Made by a program: the position numbers and the translations under genes | Part shown: positions 1 through 64,000 of the stretch, one piece after another | How the letters are laid out: every line of letters starts with the position of its first letter | How positions within the stretch are numbered: position 1 is the stretch's first letter | Assembly (NCBI GenBank): GCA_003712055.1 | Contig: RHLJ01000001.1 | Location: forward strand, 806,001-870,000 | DNA from: Balneola sp. | GTDB taxonomy: Bacteria; Bacteroidota; Rhodothermia; Balneolales; Balneolaceae | Direction: 5' to 3' | Length of the DNA: 64,000 nucleotides | The notes under the pieces: generated by a model | The model's database searches: none | Told to the model about the DNA's origin: nothing | The model's input: the letters and a program-made list of their open reading frames with translations, nothing else

Positions 1-85
1 GCACTTAGTAAAGTGAAAAATAAGCGATCAAAGAAATCCAGTTAGTCAGGACTTTCTTAATCTAGGTTAATGCGATCTCCAGACT

Positions 86-105
86 GTTTGATGATATTAT
101 CAAAC
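86..105. promoter_or_regulatory. Palindrome upstream of the first gene
   Basis: GTTTGAT and ATCAAAC face each other across a 6-base spacer, 45 bases upstream of the first start codon. It could be an operator or a small hairpin. There is no poly-T tract after it, so it is not a convincing terminator. No other gene is visible in bases 1-149; the end of an upstream gene may lie outside the window. Confidence 0.3.
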
Positions 106-149
106 GATAAAATTACAAAACTGCTACAGATCAATTTAAACCTACCATC

Positions 150-593
150 ATGCTAAAAGCATCTTCTGTTCTATGGATTATCTGGGGACTTGTACACATG
201 TTCGCCGGAATAATGACTATGTACTTTATTATAACCGGAGATATAGGCGGAGCTGTAGCTGGAATAGCTGATGCTGTCGACCCCTCTACTTTAGAAATGG
301 CTTACCCGGAAGCTGCAGGAGCAGTTATTGGTCAACATGGCTTTAATTTACTATGGATCGGGTTAGTAACCTTCATTTGTGCTTTTTTCATCTGGAAAGG
401 AAATAAGCCTGCAATCTTTTTGGCTGCAATAACAGGAGGTCTTGCCGATCTCGGCTATTTTATATTTATGGACTTAGGTGGTTTTGTTCATTTCATACCA
501 GGTACACTTATGACTCTTGTCTCTTCATCAGCAATTATCCTTAGTTTCTACACTTATTTTAAGGGTAAAAAAGAAGCGGCTTACAGCGATTAG
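150..593 (+). CDS. Small four-helix membrane protein, unknown function
   Basis: This 147-residue protein has about four hydrophobic segments (around residues 5-27, 62-82, 85-108 and 112-136) and a short charged tail (KGKKEAAYSD). Helices one and two are separated by an acidic, alanine-rich loop. There is no signal peptide apart from the first helix and no catalytic motif that I recognise, so it is an inner-membrane protein of unknown role. It starts at the only good ATG after the upstream palindrome and is followed by an inverted repeat that may end transcription. It appears to be a single-gene unit. Confidence 0.7.
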   Translation: MLKASSVLWIIWGLVHMFAGIMTMYFIITGDIGGAVAGIADAVDPSTLEMAYPEAAGAVIGQHGFNLLWIGLVTFICAFFIWKGNKPAIFLAAITGGLADLGYFIFMDLGGFVHFIPGTLMTLVSSSAIILSFYTYFKGKKEAAYSD

Positions 594-601
594 TCTTTTT
601 A

Positions 602-643
602 GTTAATGGTTATTGGAAAAAGAATTAACCAATAACCATTAAC
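602..643. repeat. Perfect 15-bp inverted repeat, GTTAATGGTTATTGG family
   Basis: GTTAATGGTTATTGG (602-616) is repeated exactly in reverse complement at 629-643, 12 bases apart. A near-identical hairpin (GTTAATAGTTATTGG) lies at 39214-39263, so this is a dispersed repeat family and not only a local terminator. It is AT-rich and lies just after the stop of the 147-residue membrane protein. The rest of the 594-886 gap holds no gene I can support; a possible coding relic at 705-863 is discussed in the findings. Confidence 0.6.
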
Positions 644-886
644 CAAATCCCTCTTGATTCTCTTGTGGTATATCTTGTTATTCTTGTATTAGCAATAAAG
701 CTTCATGCAAATCGAATGGATTCAGAGAAAAGGGCATAGAGGTAGAGGATAAATCATTTTGGATCTCGTAGTACTTGATCCGGAAATAGAGATTGATACC
801 AGAACCTTAACAGCATTTGCTCGACTTCTTTTGCAACTTCACTCAATTATACATCAAGAATAAATCGAAGAATTAAGAACTCAGGT

Positions 887-3277
887 ATGATGAATCACTT
901 CATTAGAAGTTTGACCGGGCAAAAAAGCATTCGCTATCTCCTACTATTTTGCCTTCTTGCAGTACTCCAAAGTGTACAAGCACAAACCAAGCAAAGTTAT
1001 AACATCGGGTTTATTTTTGATACGCTTCCCGAGAACGCAGAAATCCTGCTCGTTCAAATGCAAAACGAGATCCGATCGGTGGTTGGTCAGGATGCAACCA
1101 TAAATTTTCCTGAATCCGGAATATATATCAATAATTTAAGCTTAGAAGGAGCTCGTGATAACTTCAAAGCTATCAATGAGAACCCTGAGGTGGATATCAT
1201 CCTGGCTTTTGGAGTACTCAATAACGTGGTTATACTAGAAAATGAAGTTCACAATAAACCTACCATCTTGTTTGGGACAATTACGAGAGAGTTTAAATCT
1301 GAATCCCTATCAGAGGAAACAAGTGGTATCGATAACTTATCGCTTATTCTTACTTCTCAATCGATTACGCAAGATCTTTCCATCTTTAGTGAGCTTGTCA
1401 ATTTTAGAAAAGTGGGCATTGTTTTTGAAGACTATCTAATGGACGTACTTCCTTTGGAAGAAACCATTGCCTCGATTACGGACTCAATTGGAGTTGAACA
1501 CCGCATTATCAACTATAATAGTTTAGACGAAATTATTGAAAGCTTGGATGAAGTTGATGCCGTTTACTTTGCTAATACTTTTTTCCTTACTGAAGATGAA
1601 ATAAGCAGACTTTCCCAGGAAATGATTGATAGAAGAATCCCTTCCTACACTAGTTCTGGTTCGCGGGAAGTAGAACTAGGAATAATGGCCTCCAATCAAA
1701 CAGATGATAACCTGGATCAGTTTTTCCGAAGAATAGCCTTAAATGTTGAGGCCATAGTGAATGGGAAAAACCCCTCTGAACTTCCCACCTACCTAGACGC
1801 TACTGAACAGCTCATCCTTAATTTCAATACAGCCTCTTTAATTGGTGGGCCTCTCAAATACAGCTTGATTTATGATACCCAAATCGTTGGCGAATTTAAA
1901 AATGTGCTTTCTGAAAGGGATTATTCGCTTATTGAACTGTTAAGCGAAGCCAGAGAACGAAATTTAGGACTACTAGTTAGTAACCTAGATGTGGAGCTAT
2001 CTAACCAGGATGTACGATCAGCAGTAAGCGATATGTTCCCCAATTTAGAATCGAGCGTAACCACAAATATGGTTGACCCTGAACTGGCAAGAGCCTCTAG
2101 CGGACAGAATCCGGAATTCAGTACAACTGGTAATCTTACGCTTTCCCAGATCGTCTATTCTCAGGATATCCTCACCAATATTTATATCCAGCGAGCGCTA
2201 AAAGACGCGCAAGTAAGCACTAATAGAAATGATGAGCTGGATGTAATTCTGGATGCTGCCAATGCCTATTTCAATGCGCTAATCGCCAGATCAAACCTGG
2301 AAATTACCGTTCAAAACCTGGAAGTAACCCGCCGTAACCTTCAAATAGCTCAGCAAAATTATGAAGCCGGACTAACAGGGAAATCTGATGTTCTGCGATT
2401 TCAAAGCCAGATGGCACAAGATGCTCAAACTATGGTTGAGACAGTAAGCCTGTTGGAGTTTAGTTTCTCTGAAATTAATCGTGTTCTTAATTATCCACTC
2501 GACCGCGAAATCGACGTCCTTCCTATCAGTCTCACTGATGATGTGTTTACGGAACTGGATCTGGAAAAGCTGAGTAATTTCCTGGACGATATTTCCTTCC
2601 GGGATATCTTTATCCGTTTTCTTGTGCAAGAAGCCATTCTTGAATCACCTGAACTCCAGGCACTTAATAAGCAGCTTGAAATTGCAGATGCTAGTATTAG
2701 ATTAGCCAATACCGGACGTTTTATTCCTGATGTATCACTTCTAGGACAGTATAACCATACATTCAGCAGATCAGGAGCTGGTTCTACATATCCTACGGGA
2801 TTCATTGCCCCGCCAGATGGGCATTATACTGTTGGCTTATCTTTTAGCCTACCTATTTTCCAGCAGAATAAGCAAAACATCAATCTGCAAACAGCGAAGA
2901 TTACCAGAAATCAAATTGAACTGTTGATTGAACAAACTGAAAGAAATATCGAACGTCAGGTTGAGAACAATGCACTGGATGCATTAAACCAGATTTCAAA
3001 CCTCCAGCTTTCAGAGATCTCGCTTGAATCTGCAGCAGAAAACCTGGATCTGATACAAACTTCTTATTCCAATGGCGCAGTGAGTATTATTCAGCTAATT
3101 GATGCACAGAGCAATTTGTTAAATGCTCAAATTTCGAATAATAACGCACTATACAATTTCATGTTAAGTGTGCTTCGCCTGGAACGAAGCCTTGGATACT
3201 TTTTCTTCGAGAAAACTGCCACCGAGCGAGAAGAATTTAAAACTAAAATGGAAGCGTTCTTACTTGGCAATAACTAA
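887..3277 (+). CDS. Fusion of ABC-type substrate-binding domain and TolC-like outer-membrane efflux protein
   Basis: This 796-residue protein starts with a signal peptide (about 1-33, ending VQAQ). Residues about 37-320 look like an ABC_sub_bind periplasmic binding domain: alternating beta/alpha pattern, segments such as VDIILAFGVLNN, KVGIVFED and RIPSYTSSGS. From about residue 345 to the end it is a TolC/OEP protein: NYEAGLTGKSDVLRFQSQ and the equivalent SYSNGAVSIIQLIDAQSN are the two characteristic helical-repeat signatures. A normal TolC homologue is about 420-500 residues, so the extra 300 residues are a real N-terminal addition in one frame. It is the first gene of an efflux operon with an RND adaptor and pump 18 bases downstream. 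Role inferred: outer-membrane channel of the pump, with a ligand-binding periplasmic head. Confidence 0.85.
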   Translation: MMNHFIRSLTGQKSIRYLLLFCLLAVLQSVQAQTKQSYNIGFIFDTLPENAEILLVQMQNEIRSVVGQDATINFPESGIYINNLSLEGARDNFKAINENPEVDIILAFGVLNNVVILENEVHNKPTILFGTITREFKSESLSEETSGIDNLSLILTSQSITQDLSIFSELVNFRKVGIVFEDYLMDVLPLEETIASITDSIGVEHRIINYNSLDEIIESLDEVDAVYFANTFFLTEDEISRLSQEMIDRRIPSYTSSGSREVELGIMASNQTDDNLDQFFRRIALNVEAIVNGKNPSELPTYLDATEQLILNFNTASLIGGPLKYSLIYDTQIVGEFKNVLSERDYSLIELLSEARERNLGLLVSNLDVELSNQDVRSAVSDMFPNLESSVTTNMVDPELARASSGQNPEFSTTGNLTLSQIVYSQDILTNIYIQRALKDAQVSTNRNDELDVILDAANAYFNALIARSNLEITVQNLEVTRRNLQIAQQNYEAGLTGKSDVLRFQSQMAQDAQTMVETVSLLEFSFSEINRVLNYPLDREIDVLPISLTDDVFTELDLEKLSNFLDDISFRDIFIRFLVQEAILESPELQALNKQLEIADASIRLANTGRFIPDVSLLGQYNHTFSRSGAGSTYPTGFIAPPDGHYTVGLSFSLPIFQQNKQNINLQTAKITRNQIELLIEQTERNIERQVENNALDALNQISNLQLSEISLESAAENLDLIQTSYSNGAVSIIQLIDAQSNLLNAQISNNNALYNFMLSVLRLERSLGYFFFEKTATEREEFKTKMEAFLLGNN

Positions 3278-3294
3278 CTCCTCAATACCGAAAG

Positions 3295-4404
3295 ATGATA
3301 AAACTTACTCGAAATTCAATTATAGCAACTGCCTTCCTGTTAATCATCGGAAGTTGTAGTAGTGAAGAAGCTACTCCTCCTGAAACCGTACGCCCTGTAG
3401 TTTATCATACCGTAGGTTTAAGTGGTGGGGAAGTAATCCGAACTTTTAGTGGAACTGCCCAGACGGATAAAATCATCAACTTGAGTTTCAGAAGTAGCGG
3501 TATAATTACCGAACTAAATATGAAACTTGGAAACCAGGTTAAGAAAGGAGATTTGCTAAGTCAGCTGGATAATGTTCAAGCCCGATTATCTCATGAACAA
3601 TCAGTGGCATCTCTAAATAGTGCTGCTTCCCAAATGAATACTTCAGAATTGAACCTGGAAAGGATCCGATTACTTTACGAAAAAGGAAGTGCTTCACTAA
3701 GTGATTTTGAAAATGCTAAAAACTCATTTCGTACCGCCCAAGCTAGTTACGAATCGGCTCAGCGAAGCGTGGATATTCAACTTGAGCAAATCAACTATGG
3801 ATATCTGTATGCTCCTGAAGATGGTGCTATAGCTGCAGTAAATGTTGAGCTTGAAGAAAATGTCTCGCCCGGACAGGTAGTTGGAGTATTAAATGCGGGC
3901 CTGGATATGAACATTGTCTTAGGAATACCCGAAAGTGTGATCAATCGCCTGTTTCCTCAAATGGAGGTTGGAATAAGTTTTAGTGCCCTTCCAAATAAAA
4001 CATTTGTAGGCCGGGTAAATGAGATCTCCCCCGCTTTGGATGCTAATACTTCGACCTACCCTATCGAAATCGGAGTTATTGATCCGACTGACGAAATCAA
4101 ATCAGGAATGGCTGCCAATGTAACCTTCAACTTTGCAGAATCTATTGGCAGCAGTGAGTCTATCGTTATTCCGGCTAATGCTGTTGGTGAAGACCAAAAT
4201 GGTCGTTTTGTCTACCTGATCAACGAACAAACTGGTACAGGTAGCACCGTCAATAAAAACTATGTTCAAATTGGAGCATTGACTTCAGAAGGTTTTGAAA
4301 TTGTTGACGGCCTAAGCGTTGGGCAGAAAATTGCCACAGCAGGATTGCAAACGTTATTAGACGGCCAAAAAGTAACGCTATTCTCAAGTCAGGGGTCTCT
4401 ATGA
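3295..4404 (+). CDS. RND efflux periplasmic adaptor (membrane fusion protein), lipoprotein
   Basis: The 369-residue protein has a lipoprotein signal (lipobox IGSC, Cys near residue 21), then the HlyD/AcrA architecture: barrel-sandwich half (GIITELNMKLGNQVKKGDLL), a short helical hairpin (about 90-160), the second lipoyl half (YLYAPEDGAIAAVNVELEENVSPGQVV split by that hairpin), a beta-barrel and a membrane-proximal domain. It would link the TolC-like protein to the inner-membrane pump. Its stop overlaps the pump start (ATGA), which argues for translational coupling. The short hairpin is usual for RND adaptors of this phylum. Confidence 0.92.
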   Translation: MIKLTRNSIIATAFLLIIGSCSSEEATPPETVRPVVYHTVGLSGGEVIRTFSGTAQTDKIINLSFRSSGIITELNMKLGNQVKKGDLLSQLDNVQARLSHEQSVASLNSAASQMNTSELNLERIRLLYEKGSASLSDFENAKNSFRTAQASYESAQRSVDIQLEQINYGYLYAPEDGAIAAVNVELEENVSPGQVVGVLNAGLDMNIVLGIPESVINRLFPQMEVGISFSALPNKTFVGRVNEISPALDANTSTYPIEIGVIDPTDEIKSGMAANVTFNFAESIGSSESIVIPANAVGEDQNGRFVYLINEQTGTGSTVNKNYVQIGALTSEGFEIVDGLSVGQKIATAGLQTLLDGQKVTLFSSQGSL

Positions 4405-7400
4405 ACATTACTCAATTTGCAATTGAGCGAAACCGAATAACCTTTATTGTTCTCATTACCATCATTTTGATGGGCTTAAGTTTATTCAACAGCCTCCCAA
4501 GAGATAGTATGCCTCCGTACACAATCAGGGTTGCGAATATTATTAGCAGCTTTCCGGGTGCCAGCCCTGAAAGGGTTGAACAGTTAGTCAGTTTTAAAAT
4601 TGAAAAGATCGCTCAGGAATTACCTGAGCTTGATGAAGTTACCAGTACTTCCAGAACCGGACTCTCAGTAGTAAGTGTAACTTTGAGAGATGAAGTAAAC
4701 CCTGAGGATTTACAAGAGGTATGGGATCGCTTACGTCGAAAATTGGACAATATGGAGGGACTCCCCGAAGGGGTAGTCCCGGAACTCAACGATGATGGTA
4801 TTGGGGATGTGTATGGAATCGTAGTTGGGTTAACCAGTGATGGGTTCAGCTATGCCGAAATGGAAGAATTTGCTGATGACATTCGAGACGACCTGATCAA
4901 ACTCGAAGATGCTGCTAAAGTAGAAATCGGTGGGAAACAAGAGGAACGAGTATTTATCGAATTCGATAATACCCAACTCGCGGAGTATCAACTCACCTCC
5001 TCTCGACTTCAAAGTATAATTGCTTCAACCAATATCCTGAGTTCCGGTGGTGAAATTTATATGGGAGATGAAAGCATCATCCTCGAGCCTACCGGAAACT
5101 ATAACGAAATTGATGACATCCGACAGACGCTGATTCCCGTTGGAAATCAAACACAGTTAGTATATCTGGAAGACATCACCAATATCACCAAAGGGTATAT
5201 CAATCCGCCAAAGCAATTGGTGCGTGTAAACGGGTTAAATGCCCTCTCTCTTCATGTTAATCTGAAAGACGGAGCCAATGTCATCAAGCTGGGAGAAGAC
5301 ATCAATATGGTTATGGAAGAATGGAATGCCAAACTTCCTGTAGGGCTAGAATTAGTCCGCCTTTCTTCCCTTGATACCTACATCGATGTTAAAATCTCTG
5401 ACTTTATTGGAAACCTGATACAATCGATTGTTATCGTACTTGCGGTAATGCTCATCTTTTTGGGATTCAGAACCGGAACCATCATAGCCAGCCTCATCCC
5501 TATCGTTACCATCATGACTCTTATGTGGATGGGTATTATCAATATGGGATTGAACCAGGTAACCTTAGCAGCACTCATCATGGCTTTAGGGATGATGGTG
5601 GATAATGCCATTGTGGTCGCCGAATCGGTGATGGTGAAAGTAGAACATGGCAAGGATACCTTCAAAGCAGCAGTTGAATCCTGCTCTGAACTCTTTACTC
5701 CCTTACTCATATCTACGCTTACAACCTCCGCTGCATTTATGGCTTTCTATCTTGCAGAATCAACAATGGGTGATATTGTAGGACCAATTTTTGTGGTAAT
5801 CACTCTCGCCTTACTTTCTTCATGGCTGGTGGCACTTACTGTGGTAACTTTACTCTGCTACTACTTCTTGAAAGTGAAGCCCAATGCTCTTGAAAACCCG
5901 GGTTTAGTCGACAGACTTATAAATTGGACAAAAGGCATTTACCGTGTTTGGATCCTTAATGCTTTGAAGAATAAGTACCTGGTGATTTTAGGAATTTTTG
6001 TGCTATTCATGGTGTCCATGTTTGGGTTTACACAAATTGCCTTCCTTTTCTTCCCGGATAGTGATCGAAATATGATTACCGTTGATATCAACCTGGGTGA
6101 GGGAACGCGCATTGAAAGCACCCAAGAAACTGTACGCGGGCTTGAAGATTATTTCACCAGCGAATTGTTGATCAATGATTCCAGACCTGATGGTATTATA
6201 AACTGGTCTTCCTTTATTGGAGAAGGCCCCGAATCTTATGACCTGGGATACCAACCTGACGAAGCCAATTCGAGCTACGCTCATATCCTGGTAAATACCT
6301 CTGAAGCCAGCTACAATAACGCACTAATTAGCACTATTGACGAATTTGTCATTCAAAATTTCCCTAACGCTGATATCAAAGTTGGCCCTCTGGGCGCTGG
6401 AGGAGGTGGTGTTCCTATCGAGATCAGAATTATTGGAGAAAACCCTGATGAACTTGCAAGCATCTCAGAATCTGTAAAAATCAGGCTTTCATCTATTTAT
6501 GGCACTAAAAATGTGAAAGACGACTGGGGTCCTAAGAGTAAAAAATTCGTAATCCAGATTGATGAGAACCGGGCACAAAATGCGGGAATCACTAACCAGG
6601 ATATTGCTACTTCCCTACAAACCGTACTTACAGGATTCAGAACCGGAGAGTATCGGGAAGATGATAAAAGTATCCCAATCCTGATGCGAAGCGATGTGGG
6701 TAGTGAGCAATCCTTAGAATCGCTGGAAACATTAAATATCTACTCCCAAAGCTCTGGCAAAAGTGTTCCTCTACTCCAGGTAGCTCAGATTATCCCTGAA
6801 TGGCAGTATTCTAAAATTCGACGGTTCAACCTAAATCGTGCAGTAAACATAACAAGTGAATTAAAAGAAGATGGGAATGCAGCTGCAATCGTTTCTGAAA
6901 TAACTCCCTGGCTGGATGAAGAAATGCAAAATTGGCCAAACGGATATCGATATGAATTAGGAGGGGATGCACAGAATTCTGCCGATAATATGAGTGCCGT
7001 TATTGCCTGGCTTCCGCTTTCAGGGTTCATTATCGTGCTATTATTAATCATCCAGTTCAACTCATTCCGAAAAATGGTAATGGTCACCCTTACTATTCCT
7101 CTAGGTGTTATTGGAGTAGTAATCGGATTGTTAGTTTTTGGAGAGCCCTTTGGGTTTATGCCCTTCCTTGGAGTAATCTCTTTGGCGGGTATTATTATCA
7201 ATAATGCTATTGTACTAATCGACCGGATCGAAATTGAGCAAAATGAACTTAAACGATCTACACATGACTCTATAATAGCTGCGTGTTTACAACGATTTCG
7301 TCCGATTGTACTGGCTACCTTTACCACGGTATTTGGCTTAATACCGCTCTACTTAAGTGGAGGTGAAATGTGGGAAGGTATGGCCGTATCTATTATGGTG

Positions 7401-7514
7401 GGTTTGTTATTTGGAACAGTAATTACTCTCGTATTTATTCCCTCTCTGTTCAGTATTCTCTACCGGGTTAACTATAAAGAGTACGAACTAAATCCTGAAT
7501 TGAAGTCTATTTGA
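4401..7514 (+). CDS. RND multidrug/solute efflux pump, inner-membrane subunit
   Basis: At 1037 residues this has full AcrB length. It shows the RND layout: TM1 near 12-30, first large periplasmic loop, TM2-6 (about 335-470), TM7 near 525-545, second periplasmic loop, TM8-12 (about 860-1025). The duplicated RND fold is visible in the paired motifs MMVDNAIVVAES (TM4) and IIINNAIVLIDR (TM10). AcrB has two adjacent proton-relay aspartates in TM4; here they are Asp401-Asn402. Conserved SFPGASPERVEQ near residue 48 is typical of HAE-type pumps. It overlaps the adaptor gene by 4 bases. Substrate cannot be read from the sequence. Confidence 0.93.
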   Translation: MNITQFAIERNRITFIVLITIILMGLSLFNSLPRDSMPPYTIRVANIISSFPGASPERVEQLVSFKIEKIAQELPELDEVTSTSRTGLSVVSVTLRDEVNPEDLQEVWDRLRRKLDNMEGLPEGVVPELNDDGIGDVYGIVVGLTSDGFSYAEMEEFADDIRDDLIKLEDAAKVEIGGKQEERVFIEFDNTQLAEYQLTSSRLQSIIASTNILSSGGEIYMGDESIILEPTGNYNEIDDIRQTLIPVGNQTQLVYLEDITNITKGYINPPKQLVRVNGLNALSLHVNLKDGANVIKLGEDINMVMEEWNAKLPVGLELVRLSSLDTYIDVKISDFIGNLIQSIVIVLAVMLIFLGFRTGTIIASLIPIVTIMTLMWMGIINMGLNQVTLAALIMALGMMVDNAIVVAESVMVKVEHGKDTFKAAVESCSELFTPLLISTLTTSAAFMAFYLAESTMGDIVGPIFVVITLALLSSWLVALTVVTLLCYYFLKVKPNALENPGLVDRLINWTKGIYRVWILNALKNKYLVILGIFVLFMVSMFGFTQIAFLFFPDSDRNMITVDINLGEGTRIESTQETVRGLEDYFTSELLINDSRPDGIINWSSFIGEGPESYDLGYQPDEANSSYAHILVNTSEASYNNALISTIDEFVIQNFPNADIKVGPLGAGGGGVPIEIRIIGENPDELASISESVKIRLSSIYGTKNVKDDWGPKSKKFVIQIDENRAQNAGITNQDIATSLQTVLTGFRTGEYREDDKSIPILMRSDVGSEQSLESLETLNIYSQSSGKSVPLLQVAQIIPEWQYSKIRRFNLNRAVNITSELKEDGNAAAIVSEITPWLDEEMQNWPNGYRYELGGDAQNSADNMSAVIAWLPLSGFIIVLLLIIQFNSFRKMVMVTLTIPLGVIGVVIGLLVFGEPFGFMPFLGVISLAGIIINNAIVLIDRIEIEQNELKRSTHDSIIAACLQRFRPIVLATFTTVFGLIPLYLSGGEMWEGMAVSIMVGLLFGTVITLVFIPSLFSILYRVNYKEYELNPELKSI

Positions 7515-7527
7515 TCTTGAGCTATGA

Positions 7528-7950
7528 ATGAATCATTATTCTGAATCTGAAATTGAATCACTAATTCATCGCTTCGAAGCTAGAAGGTTACCAAAAAGCG
7601 AATGGACACATGAAGCTCATCTTGTAGTAGCCATCTGGTACAGTAAGAAGTATGACTTTACTACGGCATTGGATTTAGTGAGAGAGAATATTACCAAGCA
7701 TAATGAGTCCGTAGGGACACCTAATTCCGATACGGAAGGTTATCATGAATCCATTACCAGGTTCTGGCTCTTAACTGCTCATAAATTTATCAATGCTAAT
7801 TCATCCCTAGCGCTTTCAGAATTATGTAATGATTTTATCGATTCTGAATTTGGAAGGAGCGATTATCCCCTTACGTACTATTCCCCGAATCTTTTGTTTT
7901 CGGTTGAAGCCAGACATGCATGGGTAGAGCCGGATATAAAGGCTATATAA
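7528..7950 (+). CDS. Conserved uncharacterised protein, 140 aa
   Basis: A soluble protein without signal or membrane segments. It carries the block SEWTHEAHLVVA near the N-terminus and EGYHESITRFWL near residue 70, both of which look strongly conserved and His/Glu rich, suggesting a helical protein with a possible metal or ligand site. I have seen this type annotated only as hypothetical, so I give no function. It begins 13 bases after the RND pump and may be the last gene of the efflux operon. An ATG four bases earlier is out of frame. Confidence 0.7.
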   Translation: MNHYSESEIESLIHRFEARRLPKSEWTHEAHLVVAIWYSKKYDFTTALDLVRENITKHNESVGTPNSDTEGYHESITRFWLLTAHKFINANSSLALSELCNDFIDSEFGRSDYPLTYYSPNLLFSVEARHAWVEPDIKAI

Positions 7951-8056
7951 GAGTCTTCATTAAGTCTACAAGTCCTAAAAATAACTATAGCTTAATGGAC
8001 ATTGGATTAGTGATCTTACATATTGTTCCTTGTCAAGATCAATCAATCTCAAAGCC

Positions 8057-9229
8057 ATGAAAAAAATCATTCTCTCCCTTTCAGTAATACTCATTCTTTC
8101 AACTACTTCTTTACTCTCTCAAACATTGCAACAAGTAGTGAATAATGGAAACACAACTTCAACGAGTATCACTCATACAAATATGAATGGGTTTACTTTG
8201 AAAAACAATAACATTCCTGACAGTACCTTCAATGCCCTTCGAATTGGGCAATACGGGGGAAGCGCCCAGCAAATCAGGTTTGTTCCTTATTCAACAGGAG
8301 GCTTGTCCTGGGACTGGTCCCACGATTTAATTTATGATTTTACCAATACCCATTGGATCGTGGATGGCAACTTCATCGCTTTAGATAATTTGGGAATTGG
8401 AACTACTTCTCCTGCCACTAAACTTCATGTTTGGGGTGGATCATCTTCCTTCCCACAGGTACGAATCCATGAATCTGGGGGGTTGTTAAGTATGGATTTA
8501 GGCCACGATGGTGAAAACTCAATTTTCGAATCTAATTTTGGAGATTTTCTTTTTAGATATGGAAACATTGGTATCGGGACAGAATCTCCAGACGAACTAA
8601 TACACATGAGCTCAGGCACGTCCGGTGATGCTGTTCTAAAACTGGAATCAGATACGGATAATAATGCTGAAGGAGATAACAGCCGAATTGAAATGTTACA
8701 AGATGGAGGTGCGCATGGAGCTACAATAGGGTTTAATTTAGATTGGAGTGGTACTGAACCCGATAACCTCTTTCGAATAGTACCCAGAAGAAGTAGTACT
8801 GATAAAGATGATGCCTTTATAATTAAAACTACCGGAAGTACAGGAAATATAGAGAGTTTCGTAGGTATTGGGACTACTGATCCTACCAACGCACTCGAAG
8901 TGAATGGTACCATTCGCTCTAAAGAAGTAATTGTAGAGGCTACAGGCTGGCCTGATTTTGTATTCCTTCCTGAATACAACCTTCTCTCTTTGGAAGAACT
9001 AGAAGCATTCATTTCAACGAATAAGCATTTACCAGATGTACCTAATGAAGCAGAAGTAGAAGAAAACGGGATCAAACTAGGAGAAATGGACGCCACCTTG
9101 CTCAAGAAAATCGAAGAGTTAACTCTTTATGTAATTGAGCAGAATAAACTGAATAAAGAACAGCAGGAAAGGATTGAGAAGCTTGAGAAAATGAATGCTG
9201 AGCTCTTAAAGAAGCTTGAAGGTAAATAG
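8057..9229 (+). CDS. Secreted tail-fibre-like surface protein
   Basis: I start it at the ATG at 8057 because MKKIILSLSVILILSTTSLLSQ is a clean signal peptide; an in-frame ATG at 8030 adds nine residues of poor signal character. The body has repeated Gly-rich segments of the form NLGIGTTSPATKLHV, NIGIGTESPDELIH and FVGIGTTDPTNALEV, typical of beta-helical tail-fibre-like proteins of Bacteroidota. Near residue 320 is the conserved HLPDVPNEAEVEENGIKLGE block, then a coiled coil (LNKEQQERIEKLEKMNAE) to the C-terminus. It is likely exported or surface-attached and trimeric, by family resemblance. It stands alone. Confidence 0.8.
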   Translation: MKKIILSLSVILILSTTSLLSQTLQQVVNNGNTTSTSITHTNMNGFTLKNNNIPDSTFNALRIGQYGGSAQQIRFVPYSTGGLSWDWSHDLIYDFTNTHWIVDGNFIALDNLGIGTTSPATKLHVWGGSSSFPQVRIHESGGLLSMDLGHDGENSIFESNFGDFLFRYGNIGIGTESPDELIHMSSGTSGDAVLKLESDTDNNAEGDNSRIEMLQDGGAHGATIGFNLDWSGTEPDNLFRIVPRRSSTDKDDAFIIKTTGSTGNIESFVGIGTTDPTNALEVNGTIRSKEVIVEATGWPDFVFLPEYNLLSLEELEAFISTNKHLPDVPNEAEVEENGIKLGEMDATLLKKIEELTLYVIEQNKLNKEQQERIEKLEKMNAELLKKLEGK

Positions 9230-9244
9230 TCCGGGATTACTTCT

Positions 9245-9388
9245 CCCGACATTCGTCGGGATCGTAAAGGTTTCCTTTTGCGAGGAGTATCAAGACTAAT
9301 TCGGGGAATATGGTTGTATCGACGAAGCAATCTCGTGGAATTTGGGAAATATTCTGAAATTGCTTCGCTCCGCCTGCCTGCCGACAGG
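9245..9388. repeat. Composite palindromic repeat region with degenerate GCGAGGAGT...GAAGCAATCTC element
   Basis: The gap 9230-9480 holds three small hairpins: CCCGAC/GTCGGG (9245-9260), GAAGCAAT/ATTGCTTC (9324-9366) and CCTG/CAGG (9377-9388). Bases 9278-9334 begin TTTGCGAGGAGT and end TATCGACGAAGCAATCTC; the same element occurs on the opposite strand at 43221-43279. It is a dispersed non-coding repeat. No gene is seen here. Confidence 0.55.
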
Positions 9389-9480
9389 TTTAGGATGACT
9401 TCGTTATGAGAATTTTTCTCATTTTGTCCTGACCCAATTTTCCCTTTTATTGTGCTATTTGAATCAGAAAAGGGCTATTC

Positions 9481-10911
9481 ATGGATCAGAATAATGCTGT
9501 TGCTACTGCTAAGCCTGTACCGTTTGGGCAGAAAGTAGCTTTTGGATTAGGTATGCTGGCAAACCAAATGTTTCCGGCGGCAATGTCAATTTTTATGGTG
9601 GTACTCGTGCAGGACCTGGGATTCCCGGGATGGATGTGGGGAGTACTCTTCTTTTTACCCCGTTTGATGGATGCGTTTACCGATCCCATTATGGGATTTA
9701 TTTCGGACAATACACGTTCCAGGTGGGGCCGAAGAAGACAATATGTGTTTGTTGGAGCAATACTTTCCGGGCTGACCTATATCGTACTATGGCAGCTTTA
9801 TCGTGAAAATGGAGTAGACTATAACTTTACCTATTTCCTGATCTGTTCTTTCCTGTTCTACCTTTCCTTTACCATTTTTAGTGTCCCTTATGTGGCCATG
9901 GGTTATGAGATGAGCGACGATTTCCATGAGAGAACAAACATCATGGCGATTGCTCAATGGATAGGACAGTGGGCCTGGGTTATCGCACCATGGTTCTGGG
10001 TAATTATGTACGATCCTGACTGGTTTACAAATGCCGATGGAGCTACAAGGACGCTAGCCTTATGGGTCGGAATTATATGTGGAGGATTGGCTATGGTCCC
10101 TGCCCTTTTCATTAAGAGTGATCCAACTACGGGACGGGAAGATTTTGAGCCATTGACCATGAATAATATTGGAGGAAGCTTAAAAGAGATTTTATACGGT
10201 TTTGGAGAGTCTTTCAAAATTAAGCAGTTTCGAAAAATGTGTTTCGCCACCTTTTTGATCTTCAATTCATTCAATACGGTGGCGAGTTTTACCTTCTTCA
10301 TTGTGGTGTATTATCTGTTCAGTGGAGATGCCGCAGCAGCAGGAGTTTGGCCTACCTTATTTGGTAGTATCGGAGCTTTAGGTACTACCTTTATTGTAAT
10401 TCCTGCAACCGCATGGATTTCCAAAAAAATTGGAAAGAAGCCTGCATTCATGGTATGTCAATCCATTTCTTTTGTAGGATATGTTTTGCTTTGGTTCTTC
10501 TTTATCCCAGGCAAACCCTACATGTTCTTATTCGCTCTCCCCTTCTTTTCTTTCGGGATTGGAAGCCTCTTCACAATTATGATGTCTATGACTGCAGATG
10601 TGTGTGACCTGGATGAATTAAAATCGGGTAAGCGAAGAGAAGGTATTTTTGGCGCCATTTACTGGTGGATGGTTAAATTTGGTTTCGGGATCGCCGGTTT
10701 ATTAACCGGAGCTATTATGACTCTAGTAGGTTTTGATGTTGCCTCTGGCGCTACTTCCGGAGCTCCAATGACTGGATTAAGGCTCTTTTTCTCCGGACTT
10801 CCAATGTTTGGAACTTTATTAGCCATGTTCATCATGTCGGGATATGATCTTGATGAAGAGAAAGCCAATGAAATACGTGTTGAATTAGAAAAAAGGCAGG
10901 CTCAAGCTTAA
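9481..10911 (+). CDS. GPH-family sugar:cation symporter (MFS)
   Basis: This 476-residue protein has about 12 hydrophobic segments and the diagnostic loop between TM2 and TM3, DAFTDPIMGFISDNTRSRWG followed by RRR, which is the signature of the glycoside-pentoside-hexuronide symporter family (MelB type). A second signature is seen at MTADVCDLDELKSGKRREG, about residue 370, also typical of GPH. It lies in the inner membrane and should import a disaccharide or oligosaccharide with a cation. It is directly followed by a GH17 lipoprotein (13 bases), so short beta-1,3-gluco-oligosaccharides are the likely cargo; that is inference from context. Confidence 0.88.
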   Translation: MDQNNAVATAKPVPFGQKVAFGLGMLANQMFPAAMSIFMVVLVQDLGFPGWMWGVLFFLPRLMDAFTDPIMGFISDNTRSRWGRRRQYVFVGAILSGLTYIVLWQLYRENGVDYNFTYFLICSFLFYLSFTIFSVPYVAMGYEMSDDFHERTNIMAIAQWIGQWAWVIAPWFWVIMYDPDWFTNADGATRTLALWVGIICGGLAMVPALFIKSDPTTGREDFEPLTMNNIGGSLKEILYGFGESFKIKQFRKMCFATFLIFNSFNTVASFTFFIVVYYLFSGDAAAAGVWPTLFGSIGALGTTFIVIPATAWISKKIGKKPAFMVCQSISFVGYVLLWFFFIPGKPYMFLFALPFFSFGIGSLFTIMMSMTADVCDLDELKSGKRREGIFGAIYWWMVKFGFGIAGLLTGAIMTLVGFDVASGATSGAPMTGLRLFFSGLPMFGTLLAMFIMSGYDLDEEKANEIRVELEKRQAQA

Positions 10912-10924
10912 ACTGTATTGATTG

Positions 10925-12178
10925 ATGAAAGTACTCCTCTTCTCACTAGTAACAGCCAGTTTATTTCTCATTATGGGATGTACACAAACTGAAACTCCCC
11001 CATCTAAAACAGCTGCCGAAATACTAGGTGATCCAAATTACCAAGCGATTTCCTATGGGGCTTTTCGGGAAAACACCAGGGATATTGTCCCTACGGTTGA
11101 ACAGATTAAAGAAGATTTAATCATTCTTTCTGCTTTGAACATCAAGGTATTGAGAACTTACAATACCCAGCAGTACCCACATGCTGAGAATATCCTCAAA
11201 GCAATAAAATCACTAAAGGAAGAAGATGACTCTTTTGAAATGTATGTGATGTTGGGTGCGTGGATTGAAGCCAAAGGTTCCTGGACGGATACAGTTATTC
11301 ATGATGAGGAAAACCTGGAGAATAATACTGCAGAGATAGATGCAGCAGTAAGAATGGCTAAAGAATATCCGGATATTGTGAAAATCATCGCCGTTGGTAA
11401 CGAAGCAATGGTTCACTGGGCTGCTACTTATTTTGTTACCCCGGATATCATTCTTAAATGGGTGAATCATCTTCAAGACCTTAAAGTCAAAGGCGAGCTC
11501 CCTGCCGATCTCTGGATTACCAGTTCTGATAATTTCGCTTCCTGGGGTGGCGGTGGAGAAGAATATCTAAATGATGATCTTGCCAGTCTTGCTGCAGCCG
11601 TCGATTTTGTTTCCATGCACACTTACCCTTTTCATGATAGCCATTATAATAGTGCGTATTGGTTGAGCAGAAGCGAGGAGGAAAATCTTACTGATACAGA
11701 GCGAATTGATTTAGCCATGATCCGTGCCAGAGATTATGCAAAAGCTCAATACCAAAGTGTAGTAGATTATGTCACTGGGCTGGGACTAGATAAGCCCGTG
11801 CATATTGGTGAAACGGGCTGGGCTTCTGTTTCTACTGATCTGTATGGCTCAACAGGTTCAAAAGCAGCTGATGAGTACAAGCAAAAGCTCTTTCACGATC
11901 ACTTAAGGGAATGGACTGATGCAGAAGGAATTGCCTGCTTCTATTTTGAAGGTTTTAATGAACAATGGAAGGACAAGCTAAATCCAACCGGTTCTGAAAA
12001 TCATTTCGGATTATTTACTATTGATGGAAAGGCCAAATATGTACTTTGGGATGTAGTTGATGCGGGAACCTTTGATGGAATGACAAGAGATGGAAACCCT
12101 ATCACTAAAACCTATGATGGCAACCTGGATGACTTAATGGATGATGTCGTCGCTCCGGAGTTTGAGGGTCAGGATTAA
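10925..12178 (+). CDS. GH17 family beta-1,3-glucan hydrolase, lipoprotein
   Basis: Start taken at the ATG at 10925 (a TTG lies just before it). Residues 1-20 form a lipoprotein signal with lipobox IMGC. The rest is a GH17-type TIM barrel: YGAFRENTRDIVPTVEQIKEDL at the N-terminus, the acid/base in VGNEAMVHW (Glu160) and the nucleophile in IGETGWAS (Glu296), both matching GH17 signatures. GH17 enzymes cleave beta-1,3- or 1,3/1,4-glucans or act as beta-1,3-glucanosyltransferases. Being a lipoprotein, it acts in the periplasm or on the cell surface. It is cotranscribed with the GPH symporter in all likelihood. Confidence 0.88.
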   Translation: MKVLLFSLVTASLFLIMGCTQTETPPSKTAAEILGDPNYQAISYGAFRENTRDIVPTVEQIKEDLIILSALNIKVLRTYNTQQYPHAENILKAIKSLKEEDDSFEMYVMLGAWIEAKGSWTDTVIHDEENLENNTAEIDAAVRMAKEYPDIVKIIAVGNEAMVHWAATYFVTPDIILKWVNHLQDLKVKGELPADLWITSSDNFASWGGGGEEYLNDDLASLAAAVDFVSMHTYPFHDSHYNSAYWLSRSEEENLTDTERIDLAMIRARDYAKAQYQSVVDYVTGLGLDKPVHIGETGWASVSTDLYGSTGSKAADEYKQKLFHDHLREWTDAEGIACFYFEGFNEQWKDKLNPTGSENHFGLFTIDGKAKYVLWDVVDAGTFDGMTRDGNPITKTYDGNLDDLMDDVVAPEFEGQD

Positions 12179-12190
12179 ACCTAATGCTTA

Positions 12191-12272
12191 GTCATCCCGG
12201 GCCCAGACCTGGGATCTGTAGTGGAAGAAAGAGATTAGCTTCTTCAGATCCCGCATCGGAGTGCGGGATGAC
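12191..12272. repeat. Nested inverted repeat between convergent GH17 genes
   Basis: GTCATCCCG (12191-12199) pairs with CGGGATGAC (12264-12272), and inside it GGGATCTG (12211-12218) pairs with CAGATCCC (12245-12252). A similar GTCAT...ATGAC element is at 21437-21516. It fills the space between two genes that converge, so it may also act as a bidirectional terminator, although no clear poly-T tract follows. Confidence 0.6.
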
Positions 12273-12285
12273 CATTTACTAGTAA

Positions 12286-13224
12286 TCAAAAATACTCCTG
12301 AAGAACCAGCTTCGGAGTTCTGTCTACTTTGAAAAGCCCCCAATGCTTCTCAGGTTCGAGAGGCTCAGGGGAACCTTTCCAGGGTTCGTCAAAAGCTTCG
12401 AACACAAAAGTCAGCACATCCTCTTTATAGCTCCATCGAATTAAGTCCTCGTAGTACTTCTTCTGGAATTCTTCATTCACATTATGAGGCTCAATCCCTC
12501 TACCATTCGATTTAGTCGTCCACCCTGCTTCCGTTATTACCACTTCCTTATGAGGATATTTATTAACTACTGAGTAATAATTCTCTTTAGTGTATGCCAT
12601 TGACTCATCAATGGATTTATACTCCCAAACCGGATAGGTATGAATAGAGATGAAATCTACTACTTCAACCAGAGATTCTAATTTGTGTAGCCAGGTTAAG
12701 TAGTTCTCACAGAAGGTAACTGGCTGACTCGTCTCCTGTTTTACCCTTTCTACAAAATGAATAACTCGATCAACAGGAACCATATGATCAGTCCATTCAA
12801 CCGTAGCTTCATTCCCTACTGAAAGTGAGAATATAATTTCTGGATACTCATTTGCGAGGCTAATCAGCTTTTGAATGCGCCCTTCATTCCATGCCTTATT
12901 CTGTTCTAGCTCCTCATCAGAATACATACCTCCCCAGGGGCAATTTGGATTACTTACTTCGGCCGCGATATAAGCTCCCATCATCACCTTGAAATCAAGA
13001 TTCTCTTTCTTTATCACCTCAAGAACCCTTTCTGAATGAAGATCACAATCATATAAACGAAGATATTTCCAATGCCCATGAAGGATCATCAGGTCTTCTT
13101 TGATCTCTTCATAAGTAGGAAAAACCCCAGTATCCGGGCTTTGCCCTTCTCTAAATCCGGAATAGCATATTGCCTTCCTGGTATAAAACTCCAAGTCTTG
13201 TATTTCCGCCATCTGTCTACTCAC
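12286..13224 (-). CDS. GH17 family beta-1,3-glucan-active enzyme, cytoplasmic-type
   Basis: A 312-residue GH17 barrel without signal peptide. Acid/base in VGNEATVEW (Glu139), nucleophile in ITEAGWTTK (Glu232). The N-terminus, AICYSGFREGQSPDTG, is the first barrel strand with the GFREGQ block shared with the next protein. It is the last gene of a three-gene minus-strand operon, 13 bases after its GH17 neighbour. Lack of a signal suggests it works inside the cell on imported oligosaccharides, or as a transglycosylase; this is inference. It is only distantly similar to its neighbour. Confidence 0.87.
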   Translation of the reverse strand: MSRQMAEIQDLEFYTRKAICYSGFREGQSPDTGVFPTYEEIKEDLMILHGHWKYLRLYDCDLHSERVLEVIKKENLDFKVMMGAYIAAEVSNPNCPWGGMYSDEELEQNKAWNEGRIQKLISLANEYPEIIFSLSVGNEATVEWTDHMVPVDRVIHFVERVKQETSQPVTFCENYLTWLHKLESLVEVVDFISIHTYPVWEYKSIDESMAYTKENYYSVVNKYPHKEVVITEAGWTTKSNGRGIEPHNVNEEFQKKYYEDLIRWSYKEDVLTFVFEAFDEPWKGSPEPLEPEKHWGLFKVDRTPKLVLQEYF

Positions 13225-13237
13225 TTAATAAATTCAG

Positions 13238-14122
13238 TCAGAATTTAAGGTTTTCATCTTTATCCCATAACCCCCAATATGCACCAACATCTCCTTCGGC
13301 TCCCACTTTCCAGGGTTCGTCGAATGAAGAAAAGTAGAAGATCTCGATATCTTCATTGGCTGACCATATCTGAGTATTAATGAAATACCTCATAAAATTC
13401 ACATCCGAAGGGTGTGAATCCTTAAAAGACTCTCCTTTATTTGGCCAACCAGTTTCGGAGATTATAACTCTTTTTCCTTTGGCTGCCCGTACTGCCTGGT
13501 TGAACATGTCCTTCATATAAAGCAGAGAATAATCAATATGGCAGCCTTCCCAATAAGGGTAGCAATTAGCCAGAATTACATCTGTGGCATCAACGATTTC
13601 CGGGTGGCTTGAAAATTCATAATAAGCGTCTACATAGCCCACAGGTATGTTGGGAATGGCTTCCTTAACTCTATGTATAAAGCCTAATAATTCTTCCAGA
13701 CTTAGATCACCACGGTATAAAACTTCGTTTCCAACTGCTGCGATATCAACATGACCAGCTTTTGCTAGTGAGATTAATGACTCAATTTCACGTTCATTTT
13801 TGTCAGCATCTGTACCCAGCCAAGCTCCAACCATGGTTTTTAAACCATTTTCGTGAGCAATTTGAGGGATTAATTCATTGCCATCGGTACAAGAAAACGA
13901 TCGTACCCATTTTGTATAGGGCTTCAGGATTTCCATCCGGCGCCGAATTTGTCCTTCCGAAAGCTGATCACCAGGCTCCTGCCCCTCTGTATAGGCACTA
14001 AATCCGATCCCGTGCATTCCTGATTCCAGAGTTTCTCTGAATAATGCAGGCAGATTTTCATCTGCTTCAACTGTACCAATTGCTCTTAACAGAGCAAACC
14101 TATTTTCCTTTTTATATGACAT
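13238..14122 (-). CDS. GH17 family beta-1,3-glucan-active enzyme, second intracellular copy
   Basis: A 294-residue GH17 barrel, no signal peptide. It shows GIGFSAYTEGQEPGDQLSE (first strand), the acid/base in AVGNEVLYRG (Glu133), the nucleophile in ISETGWPNKG (Glu223) and FYFSSFDEPWK near the end, which the neighbouring GH17 also has as FVFEAFDEPWK. ETGWP is the classical GH17 signature. It lies between a secreted GH2/GH5-like lipoprotein (21 bases upstream) and another GH17. Two cytoplasmic GH17 paralogues side by side suggests division of labour on linear and branched beta-1,3-gluco-oligosaccharides. Confidence 0.87.
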   Translation of the reverse strand: MSYKKENRFALLRAIGTVEADENLPALFRETLESGMHGIGFSAYTEGQEPGDQLSEGQIRRRMEILKPYTKWVRSFSCTDGNELIPQIAHENGLKTMVGAWLGTDADKNEREIESLISLAKAGHVDIAAVGNEVLYRGDLSLEELLGFIHRVKEAIPNIPVGYVDAYYEFSSHPEIVDATDVILANCYPYWEGCHIDYSLLYMKDMFNQAVRAAKGKRVIISETGWPNKGESFKDSHPSDVNFMRYFINTQIWSANEDIEIFYFSSFDEPWKVGAEGDVGAYWGLWDKDENLKF

Positions 14123-14143
14123 TACCTTTTAATTTTTTTGTAG

Positions 14144-15163
14144 TTAGTCTCTGGTAAATGCTTCTTTTACCACATCATATACTGGTTTTTTATTTCGATC
14201 AATATCCACAATTCCCCAATACTCTTCATTCGGAGTTCCGTCATAGGGTACGCCGGTACTGTTAGGAGCCCACCCTCCTTTGTCCTGTGTTTCCGGATTT
14301 CCAGCCTTCCACAAGCCATCTGTAAATTGAAAAACTGTTACTCCTGCTCCGATTTCTTTATTTGCCAATACATCTTCTAAAATATTTGTGACGGCATCTA
14401 CCTGAGCTTGTTCATTTACCCCTTCAGCATAGCCATGATTTTCAATAGTCATGTAGCTATCTGCTCCGGCCTCAGCGAGGTACATAGGCTTATCACTTCG
14501 CTCCTTCCACTCCTCGTAAATTTCTTCTGGGTTATCCCATCGATATACATTCATCCCCCAAACATCCACATTAGGTACTAGAGCAAGGATTTCCTCACTA
14601 GGGATTTCGCCATGGGCAGTGGCTACAGGGTGATCTTGATCTACCTCATGTATTTTAGCTGCAGACTCATTCAATGCGGTGTACCAATTATTGATATCGT
14701 TGTCGAACCATTCGGGGTGGTAATTGTATTCGTTACCCAGTTCCCACATTAGAATTGCAGGATGGTCTTTATACATTGATACATAGTCAATGAAAGTTCC
14801 GGATAGAATATCGTACTCACCGTTTTGGTTATAGCCAAAACCAACAATCACTTTTATTCCTGCTTCAGCCAAAGCATCTAACACCCATTCCTCCTGGATA
14901 GGCTCATATACCCTGATGGTGTTAATTCCTGCCTCTTTCATTAAGCTTAAATCGCCTTCAAGGGGACTAAAATCTCGCTTTGTTTCCCCCTTAGCTACTG
15001 GATGATAGCAGATACCCTTAATAAAATAGGGCTCCCCGTCTATAATCAACGCCCGGTTATTTGCCTCAGGCTTTTCCTGCGATTCTTGCACACAGTTAAT
15101 CATAAGTACAGCAGAAACTACTATAAGTAACGCCGCAATTTTTCTACTATATCGCTCAAACAT
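14144..15163 (-). CDS. Lipoprotein glycoside hydrolase with GH2/GH5-like TIM barrel
   Basis: I prefer the start at 15163 (MFERYSRKIAALLIVVSAVL, lipobox INC); an ATG at 15202 adds 13 residues before the signal. The mature protein is a clan GH-A barrel resembling the catalytic domain of GH2: FIKGICYHP, AGINTIRVYEP, acid/base in WELGNEYNYH (Glu145) and nucleophile in YLAEAGADSY (Glu231). GH2 sandwich domains are absent, so at 340 residues it is a lone barrel. Probably a beta-glucosidase/glucanase or beta-glucanosyltransferase-like enzyme facing the periplasm. First gene of the minus-strand GH operon, expressed from the divergent promoter with tandem operators. Confidence 0.78.
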   Translation of the reverse strand: MFERYSRKIAALLIVVSAVLMINCVQESQEKPEANNRALIIDGEPYFIKGICYHPVAKGETKRDFSPLEGDLSLMKEAGINTIRVYEPIQEEWVLDALAEAGIKVIVGFGYNQNGEYDILSGTFIDYVSMYKDHPAILMWELGNEYNYHPEWFDNDINNWYTALNESAAKIHEVDQDHPVATAHGEIPSEEILALVPNVDVWGMNVYRWDNPEEIYEEWKERSDKPMYLAEAGADSYMTIENHGYAEGVNEQAQVDAVTNILEDVLANKEIGAGVTVFQFTDGLWKAGNPETQDKGGWAPNSTGVPYDGTPNEEYWGIVDIDRNKKPVYDVVKEAFTRD

Positions 15164-15243
15164 GGTTCCTAGATGAATTGAGGGTAGAGTATATAACTTC
15201 ATATTCTTTTATAAAACTGTTTTAATCAATATCATTTCACACG

Positions 15244-15268
15244 GAAACGTTTCATGGAAATGCATTTC
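15244..15268. promoter_or_regulatory. Two tandem palindromic operators, LacI/GalR-like
   Basis: In the 207 bases between the divergent GH operon and the phosphorylase gene are two perfect palindromes 3 bases apart: GAAACGTTTC (15244-15253) and GAAATGCATTTC (15257-15268). The first has the central CG and GAAACG half site usual for LacI/GalR-family repressors. Their place is ideal to control both directions together. No LacI-family gene is in the window, so the regulator must be encoded elsewhere or the site belongs to another family. Confidence 0.5.
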
Positions 15269-15370
15269 TAATTGCAAAAAACTAATCGGCTCACTACCAT
15301 CCTTGTCTTCGAAAGGGTAAAAAAGACTTCCTTTCTCTGACTATTCAAAAAAACTAACTGCTACTTTATC

Positions 15371-18300
15371 ATGGCTTCCAGCGGGATTAACCTAGGCTCA
15401 ACTACATTCAACAACTCCCAAAAAGATATCGATGGGTTGTTCATAACCATTGAAGGTGTTGAATACTACAAGATCAATAATTACGATCATATGCCACCAT
15501 TTTTTATTAGTGTGGTCAGTGATTCAGATCATTGGTTATATATATCAACAAAAGGTGGGTTAACTGCAGGGCGTAAGAATCCGGAAAATGCGCTATTTCC
15601 TTACTACACGGATGATAAGATCCATGACAGTGCTGAGACTACCGGAAGCAAGACCATTGCCTTAGTTACTAAATCTGATCAAACATACTTATGGGAACCA
15701 TTTACCGATCGTTTTCAAGGTGTGTATATTATTGAGCGGAATCTCTATAAAAGCATAGCGGGTAATCAGCTTATTTTTGAAGAGATCAATCATGACCTTA
15801 ATCTGTCATTTACATATAGCTGGAATAGCAGTGATAAGTACGGCTTTGTAAAGAAATCTTCGATCAACAACCTTGGAGGAAGCGATGTTGAAATCAGGAT
15901 TGTTGATGGCCTTCAAAACCTACTGCCTTATGGGATTGATCGCCGGATGCAAAATGAATACAGCACCTTATTGGATGCCTACAAGAAGAATGAACTCCAG
16001 GCAGATTCCGGATTGGGTTTATATTTACTAAGTGCAATCCCCGTTGATAAAGCTGAGCCTAGTGAATCGCTAATGGCTACAACTGTATGGTCTGCAGGTA
16101 TTGATGTATCAAACTATCTGCTTTGTTCTGACCAATTGGAGGAATTCAGGAAAGGAAAAGTACTTAACCCGGAAACGGATGTCAGAGCAAGAAGAGGTGC
16201 TTACTTTATTGAGTCTTCTTTTAAACTATCCCCTAAGAAAACTGAAAGCTGGTACTTTGTTGCTGAGCTGAACCAGGGGCCTTCAGAAGTAGTTGCTCTT
16301 AATGAATGGATAAAAAACGAATCTAATAAACCTGCTCTTCTCGAAGAGGATATTGCAGCGGGTACAGAACATCTTACTAAAATAGTTGCCAGTTCTGATG
16401 GTATTCAGAAATCCAGCGACAAGATGATGGATGCCCGGCATTTCGCGAATACAATGTTCAATGTAATGCGGGGAGGAATTTTCGATGATAACTACCAGGT
16501 TCAGGTAAGTGACCTGAAAGGCTTCTTGAATGGATTCAATACATCTATTACGGCAAAGTATGAAACAACCCTGAATAGCCTGCCATCAGAAATTTCCTAC
16601 TCTCAGCTACTCGAGTTAGCAAATGAACAAAATGATACTCAACTGAAGCGTCTGGTACTTGAATACTTACCGCTTACATTCAGTCGAAGACATGGAGATC
16701 CAAGCCGACCCTGGAATCAGTTTTCTATTGAATTGAGAGAAGATAATGGAGACAAAAAGCTTTACTACGCAGGTAATTGGAGGGATATTTTTCAGAACTG
16801 GGAAGCACTGGCTCTTTCCTACCCTACTTTCCTTGAAGGAATTATTTCAAAATTTGTCAATGCTTCCACTGCCGATGGCTACAACCCTTATCGAATTACA
16901 CGTGATGGAATCGATTGGGAAGTAATTGAAGAAGACGATCCCTGGTCGTATATAGGTTATTGGGGAGATCACCAAATCATCTACTTGCTTAAACTTTTAG
17001 AACTGTCGCTCTCTCATCATCCTCAAGCTCTTTCAGAAATGCTTGAACAACGAAATTTTGCTTATGCAAATGTCCCATATCGAATCAAAGGTTATGAAGC
17101 TCTTCTGAAAGACCCAAAAGACACCGTAGATTTCGATCATGAATTGGAGGCTATTACCGAACAACGTACCTCTGAAATAGGTGCCGATGGTAAACTTATC
17201 TGGAATAAAGAAGGTGAGATTTACCTCGTAAATCTAACCGAGAAACTATTAGTTACTCTTTTAGCAAAGCTATCCAATTTCATTCCTGAAGCAGGAATTT
17301 GGTTAAATACTCAACGTCCTGAATGGAATGATGCTAACAATGCACTGGTAGGAAGTGGTGTTTCGATGGTTACGCTGTTCTACATCAGGCGGTATGTCAC
17401 CTTCTGTAAGAAGCTCTTTTCACAATCCAATAGTTCTGAGTTTTCTATCTCATCTGAAGTAGCTGAATTATTACAAGCTATACATTCTTCATTAGATACT
17501 TATAGCTCAGAATTATCAGGAGCGATTTCTGATGAGTTGAGAAGAAAAATTGTTGATGATCTTGGGAAGGCGGGTGAGAAATACCGAAATCAGGTATATG
17601 GAGGATTTTCTGAAAAGCAGGAATCCATAACCTCAAAAGACTTAGATTCCTTTTTTGATGCAGCATTAAAACATATCGATCATACTATTGAGGCTAATAA
17701 GCGTGACGATAATTTGTACCATTCTTATAACTTGATGGGAGTTAAAAAAGATGGGGGGATTGGAATTCGCTACCTCTATGAAATGCTTGAAGGTCAGGTT
17801 GCCGTACTAAGCTCAGGAAAACTTGAAGTAGCAGAAACAATAGAACTGCTTAAAGCATTACGTCAATCGAGTCTCTACAGGAAAGATCAACATAGTTATA
17901 TCCTTTATCCCGATCGCCAATTACCGAGGTTTTTTGATAAAAACATTATCTCTAAATCGGATGTTGAGTCATCTGAACTCTTATCAAAACTTGTGAAAGA
18001 TGGGGATACCCGTCTAGTGGAAAAAGATGTGATGGGTAATTACCACTTCAATGGCAGCTTTAATAATGTAAAGGATGTTGTTGAAGTACTTGAATCCCTA
18101 ACAGATGAACATTCAGAACTAGTTGAAAAAGAAACTGAACATATACTGAATGCATTTGAATCTGTATTCGACCATCAATCCTTTACTGGTCGATCAGGTA
18201 CTTTCTTCGGATATGAGGGACTTGGCTCGATTTACTGGCACATGGTTTCGAAACTAATTCTGGCTGTGGAGGAAAACTGCTGGGAAGCCATCAATAGTGA

Positions 18301-18826
18301 AGCAGATGACAAGCAGGTTAAAGAATTGATTGATCTTTACTATGATGTAAGGCAAGGACTTGGTACTCATAAAACCGTTGAGAATTATGGAGCCTTTCCA
18401 TCAGATCCTTATTCACACACTCCGGGAACTGGCGGAGCAAAACAACCTGGTATGACCGGACAGGTTAAGGAAGATATCCTTTCCAGGTTTGGAGAATTAG
18501 GCATGTATGTTGAAGAAGGACAAATCAAAATAAGGACCGGATTATTGAAAGAATCTGAGTTCCTTAATACTGCTGATTCCTTTACCTATATCGCCTTAAA
18601 CGGAGAAGAAAAAAGCCTTGCTCTCGAAAAAGGCTCACTGGCTTTTACATACTGCCAGGTTCCGTTTATATATCAGTTGTCTGATACTGAATCACTAACT
18701 ATTTCCTTTGCGGATGGAAATACCACAACATTGGATAGCCTGTCATTGTCGGCCGAGTTAAGTTCGAAGCTTATGAACCGTACCGGGGAAATAGAAAAGG
18801 TAAAAGTGGGTATATCTGCTATTTAA
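15371..18826 (+). CDS. Very large GH94/GH149-like beta-glucan phosphorylase
   Basis: The protein is 1151 residues long with no signal peptide, so cytoplasmic. The first 300 residues are beta-rich and resemble the N-terminal super-sandwich of GH94-type phosphorylases (HWLYISTKGG, TDRFQGVYIIERNLYKS, GLQNLLPYGID). The middle and C-terminal parts are helical with YIGYWGDHQIIYLLK near residue 530, as in the (alpha/alpha)6 barrel of clan GH-Q enzymes, and GYEGLGSIYWHMVSKL near residue 950. About 1100-1200 residues is the size of GH149 beta-1,3-oligoglucan phosphorylases, larger than GH94. With three GH17 genes alongside, phosphorolysis of beta-1,3-glucan oligosaccharides to glucose 1-phosphate is the best guess. 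The family assignment is from memory and needs a profile search. Confidence 0.7.
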   Translation: MASSGINLGSTTFNNSQKDIDGLFITIEGVEYYKINNYDHMPPFFISVVSDSDHWLYISTKGGLTAGRKNPENALFPYYTDDKIHDSAETTGSKTIALVTKSDQTYLWEPFTDRFQGVYIIERNLYKSIAGNQLIFEEINHDLNLSFTYSWNSSDKYGFVKKSSINNLGGSDVEIRIVDGLQNLLPYGIDRRMQNEYSTLLDAYKKNELQADSGLGLYLLSAIPVDKAEPSESLMATTVWSAGIDVSNYLLCSDQLEEFRKGKVLNPETDVRARRGAYFIESSFKLSPKKTESWYFVAELNQGPSEVVALNEWIKNESNKPALLEEDIAAGTEHLTKIVASSDGIQKSSDKMMDARHFANTMFNVMRGGIFDDNYQVQVSDLKGFLNGFNTSITAKYETTLNSLPSEISYSQLLELANEQNDTQLKRLVLEYLPLTFSRRHGDPSRPWNQFSIELREDNGDKKLYYAGNWRDIFQNWEALALSYPTFLEGIISKFVNASTADGYNPYRITRDGIDWEVIEEDDPWSYIGYWGDHQIIYLLKLLELSLSHHPQALSEMLEQRNFAYANVPYRIKGYEALLKDPKDTVDFDHELEAITEQRTSEIGADGKLIWNKEGEIYLVNLTEKLLVTLLAKLSNFIPEAGIWLNTQRPEWNDANNALVGSGVSMVTLFYIRRYVTFCKKLFSQSNSSEFSISSEVAELLQAIHSSLDTYSSELSGAISDELRRKIVDDLGKAGEKYRNQVYGGFSEKQESITSKDLDSFFDAALKHIDHTIEANKRDDNLYHSYNLMGVKKDGGIGIRYLYEMLEGQVAVLSSGKLEVAETIELLKALRQSSLYRKDQHSYILYPDRQLPRFFDKNIISKSDVESSELLSKLVKDGDTRLVEKDVMGNYHFNGSFNNVKDVVEVLESLTDEHSELVEKETEHILNAFESVFDHQSFTGRSGTFFGYEGLGSIYWHMVSKLILAVEENCWEAINSEADDKQVKELIDLYYDVRQGLGTHKTVENYGAFPSDPYSHTPGTGGAKQPGMTGQVKEDILSRFGELGMYVEEGQIKIRTGLLKESEFLNTADSFTYIALNGEEKSLALEKGSLAFTYCQVPFIYQLSDTESLTISFADGNTTTLDSLSLSAELSSKLMNRTGEIEKVKVGISAI

Positions 18827-18839
18827 TCTGGAAAGAGTC

Positions 18840-18859
18840 ATTCCTGCGGAGGCAGGAAT
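18840..18859 (+). terminator. Hairpin after the phosphorylase gene
   Basis: ATTCCTGC and GCAGGAAT pair across a GGAG loop 14 bases after the stop codon. The stem is 8 bp and GC-containing, but only a short T-poor tract follows, so it is either a weak terminator or another copy of the dispersed GTCAT-type hairpins. Confidence 0.45.
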
Positions 18860-18951
18860 CTAGATTTACCTTAGACGATCAGTTTCTGCTTTTAACTTAA
18901 TCAAGATTCCGGCTTTCGCTACGAAATGATAAGAGAGTTTTTTTCTATCCT

Positions 18952-19025
18952 GAACTTTGAACATCGAACATGGAACATGGAACTTCGAAGTTCAACGTTT
19001 GATGTTCAGCGTTCTACTGTTCTAC
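18952..19025. repeat. GAAC-rich dispersed palindrome with GAACTTCGAAGTTC core
   Basis: The perfect 14-bp palindrome GAACTTCGAAGTTC (18980-18993) is flanked left by repeated GAACAT/GAACTT units and right by their complements (GATGTTC, GCGTTC, TGTTC), giving a long imperfect hairpin of about 74 bases. Two more copies lie at 23543-23618 and 49841-49905. It is in the gap between the phosphorylase and the WYL regulator. Confidence 0.7.
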
Positions 19026-19083
19026 TTGCTTCTAGTTTTTTTCAATCAGATACACTAGACTCTGGCAATTATACTTTTTTGCC

Positions 19084-20055
19084 TTGAACCGTATCGACCG
19101 ACTTACCGCAATCATCATTTTTCTTCAGGGAAGGAAATATGTTCCTATTGAGGAACTAGCTGAGCGATATGGAATCAGTGAGCGTACTGCCTACCGGGAT
19201 TTAAAAGCTCTTGAAGAAGCCGGAATCCCTCTGGGGATTGAAACAGGAAAAGGATATTACATTCTCAGAGGATATCACCTCCCCCCTGTTATGTTTAGCA
19301 AAAGTGAAGCTATGGCTTTACTTGCAGCCGAACGGTTAATGCAGAAATGGAATAACTCGGAACTGGGTAAATCCTATCATTCGGCCTTAGATAAAATACG
19401 ATCTACCCTACGCGCTGAAGACAAGGATTTCTTTGAAACCATGGATAACCATGTAGCAAACCTATATCCCGAGGCTAATAACTCTGATTTTTCTGACTCA
19501 GACATTTTTTCCTTTTTGCAGCAAGCTATTTTTAAAAATGAGCTTATCGAGATTGACTATAAAAGACCCTATGGTGAAGAAGTGCTTTGCCGGAAAATTG
19601 AACCCCTTGGTTTGTTAGTCCGCGGTAGAAACTGGTATTTAGCAGGCTGGTGCCGGTTGAGAGATGATTACAGGATGTTCCGCTTAGATCGTTTTGAGGC
19701 TTATAAAACTACAGAAGAAAAGTTAGCTCAACCTCCTGTACATACTCTGAAAGAGTTCCATGACCGAACACTGCATCGCGAACACGAATTGAAAGAAGTT
19801 ACGGTTTGGTTCAGTACGAGAATAGCACGTTACATGGGTGATGGGAAATTCTTACATGGCTGGGCATGGGAAAAAATTGTAGAGGATGGAGTAGAGATGA
19901 CTTTTCTTACTCCATCCATCCACTATACTGCCCGCTGGATTTTAACCTGGGGCAAAGAAGTCAAAATCCTTCGCTCTGATGAAATGAAGCAGGTTCTTAG
20001 AGAAATATCCGAAGAATTATTTGAGCATTATTCAGAGCTGGAAAAAGAATTTTAA
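19084..20055 (+). CDS. YafY-type transcriptional regulator, HTH plus WYL domain
   Basis: A 323-residue regulator with TTG start (no better ATG nearby). Residues 1-60 form a DeoR-like HTH_11 (LAERYGISERTAYRDLKALE), followed by a linker, a WYL domain at about 145-225 (EIDYKRPYGEEVLCRKIEPLG and RGRNWYLAGWCRLRDDYRMF, carrying the W-Y-L) and a C-terminal WCX extension. WYL domains sense nucleic acid or small ligands. Here it leads the DinB and reductase genes downstream (80 bases) and follows the glucan cluster, so which one it controls is unclear; homologues often sit beside DinB or RibD-like genes, which favours the downstream genes. Confidence 0.85.
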   Translation: MNRIDRLTAIIIFLQGRKYVPIEELAERYGISERTAYRDLKALEEAGIPLGIETGKGYYILRGYHLPPVMFSKSEAMALLAAERLMQKWNNSELGKSYHSALDKIRSTLRAEDKDFFETMDNHVANLYPEANNSDFSDSDIFSFLQQAIFKNELIEIDYKRPYGEEVLCRKIEPLGLLVRGRNWYLAGWCRLRDDYRMFRLDRFEAYKTTEEKLAQPPVHTLKEFHDRTLHREHELKEVTVWFSTRIARYMGDGKFLHGWAWEKIVEDGVEMTFLTPSIHYTARWILTWGKEVKILRSDEMKQVLREISEELFEHYSELEKEF

Positions 20056-20135
20056 ATTTTCTGAACCCTTACTGACATAGGGTTGTCAGTAGCCACTTAT
20101 ACCTTGGTTACCAACACGTTAACCAATCAAAACCT

Positions 20136-20636
20136 ATGGATACTTCAAAAGAGATAATTATGACCCCCGATGAAATGCTAGAACATTGGCAGGGGCATCG
20201 AAGATTAACACGAAAAGTGATTGAAGCTTTTCCTGAAGATAAACTCTTCACATTCAGTATTGGCGGAATGAGAAGCTTTGGAGAGATATGCAATGAACTT
20301 ATTATGATGGCTGCTCCTGCTGCAAAAGGGATTGCTACAGGTGAATGGGGTCAATTCGGAGATATCGAAGGAGCACCCCTTAAAGAACTTCCTAAAACCA
20401 AAGAAGAAGTTTTAGTCATGTGGGACTGGGCCACTCCTATTATGAATGAGTACTGGGCTAAAATTGAACCGGGTCGTTTTCAGGTTGAAGAAACTGCCTA
20501 TGGACAATATGAAGGGAAAATATGGTGGCACCTGGCCTACATCATGGACAATGAAATCCATCACAGAGGACAAGGATATGTTTACCTGAGAGCACTTGGA
20601 GTAGAGCCTCCTTTTTTCTGGGAGCGAGAAGCATGA
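20136..20636 (+). CDS. DinB family protein
   Basis: A 166-residue four-helix bundle of the DinB/YfiT type: MLEHWQGHRRLTRKVIEAFPE is the first helix, WWHLAYIMDNEIHHRGQGYVYLRALG the last, with the HHRGQ metal-ligand motif. DinB proteins are often bacillithiol- or mycothiol-type S-transferases or of unknown catalytic role. Its stop overlaps the start of the next gene (ATGA), so it is translationally coupled to a RibD-like reductase and a small protein, forming a four-gene unit with the WYL regulator. Confidence 0.85.
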   Translation: MDTSKEIIMTPDEMLEHWQGHRRLTRKVIEAFPEDKLFTFSIGGMRSFGEICNELIMMAAPAAKGIATGEWGQFGDIEGAPLKELPKTKEEVLVMWDWATPIMNEYWAKIEPGRFQVEETAYGQYEGKIWWHLAYIMDNEIHHRGQGYVYLRALGVEPPFFWEREA

Positions 20637-21184
20637 AGTGTTCAGTATATATAGCGGCTAGTCTGGACGGGTTTATTGCAAAACCTGATGGAGATATCGA
20701 ATGGCTTGACCATCCCGATTATATCCTAAAGGATAAGAACGAAGATTTTGGCTTCTATACATTCATGGATTCAGTTGACGCCCTGGTTATGGGGCGTCAT
20801 ACTTTTGAAAAAGTCCTCTCCTTTGGAGAATGGCCTTATGAAAAGCCTGTCGTCGTTTTATCCTCTAAACTAAATTCTATTCCTGGCGATTTAGAAGGAA
20901 AAGTGATCCCCATGAGTGGTTCTCCTAAAGAAATCGTTGCGCAATGTGCCGAGCGTGGATTTAACCATTTGTATATAGATGGAGGAAAAACCATACAACA
21001 GTTCTTAAATGCTGAATTAATCGATGTAATCACGATTACTAAAATTCCGGTTCTACTTGGAGATGGAATTCCCTTGTTTGGAAAAACTGAAAAGGACATC
21101 TACATGGAATTGATTTCATGTACCCAATATGAAAACGGATTTGTTATGGTTGTATACGAACCAATTTATAGAGGAGTATCATGA
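20633..21184 (+). CDS. Dihydrofolate reductase-like (RibD C-terminal) protein
   Basis: The 183-residue protein begins SVYIAASLDGFIAKPDGDI, the standard start of the RibD_C/DHFR-like fold (YwjB/YyaP type). Later GRHTFEKVLSFGEWP and LYIDGGKTIQQFLNAELI mark the NADPH-binding part and the ending VPVLLGDGIPLF block is typical (seen as IPVLLGDGIPLFGK). These are NADPH-dependent reductases of unknown substrate. It overlaps DinB by 4 bases and the next small gene by 4 bases. Confidence 0.86.
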   Translation: MKCSVYIAASLDGFIAKPDGDIEWLDHPDYILKDKNEDFGFYTFMDSVDALVMGRHTFEKVLSFGEWPYEKPVVVLSSKLNSIPGDLEGKVIPMSGSPKEIVAQCAERGFNHLYIDGGKTIQQFLNAELIDVITITKIPVLLGDGIPLFGKTEKDIYMELISCTQYENGFVMVVYEPIYRGVS

Positions 21185-21426
21185 ATATATTCCAACAAGA
21201 AACTCATCTTGAATGCCGGGTTTTTAAAACGAATGTAGAGAACGCACTTACAGCAAGTCGGCTCATTTATGTACTTGAGCATTCCATTGGGATAAAAGAG
21301 TGGAATCTGGATATGGAAGATTGTGACCGGGTGCTTCGCATTAACTATGAGAAACTACATCTTCCTACCTTTGCGCAATCCCTTTCGGCATTTGGCGTAG
21401 AGATTGAAGAATTACCCATTTGGTAA
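21181..21426 (+). CDS. Small uncharacterised protein, 81 aa
   Basis: Starts with an ATGA overlap of the reductase gene, which supports it as a real translated gene. The length, charge pattern and alternating strands and helices (ALTASRLIYVLEHSIGIKEWNLDMEDCDRVLRI) suggest a small ferredoxin-like fold similar to heavy-metal-associated domains, but there is no CxxC motif. The function is unknown. It ends the WYL-DinB-reductase operon. Confidence 0.6.
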   Translation: MNIFQQETHLECRVFKTNVENALTASRLIYVLEHSIGIKEWNLDMEDCDRVLRINYEKLHLPTFAQSLSAFGVEIEELPIW

Positions 21427-21436
21427 GTAGTAATTT

Positions 21437-21516
21437 GTCATGCTGAACTTGATTCAGCATCTGTGAAGGCAACAATCTTTCTTTCCTCACAGATCCCTGA
21501 TCAAGTCAGGGATGAC
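21437..21516. repeat. Palindromic element after the DinB operon
   Basis: GTCAT...ATGAC ends with internal hairpins: TGCTGAA...TTCAGCA, CTGTGA...TCACAG and CCCTGA...TCAGGG. The outer ends resemble the 12191-12272 repeat. It may function as terminator of the preceding operon. Confidence 0.55.
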
Positions 21517-21594
21517 TTAGAAGTAAATTTAGTAATAGCTTTCTTCGCACCCTTGTTTTTGCGTAATTAGCATCGTTAATAAACATGGTACCTA

Positions 21595-22701
21595 TTGGAG
21601 CAGACTTCCTCGATAATTAATGTACTTATTGCCTATGGTACGCTGCAGGCCTTCTTCATTGCTGTCATCTTGCTGCGTTCCGAGAATAAATCGCTGTTCA
21701 AAAAACTCTTCGCCAGCCTGTTAATCATTGAGGGGATTACTCTTTTTGAACGTCTGTTATTTGAGACTGAGTTGATCAATTCCACACCTCATATACTAGG
21801 AATCAGTTACCCGATAAGTTTTTTAAAACCACCTTTAATGTGGCTTATGACTCTCGCAATAGTTGAAAAGGCATTTAAGCTTGAACGACAACAACTTTGG
21901 CATCTAATCCCTTTTGGCTTAATGTTCTTGATGAATATCCCATTTTACTTCCTCAGTGGAGAAGAAAAGCTGGCTTTTGTGAAAGGCTTTATGGAGAATA
22001 TCCCATCCTATCAAAGTTTTGATTTCTACTTCAGCCTGAGTTTTTTTCTATATATCGGCGTTTACATTTTCCTAAGTATTAAAAAACTGGATCATTTAAG
22101 AGAGCATGTAACAAACAATGTGCTCGCCAACTGGTACCGGACAATCTTGATAGGATACTCTTTATTCCTGCTTGTGCATCTTGGCTATTTTGTCATTCAA
22201 CCGGCCGTTGAATTAAGCTTTGGGTTGATTAATCAACTAAGTATGCTGGCCATGGCTTTTATCATTCAGGCGGTTGCATTCAAATTGGTAGATAAATCTG
22301 TTCTGTTAAACTCCAAAGCTCCTGACCTGGGTAATCTTCAAGCCCGTAAGAAGTTCGAAGAGGTGATAATACAAAAGCTTGAAAAGGATAAAATCTACCT
22401 GGATGACACATTGAATCTGGAGAAATTCTCAGAAGCTGTTCGACTTCCAAAAGCCTTTGTTACCGAAATTATTAACCAGAAATTTAATTCCTCGTTCAAA
22501 AAGCTGGTCAATCAATATCGTCTGAATGAAGCCAAACGAATTATGGAAAACGCGGAACACTCAAAGCTTAAGTTAATCGATGTAGCTTATGATTCCGGGT
22601 TCAACAACAAAGTGTCATTTTACCGAATATTTAAAGAGTTTGAGGGCATCTCTCCTTCCGAGTATCTGGAAGAGCTGAATAAAAGAAACCTGCAAAAGTA
22701 A
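21595..22701 (+). CDS. AraC-family regulator with N-terminal membrane domain
   Basis: A 368-residue protein beginning with TTG (no in-frame ATG close by). Residues 10-235 hold about seven hydrophobic helices; residues 260-368 are an AraC HTH: LEKFSEAVRLPKAFVTEIIN and IDVAYDSGFNNKVSFYRIFKEFEGISPSEYL, the typical second helix-turn-helix. Such membrane-anchored AraC proteins are common in Bacteroidota and usually act on a neighbouring gene. The neighbours downstream are an SRPBCC protein and a TfoX-like protein. The signal sensed is unknown. Confidence 0.83.
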   Translation: MEQTSSIINVLIAYGTLQAFFIAVILLRSENKSLFKKLFASLLIIEGITLFERLLFETELINSTPHILGISYPISFLKPPLMWLMTLAIVEKAFKLERQQLWHLIPFGLMFLMNIPFYFLSGEEKLAFVKGFMENIPSYQSFDFYFSLSFFLYIGVYIFLSIKKLDHLREHVTNNVLANWYRTILIGYSLFLLVHLGYFVIQPAVELSFGLINQLSMLAMAFIIQAVAFKLVDKSVLLNSKAPDLGNLQARKKFEEVIIQKLEKDKIYLDDTLNLEKFSEAVRLPKAFVTEIINQKFNSSFKKLVNQYRLNEAKRIMENAEHSKLKLIDVAYDSGFNNKVSFYRIFKEFEGISPSEYLEELNKRNLQK

Positions 22702-22781
22702 CGGTTACAAAATAGCTCTGTAACCTAATTCTGAACCTGGATGGTTAACTATGCGCTGTTTAATTTAAACTTACAAAAATT

Positions 22782-23219
22782 ATGAAATACGGCGGTGCAA
22801 TAGAGATTAACAAACCTAAAGAACTGGTAACCAAGTTGTTTGCTGATCCAACTCATTTAGGGGAATACCAGGATGGATTTATTAAGAAAGAATTGATTAG
22901 CGGTAAACAAGGTGAAAATGGATCGGTATCAAAACTGTACTATAAATATGGGAAGCATGATATGATCATGACAGAAACCATTACCTCCAATAATCTGCCG
23001 GATTCTTTTGAAGCTTTTTACCATCATGAACATATGGACAATACCTGGAAGTGTACGTTTATTGATCTTGGAATTAATAAAACCCGGTATGAATACGAAT
23101 TTGAATATGTAAGAATGAGTTTTATGCCGAAATTAATGGGCATCATCTTCCCTGGTATGTATAAGAAACAGGGACAAAAGTGGATGAACCAATTCAAAGA
23201 ATTTGTGGAGAAACAATGA
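22782..23219 (+). CDS. SRPBCC-family protein
   Basis: A 145-residue START-like helix-grip protein: GGAIEINKPKELVTKLFADP at the start, the beta region TETITSNNLPDSFEAFYHHE, and the long C-terminal helix KKQGQKWMNQFKEFVEKQ. SRPBCC proteins bind hydrophobic ligands or act as cyclases. It overlaps the next gene by 4 bases (ATGA) and lies just after the AraC regulator, a possible target. Confidence 0.8.
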   Translation: MKYGGAIEINKPKELVTKLFADPTHLGEYQDGFIKKELISGKQGENGSVSKLYYKYGKHDMIMTETITSNNLPDSFEAFYHHEHMDNTWKCTFIDLGINKTRYEYEFEYVRMSFMPKLMGIIFPGMYKKQGQKWMNQFKEFVEKQ

Positions 23220-23545
23220 GTAACTGGAATGAACGACTTGACCTGTATGATGAACTGATCTCTAAATGTTCTCGATTTGAGCGAAAGGGTAAAACTATGC
23301 CCTACACCTCGGCCAATGGATATATGTTTTCATTACTAAATAAAGCCGGGGAGATTGGGATCAGATTCTCGAAAGAAGTTCAGAAAAAGTACATGGAAGA
23401 ATGGGATTCTACTCTGTACAAATCTTACAACTCTGTGATGCAGGGCTACGTGCTCATCCCCGAAGAAATGCTCAAAGATCTGGATAATGTAGCACAATAC
23501 CTGGATGAGAGCTACGACTACGTGATGACGCTGGAACCAAAATGA
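23216..23545 (+). CDS. TfoX N-terminal-like protein
   Basis: I start it at the ATG at 23216, which overlaps the SRPBCC stop; the longer frame from 23180 lies inside the upstream gene. At 109 residues it resembles TfoX/Sxy N-terminal domains found as stand-alone proteins: KTMPYTSANGYMFSLLNKAG, GIRFSKEVQKKYMEEW and YVLIPEEMLKD. Function unknown; it is translationally coupled to the SRPBCC gene. Confidence 0.68.
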   Translation: MSNWNERLDLYDELISKCSRFERKGKTMPYTSANGYMFSLLNKAGEIGIRFSKEVQKKYMEEWDSTLYKSYNSVMQGYVLIPEEMLKDLDNVAQYLDESYDYVMTLEPK

Positions 23546-23618
23546 ACATTGAACGCTGAACAGGGGAACATCAAACTTCGAAGTTCAAATGTTCAATGTT
23601 CTTCTATTCAACGTTCAA
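23543..23618. repeat. GAAC-rich palindrome, second copy, overlapping the SDR 3' end
   Basis: This copy has the core AACTTCGAAGTT (23574-23585) flanked by GAACATTGAAC-type units on one side and GTTCAATGTTC on the other. The minus-strand SDR gene ends inside it: its stop codon is at 23608-23610, so the last codons are repeat-derived. See the findings. Confidence 0.7.
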
Positions 23619-24582
23619 GGAGTTTCTCACTAACCTCCCACAACCGTTCCGCTGACTCATCATCACATCCATGCGGATCTACTCCAAAATAACGACCCAT
23701 AGGATTCGAGTTATCTGTTGGAGCTGCTACGTTGCAATCCTCACAATAAACCCCAGGCATTCCTTCTAATAGTTCGGAGGTGGCTGCCCAAAGTGTTGTT
23801 GAGCATCCCTGTTCAGAGCTTTTAAATCCCTGCTTAGCCAGTTCAGATGGGCTTCCATCTTCATTAATCCAGCCGAGCATGACCATTTCTTCTTTGGGTA
23901 GATGTCGCTGAAGTGGAGTAAATATTCCTCCCGGATGGACAGAGAAAGCGAGTCCACCCGAGTCTCTTAGTCTTCTGGAAAGAGCATTAGCAAATAAAGC
24001 ATTAGCTGTTTTAGACTGACCATAAGCCTGCCATTTCTCATACTCACCCGTTTCAAACTGAATATCATCCCATCTAATATCACTTATTTTATGACCTGTA
24101 GATGTAAGGCTAACCACTCGCGTTCCTTGTGTGCTTTTTAATAGCGGCATCAGCTTTTTTGTAAGGGCAAAATGCCCCATATGATTTACCCCGAACTGAG
24201 CTTCCCATCCTGGACCGACCCTCGTTTCCGGACAAGCCATAATACCTGCGTTATTGATCAGGAAATCGAGTTTGGCTGCTCCCGATAACACCTGGTCTGC
24301 AAAAGCAGAAACTGATGAAAGATTACTTAAATCCAGTAATGCCGTTTCAATATCTCCTTCTATCTCTTTCAGGTTCTCTTCCGCTTTTCCCTTAGACCGA
24401 ACCGGAACTATTACCTTTACTCCTTTTGCAGCCAGAGCTTTGGTCGTTTCAATTCCAATTCCGCTATATCCTCCGGTTACAATAGCTACTTTTCCTGTAA
24501 GATCTTTTTCTGCAAGCACTTCTTCTCCAGTACTATTTCGGTCGAAGGGTGAATTAACAGGGGTTTGATCTGATTGAGCCAT
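23608..24582 (-). CDS. Short-chain dehydrogenase/reductase
   Basis: A 324-residue SDR of the retinol-dehydrogenase-like group. Residues about 30-42 contain TGGYSGIG (the Rossmann glycine motif TGxxxGIG), NNAGIM is present near residue 113, and the catalytic motif is YGQSKT (Tyr near 185). The C-terminus carries GVDPHGCDDESAERLWEVS. The NAD(P)-dependent reductase substrate is unknown. The last codons lie in a GAAC-palindrome repeat, so a repeat insertion may have replaced the original 3' end. Divergent from the 178-residue protein downstream. Confidence 0.87.
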   Translation of the reverse strand: MAQSDQTPVNSPFDRNSTGEEVLAEKDLTGKVAIVTGGYSGIGIETTKALAAKGVKVIVPVRSKGKAEENLKEIEGDIETALLDLSNLSSVSAFADQVLSGAAKLDFLINNAGIMACPETRVGPGWEAQFGVNHMGHFALTKKLMPLLKSTQGTRVVSLTSTGHKISDIRWDDIQFETGEYEKWQAYGQSKTANALFANALSRRLRDSGGLAFSVHPGGIFTPLQRHLPKEEMVMLGWINEDGSPSELAKQGFKSSEQGCSTTLWAATSELLEGMPGVYCEDCNVAAPTDNSNPMGRYFGVDPHGCDDESAERLWEVSEKLLER

Positions 24583-24650
24583 ACTACTCCTCTTGGTTTA
24601 TTGGTTGCCTGAAAGTGGTAGCAATTCGTCTTATTTGCAAGGCCACTTGT

Positions 24651-24673
24651 CTTTTTTACAGAAGGATAATGTG
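24651..24673 (+). repeat. Half copy of the two-hairpin dispersed repeat
   Basis: CTTTTTTACAGAAG followed by GATAATGTG differs by one base from the block at 25482-25504. The two blocks bracket the gene at 24866-25402 as direct repeats. The rest of the 24583-24865 gap is AT-rich with no coding signal that I see. Confidence 0.55.
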
Positions 24674-24865
24674 CCTATATAAACTTCTCTTGTTCCAATA
24701 CTGTGGTTCCTAATGATAAGTGCACGTTCGTATTTTGAAAACAACTAATTTTTATTCACTTTACTCTCAACTTTATTAAAATAAGGTGAATGAAACTCAA
24801 ACTTGAAATAGGGATAAAGTGAACTCTGCTCATTTTATTCTATTGTTGGAATTAATAAAAAATAG

Positions 24866-25402
24866 ATGTTAGAAAACATATCAATAGGAATTGTTGCTGG
24901 TCTTTTAACAGCATTTATTACGATTGTTCTTAGAGCACTTTGGGTAAGAATATTGATTCCTTGGTTCGAGGAACTATTATATAAGGATATTAAAATCGAA
25001 GGGGTTTGGATTGGTCTTTACATTGATAACTATCACCTAATTGAACAAGGAACTATAGAACCAGGTGAAGAAGATTGGAATAAAATGTTAGAAACTGTGG
25101 CGGAAGACGGCTACAGCCCATCTGAAATTAGGGTAAACCTAAAAAGGAATGGATATAGAATTCGTGGAGATTTTTTAGGTATTTCTGGATCTGAAAAAGG
25201 AACAATCGCAAAACTAGAAGGAGAATTTAAAAATTTAATCTTATCAGGTATTTATGATACAAAGGATAATCAGATTATCGATAAAGGAAGTTTTTCATTT
25301 ATCTCCATTAAAAACGGAACTATGTTAAAGGGATATTTTTCATCTTATGAAAATAACTCACATTCAATTCGCCCTTTTTATTGTTTGTTGAAAAAGGAAT
25401 AA
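24866..25402 (+). CDS. One-TM protein with C-terminal beta-barrel-like domain
   Basis: A 178-residue protein with one strong N-terminal membrane helix (about 7-29, ISIGIVAGLLTAFITIVLRA), then a soluble beta-rich part that begins KIEGVWIGLY, like the Gly-Trp entry of a lipocalin-type barrel, and continues with alternating strands and turns (RIRGDFLGISGS, LILSGIYDTKDNQ, GTMLKGYFSSY). A membrane anchor joined to a small beta-barrel is the layout of Cap15-type phage-defence effectors, but I do not see a cyclase near it, so this is only a structural hint. AT-rich and bracketed by repeat blocks, so probably mobile. Confidence 0.65.
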   Translation: MLENISIGIVAGLLTAFITIVLRALWVRILIPWFEELLYKDIKIEGVWIGLYIDNYHLIEQGTIEPGEEDWNKMLETVAEDGYSPSEIRVNLKRNGYRIRGDFLGISGSEKGTIAKLEGEFKNLILSGIYDTKDNQIIDKGSFSFISIKNGTMLKGYFSSYENNSHSIRPFYCLLKKE

Positions 25403-25440
25403 AAACTAATGCTAACAAAGTATATAGTGCCTACCCAACC

Positions 25441-25504
25441 TAGCGCAAGCGTCCGCTTGTGCTAGTTTTTAAAACACTCATCTTTTTTACAGAAGAATAA
25501 TGTG
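25441..25504 (+). repeat. Two-hairpin dispersed repeat, full copy
   Basis: First hairpin: AGCGCAAGCG / CGCTTGTGCT (25442-25463), followed by GTTTTT, so it can act as a terminator of the upstream gene. Second block: CTTTTTTACAGAAG plus ATAATGTG (25482-25504). Other copies: 28372-28398, 29828-29891, half at 24651. The 25403-25702 gap (300 bases) holds this repeat and no gene. Confidence 0.65.
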
Positions 25505-25702
25505 GATTCTAAAAGCTCTAGCCTTTGCTTCTGTTTTTACTAGCAAATCTTTGAAAACCACCTTAACAAATAGATCCGTAACCTTAATTGTACAATTGAA
25601 TCCCACTTAACGACAATTCAACTCAAAACTATTTCATAAACTGACATTAAGTTTCATATTGAATCTGGTACAAAACTTTACTGACCTTTAGTTAGCGAGT
25701 TT

Positions 25703-26779
25703 ATGAAATCAAGTATGCTGATAAACAGAGAAAAACGGATAAAATACTTAGGCTTTGACGATGTATGGTTTACTATTATAGGCATAGTCATCATAACCTT
25801 ATCCGCTATATATATTTTTAAGGTTCCAACAGACAGACTTACTCCTACTGAAACGGTTATCACCTTTGTAGTGACTCTATTCTTCACTATTTGTGATTGG
25901 CTTATCAACAGATTCATATTAATACGCCTGAGAGTAAAATATCCGAGCTTGAAGGATAGCGTTAGACGTATTTCCCTTCTTTTCCTGTGTGTGTTAGTTA
26001 CAGTAACAGCAGTTGATTTTATAGGTGTTAGCCTGGTTTCTTTTATCTCTGAGAATGTGGACTATAATTTTCAAGAGAGAATCCGATCCTTAATCATCGT
26101 TATTGTATTGAACATTATGACGATGGCTATTTATGAAGCGGTCTATTTTTTCATTCTACTAAAAAAATCTATCCGAGAAGAAGAACAGGCTAAGCAGGCA
26201 ATTATTCAGGCAGAACTTGACGTACTTCGCAATCAGGCCCAACCTCACTTTTTCTTCAATACGCTTAATACATTGCGCGATATTATAGATCAAAATCCTA
26301 AAGAGGATGCAAAAGAGTTTGTAGATAAACTTTCAGATATGTATCGCTTTCTCCTGAAATCAGGTAATACCAATTTGATTGCGCTAAAGGATGAACTCAA
26401 ATTTTCGAAAGCCTATATTCACGTGCAATCAGAACGATTCGGGGAAAATCTAACATTGAATTGGGATATAGCGGATGAGCTTTTAGACACTATGATTGTA
26501 CCCATGAGCCTCCAGTTACTTTTAGAAAATGCCATCAAACACAATGTTATTTCCAGGGCCAAACCATTAGAAATTAACATCAGCATTGAGGATGATTACC
26601 TTGTAGTCGATAATAAAATTCAAAAAAAATCGACCCAACTCCCTTCAACAAAAGTCGGACTAAAAAACATTAAGAAGCGGTACGCACTGATTTCGGACAG
26701 GTCGGTTGAGATAGTAAATAACAACCATCAATTCTCAGTTTCTCTGCCTCTATTGAAGGATAGCACGATAATAGAATGA
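25703..26779 (+). CDS. LytS-type sensor histidine kinase
   Basis: A 358-residue membrane kinase with four hydrophobic segments (about 22-40, 52-75, 92-120 and 132-152), then His_kinase PF06580: LRNQAQPHFFFNTLNTLRD with the phosphorylated His at residue 182, and an ATP domain with LQLLLENAIKHN (N box) and VGLKNIKKRYAL near 325. It overlaps the next gene, a LytTR regulator, by 4 bases, forming a classical two-component pair. The extracytoplasmic loops are short, so the signal is likely in the membrane. Confidence 0.9.
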   Translation: MKSSMLINREKRIKYLGFDDVWFTIIGIVIITLSAIYIFKVPTDRLTPTETVITFVVTLFFTICDWLINRFILIRLRVKYPSLKDSVRRISLLFLCVLVTVTAVDFIGVSLVSFISENVDYNFQERIRSLIIVIVLNIMTMAIYEAVYFFILLKKSIREEEQAKQAIIQAELDVLRNQAQPHFFFNTLNTLRDIIDQNPKEDAKEFVDKLSDMYRFLLKSGNTNLIALKDELKFSKAYIHVQSERFGENLTLNWDIADELLDTMIVPMSLQLLLENAIKHNVISRAKPLEINISIEDDYLVVDNKIQKKSTQLPSTKVGLKNIKKRYALISDRSVEIVNNNHQFSVSLPLLKDSTIIE

Positions 26780-27534
26780 CTATGAAAATATTGATCATTG
26801 AGGATGAAATTCGAGCGGTGAGCCAGTTACAATTGATGCTCAAAGCTTGTGATTTCGAATTTGAACTATTACATATTATCGATACCGTGGAAGAAGCTGT
26901 CCAATGGTTCCAGCAAAATGAGGCACCTGAACTCGTCTTTATGGATATCCAATTAGCCGATGGATTAAGCTTCGAAATTTTTCAAAAAACAATGGTAGAA
27001 GCTCCAATCATTTTTACCACCGCTTTCGATCAATATGCCATTCAAGCCTTCAAAGTAAATAGCGTCGATTATCTGTTAAAACCCATTCAAAAAGATGATT
27101 TAAAGGCTGCCATTGACAAATTCCTCGAGTCGAATAAACATTCCGGAATAGATGCTTCTATTCTAAAGCAGTTACTGGGCGATCTTCAATCTCCTTCGGA
27201 GAGAACAGGTTTATTGGTTAAATCAGGAAATGGATTCGTGCAACTCAAAATTTCGGAATTGCTCTATTGTTATTCTGAGGATAGTATCACTTTTGGTGTT
27301 ACAAGTGACAAACGCTATATCATAGAAGAAACATTAGATGAGCTATTTGGCACTCTCGATCAGGTAAAGTTCTTCAAAATCAATCGTGGACAAGTTGTAG
27401 CGAAATCTTCCATTCAGAAAATAGAACCCTACTTCAATCATCGGGTAAAGCTCACTGTTACCAATCCAAGAGATCAGGAATTCGTTGTAAGCAGACCAAA
27501 AACCAGTGATTTCAAGCATTGGATGAATTGGTAG
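26776..27534 (+). CDS. LytTR response regulator
   Basis: A 252-residue regulator with receiver domain (ILIIEDEIRAVSQLQL, acceptor Asp57 in FMDIQLADG, TTAFDQYAIQAFKVNSVDYLLKP) and C-terminal LytTR DNA-binding domain (KSGNGFVQLKISELLYCYSE, KFFKINRGQVVAKSSIQKIE). Partner of the upstream LytS kinase (ATGA overlap). A direct target may be the CPBP protease immediately downstream. A second possible start two codons on (26782). Confidence 0.92.
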   Translation: MTMKILIIEDEIRAVSQLQLMLKACDFEFELLHIIDTVEEAVQWFQQNEAPELVFMDIQLADGLSFEIFQKTMVEAPIIFTTAFDQYAIQAFKVNSVDYLLKPIQKDDLKAAIDKFLESNKHSGIDASILKQLLGDLQSPSERTGLLVKSGNGFVQLKISELLYCYSEDSITFGVTSDKRYIIEETLDELFGTLDQVKFFKINRGQVVAKSSIQKIEPYFNHRVKLTVTNPRDQEFVVSRPKTSDFKHWMNW

Positions 27535-27641
27535 TATACCAACAACAATTCAACAAGCCCAAACGATAGTCCAGCGTAAACAGCTTTTCAAGAGAGGAGA
27601 TCAGATTGATATTGCCATCGTATTAACAAAAAAATAGAACG

Positions 27642-28304
27642 ATGAGCAACTTAACTTTAAAACAAATAGTAACTCCAATAATCACGGTGGCCTTTATCTG
27701 TTTCATGTACTTTGGCCCAATCACCAGAACGATTTTTGAGAACATCATTATCTCTTTATTCATTATTGCAGCTAATTATTTTGAATACAAGGGGAAAGCA
27801 TTTTCAGCACTCGGGTTTTATCGCGAAAAATTCAATGCGAAAAACCTATTAGTCCTTGCTCCATTAACCGCCTTTGGCCTTTTTGTTTTCTACGTTTTTG
27901 CTCTTGTTCCTGGAATCGAGATGCTCACTGGAGTTCCTATCAATTATACAAACACAGAAGAATTGAAAGGAAATCTTCCAACTACACTTATCTGGTTGTT
28001 AGTCATTTGGGTCACTGCAGCGTTTGGAGAAGAAATTATTTTCCGTGGGTATTTTATGAGACAGTTCATCAAATTCTTTGGCGATAGTAAAATCAGCCTA
28101 GCCATTAATATGCTAATCTTTTGTGGCTTCTTTGGATACATGCACATGCAGCAAGGAATCACCGGACAACTTGTTGCTACTGCTGTGGGAGCTATCTTTT
28201 TCATCATATTCTACCTTCGCAAATACGATTTGTGGTTTATGGTTATGATACATGGCTTTTTTAACACCCTGGGTATACTCAGTTTTTACTTCGGATTGGC
28301 TTAA
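27642..28304 (+). CDS. CPBP-family intramembrane metalloprotease
   Basis: A 220-residue protein with several hydrophobic helices. The motif GEEIIFRGYFMRQF near residue 130 (Glu-Glu-x3-Arg) is the CPBP/CAAX signature, HMQQG near 168 and MIHGFFNTLG near the end supply the other conserved histidine. CPBP proteins are membrane proteases or chaperones, often linked with bacteriocin or defence functions. Its place behind the LytS/LytTR pair suggests regulation by it. A second CPBP protein is encoded at 32738. Confidence 0.85.
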   Translation: MSNLTLKQIVTPIITVAFICFMYFGPITRTIFENIIISLFIIAANYFEYKGKAFSALGFYREKFNAKNLLVLAPLTAFGLFVFYVFALVPGIEMLTGVPINYTNTEELKGNLPTTLIWLLVIWVTAAFGEEIIFRGYFMRQFIKFFGDSKISLAINMLIFCGFFGYMHMQQGITGQLVATAVGAIFFIIFYLRKYDLWFMVMIHGFFNTLGILSFYFGLA

Positions 28305-28371
28305 CCCTAGCAATTAATTTACTTCCCTTATTTATTGATCTTATTTGTTTTGCAATCAAAGTTTCTCATCC

Positions 28372-28398
28372 TAGCTAAAGCATCCGCTTGTGCTAGTT
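28372..28398 (+). repeat. Two-hairpin dispersed repeat, first hairpin only
   Basis: TAGCTAAAGCATCCGCTTG, then TGCTAGTTTTTT. The left arm is degenerate compared with the copies at 25441 and 29828; the right arm is exact. It follows the CPBP gene and could end its transcript. Confidence 0.5.
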
Positions 28399-28489
28399 TT
28401 TTAGAGTTGACAAAGTAGTTTAATGGTAATAAGCTGTACCCAGCAATACTTCTAATTCAAGACATTACTACACATTACCTGTAGAAGAA

Positions 28490-29284
28490 ATGAGATTCAG
28501 AGAAACCATATTAACCATTTTACTTTTTCTGCCAACTCTCACATTCGCGCAAATTGAAAACAGGTGGCAACCTGACAGTGTGTATGCGAATAAGAACGTC
28601 AAACGAATAATTGTTTATCTAAATTCACCGAAAGACTTATCTGAAATTGTCGATTTTGATAAGTATGGTAAACGAATTCGATCAGTAAACTATAGTGCTT
28701 CTTATAACCGAGCTACTAGAAATAGGAAAAGAATTCAATCTATAAAACTTTATAATTATGACTCTTTAAGTCGATTAATCAGCATTGTGGATTCTCTAGG
28801 AAACGACTCGATTATCTACCAATACGGAGTTGACGGGAATCTCAAATCCTCCATCAAAAAAATGAGTAATACGATATACTCTTATGAATACTTTCACGCT
28901 CCCCTCAGAATAACCGGAACTAGAATGAGAGACTCAACATTGATCTACAAAAAGACAAGAGAATATGAGAAAAACTTCTATGTGAAACGTTTCTATGGAT
29001 ATTATTTTGACCCTACACAAAAAAGAGACACTTCTATAGTTAATGGAGAGATTAATATCACTTCCTATTTCGACTATACTGATTTACAGCGATTTGAGGA
29101 TGACGAAACCATAAAGAATACATTTGGACTTGATGGTCGTTTAATTAAATCAGAAATAAGATCAGTATTCATGAATGACAGAATCAACGAATATGAACTC
29201 CATTACAAGTATTATAAAAATGGACTCTTAAAAAGTGTGGTAGGATATGTTCCAAGATATTTCAAGTATGAGTTTTGGGAATAG
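28490..29284 (+). CDS. Secreted YD-repeat-like protein, unknown function
   Basis: A 264-residue protein with signal peptide MRFRETILTILLFLPTLTFAQ. The body has repeated short motifs such as YDSLSRLISIVD, YQYGVDGNLKSS and FGLDGRLIKSE, like the YD/RHS repeat proteins, with many Tyr residues. It is AT-rich and lies in the repeat-studded accessory section. I have no function; periplasmic or surface location is inferred from the signal. Confidence 0.6.
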   Translation: MRFRETILTILLFLPTLTFAQIENRWQPDSVYANKNVKRIIVYLNSPKDLSEIVDFDKYGKRIRSVNYSASYNRATRNRKRIQSIKLYNYDSLSRLISIVDSLGNDSIIYQYGVDGNLKSSIKKMSNTIYSYEYFHAPLRITGTRMRDSTLIYKKTREYEKNFYVKRFYGYYFDPTQKRDTSIVNGEINITSYFDYTDLQRFEDDETIKNTFGLDGRLIKSEIRSVFMNDRINEYELHYKYYKNGLLKSVVGYVPRYFKYEFWE

Positions 29285-29389
29285 ACATGTGGCAACAGAT
29301 GCTATGAATGAACTCGGAAATTTGATAGTTCTTCAATGAATGAGTGCAAAACGGAACGAAATGACCCATATACTAATAATAAAGGAACA

Positions 29390-29830
29390 ATGAAAAGATT
29401 TAAGGATAAAGGAGAGCTTTTAAGTCACTTCTATGACTATCGAATAGTTGCTTGTCCAAAATGTTCCAAACCTGTTGATCTTCAGGATTTAAAAGTTACT
29501 TGCATTCATTGTGGATTCAATAAGGAGTTTAAACCAGTGGATTCTTGGTATAGTCTTCATCCGATAACAGTGGAAATAGAAGATTTTCTGAAAATATCTT
29601 GCTGTGGTCATACACTTTGGGCTATGAACTTGGAGCATTTAGACTTTCTCGAAAGATATGTTGAATCAGATTTAAGAGAGCGAGCTCCAAACATAAATAA
29701 GAGTTTAGCTAGTCGACTTCCGAAATGGATTAAAAGTAAAAAGAACCGTAGTGAAATATTAAAAGGTATTTCGAGATTACGTCTTAGGTTGAATGAAAAT
29801 AATTACAAATCAAAAAATACCCCTTCCTAG
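29390..29830 (+). CDS. Zinc-ribbon protein, conserved uncharacterised
   Basis: I take the ATG at 29390, preceded by AAAGGAACA; an in-frame ATG at 29336 adds 18 residues of no interest. The protein has a zinc ribbon CPKC...CIHC, then CCGHTLWAMNLEHLDFLERYVE, and the helical ending SLASRLPKWIKSKKNRSEILKGISRL, a conserved block seen in a widespread family without named function. Its stop codon TAG (29828-29830) is the first three bases of a dispersed repeat, so the C-terminus may be shortened by insertion. Confidence 0.65.
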   Translation: MKRFKDKGELLSHFYDYRIVACPKCSKPVDLQDLKVTCIHCGFNKEFKPVDSWYSLHPITVEIEDFLKISCCGHTLWAMNLEHLDFLERYVESDLRERAPNINKSLASRLPKWIKSKKNRSEILKGISRLRLRLNENNYKSKNTPS

Positions 29831-29891
29831 CATAAGCGTCCGCTTGTGCTAGTTTTTTAGATGCTTATCCTTTTTACAAAAGGATAATAGA
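29828..29891 (+). repeat. Two-hairpin dispersed repeat, full copy
   Basis: First hairpin AGCATAAGCG / CGCTTGTGCT followed by GTTTTTT; second hairpin TTATCCTTTT / AAAAGGATAA across TAC (29865-29887), a perfect 10-bp stem. It supplies the stop codon of the preceding zinc-ribbon gene and lies before the PD40 lipoprotein. Confidence 0.68.
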
Positions 29892-29943
29892 TATAGAGAC
29901 TTTGTTTTATTCGTTTTAATATCTAAACATCTATTTTCGATTT

Positions 29944-30831
29944 ATGAAATACGAATTAAGACCTCTCTTATTAATTTTATTGGTATTCGCCGCTTCTTGC
30001 TCTGATCGAATAAAATACCTGGATAATGATTATCCGGGATTAACGCCTAAGAAATATTCTGAGGGTATCATAAATATTGAAGGCAGGTTCCAGCAAAATC
30101 TTACTATGAGCCCTGATGGAAAGGAGTACCTTTTTACCACTACCGACTCTGAATTATGGAGATATGAAAGCATTTTAAGAGTGAGGTATCAAGGGAATGA
30201 AGCTGTAATTGATACTCCTCAATTTGTAACTGACTTTAACTATGAGAACCAGTGGTTCATTGGAGAGCCAATGATTGCGCCGGATAACCAGCATTTATTT
30301 TTTATCGCTGATTATCCACCGGATCTATGGACTTCAAAAAGAGCAGATGATGGAGATTGGTCTAATCCAGTTAAACTAGATAGCCTTAGCACCGAAATAG
30401 AGGACTGGTATCCTACCTTCTCAAAAAATAATACCCTCTACTTTACAACTGGCACGGTTTATAGATCTGAACAAGAAAACGGTGCATATTTGTCCAAAAC
30501 CAAAGTAGAGAGCTCATTCAATCAAAAAGACACAAGAGACGCATGTATTTCACCTAACGAGGATTATATGATTTTCACTGCTGAAGATAGTTCAGGGTTT
30601 GGTAAAAGTGATTTATACATAAGCTTCAAAGACTCTTATGGCAATTGGTCAGAGCCAAAGAATCTTGGCAACGAAATAAATACCGAGTACAGAGAATTTG
30701 CACCCTACATTTCTCCAGATGAGAGATTCCTGTTCTTTTCAAGAAGGGATAGATGGCAGAATGCTGAATTTTCTGATATTTATTGGGTGAGTTTGGAGGT
30801 TATTGAAAAATTTAGACCAGGCTCTGAGTAA
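29944..30831 (+). CDS. PD40/TolB-like beta-propeller lipoprotein
   Basis: A 295-residue lipoprotein (lipobox AASC near residue 19). The body has repeated blade motifs of the PD40 type: MSPDGKEYLFTTTDS, IAPDNQHLFFIADYP, ISPNEDYMIFTAED, ISPDERFLFFSRRD. Blades also end in GNWSEPKNLG, usual in such Bacteroidota proteins. Periplasmic or outer-membrane bound; binding function inferred. Its 3' end overlaps the HxlR gene by 20 bases in convergent orientation. Confidence 0.82.
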   Translation: MKYELRPLLLILLVFAASCSDRIKYLDNDYPGLTPKKYSEGIINIEGRFQQNLTMSPDGKEYLFTTTDSELWRYESILRVRYQGNEAVIDTPQFVTDFNYENQWFIGEPMIAPDNQHLFFIADYPPDLWTSKRADDGDWSNPVKLDSLSTEIEDWYPTFSKNNTLYFTTGTVYRSEQENGAYLSKTKVESSFNQKDTRDACISPNEDYMIFTAEDSSGFGKSDLYISFKDSYGNWSEPKNLGNEINTEYREFAPYISPDERFLFFSRRDRWQNAEFSDIYWVSLEVIEKFRPGSE

Positions 30832-31201
30832 TATTTTCGATTACCTCTTCCCTATTATCTTTTACTTTCTGAACGAAGTCACCTGGTAGTGCCAGATCAT
30901 CCTGATAGGTAGCCGACCATACCATCATATCAACCAGTACAGGGATTAAGTCTTTCCCTTTATCTGTTAATGAATACTCCTTTCTTGTCTTTAGTTTCTC
31001 ATAAACCTGGGACTCTATAACCCCATGTAGCTCCAGCTTTTTAAGGCGATCGGAAAGAATATTGGTGGCCATACCTTCCTTCGACTCCAGAAATTCCTTA
31101 TAAAACCGTTTACGATCAAAGATCATATCCCGGATGATCAACAAACTCCATTTGTCTCCAAAAAAATCGAGGGCGTAGCTAATCGGGCAGTCTGATCTCA
31201 T
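30812..31201 (-). CDS. HxlR-family transcriptional regulator
   Basis: A 129-residue winged-helix regulator of the HxlR type: CPISYALDFFGDKWSLLIIRD, ATNILSDRLKKLELHGVIES (recognition helix) and REYSLTDKGKDLIPVL. The single Cys near the N-terminus (Cys5) is at the position used by redox-sensing members. It lies 54 bases downstream of a SnoaL-like gene on the same strand, whose promoter carries two ACTTGC palindromes likely to be its operators. Confidence 0.86.
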   Translation of the reverse strand: MRSDCPISYALDFFGDKWSLLIIRDMIFDRKRFYKEFLESKEGMATNILSDRLKKLELHGVIESQVYEKLKTRKEYSLTDKGKDLIPVLVDMMVWSATYQDDLALPGDFVQKVKDNREEVIENITQSLV

Positions 31202-31255
31202 TTAGTTCTATTCAAAGATTTAAACTTTAGTGAAGAAGGTAATCAAATTCACTTT

Positions 31256-31735
31256 CTAGAAATACGTGTTCTCGTTTTTGAATTTTCCTCCTGAAATTAA
31301 TGCGTAAAACCTCATGAACGTATGAATAGGTTGAACAGCATCCCAGTGCTCTAGGATTTCGCCATCTTCGACCTTCCATATATCCATTATGTTCAATCCT
31401 TTTTGTGGATTTCCCCGATGATTTTTATCTGCTGTAGCATGAGAATGAAGAATCACACTTGGCCCATCGACATAAATGTGCTTTACATCGTACATGAAAT
31501 CTGGAAAGTTCTTTGTGAAATCTGATACTGTTTTCAAAACTCCTTCCAGACCATCTGTCATTGTCTGGTTGTGTTGTTTATACCTATGACTTCCAAACTT
31601 TTCCTTCACATAATCAAAATTGTGGTTGTTCATAATGTTCTGGACAAAATCTACCACCAGCTCGGCATTCTGGTATTCCTCTTCCGTCCAATAATCTTTT
31701 CTAAAACTACTTAGGTCAATCTGTTGAGTATTCAT
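31256..31735 (-). CDS. SnoaL-like / nuclear transport factor 2 fold protein
   Basis: The start at 31735 (MNTQQIDLSS) is preferred: an in-frame ATG at 31837 adds 34 residues that would run over the operator region. The protein (159 residues) has FVQNIMNNHNFDYVKEKFG at the N-terminus and LNIMDIWKVEDGEILEHWDAVQ at the C-terminus, the latter a typical SnoaL/NTF2-like block of predicted cyclases or ester-type hydrolases. Role not known. Followed by the HxlR gene; probably an HxlR-controlled pair. Confidence 0.75.
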   Translation of the reverse strand: MNTQQIDLSSFRKDYWTEEEYQNAELVVDFVQNIMNNHNFDYVKEKFGSHRYKQHNQTMTDGLEGVLKTVSDFTKNFPDFMYDVKHIYVDGPSVILHSHATADKNHRGNPQKGLNIMDIWKVEDGEILEHWDAVQPIHTFMRFYALISGGKFKNENTYF

Positions 31736-31762
31736 TTTTCTGGAATTTGATATAATTTTTTT

Positions 31763-31816
31763 ACTTGCATTTTGAAAGTGAATAAAGATATACACATTTA
31801 CTTGCTTTTTGCAAGT
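31763..31816 (-). promoter_or_regulatory. Two HxlR-type operators in front of the SnoaL-like gene
   Basis: ACTTGCTTTTTGCAAGT (31800-31816) is a perfect palindrome apart from the spacer, and ACTTGCATTTTGAAAGT (31763-31779) is its imperfect copy, 37 bases away. HxlR-family proteins bind short palindromes such as ACTTNNNNNAAGT-like sites in their target promoters. The promoter sits at the same place, reading leftward into the SnoaL-like gene and the HxlR gene. Confidence 0.5.
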
Positions 31817-31901
31817 ATTAAAATGGATGGATTTCACTTTCGAAAGAAATGAGGAATTAGAGAAGCTGAATAAAACTTAGATCAACGAGGTTAAATAAAA
31901 A

Positions 31902-32648
31902 TTACCTCAAGGCGTCTTCTAATTCTAGTGAAGCATCACTGTCAGCATCTCTGTATTTCACGATAATTGGACAAGCCATACTAAGCCCTTCTTGTTGGGC
32001 CCATTCGCTTTTCATGGGGCGCGTGCCCGGTATTACAACAGCACCTTCAGGAATTTCGGCTCCACGCTCACGGATTACTTCATTCACAGCATCATATACA
32101 GGAATAGATTTCGAAAGAGTAACTCCAGGAGCAATTACTGCCCGACTCCGTACGAGGATACCTTCTACAATAACCGCTCCGGCTCCGATAAAACAATCGT
32201 CTTCAATAATTACCGGAGACATTCCGATGGGCTCTAACACCCCTCCTATTTGTACCCCCGCCGACAAATGAACATTCTTTCCAATCTGAGCACAGGAACC
32301 AACCAAAGCATGACTATCAACCATAGACCCTTCATCCACATAGGCGCCTACATTAACATATGCAGGTGGCATAATAATAACCCCTGATGCCACATAAGCA
32401 CCTCTCCGAACCGAAGATCCCCCAGGAACCAAACGTACTCCGTCTTCAGGTTCAAAATAGCGCGGAGAAAGATTGTGTTTGTCTACAAAGCCCTCATAAA
32501 TCCCTTCATAAGCGGCATTAGTACCGTTTTTGAAGGCTCCAAGAATTGCTTTTTTTACTTCGGTATTGGCCTCCCAGCCATTTTCAGTAGGAGTAGCAGA
32601 ACGAACTGTTCCGTCCTCTAATTGATCTAAAATTTCTTCGTGAGTCAT
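31902..32648 (-). CDS. dapD: Tetrahydrodipicolinate N-succinyltransferase
   Basis: A 248-residue hexapeptide acyltransferase. It aligns along the body with DapD: YVNVGAYVDEGSMVDSHALV, GSCAQIGKNVHLSAGVQIGG, IIEDDCFIGAGAVIVEGILV and ending CPIIVKYRD. DapD transfers a succinyl group from succinyl-CoA to tetrahydrodipicolinate in the succinylase route to meso-diaminopimelate and lysine. E. coli DapD is 274 residues; this is shorter at the N-terminus only. The rest of the pathway (dapA, dapB, lysC) is nearby on the same strand, separated by a CPBP gene on the other strand. Confidence 0.9.
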   Translation of the reverse strand: MTHEEILDQLEDGTVRSATPTENGWEANTEVKKAILGAFKNGTNAAYEGIYEGFVDKHNLSPRYFEPEDGVRLVPGGSSVRRGAYVASGVIIMPPAYVNVGAYVDEGSMVDSHALVGSCAQIGKNVHLSAGVQIGGVLEPIGMSPVIIEDDCFIGAGAVIVEGILVRSRAVIAPGVTLSKSIPVYDAVNEVIRERGAEIPEGAVVIPGTRPMKSEWAQQEGLSMACPIIVKYRDADSDASLELEDALR

Positions 32649-32737
32649 GTGGTTGAATAATTCATCAGTTATAAATGGAAAGATAGTTTTTGAATTGAGT
32701 AAAAGGAATACAATTTTCTTACTATTTCTTGACTGGT

Positions 32738-33580
32738 ATGACTATTACTAAAAAGCTTTTTTGGAAGGATGTGATTACTCCACTCTTCATCTGGGGTGTG
32801 GTAATCCTTGTCTTTTTAAATGTTAAACACCTTCCCTTCGACTTCTCTGAAAAAGATAGTGTCGTTCTTAGATATTTTGTAAAAGCTTTTATGATGGTAC
32901 TAATACCATTTGGGATAATTCACCTGTTTTATCAAAAAAAAGATGACTTCGGAATTTACTTTCCGGAATTTTCAGATTCCTTCATGCTTACTATCAGAGC
33001 TATTGCAATAGCAGGACCTGCGGGTATGTCTTTTCTGCTTATTGGTTGGCTCGGGTGGGAGTTTACTGACTGGCCAGGTGCATTAACCTTAACCACAGTG
33101 TATGCACTTGTACTCTTTCTGGTACCAAAGATCACGCAAAGTTTACCATCAAGAAATCACCAAAATACTCCGAATACAGCGGTTAATCTTTTCATTGGAT
33201 TTAGCTTCCTTACTGTATTGATAGCTTATTTTTCCTATGAACAAGCCCCAGTAATCTCAAAAATCTTCTACTACCTGTTTATAGTTGGTTTTGGAGAGGA
33301 GTTATTTTTTAGAGGTTACTTGCAGTCTTCGTTCAACAGATATTTTGGCAAACCTTTTTCAATCGCTAATGTTCAGTTTGGATGGGGTTTGGTTTTAGCG
33401 GCCCTTCTATTTGGATTGATTCATGCATTGGTTACCGTTCCTCCAACCTGGCCCTGGGCAGTATTCACCTTTACTATGGGACTAACCTTTGGCTTTATTC
33501 GTGAAAAGGACGGATCAATTCTAAGTGTGGCACTTTTGCACGGTCTGATGGACCTTCCGCTTGCATTTTTTTCGGTCTAG
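32738..33580 (+). CDS. CPBP-family intramembrane metalloprotease, second copy
   Basis: I choose the ATG at 32738 (a TTG three codons earlier is possible). A 280-residue membrane protein of eight or so helices with GFGEELFFRGYLQSSFNRYF (the EExxxR motif), LIHALVTVPPTWPW (His) and LLHGLMDLPLAF (His) of the CPBP family. It stands between dapD and dapA on the opposite strand, overlapping the 3' end of dapA by 4 bases. Function and substrate are unknown. Confidence 0.84.
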   Translation: MTITKKLFWKDVITPLFIWGVVILVFLNVKHLPFDFSEKDSVVLRYFVKAFMMVLIPFGIIHLFYQKKDDFGIYFPEFSDSFMLTIRAIAIAGPAGMSFLLIGWLGWEFTDWPGALTLTTVYALVLFLVPKITQSLPSRNHQNTPNTAVNLFIGFSFLTVLIAYFSYEQAPVISKIFYYLFIVGFGEELFFRGYLQSSFNRYFGKPFSIANVQFGWGLVLAALLFGLIHALVTVPPTWPWAVFTFTMGLTFGFIREKDGSILSVALLHGLMDLPLAFFSV

Positions 33581-34464
33581 CTACTTAGGCCTTCGTACCA
33601 TTCATTGATCTTCTTATCCGCTTCCAGCAATGCTTCTTCGGTTTCCGGGCTCAGATCATCTTCTGATAATGGCAACCGAACTGTATCGTTCGCTATCCAT
33701 CCTTTGTGCTGAAGTAGAGATTTGACGGGACCAGGACTTGGGGCATCAAAAAATAGATCCGCAGATTCTACCCACTCCCCAAACACTTGTTCGGTATTGC
33801 CTTGTAAATGCATGTCAAGAAACATGCGTACTTTTTTAGGCCAGGCATTAGAAGCCACAGAAACCAGGCCAATAGCGCCTTCCCCTACGAAATCTTTAAT
33901 CAGGCTATCATCTCCACAAAAAAGTTTGGAACCTGAAGAAGCATCTCTAAACTCTTTGAATTTTTCCACGCTTCCACTCGCCTCTTTTAATCCCATATAA
34001 TTTGGAAAGGTTTTCTCGAGTTGGGCTGGTACATCCGGATGCATATGTATACCCGTTCTTGATGGTACATTATAAATCATGCAAGGAGTTTTGGTTTCCC
34101 TCATCAAGGTACTAAACCAGGCCAACTGACCTTCTTTACCGGGTTTTGCATAAATAGGATTTACAATTAAAAAAGCGTCAGTACCTACTTCATCTGCATA
34201 ATGGATCAAATCAATTTGTGCTTCATGATGAAAGCCTCCCAATCCGGTCATCATCGGAACTTCAAGATCCAGCAGCTTAACAAATTTGATGATTTCCTTT
34301 TTTTCAGGAGTAGTCAGGTTCAAGCCTTCCCCGGTACTCCCCAGTACCAATACACCATTTCCTGCTTCTTCCTGTTTTCTAAGCAGAGTTTCAAAACTTT
34401 CGTAATCGATGCTCCCGTCTTCCAGCATCGGGGTAACCATGGCGGTCCATAGCGGGGTATCCAT
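33577..34464 (-). CDS. dapA: 4-hydroxy-tetrahydrodipicolinate synthase
   Basis: The 295-residue aldolase of the DapA/NAL family. TPMLEDGSIDYESFETLL, LVLGSTGEGLNLTTPEK (the GSTGE pyruvate/substrate block), IYNVPSRTGIHM with the catalytic Tyr, and GLKEASGS with the Schiff-base Lys. It condenses pyruvate with aspartate semialdehyde. It lies 3 bases from dapB, so they are cotranscribed. Confidence 0.92.
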   Translation of the reverse strand: MDTPLWTAMVTPMLEDGSIDYESFETLLRKQEEAGNGVLVLGSTGEGLNLTTPEKKEIIKFVKLLDLEVPMMTGLGGFHHEAQIDLIHYADEVGTDAFLIVNPIYAKPGKEGQLAWFSTLMRETKTPCMIYNVPSRTGIHMHPDVPAQLEKTFPNYMGLKEASGSVEKFKEFRDASSGSKLFCGDDSLIKDFVGEGAIGLVSVASNAWPKKVRMFLDMHLQGNTEQVFGEWVESADLFFDAPSPGPVKSLLQHKGWIANDTVRLPLSEDDLSPETEEALLEADKKINEWYEGLSS

Positions 34465-34467
34465 GAC

Positions 34468-35142
34468 TTATCGCTCCTTTATTACTTTGTCGAATAACTC
34501 GCCAAAAGTATGAACTCCTTCACTCAAATTCAGATTATTAACCAATTGTTCCGCAGCCCATATAGCTCCCTCAGCAAAAATTGACCGGTCTAATGCGTCG
34601 TGATTAAGCGTAATCTTTTCTCTTTGGGTCGATACGGTCAACTCATGAATACCATTCACATCCCCTTCTCTGGCAGAGGTTATTTCCGCTGGTTTGTCTA
34701 ACCATTTTTTCCATGAAATTGCTGTACCACTTGGAGCATCTTTTTTGTGAACATGATGTACTTCATGAATGTGGAATGAGGGATTATTCAGGATAGAAGA
34801 CCCAGCTGATATAGTTTGAATGGCATGTCTGATCACATTCATCCCCAAACTGAAATTATTCGCTAATACCCATTTTGTTCGAGCCGATGCTACCTGTTGA
34901 TCTAAATCTTCCGGCCATTCAAAACCTGTACTTCCCCAAGCAGCAGGAGTACCTGATTGTATTACTAAATCCAATATCTCAGAAACAGCGTCTCCGGGGA
35001 CAAAAATGATCAAAGCATCAGATTCTCTTAATTTCTCTAGTGTGGGGGTATTATCCTCATCAAAAGCATACAGGAGGCTTTCACCCAGCATCTCTACTAC
35101 TTTAGAGCCTGTTTTTCCTGTACCGATTACTGATATTTTCAT
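34468..35142 (-). CDS. dapB: 4-hydroxy-tetrahydrodipicolinate reductase
   Basis: At 224 residues this is at the short end of DapB (240-270 in enterobacteria). The N-terminus has GTGKTGSKV (nucleotide binding), LANNFSLGMNV near 90, and the family hallmark EVHHVHKKDAPSGTA with the catalytic His and Lys. NAD(P)H-dependent step after DapA. Three bases separate it from dapA downstream and from a lipoprotein gene upstream, so all three are likely one transcript. Confidence 0.9.
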   Translation of the reverse strand: MKISVIGTGKTGSKVVEMLGESLLYAFDEDNTPTLEKLRESDALIIFVPGDAVSEILDLVIQSGTPAAWGSTGFEWPEDLDQQVASARTKWVLANNFSLGMNVIRHAIQTISAGSSILNNPSFHIHEVHHVHKKDAPSGTAISWKKWLDKPAEITSAREGDVNGIHELTVSTQREKITLNHDALDRSIFAEGAIWAAEQLVNNLNLSEGVHTFGELFDKVIKER

Positions 35143-35145
35143 AAT

Positions 35146-35820
35146 CTAAAAATCTGGGAATTCACCTAGTTTCGAAGCATTGAGCTCACCATTCCCAATA
35201 CCAGTTACAAAAGGGTCACATCGAAAATTTTCACAAAAAGTAAATGTCCCACCACTGAATGAAAATTTATATACCCCATTTTCTTCATTTATTCTTTCGC
35301 TAAAAATTATAGAACTCCATTGAAACTGATTTTTCAAATAGTCGACAAAAACAATTCTATCATCAAATTCAGAGAGTGACCCTGAGCTTAGGAATTCGAG
35401 AGCATAGAAAAGTTCATCGATCGGAAATTCTGATTCAGAATAATACTGCTCTTTTGTAGCAGCTATGAAAGGGGTATTAATTATACTTATAACGTCCGGA
35501 TTTTCTACAGTTCTTATTTCCAATTCCAACATCAAAACCTCCGTAAACTCAAAAACCTCATCAATTCCAAAAGAAGGAATTTTTATAGATGCTCCGGAAA
35601 TACCCCCTTGGAAAACACTTTCGACGCTTCGTACTCTAAACTCTACAAATGAATTCTTTCCATCCGTAAATCGGGTAGATTTTTGAGACATGAAAAGCTC
35701 TTCATTCATTCTTTCAGCAAGAGCTATAAACTTTTCAGACTCTCCCACACCTGGTGTAGTCGAACCATGAGTACAGTTTAAAAAAATAACTGTTAATAGA
35801 AGGATACTTAATCGATGCAT
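35146..35820 (-). CDS. Lipoprotein, unknown function, in the lysine operon
   Basis: 224 residues, signal MHRLSILLLTVIFLNC with lipobox LNC. The mature part is acidic with FCENFRCDPF near the end (two Cys five residues apart, maybe a disulfide). No known domain recognised. Start codon overlaps by one base with the stop of the upstream outer-membrane gene, and its stop is 3 bases from dapB, so it is coupled to both. Confidence 0.65.
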   Translation of the reverse strand: MHRLSILLLTVIFLNCTHGSTTPGVGESEKFIALAERMNEELFMSQKSTRFTDGKNSFVEFRVRSVESVFQGGISGASIKIPSFGIDEVFEFTEVLMLELEIRTVENPDVISIINTPFIAATKEQYYSESEFPIDELFYALEFLSSGSLSEFDDRIVFVDYLKNQFQWSSIIFSERINEENGVYKFSFSGGTFTFCENFRCDPFVTGIGNGELNASKLGEFPDF

Positions 35821-36470
35821 TAGAAATTAAATCCTAGCCGGATAGCACCATTTACGTTCGGACCCAACTGAAATGAAGAACCACCATCTTCTTCCGATAT
35901 AGTTGTATCACCAGCGGTTAACTCAATCTTAGATTGTTGTATATATTCAAAACCAAAGCCAAACTCGGTGCCGAGGTAAAGTCTAGGAGAAATATAAAAA
36001 TCTACCCCTGCCAGACCATTTACACCAAATCGATAAAAGCCCCTTTCATTTCCAAAAAGATTCCATGCTCCATCTAATTCTTGCTCTGTCTCTCCTTCTC
36101 CGGTCACAGATTTTGAAAGTTTAATCGCTAAGTCAGCTTCAATTCCTACATAAGGAGATAATCTTTCCGTTCCCGGGTAATGGAATTCATATCCTGGTCG
36201 TAGATTAAGCTCAATCGTTTGATTTTTTACATCTTCATCTCCTACTTCGGTGTTTTCAAATTCTGCACCAATAAAGAGCCCAAACCTAATGGCTTTATTA
36301 GCCTTAGCAAATTCTCTAATTTTTATATAATTGATATTTATTGGTGAAGATGAAAATGGAGTAAAATTTACTTCAGCCCCCCAATCTCCTTCCTTGGGTT
36401 TGAATTCCTGAGCAAAAGCACTTGAGTAAACAAATGCTAAAATGATGGTAGAAAGAAAAAATTTAGACAT
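35820..36470 (-). CDS. Outer-membrane beta-barrel protein
   Basis: I take the start at 36470 (MSKFFLSTIILAFVYSSAFAQ, a clean signal peptide); the longer frame to 36566 overlaps lysC. The mature 195 residues show alternating strands ending in aromatic residues (NLRPGYEFHYPG, YRFGVNGLAGVDFYI, IRLGFNF at the end, whose terminal Phe is typical of barrel proteins). Function unknown. It lies between lysC and the lipoprotein gene, on the same strand. Confidence 0.72.
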   Translation of the reverse strand: MSKFFLSTIILAFVYSSAFAQEFKPKEGDWGAEVNFTPFSSSPININYIKIREFAKANKAIRFGLFIGAEFENTEVGDEDVKNQTIELNLRPGYEFHYPGTERLSPYVGIEADLAIKLSKSVTGEGETEQELDGAWNLFGNERGFYRFGVNGLAGVDFYISPRLYLGTEFGFGFEYIQQSKIELTAGDTTISEEDGGSSFQLGPNVNGAIRLGFNF

Positions 36471-36531
36471 AGAAATATTGTGATTTGATCTGAATAAGAG
36501 ATTAACGATTAACCCCCGAAATAACGAGCCA

Positions 36532-37857
36532 TCAATTAATAAATTTCTTGTGTAAAAGACGAACAATTTCCTCTCCCGTGCCTTCCTTTACCAAAAAACA
36601 AATATTATTCGGAGAAGCACCATGGCAAACTAAACGGATATTATGATTATTGAGTAAACCAAACAGTTCGCCGCTAATCCCTGAGGTTTGGTCCAACCGA
36701 TTCCCTATTAGTGCAACCAAAGAAAGATCTTTCTCTACCTCAACATCACAAAACTCGCGGAGCTTAGCCAATACTTCTTCTGTAAGCTCTACTTTATTTG
36801 ATGCCTTCAATGCTGTATCTAGGGTCAATGAAACACTCACCTCACTGGTAGTTACCAGGTCTACCGATATTTTATGGTCAGCAAGAAGCCCAAACAACTT
36901 TGCCAAAAAACCATGCTGGTGAAGCATGTCCAAACTTTTAACCGTCAACAATGTTTGATCCTTCCTGAGCGAAATAGCTCTTATTGAAGGTTCAGCATCG
37001 GCTTTATTTACTACAAGAGTTCCGGCTAAGTCGGGTTCTTTACTAGAGGCCACTCTAACATTGATTCCACTTCTCATCGCTGGTTTTAGTGTAGCAGGAT
37101 GTAAGACTTTCCCCCCAAAAACAGAAAGCTCGGCAGCTTCATCAAAAGTAATTTCAGCGATTGGTACTGCCTCAGGTACAATTCTGGGATCAGTAGTATA
37201 AACTCCAGCTACATCTGTCCAAATTTCAAGAGTATCAGCTTGTACAGCCTCTGCAAATAGTGCTGCTGAATAATCACTTCCTCCACGCCCTAATGTGGTT
37301 GTATTCCCAAAAATATCAGAACCGATGAATCCCTGAGTTAGGTAAACATTTTCTTTATCTATTAGCTTTGAGGCCTTTTTTGAAATAACACCTAAATCCG
37401 GAGCCGCCTGATTAAATGTAGAATCTGTTTTAATCACCTGTCTTGCGTCCAGCCATTTGGCTTGAACGCCAGTCTCATTCAGCACTTCTACAAAAATCCT
37501 TGTGCTCATCAATTCTCCAAAGGAATACAAGGTGTCTTTCCAGTGCTTATCTCTCCCCTGCTTGTCTAAGTGAAGTCTTAGTTCGGAATGCTGCTTCTGA
37601 AATTGGCTAGTTAATACTTCTTTGTTCTGTAGCTGATTGATGATATCCAGGTGGCGCTTCTCAATATCAAGTAATAGAGCTTCTTTTTGAGTAGATGAAA
37701 GCTCTCCATTCTCCAGAGCTACCAGATCATTTGTTGTACCTGAGGTAGCGCTGATTACTATGAGCTTTCTTTCCTGATTTTGAGCGACAATCGATGCGCT
37801 ATGGCGCATCGCTTCGAGAGTACCCACACTGGTTCCCCCGAATTTTGAAACAATCAT
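36532..37857 (-). CDS. lysC: Aspartate kinase
   Basis: A 441-residue monofunctional aspartokinase. N-terminal KFGGTSVG, GRGGSDYSAALFAEA, WTDVAGVYTTDPRIVPEA, followed by two ACT domains (residues about 300-440: LLTVKSLDMLHQHGFLAKLF and LVALIGNRL). No fused homoserine dehydrogenase. It gives aspartyl phosphate for the lysine, methionine and threonine branches; ACT domains mediate feedback by end product amino acids. First gene of the lysine cluster on the minus strand, with two envelope genes between it and dapB. Confidence 0.92.
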   Translation of the reverse strand: MIVSKFGGTSVGTLEAMRHSASIVAQNQERKLIVISATSGTTNDLVALENGELSSTQKEALLLDIEKRHLDIINQLQNKEVLTSQFQKQHSELRLHLDKQGRDKHWKDTLYSFGELMSTRIFVEVLNETGVQAKWLDARQVIKTDSTFNQAAPDLGVISKKASKLIDKENVYLTQGFIGSDIFGNTTTLGRGGSDYSAALFAEAVQADTLEIWTDVAGVYTTDPRIVPEAVPIAEITFDEAAELSVFGGKVLHPATLKPAMRSGINVRVASSKEPDLAGTLVVNKADAEPSIRAISLRKDQTLLTVKSLDMLHQHGFLAKLFGLLADHKISVDLVTTSEVSVSLTLDTALKASNKVELTEEVLAKLREFCDVEVEKDLSLVALIGNRLDQTSGISGELFGLLNNHNIRLVCHGASPNNICFLVKEGTGEEIVRLLHKKFIN

Positions 37858-37995
37858 GTATTAAGTGCTGATTTTTGCGAGTGAGGCTAAAAATACTCAC
37901 TTGCTTAAGAAAAGCCTTGTAAAAGTTTTAAGACTATCGTTCAGAAAAATAAAGTGGATGCTCTATCTTCAGGACCTGAACTTTACCAACTATTT

Positions 37996-39201
37996 ATGAG
38001 ATACCTTCTTCCTGTTTTATGTGTTTTGATATTGAGTGTATGTGCACCAAAAGACGACATACCAGAAATCGATACTTTAATCAATTCCATCAAAGAAACC
38101 GGAGCTATATCAGATACGAGTGAGCGCCGGCAAGAACTCGATCAAATATGGGAATCGCTGATCTCCAACAATCAAGTCCCTTTCACTGAAAACGAAACCG
38201 CATTATTTCTTTATCGCGGAGAAGCAGAGTCAGTAAGCTGGAATGGTGATTTTAACAATTGGAGTGGTAATACAGATGTTAAAACATCAGGAGAGAATAT
38301 CGATGGAACAGATATCTGGATGTGGAAAACCACATTCCCATCTGATGCCCGATTAGATTACAAAGTTACTATTAACGGAGACAATTGGATTCTTGACCCG
38401 GCCAATCCTCACCAGCAATGGAGTGGGTTTGGACCTAATTCGGAGCTCAGAATGCCAGACTGGGAACAAGAGATATTAACTGAAGCAGTTCCGGAAATTC
38501 CTACGGGATCAATATCTGATAATATCCTGATTTATAGTGATGCTATGGGATATCCTATTCATTACCGGGTTTACCTTCCAAACGGATATGAAACCATGGA
38601 AAATCTTCCCGTTTTATATACTACTGACGGGCAGGAATATTCGGATCCAAAACTTGGAGCTGTACCAACAGTACTTGATAACCTCATTCATCAACAAAGA
38701 ATCACACCCGTTGTGGTAGTATTTGTCAGCCCTTTGAATCCTGATAATGGTTCAGAAAACCGAAGAGCGGATGAACTTGGAAATAATGAGGGGTACCTTT
38801 CCTTTTTTACTGATGAATTAATCCCAATGATAGAAGCTAGCTACAACGTAGATTCGGATGCTAATTCGAGGGTTATACTTGGCACTTCGTTGGGTGGGTT
38901 AAACGCCGCCTTCTTTGCCTTTTCAAGACCTGATATTTTTAATGGTGTTGCAATTCAGGCTCCTGCTTTCTGGTATCGGGAAGAAATTTACGATATAGCG
39001 CGAGACTCAGAGGTACAACCTGATAAAATATTCATGAGTGTGGGGACTATTGGTGATAACACAGACGACGCTCGAAAAATGAAGCGTATTTTTGAGAATA
39101 AAGATCTCGAGTTCGTTTATATGGAAACAAATGAGGGGCATTCCTGGGGGGCATGGGGAGCTCAGGCTGATGATATACTTCTTCACTTCTTTGGAAAGTG
39201 A
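37996..39201 (+). CDS. Esterase lipoprotein, Esterase D/enterochelin-esterase type
   Basis: I prefer the ATG at 37996 (MRYLLPVLCVLILSVC, lipobox LSVC) over the GTG at 37954. After a short N-terminal part comes an early-set/CBM48-like domain (VSWNGDFNNWSG, DYKVTINGDNWILDPANP) and then an alpha/beta hydrolase of the PF00756 family with nucleophile in GTSLGGLNA, and catalytic His in NEGHSWGAW. Such proteins hydrolyse ester bonds in siderophores, feruloyl groups or polymers. Divergent from lysC and independent. Confidence 0.83.
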   Translation: MRYLLPVLCVLILSVCAPKDDIPEIDTLINSIKETGAISDTSERRQELDQIWESLISNNQVPFTENETALFLYRGEAESVSWNGDFNNWSGNTDVKTSGENIDGTDIWMWKTTFPSDARLDYKVTINGDNWILDPANPHQQWSGFGPNSELRMPDWEQEILTEAVPEIPTGSISDNILIYSDAMGYPIHYRVYLPNGYETMENLPVLYTTDGQEYSDPKLGAVPTVLDNLIHQQRITPVVVVFVSPLNPDNGSENRRADELGNNEGYLSFFTDELIPMIEASYNVDSDANSRVILGTSLGGLNAAFFAFSRPDIFNGVAIQAPAFWYREEIYDIARDSEVQPDKIFMSVGTIGDNTDDARKMKRIFENKDLEFVYMETNEGHSWGAWGAQADDILLHFFGK

Positions 39202-39213
39202 GGTTAGTTGTTA

Positions 39214-39263
39214 GTTAATAGTTATTGGTTAATAGAAGAAGCATTTTACCAATAACTATTAAC
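39214..39263. repeat. Perfect 15-bp inverted repeat, GTTAATAGTTATTGG family
   Basis: GTTAATAGTTATTGG (39214-39228) is reverse-complemented at 39249-39263. The arm differs by one base from the repeat at 602-643. It lies just after the esterase stop and may terminate transcription. Confidence 0.6.
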
Positions 39264-39334
39264 CAATAACCATTTTGCCCCTTTTCACAAAACTACTTAT
39301 TCTCATCGGCAACGTGTTAACCTAACCACACTTC

Positions 39335-40570
39335 ATGCCTCTTATCACCAATGATGCCATTGTTCTAGGGCTTTTACTAGCTTTGCTAGCTATAATTTTC
39401 ACCACTTCTCACAGTGATAATCCCGGATGGAAAAAGTTTTATCGTTTTGTACCCTCATTGCTACTATGCTATTTCATCCCTTCCATTTTTACCACGCTAG
39501 GAGTTATTGATCCGGATGAATCCAATTTATACTACATGGCATCAAGGTATCTCCTGCCGGCCAGTTTGGTGTTACTTACTCTTAGTATTGACTTGAAGGC
39601 TATAATGAAGCTAGGTTGGAAAGCTGTAGCTATGTTTTTTGCTGGCACAACAGGAATTATTATTGGCGGACCACTAGCCCTGATGATTGTTGGAGCAATC
39701 AATCCGGATATAGTAGGAGGAGCGGGACCCGATGAAGTTTGGAGAGGACTATCAACCGTTGCAGGTAGCTGGATTGGAGGCGGAGCCAACCAAACCGCGA
39801 TGTACGAAATCTTCCAGCCAAGCGACACCTTATTCAGTGCGATGATCACCGTAGATATTATTGTGGCCAATATTTGGATGGCTTTTATCCTTTATGGTGC
39901 TGGTATGAGCAAAACCATCGATAAATGGTTTAAAGCAGACGCATCTGCAATTGAGGAACTGAAGAAAACAGTAGCCGATTACCAGGCTAGTATTGCAAAA
40001 GTACCAACTATGGTTGATTTCACGAAAATTGCTGCCATTGCTTTTGTTATTACTGCTCTTGGTCATTTGGCTGGTGACACTATTGGACCATGGGTTAGTG
40101 AAAACTCGGAAACACTTAGCCGACTTAGTCTAAACTCCGCATTCTTCTGGATTGTAGTGGTTGCTACCCTTGGCGGTTTTGCAATGTCATTCACTAATCT
40201 AAGAAATCTGGAAGGTGCCGGAGCATCAAAAATCGGGAGCGTATTCCTCTATATCCTGGTGATGACGATTGGTATGAAAATGGATTTAGGAGCTTTTGTA
40301 GATGTGCCTGGTTTCTTTGTCATTGGTTTTGTGTGGATCATCATCCATGTTATTGTACTTCTGGGAGTTGGAAAACTAATTAAAGCTCCTTTCTTCTTCA
40401 CCGCAGTGGGAAGTCAGGCTAATGTGGGAGGTGCGGCATCAGCACCTATTGTGGCCTCAGCATTCTCTCCATCGCTAGCGCCTGTTGGTGTTTTACTAGC
40501 AGTACTTGGGTATGGAGTGGGAACTTTCGGCGCTTATTTGTGCGCGCTAATTATGCAAGGGATTTCCTGA
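39335..40570 (+). CDS. DUF819 family membrane protein
   Basis: 411 residues, about 11 hydrophobic segments. The order and motifs (SNLYYMASRYLLPASLVLLT, GGGANQTAMYEIF, GSQANVGGAASAPIVAS) match the DUF819 / YjcL family, whose structure is like that of bile-acid/sodium-type transporters. Substrate unknown; inner membrane. It seems to be a single transcription unit after the inverted repeat. Confidence 0.84.
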   Translation: MPLITNDAIVLGLLLALLAIIFTTSHSDNPGWKKFYRFVPSLLLCYFIPSIFTTLGVIDPDESNLYYMASRYLLPASLVLLTLSIDLKAIMKLGWKAVAMFFAGTTGIIIGGPLALMIVGAINPDIVGGAGPDEVWRGLSTVAGSWIGGGANQTAMYEIFQPSDTLFSAMITVDIIVANIWMAFILYGAGMSKTIDKWFKADASAIEELKKTVADYQASIAKVPTMVDFTKIAAIAFVITALGHLAGDTIGPWVSENSETLSRLSLNSAFFWIVVVATLGGFAMSFTNLRNLEGAGASKIGSVFLYILVMTIGMKMDLGAFVDVPGFFVIGFVWIIIHVIVLLGVGKLIKAPFFFTAVGSQANVGGAASAPIVASAFSPSLAPVGVLLAVLGYGVGTFGAYLCALIMQGIS

Positions 40571-40706
40571 CAGAAGCTTTGCTATTTCGAACATAGCGAG
40601 ACATGGCTACCACAAATTTAATAATGCCACTGAACCTTCTTCAACATTCAGATGTTAGTTCTTCGTATCTTTGACGCGCTAGAACAGTAATCAATACATC
40701 TCACCT

Positions 40707-41861
40707 TTGAAGAGAGCTCTTTTATTCCTGGCTATATTTGTAATTATTGCATCTGCTACCTACGCCCTGGTAATTATTCCCAATTACTCTGCCTTTAGAA
40801 CCCTCTATGACAATAATGACGGCATGAGAGAGGGTTATGAGTATATCGAAAGTACTTATTCTCTAAAAGCCCTCACTGAATTCCTTGGAGATCATCCTGA
40901 GTTCATATCTATTGTTTCTTTCAATGTAGACAACCCTGACTCGGGTATTTACTACCAGGCTGAAGTCCCCAGAACTATGGGTACACTTACAAATTTCTTT
41001 CTGCTATTAGAATATGAACGTCAGGTTGAAGAGGGAATCCTCGATCCTAATGAAGTGGTCGGTGATCTGAGCGAGATTGACCGCTATTTGTTACCCGATG
41101 TGAGTGAAGAAGCTCACAAAAAATCATTAGCGCTTCTGGAAAAAGAATCGGGGGAACCGATAATACTTGATGAGCTTGTATTTGCTATGGCGGAAACCAG
41201 TGACTTGGCTATTTCAGATTATCTTTGGTTCAGACTTGGAGAGAACAACATTGCGGCATTGATGAATAGCCTGGAATTGACCACTACCGATCAGCCTCTA
41301 CCCTTCTCTGGTTTATATCTTTCTATAAATCCTGATTTGGTTGATACCTCAGCATCTTTCTCTAGAGAAGAAATTATTGGATTGGCCAGACAACTAGGAG
41401 AAGATGAAGAGTATAATTTGAAGGTTAAATCTCAGGTCACTGAAAATAGATTGAGCCTTAGCTTTATTGAAGAACGTAATGCCCTTGAGCACTTCCCGCA
41501 TACTACCGCTCGTGAAATGGCTGGTTTGATGGCTAAACTTTATAAAAATGAATTGGTGTCTCCCGAAATTTCTATGCGTGTAAAAGAGAAAATGGGTTGG
41601 GTATTCGAAGGTGGAGCCATACAGCGAAGCTTCGCAGAATATGGAGCCCTATATGATAACCGGATGGGTATTCTAAGTGGTATCGATTTTGGAACTTCTG
41701 TCTTTGATGATCACACTTCTGCTCAGGCTATATTCTTTGACAAACTACCTGTGGCATTTTGGTTACATCTTTCAGCAAACCATATGCAGGAAGATTACCA
41801 GCAACGCCTTATTTGGGACCCTGCTTTATATGAAACCACCGTTAATGAGATATCCAATTAA
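40707..41861 (+). CDS. Class A beta-lactamase-fold protein with degenerate catalytic motifs
   Basis: 384 residues beginning at TTG, with an N-terminal membrane helix (ALLFLAIFVIIASATYAL). The middle aligns with class A beta-lactamases: EYERQVEEGILDPNEVV, ETSDLAISDYLWFRLGENN, HTTAREMAGLMAKLYKNEL. But where SxxK should be I see TLTN (Thr93 to Asn96), SDN is SDL, and no KTG is seen. It is therefore probably a non-catalytic binding protein or a serine-free derivative, anchored in the membrane facing the periplasm. Only 3 bases from the next gene. Confidence 0.78.
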   Translation: MKRALLFLAIFVIIASATYALVIIPNYSAFRTLYDNNDGMREGYEYIESTYSLKALTEFLGDHPEFISIVSFNVDNPDSGIYYQAEVPRTMGTLTNFFLLLEYERQVEEGILDPNEVVGDLSEIDRYLLPDVSEEAHKKSLALLEKESGEPIILDELVFAMAETSDLAISDYLWFRLGENNIAALMNSLELTTTDQPLPFSGLYLSINPDLVDTSASFSREEIIGLARQLGEDEEYNLKVKSQVTENRLSLSFIEERNALEHFPHTTAREMAGLMAKLYKNELVSPEISMRVKEKMGWVFEGGAIQRSFAEYGALYDNRMGILSGIDFGTSVFDDHTSAQAIFFDKLPVAFWLHLSANHMQEDYQQRLIWDPALYETTVNEISN

Positions 41862-41864
41862 CTC

Positions 41865-42344
41865 ATGAAATACCGAATCTTTTATTTAATCTGGTTGCTA
41901 CCAGCTTATATGCTCTTCATCATCATTCAACAAGGTTTTGTATACACTGGTACCATCGATACCTATGAGAATGGACAAAGCATTGCCGCTGATGTTCTGG
42001 ATTTTGATATCAAGCAAATTGCAGCTCAAAGTAATGGGTATGTAGTAATCAGGTTTCCCGACCCTACTAGAGAAATTCAGGAGCGTAAATTGTCATTATC
42101 TGTACAGATGGCACAACGCATTATTGATACTGCGGTAATTCCTATTCGTTATAAAGCGGATAGCTTCCAGGATATCGTTATGATTCCAACTTATGATCTT
42201 CAAAAAAGTACTTCACTTATTAATATGGTAATTGCTTTTATAGGATTTTTAGTCTTGATTTTTGCGTCTTTCCTTGCTTCGCGCTACGCAACAAAGAAAC
42301 TCAAAGTAGGAGAACCAGAGCTTGTTATTGAGCGGGTGGATTGA
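41865..42344 (+). CDS. Two-TM protein, unknown function
   Basis: 159 residues with one N-terminal hydrophobic helix (LIWLLPAYMLFIIIQQGFVY) and one near residue 125 (LINMVIAFIGFLVLIFASFLA), with an extracytoplasmic loop of about 90 residues between them. Coupled by overlap to the methylase gene downstream and close to the beta-lactamase-fold gene upstream. No family recognised; it may work with the beta-lactamase-fold protein. Confidence 0.62.
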   Translation: MKYRIFYLIWLLPAYMLFIIIQQGFVYTGTIDTYENGQSIAADVLDFDIKQIAAQSNGYVVIRFPDPTREIQERKLSLSVQMAQRIIDTAVIPIRYKADSFQDIVMIPTYDLQKSTSLINMVIAFIGFLVLIFASFLASRYATKKLKVGEPELVIERVD

Positions 42345-43057
42345 TGAGTAAGGGCACCCTTTATTTGATTCCAACAACACTCGGTAAAACTCCGGGAAAT
42401 AACACGATCCCGGAATACACACTCTCCATTCTTCGAAAAATGGAGGTTTTAATTGTTGAGAATATCCAGACTTCTGTGAAATTCCTTCAATGGGTCGGAG
42501 ATACTATCCCAGAATACAAGATTGAGTTTTATCCCCTCACTAAGAATACTCCCGACCAGGAAATTTATTCTTTTCTTAAACCTCTTAAAGCGGGTAAAGA
42601 AGTAGGATTAATGTCGGAAGCAGGAGTACCAGCAGTTGCTGACCCAGGAGCAAAGCTTGTAAAAATGGCCCACCAAAATGGGATCAAAGTAGTTCCCTTA
42701 GTTGGTCCATCTTCTATACTCCTTGCTTTAATGGCTTCCGGTTTTAATGGTCAGTCGTTCACATTTCACGGCTACCTTCCTATTGATGCAAAAGGCCGAA
42801 AGAATATGCTGATTCAACTAGAGGGAGAATCCCGAAGACATGATCGGACGCAGCTTTTTATGGAAGCTCCTTATCGTAATAATGAAATGCTGAAATCAAT
42901 ACTGGAAACCTGTAATCCGGATACCAGGCTATGTGTTGCAACCGACATTACGTTACCCTCAGAGGATATTCAGTCAATGACAATTAAAGATTGGAAATCA
43001 GTTAAAGGACTGGATCTTCATAAACGCCCTACCATTTTTCTCCTTTATGGGAAGTAG
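42344..43057 (+). CDS. RsmI-like tetrapyrrole-methylase-fold methyltransferase
   Basis: Begins ATG AGT AAG at 42344 (one-base overlap with the previous stop); a TTG just before it is unlikely. 237 residues with GTLYLIPTTLG, GLMSEAGVPAVADPGAKLV, VPLVGPSSILLALMASGFNG and FMEAPYRNNEM, all characteristic of the RsmI/tetrapyrrole methylase family. RsmI methylates C1402 of 16S rRNA. The divergent N-terminal part makes an RsmI paralogue also possible, so I leave the symbol empty. Confidence 0.84.
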   Translation: MSKGTLYLIPTTLGKTPGNNTIPEYTLSILRKMEVLIVENIQTSVKFLQWVGDTIPEYKIEFYPLTKNTPDQEIYSFLKPLKAGKEVGLMSEAGVPAVADPGAKLVKMAHQNGIKVVPLVGPSSILLALMASGFNGQSFTFHGYLPIDAKGRKNMLIQLEGESRRHDRTQLFMEAPYRNNEMLKSILETCNPDTRLCVATDITLPSEDIQSMTIKDWKSVKGLDLHKRPTIFLLYGK

Positions 43058-43080
43058 ATTTTTTTGCTAGAAACTCCCCA

Positions 43081-43279
43081 GTCATCCTGAGCATAACGAA
43101 GGATCTTGTCGGGTATTCGCACAGATCCTTCGGAAGTATCCCGCAAAGAAAAAATCGTCTTTGCGAAGGACGAAGCGATAGCTAGTCCTGAAGCAATCTC
43201 GTGATAGAACTGTATTCGCGGAGATTGCTTCGTCGATACGATTACTCAATGAGCATAATGCTTTCGAACTCCTCGCAAA
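43081..43279. repeat. Composite dispersed repeat with several hairpins
   Basis: The 43058-43393 gap (336 bases) is filled with hairpins: GAAGGATCT/AGATCCTTC (43098-43131), CGCAAAGA/TCTTTGCG (43142-43165), GAAGCAATCTC/GAGATTGCTTC (43190-43231). The block 43221-43279 on the minus strand matches the plus-strand block at 9278-9334, so it is a member of a repeat family. No gene in this gap. Confidence 0.6.
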
Positions 43280-43328
43280 GACTCCCTGGATTTAGATAAA
43301 ATGTTCATAGAATTAGTACTAAACCCTA

Positions 43329-43360
43329 CAAAAAAAGCCCCGATTCTCATCGAGGCTTAA
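43329..43360 (-). terminator. Intrinsic terminator of the ankyrin gene
   Basis: On the minus strand GCCTCGAT and ATCGGGGC pair across a GAGA loop (43337-43356), followed by TTTTTTT. It is a strong rho-independent terminator for the ankyrin gene; on the plus strand the T-tract is weaker but present. Confidence 0.75.
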
Positions 43361-43393
43361 TTTTTAATCTATAGATTGCTAACAATAAAACAG

Positions 43394-43774
43394 TTAATGG
43401 GCTCCAGCTGCGGTGAGCATACTCGCTACCGAATTATGCCGTTGAGCTACGGCTTGATCCAAGGCAGACCAACCACGATCGTCGTGTACATCTACTTCAC
43501 TTTCATGTTCAATAAGCAGTTGAACAATTTCTTCAAATCCATTCGTCGAGGCCCAATACAATGCGGTAGTACCCCGGTTATCCCTATGATCAATTTCTGC
43601 GCCTTGATCAATTAATAAAGTCACAATATCAATATGACCATGCTTAGATGCTTTTAAAAGAGCTGTGCGATCGTGTTCGTCTTTAGTGTTCACGTCTACT
43701 CCATCGTTTAGGAGCCCTTTTACTGTCTCGAGGTCGCCATTTTCAGCGGCATCAAGAAATATTTCATCATTCAT
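43394..43774 (-). CDS. Ankyrin-repeat protein
   Basis: 126 residues made of about four ankyrin repeats: LDAAENGDLETVKGLLNDG, DRTALLKASKHGHIDIVTLL, GTTALYWASTNGFEEIVQLL, GWSALDQAVAQRHNSVASML. No signal and no other domain, so a cytoplasmic protein-binding module with unknown partner. Stands alone upstream of a strong terminator. Confidence 0.88.
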   Translation of the reverse strand: MNDEIFLDAAENGDLETVKGLLNDGVDVNTKDEHDRTALLKASKHGHIDIVTLLIDQGAEIDHRDNRGTTALYWASTNGFEEIVQLLIEHESEVDVHDDRGWSALDQAVAQRHNSVASMLTAAGAH

Positions 43775-43891
43775 ATATTTCCTCCTACAGTAATTAAAAT
43801 TAAGATGTGCACTTGGATTGTACTTTCCCGGAGAGTTAATGTCAAATTAAAAGTGCAGGATTGGAAACTTTCTTAGTAGAAGTGAATAAGT

Positions 43892-44824
43892 CTATACTTT
43901 TTGCGGCTTAGCTTCCCTGATCAATATTCCTTTTCGGTTTAGTTCACCAAGTACTAACTCGGTAATTTCACTCATCAAAAGAAACTCGTACCTGATATCA
44001 ATTACATACACTTTAACCTTTAAATGAACCACGAAATTTTGTTCGTGAACTTCATTTTTAGCTATGACAGCAATCGGCTTTTTTAGAAAAGTGTATTTGG
44101 ATGAAACTGCTGCTTTATAAGCAATAGCTTTTACCTCTGGTATGGAAACATCAAAGGGTAAATAAATAGAAGTGACTACCTGACAATCTAAAGCTCCGGA
44201 GTTCGAATTAGATACCGCGTTATTTACAATATCTGCATTTGGTAATGAGATCAAGGAATCATCTGGAGTAACAATTCTGGTAGATCGTAAGCCAATATCT
44301 GTTACCTCCCCATAATGACCACTAACCTCAATTTTATCTCCAACCTGGAAAGGTCGATCCAGAATAATGATAAATCCGCCGAAGATATTCTTCAAAATAT
44401 CCTGAGAAGCGAAACCTACGGCTAGTCCGATAGAAGCTCCTACAGTTAGTATGGTTTCGATAGGAGGAGCAATGATTCCGGCTATCACAATGAAAATCGC
44501 AAATGACCACAATGCAATATTAATAAATGGAGCAAGTCTTTTAATTATTAACCGATAGGAAGGCCTGGTTTCTGCAAGAGCGCTCAGCAAAAAGGATAGA
44601 AACCGACTGATAAAGTAAGTGGCAATTAATACAATAAGGGCTGATAAGATCTTTGTAAACGAAAAGAAATCACGGAATGAACCAATCTCAGACTGTACCG
44701 AAAGCCTAACCTCCGAAGTATCGGACTGTGCTACAGAAAGTGAATCTTGAGCAAATACATCCGTTCCTGCTAAAAAGATTAACAGCAGCACTAATAGAAC
44801 ATTAACAACGATCCTTCTTTTCAT
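43892..44824 (-). CDS. MscS-family mechanosensitive channel
   Basis: 310 residues with an N-terminal signal or first helix (VVNVLLVLLLIFLAGTDVFA), about three more hydrophobic helices (52-72, 94-115, 118-140) and the pore region GASIGLAVGFASQDILKNIF followed by the MscS beta domain (GDKIEVSGHYGEVTDIGLRS, SLISLPNADIVNNAVSN). It opens under membrane tension. It lies 12 bases downstream of a 978-residue ATPase gene on the same strand, almost certainly one operon. Confidence 0.9.
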   Translation of the reverse strand: MKRRIVVNVLLVLLLIFLAGTDVFAQDSLSVAQSDTSEVRLSVQSEIGSFRDFFSFTKILSALIVLIATYFISRFLSFLLSALAETRPSYRLIIKRLAPFINIALWSFAIFIVIAGIIAPPIETILTVGASIGLAVGFASQDILKNIFGGFIIILDRPFQVGDKIEVSGHYGEVTDIGLRSTRIVTPDDSLISLPNADIVNNAVSNSNSGALDCQVVTSIYLPFDVSIPEVKAIAYKAAVSSKYTFLKKPIAVIAKNEVHEQNFVVHLKVKVYVIDIRYEFLLMSEITELVLGELNRKGILIREAKPQKV

Positions 44825-44836
44825 CAGTCCATCCTC

Positions 44837-47773
44837 CTAAATAATGTTTTTCAATTTTAACTGACGAACTACCTGCCTGTAAATCAGCTTATTAAGTACA
44901 TAATGTGCGCCCTCTCTTTTAACCAATATTCCTCTTGAGGCAAGCCTTGAAATAATCATTTCACAATTTCGCTCTTCCGAATTAAGTATGGTGGATAGCT
45001 CAAGTGCATTCATTGTATCGTGCAGAATAAAAGCATGCAAAGCGAATAAAGCTGTTGAATCAAGTCCATCCAGCCTATTAGTAGCAAAATTAAATGGGTT
45101 GATAAAAAAATGTGATTCTGTGATTTCTCCGATAGATCGAATCCAATAAATAATGGCTACTGTGGAATTGCCCTCAGCCATTTTCGACAATTTGGAGAAA
45201 AACTGATTTTTCAAATACTCTTGTGCGGCTTCGTCATCATCCAGGAGTTTCCGGTAGGCTCTGCTCTTCTTTGCTGATGCATCGGCATTAAATCTAAGCT
45301 GGTAACCACTCGCCTTTTGCCTGTTCATTATTACTGATTCGATCTCACTCTCTTCCTTTAGCTCGGAAGAAATTGTGTGGCTAAAGTATTCCGAAATGTT
45401 CAGTACAATATTGAAAAAACTCCAGGTATATCTTGAAGATGAAACCACCCATAGTACTTCCTTTCTTGTTTCTGAAAGAACATATAACAAGCACTCAATG
45501 GCCCCATAGCCATTCATGTTTCTCAAGAAACAGTTTTGGATATCTTCAACATAGATAATCGAACCCTTTCTGTTCTTCTTGATCTTTGCTACAAGTTCTT
45601 TCGAGGAAGAAACTTCTGATAGTGAAAGCTTATTTGCCAGTTCCCTTATTATCTCTTCTTCGGATGCCACTGTATATTTCATGGGTATTTCGTACACCTT
45701 CTCATCAGCCAGTATCTCATCTTTAACCAATCTGAAAAAAGTCGACCGACCACTTCCTTTTTCTCCGATAATAGCTAGCGAAGCAGGGAACCCTCCCTTC
45801 CACAGTTCCAGTACTCTCTTACATTCTTCTACATTCAACTGGTCTCTTATAAAAAAAGAAGCTTCAATATCTCTCTTAAAGTCGAATAGCTTGCGATATA
45901 TGAATGGTAACTGTTCAAATTTCTGGTCAGTTTCGTGTAGAAAGGTGGCCAGATTAGTACTGTCTTCTGATTTCTTACCACTCTTTGAGATGCCTAGATA
46001 ACTTCGTACCGATTCATCGTACTGCTTGTATTTCTTAGTAACAAATCTCCAGAACAGGTCGATACGATCCAGTAAACTAGCCCAATACACAGTGAATTTA
46101 GTTTGCCAATCATAAGCAGACTCTTTCACCTTTAATTGAGCTCCCATCCATTTAACGTCCCCAGCATTTTGGTTAACAAGGAACTCTGATAGCTTGTCAA
46201 CAAGTATCTCATTCTGAGCATTAACTATAGAAGTTAGCTTCTTATGACTTTCTTCAATCAACTCTCCCACTTCGTTAACTTTGGTAAGACTCCGTTCGAG
46301 TCCTTCCCTGGCTATATCATCCTGCTCATTTTTTTCTTCTTTCTCTATCTCGTCAATAATGGCAAGGTTAGTCTCAATAATCTGGATAATCTCATTAAAG
46401 TGAGGAATAAATGAGACTACATATTGTTCCGGATTAATTTTGACATTGTCTAGTTCAAGAGCGATGTGTGTACCCAACATACGTTGCACAAATTTCTGCC
46501 AATCAATTTGCTGGGCATCAAATGTGGGAGGTTCAGATTGGATATTCATTTCTTCCACAAACATTCCCTTAGTCGGCTGTCCCTTCCAGAAGTCGGTTAC
46601 CTTATTCACGTAATCTGCAAACAATAATTGAATCTTTTGACTCTCTATCAGCTCAGAAAGCGGTGAGTTAATCTCGTTCTCCACTATTCCTAAAATTTCT
46701 TGTCTTATTTCACTACAAATTGCTGAAAATTTCTTTTGATCAGCATCCTGAAAATTGCTCAGCGTATCAATTGCTTCTGAGATTGAGCTAGACAGTTTGG
46801 AATGAGAACTAAAGAGTACTTTTTCGAAAATATCACTCAGCTGCTGATTGAGTTTATCTGCCGCATCTTCCAATCGGTTTTCGAAGTGATGAAGTTCAGG
46901 TAGAAGTAGCAAGCGGGCTTCGATAGCATCAAACAGAGAATTCCATTCTTTATCGTATTCTTTGATTATTCTCCTGAAAACTTCCGCTTTATACTCTATT
47001 ACTTCGTCATGGAAGTATTCCTTCTCTAGTTCAATAGTTCCAACAATTGAAAGATATCGAGACAAACGCTCCGAGCGGGTCTTAAAAGCTGCCACCAATT
47101 CTTTCTGATGCTCCTTAACCAGCTCTTGCCAGGTATCGATATTTTTTTCTATGAATTGATCGAATGAAGGTTTTTCTTCTTCCCCCTCCGATTCAGTAAA
47201 AACCCAATTTTGGAGCTCATCTATTACCGTTGCACACTGTCTAAGCTGAGAAAGTCTCCAGGCCGAAATCTGTGGTATAAGGTCAAGAATTGCAGCCTTG
47301 CAAATATTCTTTAATGGCACATGGCGCAGCAGAGGCGAATATTCCACCTCCTCTTTTCTAAGTGCTCTTCTGAATGCATTACTCAGTATCAGCGCTCCTT
47401 TTCGAGTCGCTCTCTTAATACTTTTAAACACTTTTGCTATAGAAATATAAAGGCTATCCCCTTTTTGCCTTACAAACCTTTCCCTCTCCTGGACAAGTTT
47501 GATTAGTTCAGGAATTGGTTTTGTGGTTTCATCCAACGCCTCTAACCAAATCTGGTCCAAATCTGAAGGATGTACTTCATCCAGCCTACCGAGTATCTTA
47601 ATTGATTCAATAGGAATCTTTTTTCCTGATCCTTTTTGCTGCGCCTCTTCAAATTTTTTAAGTATTTCTTTGAGATGTTTTTCGGGAATATGTGTTAGCG
47701 CCTTCTCAAACACCTCGTACGTAGGATTCCAGTATTCAGCAATTAATTTTTCGACGTTGTACCCTGGCTCCAT
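44837..47773 (-). CDS. Large coiled-coil P-loop ATPase, partner of MscS
   Basis: 978 residues, no membrane segment or signal. The first 640 residues are helical and charged with coiled-coil runs. The Walker A motif is at about residues 664-672 (GEKGSGRST), Walker B near 736-742 (SIIYVEDIQ) and an SSR motif near 781 (VVSSSRYTW) like an AAA+/STAND-type sensor Arg. The end (about 900-978) resembles winged helices (FALHAFILHDTMNALELSTIL, RLASRGILVKREG). It looks like a regulatory ATPase with large helical sensor part. I cannot name a family. It is the first gene of a two-gene operon with MscS. Confidence 0.75.
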   Translation of the reverse strand: MEPGYNVEKLIAEYWNPTYEVFEKALTHIPEKHLKEILKKFEEAQQKGSGKKIPIESIKILGRLDEVHPSDLDQIWLEALDETTKPIPELIKLVQERERFVRQKGDSLYISIAKVFKSIKRATRKGALILSNAFRRALRKEEVEYSPLLRHVPLKNICKAAILDLIPQISAWRLSQLRQCATVIDELQNWVFTESEGEEEKPSFDQFIEKNIDTWQELVKEHQKELVAAFKTRSERLSRYLSIVGTIELEKEYFHDEVIEYKAEVFRRIIKEYDKEWNSLFDAIEARLLLLPELHHFENRLEDAADKLNQQLSDIFEKVLFSSHSKLSSSISEAIDTLSNFQDADQKKFSAICSEIRQEILGIVENEINSPLSELIESQKIQLLFADYVNKVTDFWKGQPTKGMFVEEMNIQSEPPTFDAQQIDWQKFVQRMLGTHIALELDNVKINPEQYVVSFIPHFNEIIQIIETNLAIIDEIEKEEKNEQDDIAREGLERSLTKVNEVGELIEESHKKLTSIVNAQNEILVDKLSEFLVNQNAGDVKWMGAQLKVKESAYDWQTKFTVYWASLLDRIDLFWRFVTKKYKQYDESVRSYLGISKSGKKSEDSTNLATFLHETDQKFEQLPFIYRKLFDFKRDIEASFFIRDQLNVEECKRVLELWKGGFPASLAIIGEKGSGRSTFFRLVKDEILADEKVYEIPMKYTVASEEEIIRELANKLSLSEVSSSKELVAKIKKNRKGSIIYVEDIQNCFLRNMNGYGAIECLLYVLSETRKEVLWVVSSSRYTWSFFNIVLNISEYFSHTISSELKEESEIESVIMNRQKASGYQLRFNADASAKKSRAYRKLLDDDEAAQEYLKNQFFSKLSKMAEGNSTVAIIYWIRSIGEITESHFFINPFNFATNRLDGLDSTALFALHAFILHDTMNALELSTILNSEERNCEMIISRLASRGILVKREGAHYVLNKLIYRQVVRQLKLKNII

Positions 47774-47924
47774 AAAGTTTAGTTAAGGATCATTTTTTGA
47801 TTCGAAACAATAAGTAAAAAGTGTAGATGTTTTCAATCTAGAATTCAAAAATAATGGAATGCGGATAAACACTTGCTTTCATTGCAAAGCGTAAAAGTGT
47901 ATATTTTTCATCATCTACAAAATT

Positions 47925-49199
47925 ATGAGCTGCAATAAAATCCCTTTCTACAAAAGATCATTGGGTGTTTTGTTCCGAATTTGCTCGGTTCTGTTGCTTC
48001 TACCTCTAGCAACCCAGGCACAAACCCAACTTGATCGTATTTCTAAGGCAGAACGTAGCGATGGCCTTGGTTATGTAGTTAGGTATCATTTTTCGCAGCC
48101 TATCGATTCCTTTTCGGTCATTCAACCTGCTCCTGATCTTATCCAAATGGAGCTTTTTGCTTCAGATATTGATACCTCTGGCATTCAAATGCCGATCGAG
48201 CAAGGTAAAATTCAGGAAGTTCGGTTATATAAACTTGAAAACAGCTTTGGAGTGGATATTTACCTGGATTCAGAAGTGTATGTAAAATCTCAGGCCTACA
48301 TTGATCAGAATGGCAGGCATGTGCTACTGGCTTTGACAAAAGCCGATCCTTACGATGTGGAAGTCTACACTCAACAATTTTTAGCAAAGAACTGGTACCT
48401 AAATATCAATCCGGAAGATGCTTTAGAAATAGAAACTATTCCTACGCGGCCTGTTGATCCTGATGCAAATTATAATTCCGTTCGGGATAAGCTGGTATTT
48501 GATACCGTTATTATTGATCCTGGCCATGGAGGCAAAGATCCTGGAACTGTAGGATACAGAGGCACAAGAGAAAAAGATGTTGCTCTTATCATCTCAAAAA
48601 AGGTTGGAGATTATATCAATGAATATCTACCCGATGTGAAAGTTGTGTACACCAGGGATGATGACACCTTCCTTGATCTTGCTGAAAGAGGGCAAATAGC
48701 GAATGATGCAGAAGGTGATTTATTTGTTTCTATTCATGGAAATGCGTTCAAATCCTCAAGCGTACGCGGTACCGAGGTTTTCTTTTTAGGGCTTCATCGC
48801 AGCGAAGCATCTTTCGAAATTATGAAGCGTGAAAATGCAGTTTTCAATACTGATGGAAAGCAATTTTTTGAACTCACTGAAGAAGACTTACTTATTTACG
48901 AACTCGCTCACAGCGGATATATAGCAACCAGTGAGCATATTGCTTCCATGATTGACGATCAATTTACAAACCGGGCAAATCGAAAATCCAGGGGAGTTAA
49001 ACAAGCAGGTTTTCAGGTTCTTTATGAAGCATCAATGCCCGCAGTTCTTGTAGAAGTCGGCTTTTTGACCAACCCTTCTGAACAACGTTTTCTTACCAGT
49101 GAATATGGTCAATCTATCATGGCATCAGCCATTTTCCGGGCTATCCGCGATTACAAAGTGGAATACGAGAACACCGAGGCATTCAGGTCCTCTAACTAA
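47925..49199 (+). CDS. N-acetylmuramoyl-L-alanine amidase
   Basis: A 424-residue exported Amidase_3 protein with a signal (about 1-32), an N-terminal AMIN-like beta domain (35-150) and a catalytic domain with the zinc ligands in DPGHGGKDPG, TREKD and SIHGNA and the catalytic Glu in LVEVGFLTNPSEQ. It cleaves the amide between MurNAc and the stem peptide in cell separation. The next gene, udk, starts 8 bases on, so they may be cotranscribed. Confidence 0.9.
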   Translation: MSCNKIPFYKRSLGVLFRICSVLLLLPLATQAQTQLDRISKAERSDGLGYVVRYHFSQPIDSFSVIQPAPDLIQMELFASDIDTSGIQMPIEQGKIQEVRLYKLENSFGVDIYLDSEVYVKSQAYIDQNGRHVLLALTKADPYDVEVYTQQFLAKNWYLNINPEDALEIETIPTRPVDPDANYNSVRDKLVFDTVIIDPGHGGKDPGTVGYRGTREKDVALIISKKVGDYINEYLPDVKVVYTRDDDTFLDLAERGQIANDAEGDLFVSIHGNAFKSSSVRGTEVFFLGLHRSEASFEIMKRENAVFNTDGKQFFELTEEDLLIYELAHSGYIATSEHIASMIDDQFTNRANRKSRGVKQAGFQVLYEASMPAVLVEVGFLTNPSEQRFLTSEYGQSIMASAIFRAIRDYKVEYENTEAFRSSN

Positions 49200-49207
49200 T
49201 CCTGCAT

Positions 49208-49831
49208 ATGAGACCCTTAATAATTGGTGTAGCAGGTGGTAGCGGCTCAGGGAAAACAACAGTAGTTGATTACATTTGTGACCATTTTGGCCCTGATAAT
49301 ATTCTACGCCTTGAGCATGATTCGTACTACAGGGATCTGGGGCACCTTTCTTTTGAAGAACGGATAAAAATGAATTTTGACCACCCTTCCTCTCTTGAGA
49401 CCGAGTTACTCATTCGCCATCTAAATGCTTTGATGCAAGGATATCCTGTTGAAGTTCCTTCCTACGATTTTGAAGCTCATACCAGAAAGGAAGAATCAAC
49501 TACAGCGAAACCTACACAGGTAATTCTGTTGGATGGTATTCTTATTTTTAGCGAGCCTGATTTATTAGAGCTAATGGATATAAAGATATTTGTGGATACC
49601 GATGATGATATACGGTTATTACGAAGGTTAAAGCGAGATATAAGGAAAAGAGGAAGGTCGGTAGAAAGCGTTTTCGAGCAATATGAGAAGTTTGTGCGCC
49701 CTATGCATTTGGAGTTTGTAGAGCCAAGTAAACGCTATGCTGATGTTATAATCCCTCGTGGAGGTAAAAACAAAGTTGCCCGTGAGATGGTGATTTCAAT
49801 GATTGAGAAAAAGCTTTCTGAAACCGAATAA
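49208..49831 (+). CDS. udk: Uridine kinase
   Basis: 207 residues, the usual size of Udk. P-loop GGSGSGKTT, LEHDSYYRDLGHLSFEERI, NFDHPSSLETELL, YDFEAHTRKEES and the lid RLLRRLKRDIRKRGRSVESV are standard Udk motifs. It phosphorylates uridine and cytidine in pyrimidine salvage. Located 8 bases after the amidase gene. Confidence 0.94.
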   Translation: MRPLIIGVAGGSGSGKTTVVDYICDHFGPDNILRLEHDSYYRDLGHLSFEERIKMNFDHPSSLETELLIRHLNALMQGYPVEVPSYDFEAHTRKEESTTAKPTQVILLDGILIFSEPDLLELMDIKIFVDTDDDIRLLRRLKRDIRKRGRSVESVFEQYEKFVRPMHLEFVEPSKRYADVIIPRGGKNKVAREMVISMIEKKLSETE

Positions 49832-49840
49832 TCGGTATAT

Positions 49841-49905
49841 AGAACATCGAACATAGAATGAGGAATATTGAACTTCGAAGTTCAGCGTTCGAAGTTCAAT
49901 GTTCT
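49841..49905. repeat. GAAC-rich palindrome, third copy
   Basis: The core GAACTTCGAAGTTC (49870-49883) is flanked by GAACATCGAACAT-type units and by GCGTTCGAAGTTCAATGTTC in complement. Identical core to the copy at 18952. It fills the gap between udk and the convergent coaX and may terminate both. Confidence 0.7.
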
Positions 49906-49910
49906 TAATT

Positions 49911-50651
49911 CTATCCTTTTAGCATCATCTCCATCCCCCTGAAGATCAGGTCTTTCTCTATTCGAGTGTTCATACCAAGTAATTTGTGAACAGCTTCGAC
50001 ATCCCCTCCAGACAAAAAAAGATCAAACTCTCCAAAAGCTGATTGAAACCTATTCAACTGGTTTTTGACTCCATCCACCCAAAATGCTACCTGCCCCCAC
50101 TGGAGCGATTCTTCTGTGCTTTTACCTGGAAAAAGATCTGGGATTTTTAGACTTACTTCCGGTAGTGCTGGAGCATTATGGTTGAAAATGGTGAGCAAGG
50201 GATTTAACCCAGGCATGATAACCCCTCCTCGAAATACTCCCTCTTCGTCCATAAAGTCGATCGTGCATGCAGTACCTGCATCTATTACCAATACTGCCTT
50301 TTTCTCGACCGAATGTGCTCCAAGACAAACTAAAAAACGATCCATCCCTAGGGTTTTGGGAGTTCTATAATCCAGCTTTTCACTGGGTATATCATGTACA
50401 GTTAGCTCGTCTACGAGATGAGCCTGTATCTCGCTCATTATTACATCTCTCGTTGATTCTCTAACACTCGAAAGCACAATTTTTTGAACTGGATGTAGCC
50501 TGTTATTGATTTCATGAGCAGCTTCCTCAGCATATTGATAACTATGCACCTTCCAGTTATCCTGATTTTTTACAGCTACCTTTACTGCAGAATTACCTAT
50601 ATCAACAAATAGAACCGACTCATTAATGGAGGAATCGAAATTGCTCATCAT
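49911..50651 (-). CDS. coaX: Type III pantothenate kinase
   Basis: A 246-residue ASKHA-fold kinase: FVDIGNSAVKVAV at the N-terminus, KTLGMDRFLVCLGAHS (GxDR), VIDAGTACTIDFMD and FRGGVIMPGL, all CoaX motifs. It phosphorylates pantothenate, first step of CoA biosynthesis. Type III enzymes use ATP with monovalent cation and are not inhibited by CoA. Diverges from the SDR gene at 50701. Confidence 0.93.
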   Translation of the reverse strand: MMSNFDSSINESVLFVDIGNSAVKVAVKNQDNWKVHSYQYAEEAAHEINNRLHPVQKIVLSSVRESTRDVIMSEIQAHLVDELTVHDIPSEKLDYRTPKTLGMDRFLVCLGAHSVEKKAVLVIDAGTACTIDFMDEEGVFRGGVIMPGLNPLLTIFNHNAPALPEVSLKIPDLFPGKSTEESLQWGQVAFWVDGVKNQLNRFQSAFGEFDLFLSGGDVEAVHKLLGMNTRIEKDLIFRGMEMMLKG

Positions 50652-50700
50652 TTTGTATTACCTTTGAAACCGAGAATATAAAATAGATAAAAGAATTCTT

Positions 50701-51420
50701 ATGGATTTAACTGGGAAAATTGCCATCGTAACCGGAGCTAGTAGTGGAATCGGAGCAGAGTTTAGTAAAATACTGGTAGAAAGCGGTGCTACTGTATATG
50801 GATTAGCAAGAAGTGAGGATAAGCTCCATACCATAAAAACACATTTAGGGAATCAGTTTATCCCTGTAACAATGGATGTAACAAAGTTTGAAGCCGCTGA
50901 AAAATGGGTTTCCTCTACGTTTAATGATGAGCACCTTCCTGACATCCTGGTGAACAACGCAGGTTTGGGATATTTTGCTGATGTGGATGAATTGAGTCTG
51001 GAGGAGTGGCATACCATGCTTGATGTAAATCTGACCGGCGTATTTTACCTGACCCGATTAATTACCCCTTTAATGAAGAAAAACCCGGATGTTTGCCACA
51101 TCGCCAATATAGCATCAATAGCAGGCTTGTTAGGTAACCCAAAACTCTCTGCATATAACGCTACAAAATTTGGGCTGAGAGGTTTTAGTGATGCATTATT
51201 CAAAGAGTTGAGATATGATGGAATAAAAGTTACCTGCTTCTTCCCCGGTACCATTGCCACTAATTTCTTCGATACTATTGATGGTATGGAAATGCACCCT
51301 AATATGATGCAACCCATTGATATGGCGAAAACGCTCAAATATGTACTGGAAACACCTGATAACTTCCTGATCAGTGAAATTGTAATGCGCCCGCTAAACC
51401 CAAAACCACCATCTAGTTAA
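50701..51420 (+). CDS. Short-chain dehydrogenase/reductase
   Basis: 239 residues of the classical SDR type: TGASSGIG (Rossmann), NNAGLG, ASIAGLLG and YNATKFG with the catalytic Tyr and Lys. It ends with a C-terminal extension VMRPLNPKPPSS. NAD(P)-dependent substrate unknown. One-base overlap (TAATG) with the DUF4296-like lipoprotein gene downstream. Confidence 0.88.
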   Translation: MDLTGKIAIVTGASSGIGAEFSKILVESGATVYGLARSEDKLHTIKTHLGNQFIPVTMDVTKFEAAEKWVSSTFNDEHLPDILVNNAGLGYFADVDELSLEEWHTMLDVNLTGVFYLTRLITPLMKKNPDVCHIANIASIAGLLGNPKLSAYNATKFGLRGFSDALFKELRYDGIKVTCFFPGTIATNFFDTIDGMEMHPNMMQPIDMAKTLKYVLETPDNFLISEIVMRPLNPKPPSS

Positions 51421-51758
51421 TGAAATATATTCTCGCTGTTTCATTACTCTTTGCTGTGGCCTTAGCATGTGTTGAACAAGAACAGGTTCCATTACCTGAT
51501 GACCTTATCGAAGAGGGCACTTATATCCAGTTATTGGTAGAACTTCAGCTATTAGACGCCATTGCATTTACCAGTTCTGATTCTCTCGATCTTGATACAC
51601 TCATGAGTGAACTGTTTTTGTATTACAATATCGAGGAAGAACAATTCTTAAACTCTCATAAGTATTATCAAAGCAGATCCGATGAACATATCGCCAGGCT
51701 TGATTCCGCACTCAACATCATTAAAAAAGAGCAACAAGCACTTGAGAATAGTCAATAG
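51420..51758 (+). CDS. DUF4296-like lipoprotein
   Basis: A 112-residue small lipoprotein, signal MKYILAVSLLFAVALAC with lipobox LAC. The segment LIEEGTYIQLLVELQLLDAIAF followed by FLYYNIEEEQFLNSHKYYQS resembles the DUF4296 family (small helical lipoproteins of Bacteroidota). Function unknown. Coupled to the SDR upstream. Confidence 0.75.
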   Translation: MKYILAVSLLFAVALACVEQEQVPLPDDLIEEGTYIQLLVELQLLDAIAFTSSDSLDLDTLMSELFLYYNIEEEQFLNSHKYYQSRSDEHIARLDSALNIIKKEQQALENSQ

Positions 51759-51761
51759 TAT

Positions 51762-51793
51762 AATTAGGAATAATTGGATATCTATTCCTAATT
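51762..51793. terminator. Hairpin between convergent genes
   Basis: AATTAGGAATA (51762-51772) pairs with TATTCCTAATT (51783-51793) over a 10-base loop, between the ends of the DUF4296-like gene and recQ. It is AT-rich and probably a weak bidirectional terminator. Confidence 0.45.
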
Positions 51794-51816
51794 CTTAATT
51801 GTTAATTGAATCATTG

Positions 51817-53706
51817 TTAATTGATCAGCCCTTCTTTAACCAGATAATCTACTCCCGTTTTCACTTTGTCTTCAGCCCACTCTAACCGATTGACAATTTT
51901 ATCTATATCCAGGCCTTGATCATTTATTAGATCCATAAGTTGCCTCAACTCATCTCTATCAAGCTGAATATGCTCTTCTTTTTTCTTTAAACAATTATCA
52001 CAATGGCCACAGGGTTTAGCATTCAGCTCTCCGAAATAAGTACGCAGGTACACTTCCCGGCATCCCTGAGTTAGTATATAGCCATGCATCCTCTCCAATT
52101 TTTTCAGCAAATTAGCCCGGTATGATTCTGCCATTTCTCTGGTAACAGGGATCTCTTTTGACCGCGCTTCCAGTAACCTGATCATATCTCTTTCGGGGAA
52201 TAGAGCGAACATTAATACATGATCGTTCATCATCAATACATTTAATGCTTTTATAAGCGCATTTCTTGTAACCCCGAGTTTTTCAAGCACGAATTCCAGA
52301 TCCAGTTCTACCATATGTGCATGAGCAAAGTGGCCAAACATTCTTTCCAGTTTATCAACGAACTCAGCCTTTTCCGGATTTTGACAGCGTTCTTTGAACT
52401 TTATCATCATGTCAGGACTTAGGCTAAACTGTACGCTAGCCTTAGGAGGAATTCCTCGCTTGACCGCAACTACGCCAAATTGTTCCATCATACGAATAGC
52501 CGCTCTGCAAATTGGAATAGCCAAAGAGGATCGTACGCTTAGTTTTTCCATTTCAAAAGCTACCATTTCGTCAACTTCCGATCCCAGGGCCAGATTCAGG
52601 CTATCACCCAAAGCGACGTATACCTTCTGCATTTGATCATAAGTAGGATAGCTCTGTTCGATCCGCTTAATCGCTTTCTGGTAATCAGACTCACGAAAGA
52701 ACAGAATCGGGAAGCTTTCTTCTCCATCTCTTCCTGCTCTGCCAGCTTCCTGATAATATGCTTCAATCGAACCTGGCATCTCTTCATGAATCACAAACCG
52801 GCAATCGGGTTTATCTATCCCCATTCCGAATGCATTAGTAGCAGTAACCAGCGGGGTGTCTCCACTAATCCAACGATGTTGTATCTCTTTTCTTAACTCA
52901 GCAGTTAACCCTGCGTGGTACGCCTCAGAGTTAATTTCCATTTTTGTGAATCTAAGCGCCCAGTCTTCGCAATTCTTTCGAGTACCTGCGTACATTAATC
53001 CATCCCCTTTTGCCGAAGCTTTTTGTACGGCTTCAGTAATCCTGTCTCTTTTTTGAGGAGTTTTGGTTACCCACCACTTCAGGTTTGGGCGCTCAAACCC
53101 TTTTGAGATAATAGACGGCTCATTAAACCCCAATACAGAAATAATATCCTCTCTTACTTCGGGCGTTGCTGTAGCTGTAAGAGCCAGCCATCGGGTATGC
53201 TCTGCTATACTGGCCAGGTTTTCCCGAATCTTGCGATATGGAGGACGAAAATCATGGCCCCATTCTGAAATACAGTGCGCTTCATCAATAGCAACAAGTT
53301 GAATAGAAAGCCGCTCCAATTCTGCCTGAAACAACGGACTTCCCAATCGTTCGGGGGCACAATATAGAAGTTTGTACATCCCATTCCTGGCGTTAACCAA
53401 TCGCTGTTCTACTTCATAGCTTGTAAGTGTACTATTTATATAGGTAGATGAAATGCCTCTCTCACTTAATTGTGTAACCTGATCTTCCATTAAAGCCACT
53501 AATGGTGACACTACAAGAGTAAGACCCTCCAGAACAGTAGCAGGAACCTGGTAGCATAATGATTTACCTCCCCCCGTTGGAAACAGAACCAGCGTATCTG
53601 TGCCTTTCAGTACCGATTGAATAGCTTCTTCCTGCCCCTCACGAAACGCATCATATGCCCAATACCGGGTTAAATTTTCCTTTGCCTTGATGAAAAAATC
53701 GGTCAA
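51817..53706 (-). CDS. recQ: ATP-dependent DNA helicase RecQ
   Basis: A 629-residue helicase: FREGQEEAIQSVLKG (Q-motif region), FPTGGGKSLCYQVPA (Walker A), AIDEAHCISEWGHDFRP (DEAH box), ALTATATPEV, FGMGIDKPDCRFVIH, GRAGRDGEESF. After this comes a zinc-binding RQC part with the Cys cluster CGHCDNCLKK near residue 565. The usual C-terminal HRDC domain is not evident and the last 60 residues look like a winged helix. It unwinds DNA 3' to 5' in recombination repair. Confidence 0.92.
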   Translation of the reverse strand: MTDFFIKAKENLTRYWAYDAFREGQEEAIQSVLKGTDTLVLFPTGGGKSLCYQVPATVLEGLTLVVSPLVALMEDQVTQLSERGISSTYINSTLTSYEVEQRLVNARNGMYKLLYCAPERLGSPLFQAELERLSIQLVAIDEAHCISEWGHDFRPPYRKIRENLASIAEHTRWLALTATATPEVREDIISVLGFNEPSIISKGFERPNLKWWVTKTPQKRDRITEAVQKASAKGDGLMYAGTRKNCEDWALRFTKMEINSEAYHAGLTAELRKEIQHRWISGDTPLVTATNAFGMGIDKPDCRFVIHEEMPGSIEAYYQEAGRAGRDGEESFPILFFRESDYQKAIKRIEQSYPTYDQMQKVYVALGDSLNLALGSEVDEMVAFEMEKLSVRSSLAIPICRAAIRMMEQFGVVAVKRGIPPKASVQFSLSPDMMIKFKERCQNPEKAEFVDKLERMFGHFAHAHMVELDLEFVLEKLGVTRNALIKALNVLMMNDHVLMFALFPERDMIRLLEARSKEIPVTREMAESYRANLLKKLERMHGYILTQGCREVYLRTYFGELNAKPCGHCDNCLKKKEEHIQLDRDELRQLMDLINDQGLDIDKIVNRLEWAEDKVKTGVDYLVKEGLIN

Positions 53707-53750
53707 CTTTTTTCTTTACCTTAGTTCGCGTTTAAGGTAGGAAATAAGAA

Positions 53751-54758
53751 ATGCTGCCCAAAAATAAACTCATGTTTCATTTGTCGACAAATCTACTCAT
53801 CCTGTATCTACTGTTCATACAGGCTTGCACGACGGAACAGACTTCCAACGAGTCGGAGATCGATTATCAAAAAGAAATGAGAACCTTTGTCCAGGAAATT
53901 TCGACTTATGCCAGAGAGCAGAATCCCGACTTTATCGTTATTCCCCAGAATGGTCACCGACTCGTTTCGGATAATGGCTTATGGAATGGAAACCCGGATA
54001 CTTCCTACCTAAATTCTATTGATGGTCTTGGACAGGAAAGCCTGTATTATGGAAATAAGGGAGATGATCTCAATACTTCGAAAGAGATGATCGACTACCT
54101 GGAATTTTACCTGGATATCGGAAAGCAGTTTGGGAAGACTGTACTAACGACCGATTATACTTTTACCCCTTCTAAAATGGATAGCTCTTTCATCCGGAAC
54201 CTACAGAAAGGATATGTCTCTTTTGCAGCAGATCGTAGAGCCCTGGATAATATTCCACTCTATCCCGAGAATATCTCCAACGAAAATTCTACCTCTGTTA
54301 AAAAATTATCTGATGCAAAGAATTTTTTATACCTGATAAATCCAGGAGCCTATTCTTCCAAAGAAGAGTTTATTGCTGACATAAGTGGTACCAATTATGA
54401 TGCGGTAATTATAGACGCCTTTTATTTGGGGACATTACTTACAAAAACTGACATCGACCAGCTCAAAACTAAAGCGAATGGTGGAAGCCGGTTAGTAATC
54501 AGCTATATGAGCATTGGTGAAGCTGAAACCTATCGATACTACTGGGACGAAACCTGGACTCCAGGAAATCCTGAATGGATTGTCGAAGAAAATCCAAACT
54601 GGCCTGAAAATTATAAGGTAGAATATTGGAATAAGGAGTGGAAAAAAGTCATTTATGGTACCGAAAGCTCCTACCTGCAGAAGATTCTTGATTCAGGCTT
54701 TGATGGAGTTTATTTAGACATCATTGATGGATTTGAGTACTTCATGGGGTTGCACTAA
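53751..54758 (+). CDS. GH114/TM1410-like glycoside hydrolase lipoprotein
   Basis: 335 residues, lipobox IQAC. An ATG at 53772 gives a cleaner signal (MFHLSTNLLILYLLFIQAC). The C-terminal half reads as a TIM barrel of the MJ1477/TM1410 family: DAVIIDAFYLGTLLT, SYMSIGEAETYRYYW, WIVEENPNW and DSGFDGVYLDIIDGFEYF. Related GH114 proteins cleave alpha-1,4-polygalactosamine; most are of unknown substrate. Diverges from recQ. Confidence 0.75.
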   Translation: MLPKNKLMFHLSTNLLILYLLFIQACTTEQTSNESEIDYQKEMRTFVQEISTYAREQNPDFIVIPQNGHRLVSDNGLWNGNPDTSYLNSIDGLGQESLYYGNKGDDLNTSKEMIDYLEFYLDIGKQFGKTVLTTDYTFTPSKMDSSFIRNLQKGYVSFAADRRALDNIPLYPENISNENSTSVKKLSDAKNFLYLINPGAYSSKEEFIADISGTNYDAVIIDAFYLGTLLTKTDIDQLKTKANGGSRLVISYMSIGEAETYRYYWDETWTPGNPEWIVEENPNWPENYKVEYWNKEWKKVIYGTESSYLQKILDSGFDGVYLDIIDGFEYFMGLH

Positions 54759-54761
54759 GTG

Positions 54762-55223
54762 CTAGTACCAGGTCTCATTCTTTAGTTCTTCGATAGCCGC
54801 CATAACGTCTCGCTGACTAATTTGACCTACCAGTTTCTCATTGTCCAGAACGGGAAAACGACGAAGCCTCAGCTTGAGAAATAACTTAGCTACTTCGAAA
54901 ATATTCATGGTTGGATTTATAGTGATGGGTTCTTCTGTCATATAGTCTTTAACTACTCCCATCATCTGAGGACTGTTATTGTATTTACCTCGGACTACTT
55001 CCTTTAAACAGTCACCTTCTGAAATTACACCTACTAATTTTCCATGCTTATCAATTACTGGTCCGCCGGATATTTTTTTGTTTATAAGAATTTGAATGAC
55101 TTCATGTAATGGCTGATCAGGATTGAAGGTGATTAATTTCCTGGTCATGAAATCCTGGGCTTGTAATGCTTGAGGAACAACTTTTTCCGGTTGTTTTTGT
55201 GCTGCCTTATAACTGATTACCAT
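54762..55223 (-). CDS. CBS-domain pair protein
   Basis: 153 residues of two CBS domains: MTRKLITFNPDQPLHEVIQI, GGPVIDKHGKLVGVISEGDC, YMTEEPITINPTMNIFEVAK, RRFPVLDNEKLVGQISQRDV. Stand-alone CBS pairs bind adenine nucleotides and regulate partners. No partner domain is seen. It overlaps nothing and ends 3 bases from the GH114 gene. Confidence 0.9.
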   Translation of the reverse strand: MVISYKAAQKQPEKVVPQALQAQDFMTRKLITFNPDQPLHEVIQILINKKISGGPVIDKHGKLVGVISEGDCLKEVVRGKYNNSPQMMGVVKDYMTEEPITINPTMNIFEVAKLFLKLRLRRFPVLDNEKLVGQISQRDVMAAIEELKNETWY

Positions 55224-55309
55224 GGTACCTCCTTGTTTAATAGGTACCTGTTAATACAATAAAGATTCAGATTAAAGGCAAATTAACCTACGAATTGAAA
55301 TCCTAAAAT

Positions 55310-56329
55310 CTAATTTATTGAATAAGTAATATTTATAAACAAATCATCTGCTCTACTATAAGAGCACCTAATGACTAGTTTACCATTAGATATTTTTTTA
55401 AGCTCCTTGATATTAAAATCACCACTATCAGTGCACTCATATCTATCATTAACCTCAGTAGGTCTTGAATCTTCTAATTCAAATTGATCTACTTCTTCAG
55501 CTAAAAAAATAAGGAAATAAGCAGAATCAGCGCTAACTGAAAATGAATTAGATTTCCCAATAGGATAAAGTCCAGGAGCATGAATAATTTTTAAGTCCTT
55601 ATTATTATTTGAAATTTTATTACCTGCTACTCTTCCAATTAATATCTTTTCATTGACATCTCTTTTATAAAGAAACAATTCCCAGAAATACTCGGCAGGT
55701 AAAAAATTATCGCCTTCAGCTATTCTAATGAAGTCGAATGATTCAACTCTAATACTAAGTATTACTTCTTTACTAATCGGCTCATTTATTTTTTTTTGAG
55801 GTACCAAAGTTGTGTCTGTTCCTTTTTCAGTAGAAGAGGGTGTCTCGCTAATCACATTATCTCGGAATAAATTTGAAATACTAATAGTAAGTATAAATAG
55901 AATTAGCCCTCCAACTATTGTTACTATCCATGGATTGTTGATCCATTTTAAGTTGAATGACTCTTCATTCAGGCTACTATTTATGTACTTGTTTGTAACA
56001 TCTATACCCCGATATCTAATATCCACTTCTTCCCGCCCCCTGCCTAGGCTTATAAGAGTAAAACTAGGATCTCTATTAAATTCGTCGATTCTTTTTCTCT
56101 CTTCTTCTCTGAATGTTTTGAGTTCCTCTTTTAGAGGGAATTCAGTTCTTCTGATCTTAGTTTTTTTTATTTCGGAATATTCAATTTTAAGTCCATTCTT
56201 AAAGAAGGGCTTTTTCTTTTTGTAAGTCTTAAGGAATTTCTCTTTTAATTCTTGTACTGATAGGTCACTAAATAGAAGAAGGTGTTTTTTGTCCTTAAGC
56301 TGAATAACAACATGATAACAAGAGCCCAT
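55310..56329 (-). CDS. One-TM protein, unknown function, AT-rich
   Basis: 339 residues: a cytoplasmic charged part (1-130) with GRGREEVDIRYRGIDVTNKY, one membrane helix about 133-153 (NPWIVTIVGGLILFILTISI) and a beta-rich extracytoplasmic part of about 185 residues with a pair of Cys (YECTDSG, VIRCSYS). Notably lower GC than the adjacent leuB gene, which suggests recent acquisition. It starts 10 bases after leuB on the same strand, thus possibly expressed at the end of the leu operon. No family recognised. Confidence 0.62.
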   Translation of the reverse strand: MGSCYHVVIQLKDKKHLLLFSDLSVQELKEKFLKTYKKKKPFFKNGLKIEYSEIKKTKIRRTEFPLKEELKTFREEERKRIDEFNRDPSFTLISLGRGREEVDIRYRGIDVTNKYINSSLNEESFNLKWINNPWIVTIVGGLILFILTISISNLFRDNVISETPSSTEKGTDTTLVPQKKINEPISKEVILSIRVESFDFIRIAEGDNFLPAEYFWELFLYKRDVNEKILIGRVAGNKISNNNKDLKIIHAPGLYPIGKSNSFSVSADSAYFLIFLAEEVDQFELEDSRPTEVNDRYECTDSGDFNIKELKKISNGKLVIRCSYSRADDLFINITYSIN

Positions 56330-56339
56330 AAGGCTTAAT

Positions 56340-57455
56340 TTAAATCAACGGCAAACTACCTTCAAATACATTATCGAAATCCGCTTCTTCTTCTACATCA
56401 GATTCTATAAGAAGAGCGATTATATCTCCAACTTTAGAACAGGAAATAAAATCCTCGGGATTTAAATCAGGAGTGACCAATCCTTTCTCAATGACCTTAC
56501 TAACGGTAGTTCTCACACGCTTAGCTTCTTCAAACATCTCAAAACTTTCCAGCATCATGGCTGCTGATAAGATGGTTGCTACAGGATTGGCGATGTCTTT
56601 CCCGGCAGCCTGAGGATAGCTCCCGTGAATGGGCTCGTAAAGAGATGTATCACGACCAACCGAGGCGGAAGGCAATAAGCCAATAGATCCAGTAATTACG
56701 CTTGTTTCGTCTGATATGATATCTCCGAACATATTTTCGGTCAAAATCACATCAAACTGGTTGGGGCGCTGAATAACCTGCATGGCAGCATTATCTACAA
56801 ATAAGTATTCCACTTCGATTTCTGGGTAGTGTTCCGATAGCTTTTGTACCGTTTCTCTCCATAAGCGTGAAGTTTCCAGCACATTTGCCTTGTCAACCAG
56901 GGTAAGCTTTTTTCGTCTTCGACCTGCTGCCTCAAAAGCCATTTTTGCTATCCGTGAAATTTCTTCGGTCGTATAGCTGCAGTGATCATAAGCCGATTTT
57001 CCGTCCTTTGCTCTTCCCTTTTCTCCAAAGTAAATGCCACCGGTCAATTCGCGGTATACTACTAAATCAGTTCCGGTAATTCGGTCTTCTTTTAAAGGGG
57101 ATCGTTCAATTAATGACTCAAACAATTGAACCGGTCGGATATTCGCATATAACCCAAGGGTTTTTCGAAGCTGAAGTAAGCCTTGCTCCGGTCTCACTTT
57201 CGCTTTGGGATTATCATCGTATTTAGGGTCGCCAATAGCTCCAAAAAGAATCGCATCTGCTAACTGGCAGGCCTCTATGGTTTCATCAGGAAGAGGGCTT
57301 CCGGTTTCGTCAATTGCTGCCGCACCCACAAGAGCGAAATCATAAACAAAAACATGCTTATATCTATGAGAAATGGCATTTAGAACCTTAATGGCCTGTT
57401 TTACTACTTCAGGACCAATACCATCTCCAGCTAATACTGCAATACGTTTTTCCAT
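56340..57455 (-). CDS. leuB: 3-isopropylmalate dehydrogenase
   Basis: 371 residues: VLAGDGIGPEVV at the N-terminus, DAILFGAIGDPKYDD, LRKTLGLYANIRPV, YRELTGGIYFG (substrate loop), NMFGDIISDETSVITGSIG and YEPIHGSYPQAAGK. All LeuB motifs. It oxidises and decarboxylates 3-isopropylmalate with NAD. Three bases after leuD; it is the fourth gene of leuA-leuC-leuD-leuB. Confidence 0.95.
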   Translation of the reverse strand: MEKRIAVLAGDGIGPEVVKQAIKVLNAISHRYKHVFVYDFALVGAAAIDETGSPLPDETIEACQLADAILFGAIGDPKYDDNPKAKVRPEQGLLQLRKTLGLYANIRPVQLFESLIERSPLKEDRITGTDLVVYRELTGGIYFGEKGRAKDGKSAYDHCSYTTEEISRIAKMAFEAAGRRRKKLTLVDKANVLETSRLWRETVQKLSEHYPEIEVEYLFVDNAAMQVIQRPNQFDVILTENMFGDIISDETSVITGSIGLLPSASVGRDTSLYEPIHGSYPQAAGKDIANPVATILSAAMMLESFEMFEEAKRVRTTVSKVIEKGLVTPDLNPEDFISCSKVGDIIALLIESDVEEEADFDNVFEGSLPLI

Positions 57456-57458
57456 CTT

Positions 57459-58052
57459 CTAGAACTCCACGTGTGTTTTCTCGAACGCTTCTATTTTTTC
57501 TTTTTTGCTTATCAGGAAATCGATGTCATCATATCCATTGAGTAAGCACATCTTTTTGTAAGGATGGATTTCAAAATACTCAGAGAGTCCCTTTTCTTCT
57601 ACCGAAATTTGCTGTGCTTCCAAATCGATCGTGATCTCAACAGAAGGATCTTCAGTGACCATACTAAGCAGTTGTGCTAAAAACTCCGGGCTAACCTGTA
57701 CTGGAAGCAATCCATTATTTAAGGCATTGCCTTTAAATATATCTGCAAAATAGCTCGAAACTACTGCTTTGAAACCATAATCGACCAGAGCCCAGGCAGC
57801 ATGTTCACGGCTGGAACCACATCCGAAATTTTCGCCTGCAATTAGCACTGAACCTGAATAGGTATTGTCGTTAAGCACAAAATCAGGTTTGGGAGAACCC
57901 TCCTCATCAAAACGCCAATCCCTAAAAAGGTTATCTCCAAATCCCTCCCGGGAAGTGGCCTTGAGAAAACGCGCCGGGATGATCTGATCGGTATCAATGT
58001 CCTGAACGGGGAGTGGAATAACCGGGGTTTTCAACGTGGTAAATTTTTCCAT
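57459..58052 (-). CDS. leuD: 3-isopropylmalate dehydratase small subunit
   Basis: 197 residues, the usual LeuD size: [32 protein letters not shown] (swivelling domain motif), [19 protein letters not shown] seen as [17 protein letters not shown]. Pairs with LeuC to isomerise 2-isopropylmalate. Start overlaps by one base with the leuC stop (58052). Confidence 0.95.
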
Positions 58053-59461
58053 TAACTCAACACTCCTTCTCCAATATATTCTCGGGCATCTACAATTTTA
58101 CCTTCTACTGCAATAACTGCTGCAGTGAGTGGGCTCACCAACATCGTTCTGGCACCAGGTCCTTGTCGACCTTCAAAATTCCTGTTTGAAGTGGAAACAC
58201 AGTATTCGCCTTTAGGGATTTTATCCTCATTCATCCCCAAACATGCGGAACATCCTGGTTCTCGTAGTTCAAAGCCAGCTTCCGCAAGTATTTCATGGAT
58301 ACCCTCATCCCGAGCCTGGACCTCAACCTGTTTTGATCCAGGTACAATCATGGCCTGTACATGCGGAGCCTTCTTCTTTCCTTTCACATAGCCAGCTACA
58401 ATCCTGAGATCTTCAATTCGACTATTGGTACAGCTCCCAATAAATACATGATTTATTTTCTTGTCAAGAAGCCGTTCTCCAGGTTCAAGTCCCATATACG
58501 TTAGCGACTTAAGCAATGCATCCGGATTTTTAACTTCATCCAGTGTTGGGATATACTCCGTGACACCAATACCCATTCCAGGATTGGTCCCATAGGTAAT
58601 CATAGGCTGAATGTCTTCAGCGTTAAAAGTGAATTCTGCATCAAATTCGGCATCTTCGTCTGAATACAGGCTGCTCCAAAAACTCACCGCTTCATCAAAT
58701 TGTTCACCTTCAGGGGCATATTTTCTGCCTTTGATATATTCGAAAGTGGTTTCATCGGGAGCGATCATACCGCCTCTTGCTCCCATTTCAATACTCATAT
58801 TACATATGGTCATCCGGGCTTCCATCGAAAGAGATCGGATAGCTGAACCTGCATATTCCACAAAATAGCCGGTCCCACCAGCTGTACCTAGCTTTGAAAT
58901 AATATAGAGTACGATATCTTTGGAATACACTCCTTCTTCAAGCTCTCCTTCAATATTGATCCGCATGGTTTTGGGGCGTTGAAGTAATAAACACTGAGTT
59001 GCCATTACCTGCTCCACCTGGGAAGTCCCAATACCAAAGGCAATGGTTCCAAAGGCTCCATGAGTAGAAGTATGACTATCCCCACAAACAATGGTCATTC
59101 CCGGTTTGGTGATTCCAAGTTCAGGCCCGATTACATGAACAATACCTTGATATTTATGACCCAAACCGTATAGTTCGATTCCAAATTCTTCGCAATTTTT
59201 GGTAAGTGTATCGACCTGAAATTTGGATAGCACATCTTTGATTGGAAGATGCTGGTCTTTTGTAGGCACGTTATGATCGGCAGTGGCTACAATACGATCC
59301 TTCCTGAATAGACCAATACCCCTATTCCGAATTCCATCGAATGCTTGAGGGCTGGTTACTTCATGAATGAAATGGCGATCTATATAAAGAATTTCCAGTC
59401 CACCTTGGACCTTATCCGCCACATGACGATCCCAGACTTTCTCGAATAATGTTTTTCCCAT
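58052..59461 (-). CDS. leuC: 3-isopropylmalate dehydratase large subunit
   Basis: 469 residues. [39 protein letters not shown] and [20 protein letters not shown] with the three iron-sulfur Cys ligands are typical of LeuC/aconitase-type enzymes. The 4Fe-4S dehydratase is expressed in the leu operon, 8 bases after leuA. Confidence 0.95.
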
Positions 59462-59469
59462 ATTTTTGG

Positions 59470-60633
59470 CTAGGCTGTTTTAGAAGCTGTTCTGGAAAAA
59501 AGTACGATTAAATCGTGATCCTGCACTACTTTTTTCTCATCTGCTACAAGTAAAAACTCTTGATAATATCCTTCCATCTCTTCCCTTGTAACATCAAAGC
59601 CTAATTTTTTGGCTCTGAAATTCAATGCTGCCCTTCCACTACGGGCAGTAAGCACAATTGAGGATTCGTCCACTCCTACTTCCAGCGGATCTATGATTTC
59701 ATAGGTTTCCCGGCTTTTTATTACTCCATCTTGATGAATACCGGAAGAATGAGCGAACGCATTAGCTCCTACAATGGCTTTGTTTGGCTGAACAGGCATC
59801 CTCATTTTTGTAGATACCAATTCACTAATTGATTTGAGACACCGTGCATTAATGCCTGTATCATAATTTAGATCTTTGTGTTGACGCATAATCATCACTA
59901 CTTCTTCCAGCGAAGCATTACCAGCACGCTCTCCGATACCATTTATAGTACATTCGATTTGCCCAGCACCATTTGCTACTCCAGCGATTGAGTTTGCTGT
60001 CGCCAATCCTAAATCATTATGACAATGGGTAGAAATAGTGACGTTATCAATTCCCTTCACATTCTCTTTGAGGTACTTGATCTTGGCTCCATATTGCCAG
60101 GGTAGGCAATAGCCGGTAGTATCCGGAATATTTACTACGGTAGCACCCGCAGCAACCACTTCTTCGATTACTTTTGCTAGAAACTCGTTGTCAGTTCGTC
60201 CCGCATCCTCAGCATAAAACTCAACGTCTTCCACAAAGCGCTTTGCATACCTGACTGCAGCAACTCCGCGTTCAATTACATTCTCGCGAGTGGTTCTCAG
60301 CTTGTCAAATACATGACTATCTGAAGTTCCGATTCCAGTATGAATTCTAGGCTTGGCAGCATCTTTGATTGCTTCTGCTGCTACTTCAATATCCTTTTCT
60401 ACCGCTCGGGATAGTGCACATACCGTTGATTCTTTAATTATTGCAGCAATCTTTTGAACAGAATGGAAATCGCCAGGGCTTGAGATTGGGAAACCTACTT
60501 CCATCACATCTACCCCGAGGCTTTCCAGTGCTCTTGCTACTTCAATTTTCTCATCGGTATTTAACTGGCAGCCAGGGACCTGCTCGCCGTCCCTTAGCGT
60601 GGTATCAAAAATCTGAATTCGGTCGTTTGGCAT
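59470..60633 (-). CDS. leuA: 2-isopropylmalate synthase, short form
   Basis: 387 residues. [39 protein letters not shown] and [15 protein letters not shown] are LeuA catalytic motifs (HMGL-like barrel), with [11 protein letters not shown] as the second part. E. coli-type LeuA is about 520 residues with a C-terminal LeuA dimer domain that binds leucine; here the protein ends just after the catalytic and linker regions, so the allosteric domain is absent. Homocitrate or citramalate synthase is possible by fold, but the operon position makes LeuA the best call. First gene of leuACDB. Confidence 0.88.
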
Positions 60634-60840
60634 TGTGCTATTGATTTCTAACTTATCAACGTCATTTACAGATTTGGTCAGAATCCGTAATTGGTGTTCG
60701 AAAGTAATTGGCTACCTTCTACTTACGAAACCGAAATACATCTATATTACAACATCCAAAAAACTACAGCTCCACTTAGGAATTAGTTAAAGGTATAATT
60801 ATAAAAAGCTTACATACTCCGATAAGCGCTTTTTTTTACA

Positions 60841-62388
60841 ATGGCCAACCAGCCCAACGATCACCTATATCAGCTAATTAAATCCCTCACTAAGGCAGAA
60901 AAAAGAGGGTTTAAAATTTATGCACTTAGAAATAGCTCCGAGGATGCCAAGTTTATACAGCTGTTTGATGCTATTGATAAAGCGAAGGGATATGATGAAG
61001 AACTGATCCTCAGGAAGATTTCCGGGTTAAAAAAAGTGCAGCTTTCTAACCTGAAAGCTCATTTATACAAGCAGATCATGACCAGCCTCAGGCTGAATTA
61101 TGTAAGCCATAACATAGATATTCAGCTTAGGGAGCAAATAGATTATGCAAGAATTTTGTATGACAAGGGTTTGTATAAGCAGAGCCTGAAAATCCTTGAA
61201 AAGGCTAAACTGCTTTCTTACGAACACCATCGTATAACCCTTACTGCAGAGATACTTGGCTTTGAAAAGCTAATTGAATCTCAGTACATCACGCGCAGCC
61301 TGAGAAATCGGGCAGATCAACTTATTGAGGAGACAGAAAAATCCATTCAGTCTGTTGATACCTATCATCAGCTTTCTAATCTCGCACTCAGGTTATATGG
61401 TATTTATATCAAAGCAGGGCATGTTCGAAGTGAACAGGACTATGATATCACAGAACGATTCTTTGAAAAAGCTCTTTCTCAGATTGATTTAAGCAACGTC
61501 GGTTTCTTTGAGCAACATTATTTGAATGTGTCCCATGCTTGGTATAGCCTAATTGTTCAGGACTTTTTGATGCAATACCGCCATGCACAAAAATGGGTTG
61601 AGCATTTCCGCAATAATCCGGATATGCTTGAATTAGAGTCTGTATGGTACCTTAAAGGAATGCATGTTCTCCTTGAAGCTTTGTTCATTCTAGGACATTA
61701 CAGCAAGCATGAGAAAGAAGTACAACATCTAAAATACTTCCTGGATAACCCTCCAATCAGAATCACGGAGAACATTGAAAACCTGGGCTTTCAGTACTAT
61801 TACACCTCGCGTATTAATGCGCATTTTATGGCGGGTACTTTTACCGAAGGCCTTGATCTAATTCCTGAACTTGAAAAGGAACTTGAGAAATTCGAATCAC
61901 GAATCGATCCACACAGGATCCTTGTGTTCTATTACAAAATCGCGAGTATGTATTTCGGTGCTGGTAAGATTCAGGAAGCTATTTCTTATCTAAACCGAAT
62001 CATTAACTACCCTGATCCAAGGCTGAGGGAGGATATCCACTGCTTTGCTCGAATTCTGAATCTCATAGCTCACTTTGAGCTTGGGAACCAAACGCTGTTG
62101 GAATACCAGGTTCGCTCTACTTATCGCTTCATCATCAAGATGAACGACCTTAATTCAGTACAAGAAGAAATCCTGAAGTTCCTTCGGAACCTTACCTCTA
62201 TCAACCCGAAGGATTTAACCAAAGAGTTCGAAAACCTTCGTACTACCCTTCTTGAAATCCAGAAAAAGCCATACCAGCGCCGGGCGTTTTTATACTTGGA
62301 CATCATATCCTGGTTGGAATCCAAAATTGATCAAAAACCTATCCAGGAAGTCATTAGAGCGAAATTTACTCCCAGAAACGGACGATAA
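60841..62388 (+). CDS. TPR-like conserved protein
   Basis: 515 residues, mostly amphipathic helices in tandem pairs, with LYDKGLYKQSLKILEKAKLL, ASMYFGAGKIQEAISYLNRI and HCFARILNLIAHFELGNQTL as the clearest TPR-like repeats. The N-terminal block PNDHLYQLIKSLTKAEKRGF is conserved in Bacteroidota homologues. No enzymatic domain, no signal, so a cytoplasmic scaffold or regulator. Diverges from leuA. A small hairpin (AAGCTTA...TAAGCGCTT then T-run) sits just before the start. Confidence 0.78.
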   Translation: MANQPNDHLYQLIKSLTKAEKRGFKIYALRNSSEDAKFIQLFDAIDKAKGYDEELILRKISGLKKVQLSNLKAHLYKQIMTSLRLNYVSHNIDIQLREQIDYARILYDKGLYKQSLKILEKAKLLSYEHHRITLTAEILGFEKLIESQYITRSLRNRADQLIEETEKSIQSVDTYHQLSNLALRLYGIYIKAGHVRSEQDYDITERFFEKALSQIDLSNVGFFEQHYLNVSHAWYSLIVQDFLMQYRHAQKWVEHFRNNPDMLELESVWYLKGMHVLLEALFILGHYSKHEKEVQHLKYFLDNPPIRITENIENLGFQYYYTSRINAHFMAGTFTEGLDLIPELEKELEKFESRIDPHRILVFYYKIASMYFGAGKIQEAISYLNRIINYPDPRLREDIHCFARILNLIAHFELGNQTLLEYQVRSTYRFIIKMNDLNSVQEEILKFLRNLTSINPKDLTKEFENLRTTLLEIQKKPYQRRAFLYLDIISWLESKIDQKPIQEVIRAKFTPRNGR

Positions 62389-62485
62389 ATTTTCTTTGGC
62401 CATCCCATTTTTCTGAATATTTATTTCATCTGATGATTGTATTTCGAGGCAAGAAGCTTTTTCTTTGCGAGCAAACAGATTAATT

Positions 62486-62563
62486 ATGTTATCAACAATC
62501 ATTTCCTTGGTCATTATTAGCGTCATTGGTAAATCATACCGACCAGGGAAAGCTCTATGTTGA
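62486..62563 (+). CDS. ilvL: ilv attenuator leader peptide
   Basis: A 25-codon peptide with start ATG at 62486 and stop TGA at 62561-62563. Residues 2-14 include Leu2, Ile5, Ile6, Leu8, Val9, Ile10, Ile11, Val13 and Ile14, so nine of thirteen codons are for the three branched-chain amino acids. Upstream of an ilv gene this is the pattern of an attenuator leader. A following hairpin with a T-tract supports the call. The rest of the peptide (GKSYRPGKALC) is ordinary. The symbol is used by analogy with E. coli ilvL; the peptide has no recognisable homology. Confidence 0.8.
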   Translation: MLSTIISLVIISVIGKSYRPGKALC

Positions 62564-62614
62564 CAGGACAACGATTTTAAACTAAGCCTTCCCCAACCGG
62601 AAGGCTTTTTTTTT
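62546..62614 (+). promoter_or_regulatory. Attenuator: antiterminator segment and terminator upstream of ilvD
   Basis: Terminator: AAGCCTTCC (62584-62592), loop CCAACC, GGAAGGCTT (62599-62607) and a nine-base T-run (62606-62614), 12 bases before ilvD. Antiterminator: GGGAAAGCT (62546-62554), at the end of the leader-peptide frame, can pair with AGCCTTCCC (62585-62593) with one mismatch, which would block the terminator. An earlier hairpin, GGTA/TACC (62528-62540) within TGGTC/GACCA (62508-62545), would sequester the antiterminator region when the ribosome does not stall. Stalling at Ile/Val/Leu codons under starvation would thus allow ilvD transcription. Model inferred from sequence only. Confidence 0.72.
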
Positions 62615-62626
62615 GATAAAGAATTA

Positions 62627-64000
62627 ATGGCAGAACTGAACAAATACAGCAAACACATTACGCAAGACGGCTCCCAGCCTGCCGCCCAGGCGATGCTCCA
62701 TGCACTGGGACTTACTGATGAAGATTTGCAACAGCCTATGATTGGAATCGCAAGTACAGGATATGAGGGAAATCCTTGTAACATGCACTTAAATGATCTT
62801 GCTGTTCATATAAAACGAGGTGTAAATGCCCATGCAATGACTGGCCTCATCTTCAATACCATTGGTATAAGTGATGGTATTTCAATGGGAACTCCGGGGA
62901 TGCGTTACTCCCTTCCCTCCCGGGATTTAATCGCCGATTCTATGGAGTCGATGGTTAAAGGAATGAGCTATGATGGAATGGCTGCAATCGTTGGATGTGA
63001 TAAGAATATGCCGGGAGCGTTGATGGCAATGCTTCGGATCAATCGTCCCGCTATTCTGATTTATGGAGGAACTATTGCACCGGGACATCATAATGGGAAA
63101 AAGTTAGACGTGGTTTCAGCCTTTGAAGCCTGGGGACAAAAAGTATCGGGTTCAATTGATGATAAGGAGTTCAAAGATATCGTAATGAACTCCTGCCCCG
63201 GCCCGGGAGCTTGTGGAGGTATGTACACGGCTAATACTATGGCTTCAGCAATAGAAGCGATGGGAATGAGTCTTCCATATAATGCTTCCAATCCTGCCAC
63301 CAGCGCCGATAAAGTACTGGAATGTGAAGCCGTTGGGGAGCATTTATATGCATTGCTTGAAAAAGATATCAAGCCGAGAGATATCCTTACTAAAACCTCT
63401 CTACAAAATGCATTTAAACTGATCACAATCCTGGGAGGCTCAACTAATGCCGTGCTCCATATGATTGCCATTGCTAAAGCTGCTGACCTGGAGTTTACTT
63501 TAGCTGATTTCCAGGAAATTAGTGATTCCACTCCTTTCCTAGCTGATTTAAAACCCAGCGGGCAGTATGTAATGGAAGATCTCCATAATGTGGGCGGAAT
63601 TCCCGGAGTAATGAAGTTCATGCTGAATGAAGGTATGATCGATGGTAGTTGCCTTACTGTAACTGGGAAAAGTATTGAAGAAAACCTGGAGGATATCAGT
63701 CCCCTCTCTTCCGAGCAAAAAGTTGTATTCCCGGTTTCTACTCCAATAAAGACAAATGGTCACATTCAAATCCTCTTTGGAAATGTTGCTGAAGAAGGAG
63801 CCGTAGCAAAAATTACCGGAAAAGAAGGATTGGCTTTCTCAGGCCCGGCTCGGGTTTTCGACAGTGAAGAAGAAGCCAATGATGGCATTAAAGATGGTAA
63901 AGTTCAAAAAGGAGATGTCATTGTTATCCGATATGTAGGACCAAGAGGCGGACCAGGAATGCCTGAGATGCTTAAACCCACTTCAGCTATCATGGGCGCT
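62627..64000 (+). CDS. ilvD: Dihydroxy-acid dehydratase, 5' part, runs off the window
   Basis: The frame is open from the ATG at 62627 to the last base, 458 codons. The motifs NPCN (Cys51), CDKNMPG (Cys124) and [17 protein letters not shown] (Cys190) are the iron-sulfur cysteines and signatures of IlvD/Edd-type dehydratases; three such Cys fit the 2Fe-2S type. [12 protein letters not shown] and [12 protein letters not shown] follow as in IlvD. A complete IlvD is about 560 residues, so about 100 residues lie beyond the window. It catalyses dehydration of dihydroxyisovalerate and dihydroxymethylvalerate in Ile/Val synthesis. It is the first gene behind the attenuator. Confidence 0.95.

Follow-up and report, generated by a model that had tools for sequence, protein, structure and literature searches.

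A GH149 phosphorylase locus of Balneola sp. with two types of cytoplasmic GH17 enzyme and a recurrent GH-A barrel

Analysis of a 64,000-nucleotide stretch of a Balneola sp. genome (C1:806001-870000, hereafter the window) revealed that positions 9481-18826 encode a genuine beta-1,3-glucan locus that looks functional and belongs to a known, widespread kind. It is quite probable that this compact locus serves the use of laminarin or a similar beta-1,3-glucan, by way of outside cutting, uptake, and then phosphorolysis together with transglycosylation. Laminarin ranks among the main carbon sources in the sea, and more is known about how bacteria cut it outside the cell than about what they do with it once it has been taken up. 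Here, three kinds of GH17 enzyme (secreted endo, cytoplasmic endo-like and cytoplasmic transglycosylase-like) could be set apart around GH149, and comparison pointed out a secreted barrel recurring in such loci as an uncharacterised enzyme. To published work, our data add a division of the cytoplasmic GH17s into two types, together with a residue rule open to testing, and an unclassified barrel that recurs.

Six open reading frames were confirmed in the locus, and Pfam and NCBIfam placed their products as an MFS_2 symporter, three GH17s, a GH-A type barrel and GH149. The originally predicted gene content (a GPH symporter, one secreted and two cytoplasmic GH17s, a secreted GH-A barrel and a 1151-residue protein) agreed with the domain searches. 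The features are as follows:

9481..10911, + strand: GPH/MFS_2 sugar:cation symporter, inner membrane, 476 aa (Pfam PF13347)
10922..12178, + strand: GH17a, lipoprotein of endo-beta-1,3-glucanase (laminarinase) type (PF00332, lipobox)
12286..13224, - strand: GH17b, cytoplasmic, endo-laminarinase type with extended beta3-alpha3 loop (no signal peptide, loop, AlphaFold model, tree)
13238..14122, - strand: GH17c, cytoplasmic, MlGH17B type, predicted beta-1,3-glucanosyltransglycosylase (residues, short loop, clade)
14144..15202, - strand: GHA, secreted GH-A clan (beta/alpha)8 barrel, probable outside-acting beta-glucanase (Glyco_hydro_2_C, orthologues, model)
15371..18826, + strand: GH149 beta-1,3-glucan phosphorylase, cytoplasmic, 1151 aa (NCBIfam NF058639, 6hq6 match)

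The symporter gene is followed by GH17a after a 10-bp gap on the + strand, GHA, GH17c and GH17b are separated by 21 and 13 bp on the - strand, and GH149 diverges from GHA over 168 bp. This spacing suggests three transcription units: symporter-GH17a, GHA-GH17c-GH17b, and GH149. An HTH/WYL regulator is encoded just downstream of GH149 (19084-20055), with only one partial match among the related loci (L013).

Judged by sequence, the product of 15371-18826 is an ordinary GH149 beta-1,3-glucan phosphorylase of clan GH-Q. A profile search of the 1151-residue protein, set beforehand as the refuting test, placed it inside this clan: it matched the NCBIfam GH149 model (NF058639; equivalog cut-off 1150 bits) with 1760 bits over residues 17-1148, and PDB 6hq6 (Pro_7066) with 1296 bits over residues 15-1148. 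The clan GH-Q active-site motif EWNDANNALVG was identical in the alignment of the window protein with 6hq6, and we take its Asp to be the catalytic one, as in GH94. Of the initial label 'GH94/GH149-like', only the GH149 part was retained; GH94 or GH161 identity was rejected, with 59.5 bits to GH161 and 'cellobiose phosphorylase' chains versus 1296 to GH149. Nor could the protein be regarded as very large or otherwise unusual, since both its score and its length are those of a normal GH149 (about 1150 aa; 1175 aa in 6hq6).

GH149 matches were identified in at least 591 stretches of species genomes and in 34 of the 92 genomes of the window's own family, and a plasmid search for GH149 returned relatives of less than 60% identity only. 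The GH149s of the window and of a genus mate (G039) grouped with L053 and L004 in the GH149 tree, apart from 15 other own-family sequences, so that the window locus has a separate history (transfer, or loss of alternatives). The window and G039 share the six genes, both without GH30 and GH16 and in an order different from the usual family locus (large barrel, Big-domain protein, GH16, GH149, GH17a, GH30, GPH, often GH17-fused, GH17c, GH17b). Another genome of the same genus, G040, carries this large locus, and the GH149s of G039 and G040 (loci L145 and L146) fell in different parts of the tree. A Brockarchaeota MAG contig (L042) has a GH149 that was placed near Acidobacteria sequences. In several family loci, large CBM_4_9 proteins, possibly involved in surface glycan binding, are encoded downstream of GH17b (L147, 3-2957; L153, 17952-20000; one with a SusE domain).

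The whole genome contains three GH17 genes, all within the locus. Their products pass the Pfam PF00332 cut-off and possess the Asn-Glu acid/base and the Glu nucleophile. GH17a carries the lipobox FLIMGC and grouped with the GH17a proteins of the Formosa Hel1_33_131 and Muricauda loci, and signal peptides were absent from GH17b and GH17c as well as from nearly all members of both groups. The stretch from GA[WY] to GNE, which we used as a loop measure over 179 GH17 sequences, had 49-52 residues in GH17a, 57-58 in GH17b and, as a rule, 35 in GH17c and in GH17 domains fused to transporters. According to PMC13188888, laminarinases are distinguished by a long beta3-alpha3 loop, and transglycosylases and FbGH17B by a short one. 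The tree joined GH17b to GH17a rather than to GH17c, and the AlphaFold model of GH17b (mean pLDDT 86) best matched the endo-laminarinase 6fcg (E 1.6e-16). On both tree and model, GH17b is classed as a cytoplasmic enzyme of endo-laminarinase type, and GH17b and GH17c are two different types, not redundant copies.

GH17c lies inside a clade of stand-alone cytoplasmic GH17s (support 99) in a tree built without the MlGH17B and RmBgt17A sequences. It has the characteristics of MlGH17B, a cytoplasmic GH17 transglycosylase of Muricauda, as taken from PMC11005184 and PMC13188888: Tyr136, Trp191 and Glu192, matched via the motif positions given in these papers, and a short beta3-alpha3 loop (35). The clade and the three signature residues support GH17c as a predicted beta-1,3-glucanosyltransglycosylase. 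It had been thought odd that two intracellular GH17s, which would compete with the phosphorylase, stand beside it, unless one were a transglycosylase or a debranching partner. The grounds for surprise are mostly covered by earlier papers: GH149 beside a cytoplasmic GH17 and a pfam13347 transporter, whether or not susCD is there, was reported in 2018 (PMC5827456), and fusions of a transporter to GH17 have also been found (PMC6246565). The transglycosylase suggestion is borne out for GH17c as far as clade and residues go, and a debranching role is supported for neither protein. Because a transglycosylase keeps the glycosidic bond, only small competition is expected from GH17c, whereas GH17b, being of endo type, could compete with GH149.

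A rather unlikely alternative is that GH17b and GH17c do no more than hydrolyse: imported oligosaccharides would be broken down by them to glucose and laminaribiose alongside GH149, and transglycosylation would be physiologically minor. Close relatives can differ in activity: FbGH17B, 53% identical to MlGH17B, is reported as an exo-hydrolase (PMC11005184) that releases glucose (PMC6246565, PMC11005184), and GH17b itself is of an endo-hydrolase type. However, residues corresponding to Tyr136/Trp191/Glu192 were kept in 60 of 60 scored stand-alone GH17c rows, the window included, whereas the fused, exo-type domains had Leu or Met at the Tyr136 position in 18 of 20 (L154, one of the two exceptions, sits within the stand-alone clade), and with hydrolysis the bond saved by GH149 would be lost. 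We prefer the reading of GH17c as a transglycosylase.

The symporter matched Pfam PF13347 (MFS_2) with 212.9 bits (E 7.7e-63; cut-off 27) and NCBIfam gph (TIGR00792) with 191.7 bits over the full model length; as the latter cut-off (231) was missed, we call it GPH-like on the basis of Pfam and context. GPH-GH17 fusions (775-820 aa) were found in 20 related loci (for example, L146, L151, L154-L157 and L159), and their transporter halves share 64-79% identity with the window's symporter. These fusions tie uptake to a cytoplasmic GH17, as in Formosa, where a transporter-GH17 fusion has exo-beta-1,3-glucosidase activity (PMC6246565). Outside Flavobacteriia, symporter-GH17 fusions were also observed in the window's own family, Algoriphagus and Saprospiraceae. 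Beside GH149, GH17c was present in 58 of 97 loci and GPH in 74 of 97, and GH17c never occurred without GPH (58/58); it should be noted that these loci were gathered via GH149 and are related to each other, and that the counts do not represent independent events. Likewise, GH17b was never found without GH17c in the loci compared (18/18). A mutual exclusion of GH17b and SusC (0/18) was dropped (p 0.056, loci not independent). Symporter uptake followed by intracellular phosphorolysis of beta-1,3-gluco-oligosaccharides, as first proposed, fits all of this evidence: the GH149 score, the recurrence of GPH and GH17c, and the fusions.

The secreted barrel is a single domain of 339 residues, counted from the likely start at the ATG at 15163, and most of its orthologues have a lipobox Cys. 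It matched Glyco_hydro_2_C (37 bits) and, weakly, Glyco_hydro_72 in Pfam, and GH158 9oro with 43 bits (phmmer). Close orthologues (about 54-69% identical), which carry WELGNEYN and SEAG catalytic motifs, occurred in 13 loci including the window, 7 of the 13 with a SusC match. Among 60 loci of at least 18 kb holding either this barrel or a larger related one, none had both (Fisher p 3e-7, uncorrected for relatedness). For the barrel model, in which residues 281-313 have low confidence, Foldseek ranked GH158(Pro) first (9p26, 21% identity), whereas VIA-align ranked GH2 glucuronidases first (Z 25.4), closely followed by GH72 (ScGas2, 23.5) and GH157 (23.4). BuGH158 has a C-terminal Ig-like domain (PMC7157763) that is absent from this single-barrel architecture; a settled GH158 assignment is unsupported. 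We regard the protein as a GH-A clan barrel that probably acts outside as a beta-glucanase.

No SusD or TonB-plug match was found in the whole window, in line with the earlier remark that SusC/SusD are missing here, and without such a pair the locus is a CAZyme cluster rather than a strict polysaccharide utilization locus. The organism itself does not lack SusC/SusD, as four pairs are encoded elsewhere in the genome. One is surrounded by GH144-like and GH3 genes and one by GH53 and GH2, and no glycanase was recognised by eye near the remaining two. The pair at C1:993-998 kb, the best match to Flavobacteriia laminarin pairs, was rejected as a laminarin pair because of its neighbours: a GH144-like protein (resembling the endo-beta-1,2-glucanase 5gzh), a second Glycoamylase-domain protein and a GH3. 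This region (L141, G000:C1:985000-1004999) is likely a beta-1,2-glucan locus of the same genome. Two tandem secreted GH16s at C5:191-193 kb (L165, G000:C5:182000-201999, 9579-11257), away from the GH149 locus, indicate that longer glucan can be cut outside. A GH30 near endo-beta-1,6-glucanase (392 bits, cut-off 700) is encoded close to a TonB receptor at C3:134-145 kb; this stretch (L166, G000:C3:134000-153999, 767-10588) also encodes a LacI-like regulator and a T9SS-tailed protein, and no SusD partner of the receptor was recognised there.

Taken together, lipoprotein GH17a, and probably also the GH-A barrel, would cut the glucan to short oligosaccharides outside the inner membrane, across which the GPH symporter would move them. 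In the cytoplasm, GH149 with phosphate would shorten them stepwise until glucose is left, yielding glucose 1-phosphate. Transglycosylation by GH17c may redistribute chain lengths and so give laminaribiose as well as longer chains, each of which GH149 can use, and GH17b may cut longer or obstructed chains. Gene identities, signal-peptide status, clades, signature residues and the recurrence of the gene set were observed directly; substrate, direction of flux and exact activities in this scheme are what we infer, and the outer membrane would be crossed through porins or a TonB receptor encoded elsewhere, for instance that at C3:134-138 kb. Several points stand against it: Pro_7066 phosphorolyses chains from laminaribiose upward, all lengths about equally (PMC5827456), which leaves no obvious need for a chain-lengthening partner; the FbGH17B precedent noted above applies to GH17c; and the window has no outer-membrane transporter. 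Only tentatively do we suggest the more specific combination of a GH17c-GH149 transglycosylase-phosphorylase pair for cytoplasmic beta-1,3-glucan (a logic like that of MalQ/MalP in maltodextrin use), endo-cutting by GH17b inside the cell, and a new laminarin-acting GH-A family founded by the secreted barrel.

It is improbable that the substrate is another beta-glucan (for example, mixed-linkage or beta-1,6-branched fungal) rather than laminarin. The GH-A barrel is unclassified, several beta-glucans serve as substrates of GH17s and of GH158/GH157-like barrels, and the GH30 mentioned above resembles endo-beta-1,6-glucanase. On the other hand, the characterised GH149 EgP1 acts exclusively on beta-1,3-linked glucose oligosaccharides (PMC5827456), and characterised GH17 relatives from such loci are laminarinases. 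That the cytoplasmic enzymes handle the cell's own storage or osmotic beta-1,3-glucan, with GH149 in the synthetic direction, is very unlikely: phosphorylases are reversible and MlGH17B products have been proposed to serve storage (PMC13188888), but in this genus the symporter and two secreted glycanases belong to one and the same set of six genes, and they also occur in many laminarin loci with SusC/SusD.

Several similar systems are known. GH149 next to a cytoplasmic GH17 (COG5309) and a pfam13347 transporter was published in the founding paper of 2018, as were Bacteroidetes GH149 CAZyme clusters without susCD (PMC5827456). The window shares GH149, cytoplasmic GH17, the pfam13347 transporter and a secreted glycanase with these Bacteroidota clusters and the Alteromonadales type II clusters, some of them without susCD, but lacks GH16, GH3 and GH30_1 and has two cytoplasmic GH17s of differing type and the unclassified GH-A barrel. 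The laminarin locus of Formosa sp. Hel1_33_131 shares GH149, the GH17a lipoprotein, a GPH-type transporter and GH17c; it alone has SusC/SusD, GH16, GH30 and a transporter-GH17 fusion (PMC6246565), whereas the window has an unfused symporter and GH17b. That of Muricauda lutaonensis (PMC13188888, PMC11005184) shares the secreted endo GH17, a cytoplasmic GH17 with the transglycosylase residues, the transporter and GH149, and differs by GH30_1, GH16 and a GH2-annotated enzyme, with GH17b not reported there. In the SAR92/Cellvibrionales loci L007 and L014, GH17c divergent from GH149, GPH and a GH-A barrel were present, SusC/SusD were not found, and L007 also has GH17b; their barrel, of a longer type (416-434 aa), differs from that of the window. 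For own-family loci, SusC/SusD were found neither in the 20-kb stretches by BLAST with the genome's own pairs nor among ten edge ORFs by Pfam, both searches of limited reach. A Formosa-like laminarin locus was also observed in a MAG labelled Rhodobacteraceae (L050), possibly through mis-binning.

Follow-up and report, generated by a model that had tools for sequence, protein, structure and literature searches.

As a rule, membrane tension is regarded as the sole gating stimulus of MscS-family channels. In the cyclic-nucleotide-gated MscS-like channels and in MscK, an MscS core receives an input beyond bare tension, and the regulatory domain lies within the channel chain. In other systems, the partner is a separate protein: in TrkH-TrkA, a nucleotide-sensing protein of the cytosol is encoded next to the ion channel that it partners, the KATP channel pairs the membrane channel Kir6 with SUR, a P-loop nucleotide-binding regulator, and the CPA-type exchanger KefC has in KefF a cytosolic regulator of its own. 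The coordination of potassium uptake and cation exchange with the mechanosensitive release valve is, to our knowledge, a largely unsolved problem in bacteria. The locus of Balneola sp. described here, in which an MscS gene accompanies the gene of a large P-loop protein, resembles each of these systems in part. In contrast to MscK and the cyclic-nucleotide-gated channels, the candidate regulator is a separate large protein. TrkA is of the Rossmann/RCK type, whereas here the partner has a P-loop AAA+/STAND fold and the channel is MscS; TrkH and TrkA are themselves present in operons of fused relatives of the P-loop protein. Kir6 is a K+ channel and SUR belongs to the ABC proteins; we claim no homology to either, and the gating here is putative. 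KefF is a flavoprotein, whereas here the candidate regulator is a large P-loop region that is fused to the transporter in 13 CPA loci. The sequence-only reading of this DNA knew of no described system of this kind, and searches of the open-access PMC literature likewise gave no paper that was listed as describing the pair. In the excerpted text of one study (PMC9909488), Msc channels are mentioned in Fodinibius, with no mention of a partner.

The window, that is, the whole stretch of 64,000 nucleotides analysed, carries the two genes on the minus strand exactly as they had first been read. The gene of the 978-residue P-loop protein, a putative regulatory switch of AAA+/STAND-like type (44837-47773), is followed after a gap of 12 bases (44825-44836) by a gene for a 310-residue protein (43892-44824). 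The product of the latter is indeed an MscS-family channel, as its beta domain scores 78.6 bits against PF00924 (MS_channel; cut-off 20.2 bits), and it matches 37 PDB sequences at E ≤ 0.001, the best solved relative being 7dlu (E 1.4e-15). The AGGAGG-like ribosome site of the MscS gene overlaps the stop codon of the upstream P-loop gene, an arrangement consistent with translational coupling of MscS, and a promoter scan gave 15 promoter-like sites against 13.1 expected. Because the genome has four MscS genes in 3.63 Mb, adjacency of the two genes by chance would be rare.

The suggestion that the two genes belong together would have been refuted by a family found mostly away from MscS, and the neighbourhoods in other genomes instead bore it out. 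Among 112 distinct P-loop homologues (those in the fetched loci, with duplicates removed), 103 have an adjacent MscS gene on the same strand, and the others are truncated or remote; functional coupling of the two proteins is therefore well supported. In seven loci (L034, L063, L069, L099, L124, L142 and L150), the contig stops on the side on which related loci have MscS, and the last two, without an MscS match in the adjacency count, are the remote homologues L089 (52 bits) and L154 (47 bits). In the operons of these two, the P-loop protein is followed by an MscS-like protein of 231 and 241 residues, respectively, and then by an unfused Na/H exchanger; the two MscS-like proteins are related to each other (E 1e-20), that of L089 matches PF00924 weakly (E 0.029), and a Pfam search with that of L154 returned no match. 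Three further apparent exceptions (L057, L061 and L062) were rejected as errors of ORF picking in GC-rich DNA, as a six-frame search placed in each an MscS that overlaps the P-loop frame at its predicted start; that of L057 is counted as downstream in its stop-to-stop frame, though it lies at the 5' side. MscS lies downstream of the P-loop gene in most loci and upstream in SAR324 and in those sampled relatives that share the window's class but not its order, where the pair is nevertheless kept.

Presence and absence follow the same pattern. Of 58 related genomes, 30 have both the P-loop protein and the partner MscS subfamily, none has the P-loop protein alone, one has the MscS alone (31 with the subfamily in total) and 27 have neither (Fisher p 1e-15, a value that ignores kinship and is inflated by shared ancestry). 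The MscS-only genome, G030, has a contig that begins inside the MscS gene, and in all other relatives searched that have the subfamily, the P-loop protein is there too. In G049, the pair is split over contigs, the P-loop gene being truncated where its contig ends and the MscS gene lying 300 bases from the start of another. The subfamily is well delimited, its orthologues scoring at least 226 bits and every other MscS listed at most 92 bits. More widely, the P-loop family was found in 73 of 394 sampled genomes of the phylum, and a scan of named genomes with one peptide pattern, which is no census, gave 55 loci in Balneolaceae, other Bacteroidota, Ignavibacteriota, Calditrichota, KSB1, SAR324 and Acidobacteriota.

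In 17 of the 103 paired loci, the P-loop region is preceded by a fused membrane domain, which is a CPA antiporter in 13, of K-Cl cotransporter type in 3, and without a family name in one (L064, 8 TM). Pfam recognizes Na_H_Exchanger in ten of the antiporter loci (L053, L054, L055, L119, L132, L135, L137, L138, L141 and L146), and the other three (L056, L134 and L147) have no Pfam exchanger match yet match exchangers by phmmer, which, with queries cut from L138, L119 and L089, recognizes the exchanger in all 13; L056 also matches the NCBIfam model CPA2 below its cut-off (E 2e-7). The cotransporter type was recognized by AA_permease in L066, L068 and L088, with SLC12 also in L068 and L088, and the best NCBIfam match of L068 is a K-Cl cotransporter model (E 2e-112, 377 bits, below the cut-off of 953). 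Same-strand TrkH and TrkA genes accompany 13 of the 17 fused loci, which is 13 of the 14 non-cotransporter loci; they are missing beside the three fusions of cotransporter type and in L134, where the contig ends. A conserved 414-residue membrane protein of no named family was also seen near many fused loci.

The fusions, together with the pairing across several phyla, suggest an undescribed module for ion balance and cell pressure. A role in ion and turgor homeostasis is the best reading of the pair because of the strict pairing, the joint presence and absence, the survival of the pair through a reversal of gene order, the fusions to two classes of transporter and the Trk neighbours. Specifically, we propose, with a probability of roughly 55%, that the two proteins form one ion/turgor module in which the P-loop protein is a nucleotide-responsive switch regulating its dedicated MscS. 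The P-loop protein would be a cytosolic AAA+/STAND-fold switch whose hydrolysis site is impaired or absent. It would most probably bind to its MscS partner from the cytosol, and its nucleotide state would set the opening threshold or the inactivation of the channel. Physical binding, nucleotide binding, MscS gating and the physiological role of the P-loop protein are all points that we infer, and nucleotide-dependent gating is plausible. In relatives, the same switch is covalently joined either to a cation/proton antiporter or to a domain of K-Cl cotransporter type, and it shares operons with TrkH and TrkA for potassium uptake; it would therefore also tie the uptake or exchange of salt to the release of solutes. 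In its most far-reaching form, which we put forward tentatively, the pair would be an undescribed bacterial counterpart to nucleotide-regulated channels: a degenerate STAND/AAA+ switch would read the nucleotide state of the cell and tune its dedicated MscS, and in other lineages, fused to a cation/proton antiporter or K-Cl cotransporter and combined with TrkH and TrkA, it would make up one salt hub for influx, exchange and emergency release. A dedicated MscS partner, kept across phyla and fused to transporters, makes the coordination of ion flow directly testable and gives work on ion and turgor coordination a defined protein family.

Information could also flow the other way, with MscS or its beta domain acting as the tension sensor and scaffold and the P-loop protein as the effector that adjusts the fused transporters, Trk or other targets. 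In keeping with this, the 103 pairs include fusions of the P-loop protein to transporters and none to MscS, and the MscS-like partner is still adjacent in CPA- and cotransporter-fused loci where it lacks the Gly/Ala pattern of TM3 or has about 240 residues. In most of the CPA-fused relatives displayed, this pattern is eroded, so the MscS of these operons may not be a gated pore, which would favour a role as scaffold or sensor there. However, the pore helix of the window's MscS has the Gly/Ala packing pattern (GLAVGFASQDILKNIFGG), and in the soluble/short branch, to which the window belongs, G133, A135, G137, A139, Q141 and N146 are kept in at least 98% of 86 rows, as would be expected of a working pore. 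We regard this reverse direction as rather unlikely. The subfamily motif K-V/A-Y-V-x-D-I-R-Y-E in the cytosolic domain (residues 271-280; 43985-44014, minus strand) is also strongly kept across the same 86 rows, in the form KAYVxDIRYE. A docking surface cannot be read from such conservation, as the cytosolic domain shows no excess over a paralogue control: identity in partners and paralogues is 0.74 and 0.60 in TM3 and the beta domain, and 0.61 and 0.50 in the cytosolic C-terminal domain, so that partner MscS proteins are more conserved overall and not specifically there. The control used 18 of 21 paralogues, one per genome (21 counting L003), leaving out L171, whose partner MscS is split, and L177 and L179, which belong to other subfamilies.

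The best Pfam match of the P-loop protein, AAA_22 (E 2e-5), lies below the Pfam cut-off, no NCBIfam model matched at its own cut-off, and a PDB sequence search found no solved relative at E ≤ 0.001; mitoribosomal proteins, the best of that search (E 0.31), were taken as chance. The AlphaFold2 model has a mean pLDDT of 85.7 and a pTM of 0.49; the placement of its domains is uncertain. It predicts an N-terminal half of mostly long helices (residues 1-593, pLDDT about 85; 45995-47773, minus strand), followed by the P-loop core and winged-helix fold of AAA+/STAND NTPases over residues 620-978. The AAA+ core spans residues 622-899 (45077-45910, minus strand), with the family signature LP[FY]IY[RQK][RK]LF at residues 622-630, and a winged-helix-like domain takes up residues 900-978 (44840-45076, minus strand), in which His918 is His in 104 of 109 aligned homologues. 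Foldseek matched the model to 1w5t_A (E 1.4e-7), and VIA aligned it with 1w5t_C (ORC2; Z 15.0, rmsd 6.4, 321 residues aligned over 621-977), 7mbw_A (Z 14.6, rmsd 4.0, 258 aligned) and 4kxf_F (NLRC4; Z 13.5, rmsd 5.2, 273 aligned); as modelled, the region thus resembles ORC/Cdc6, TnsC and NLRC4. The N-terminal half modelled alone gave no Foldseek match in the PDB at E ≤ 0.001, and two helical-bundle candidates in the range of chance, the designed bundle 4uos (VIA Z 14.2, rmsd 3.9, 183 aligned) and the dynamin stalk 5owv (Z 10.1, rmsd 4.7, 221 aligned), were rejected as its relatives. This half is naturally missing from six distinct short homologues that still have an adjacent MscS, and it is therefore dispensable for pairing.

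The anatomy first read from the sequence, with its helical N-terminal part and winged-helix-like end, thus stood, but the nucleotide site differs from what had been assumed. In the P-loop GEKGSGRST (GEKGSGRS being residues 670-677; 45743-45766, minus strand), Arg676 replaces the Walker A lysine, which is kept in 81 of 110 aligned homologues and missing in 29, the window's protein included. By group, the lysine is present in 17 of 17 fused, 6 of 6 short and 0 of 14 scored MscS-upstream proteins, and on the P-loop tree it has changed at least seven times, making this a lineage that altered its Walker lysine repeatedly while keeping its channel partnership. Position 744, which we take to be the site where AAA+ enzymes carry the catalytic Walker B glutamate, is Asp in the window's protein and Glu in none of 111 aligned homologues. 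The sensor-like Arg fares no better, as R781 is Arg in just 46 of 109 aligned relatives. The label of ATPase is accordingly doubtful: the P-loop protein is probably not an ordinary ATPase, and since its Walker lysine is often lost and position 744 is never Glu, it would be better described as a degenerate nucleotide switch whose hydrolysis site appears impaired or absent. Because the lysine is missing in the window's protein, nucleotide dependence may have been lost there.

This state of the nucleotide site also bears on whether the P-loop protein might be a factor that assembles, inserts or controls the quality of MscS and some transporters, as its AAA+ fold and its strict pairing with membrane proteins could suggest. 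Energy-driven chaperones are unlike a family with no Walker B glutamate and an often missing Walker lysine, and stable covalent fusion to transporters points to a stoichiometric subunit, which makes such a factor improbable.

Much the same fold could serve in defence against phages or in abortive infection, with a STAND-like sensor opening the channel, and the likeness to the STAND protein NLRC4 and weak Pfam matches to nSTAND1 or nSTAND3, below cut-off, in L064, L068 and L147 lend themselves to that idea. However, the window's protein matched no STAND profile in Pfam at E ≤ 1, and its model ends at residue 978 with no ligand-sensing repeat domain after the winged helix. PADLOC assigned neither protein to any of its families, searches of plasmids, phages and viral contigs found no relative, the chromosomal neighbourhood of the pair is conserved in the window's family, and the context is one of Trk, antiporters and cotransporters. 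In comparison with STAND NTPases and ORC/Cdc6/TnsC, identity is 12-13% (1w5t_C, 7mbw_A and 4kxf_F), the Walker residues are degenerate as described above, and the family is found in the setting of ion transport and not of DNA or cell death. Of the stress or defence sensor that the sequence-only reading had envisaged, the osmotic and ionic side is thus favoured, with the CPA and K-Cl fusions and TrkH/TrkA behind it, and the anti-phage side, which we consider very improbable, is not supported.

Plain co-transcription of two functionally unrelated genes, which the short gap alone would permit, is the least credible explanation given the retention of the pair across several phyla and through a reversal of order, and its joint presence and absence. 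The P-loop core and MscS fall into nearly the same groupings in trees built quickly with FastTree, which contain long branches. The distance matrices of the two proteins correlate with r 0.71 over 103 protein pairs (permutation maximum 0.15), an inflated value that shared ancestry alone could produce. In the P-loop tree, the CPA-fused proteins are united in a single group (support 93), and in the MscS tree they require two changes; the cotransporter-fused, the short and the class-level MscS-first proteins each form one group in both trees.

Directly 3' of the MscS gene in the window lies a gene for an ankyrin-repeat protein of 126 aa (43394-43774, minus strand), and because a strong promoter-like site scoring 11/12 is located ahead of it (43845-43817), this gene may be transcribed separately. 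Genes of equal length, compared by length alone, are also located 3' of MscS in several relatives, as at the P-loop homologue loci L070 (5697-6077), L072 (4598-4978) and L073 (5613-5993). In another such locus, L076, the gene next after MscS encodes a Peptidase M49-like protein (11611-13257), and several other relatives carry after MscS a gene that resembles it in length, the single property compared. A CorA-type Mg2+ transporter gene is situated 3' of the P-loop/MscS pair in a Melioribacteraceae MAG (L090, 9593-10675), and phmmer also revealed such a transporter near the pair in L050 and L096. The partner MscS of the related genome G037 is distributed over two frames (L029, 3747-4837); this split is a frameshift or an assembly error.

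Many of the operons in which the P-loop region is joined behind a CPA antiporter encode, ahead of the antiporter fusion, a conserved membrane protein of ~414 aa that matches no Pfam family above the cut-off. It is encoded at L054 (10688-11956), L056 (3727-4968), L135 (2397-3641) and L141 (2331-3575), with weaker matches at L119, L132 and the 8-TM fused locus L064.
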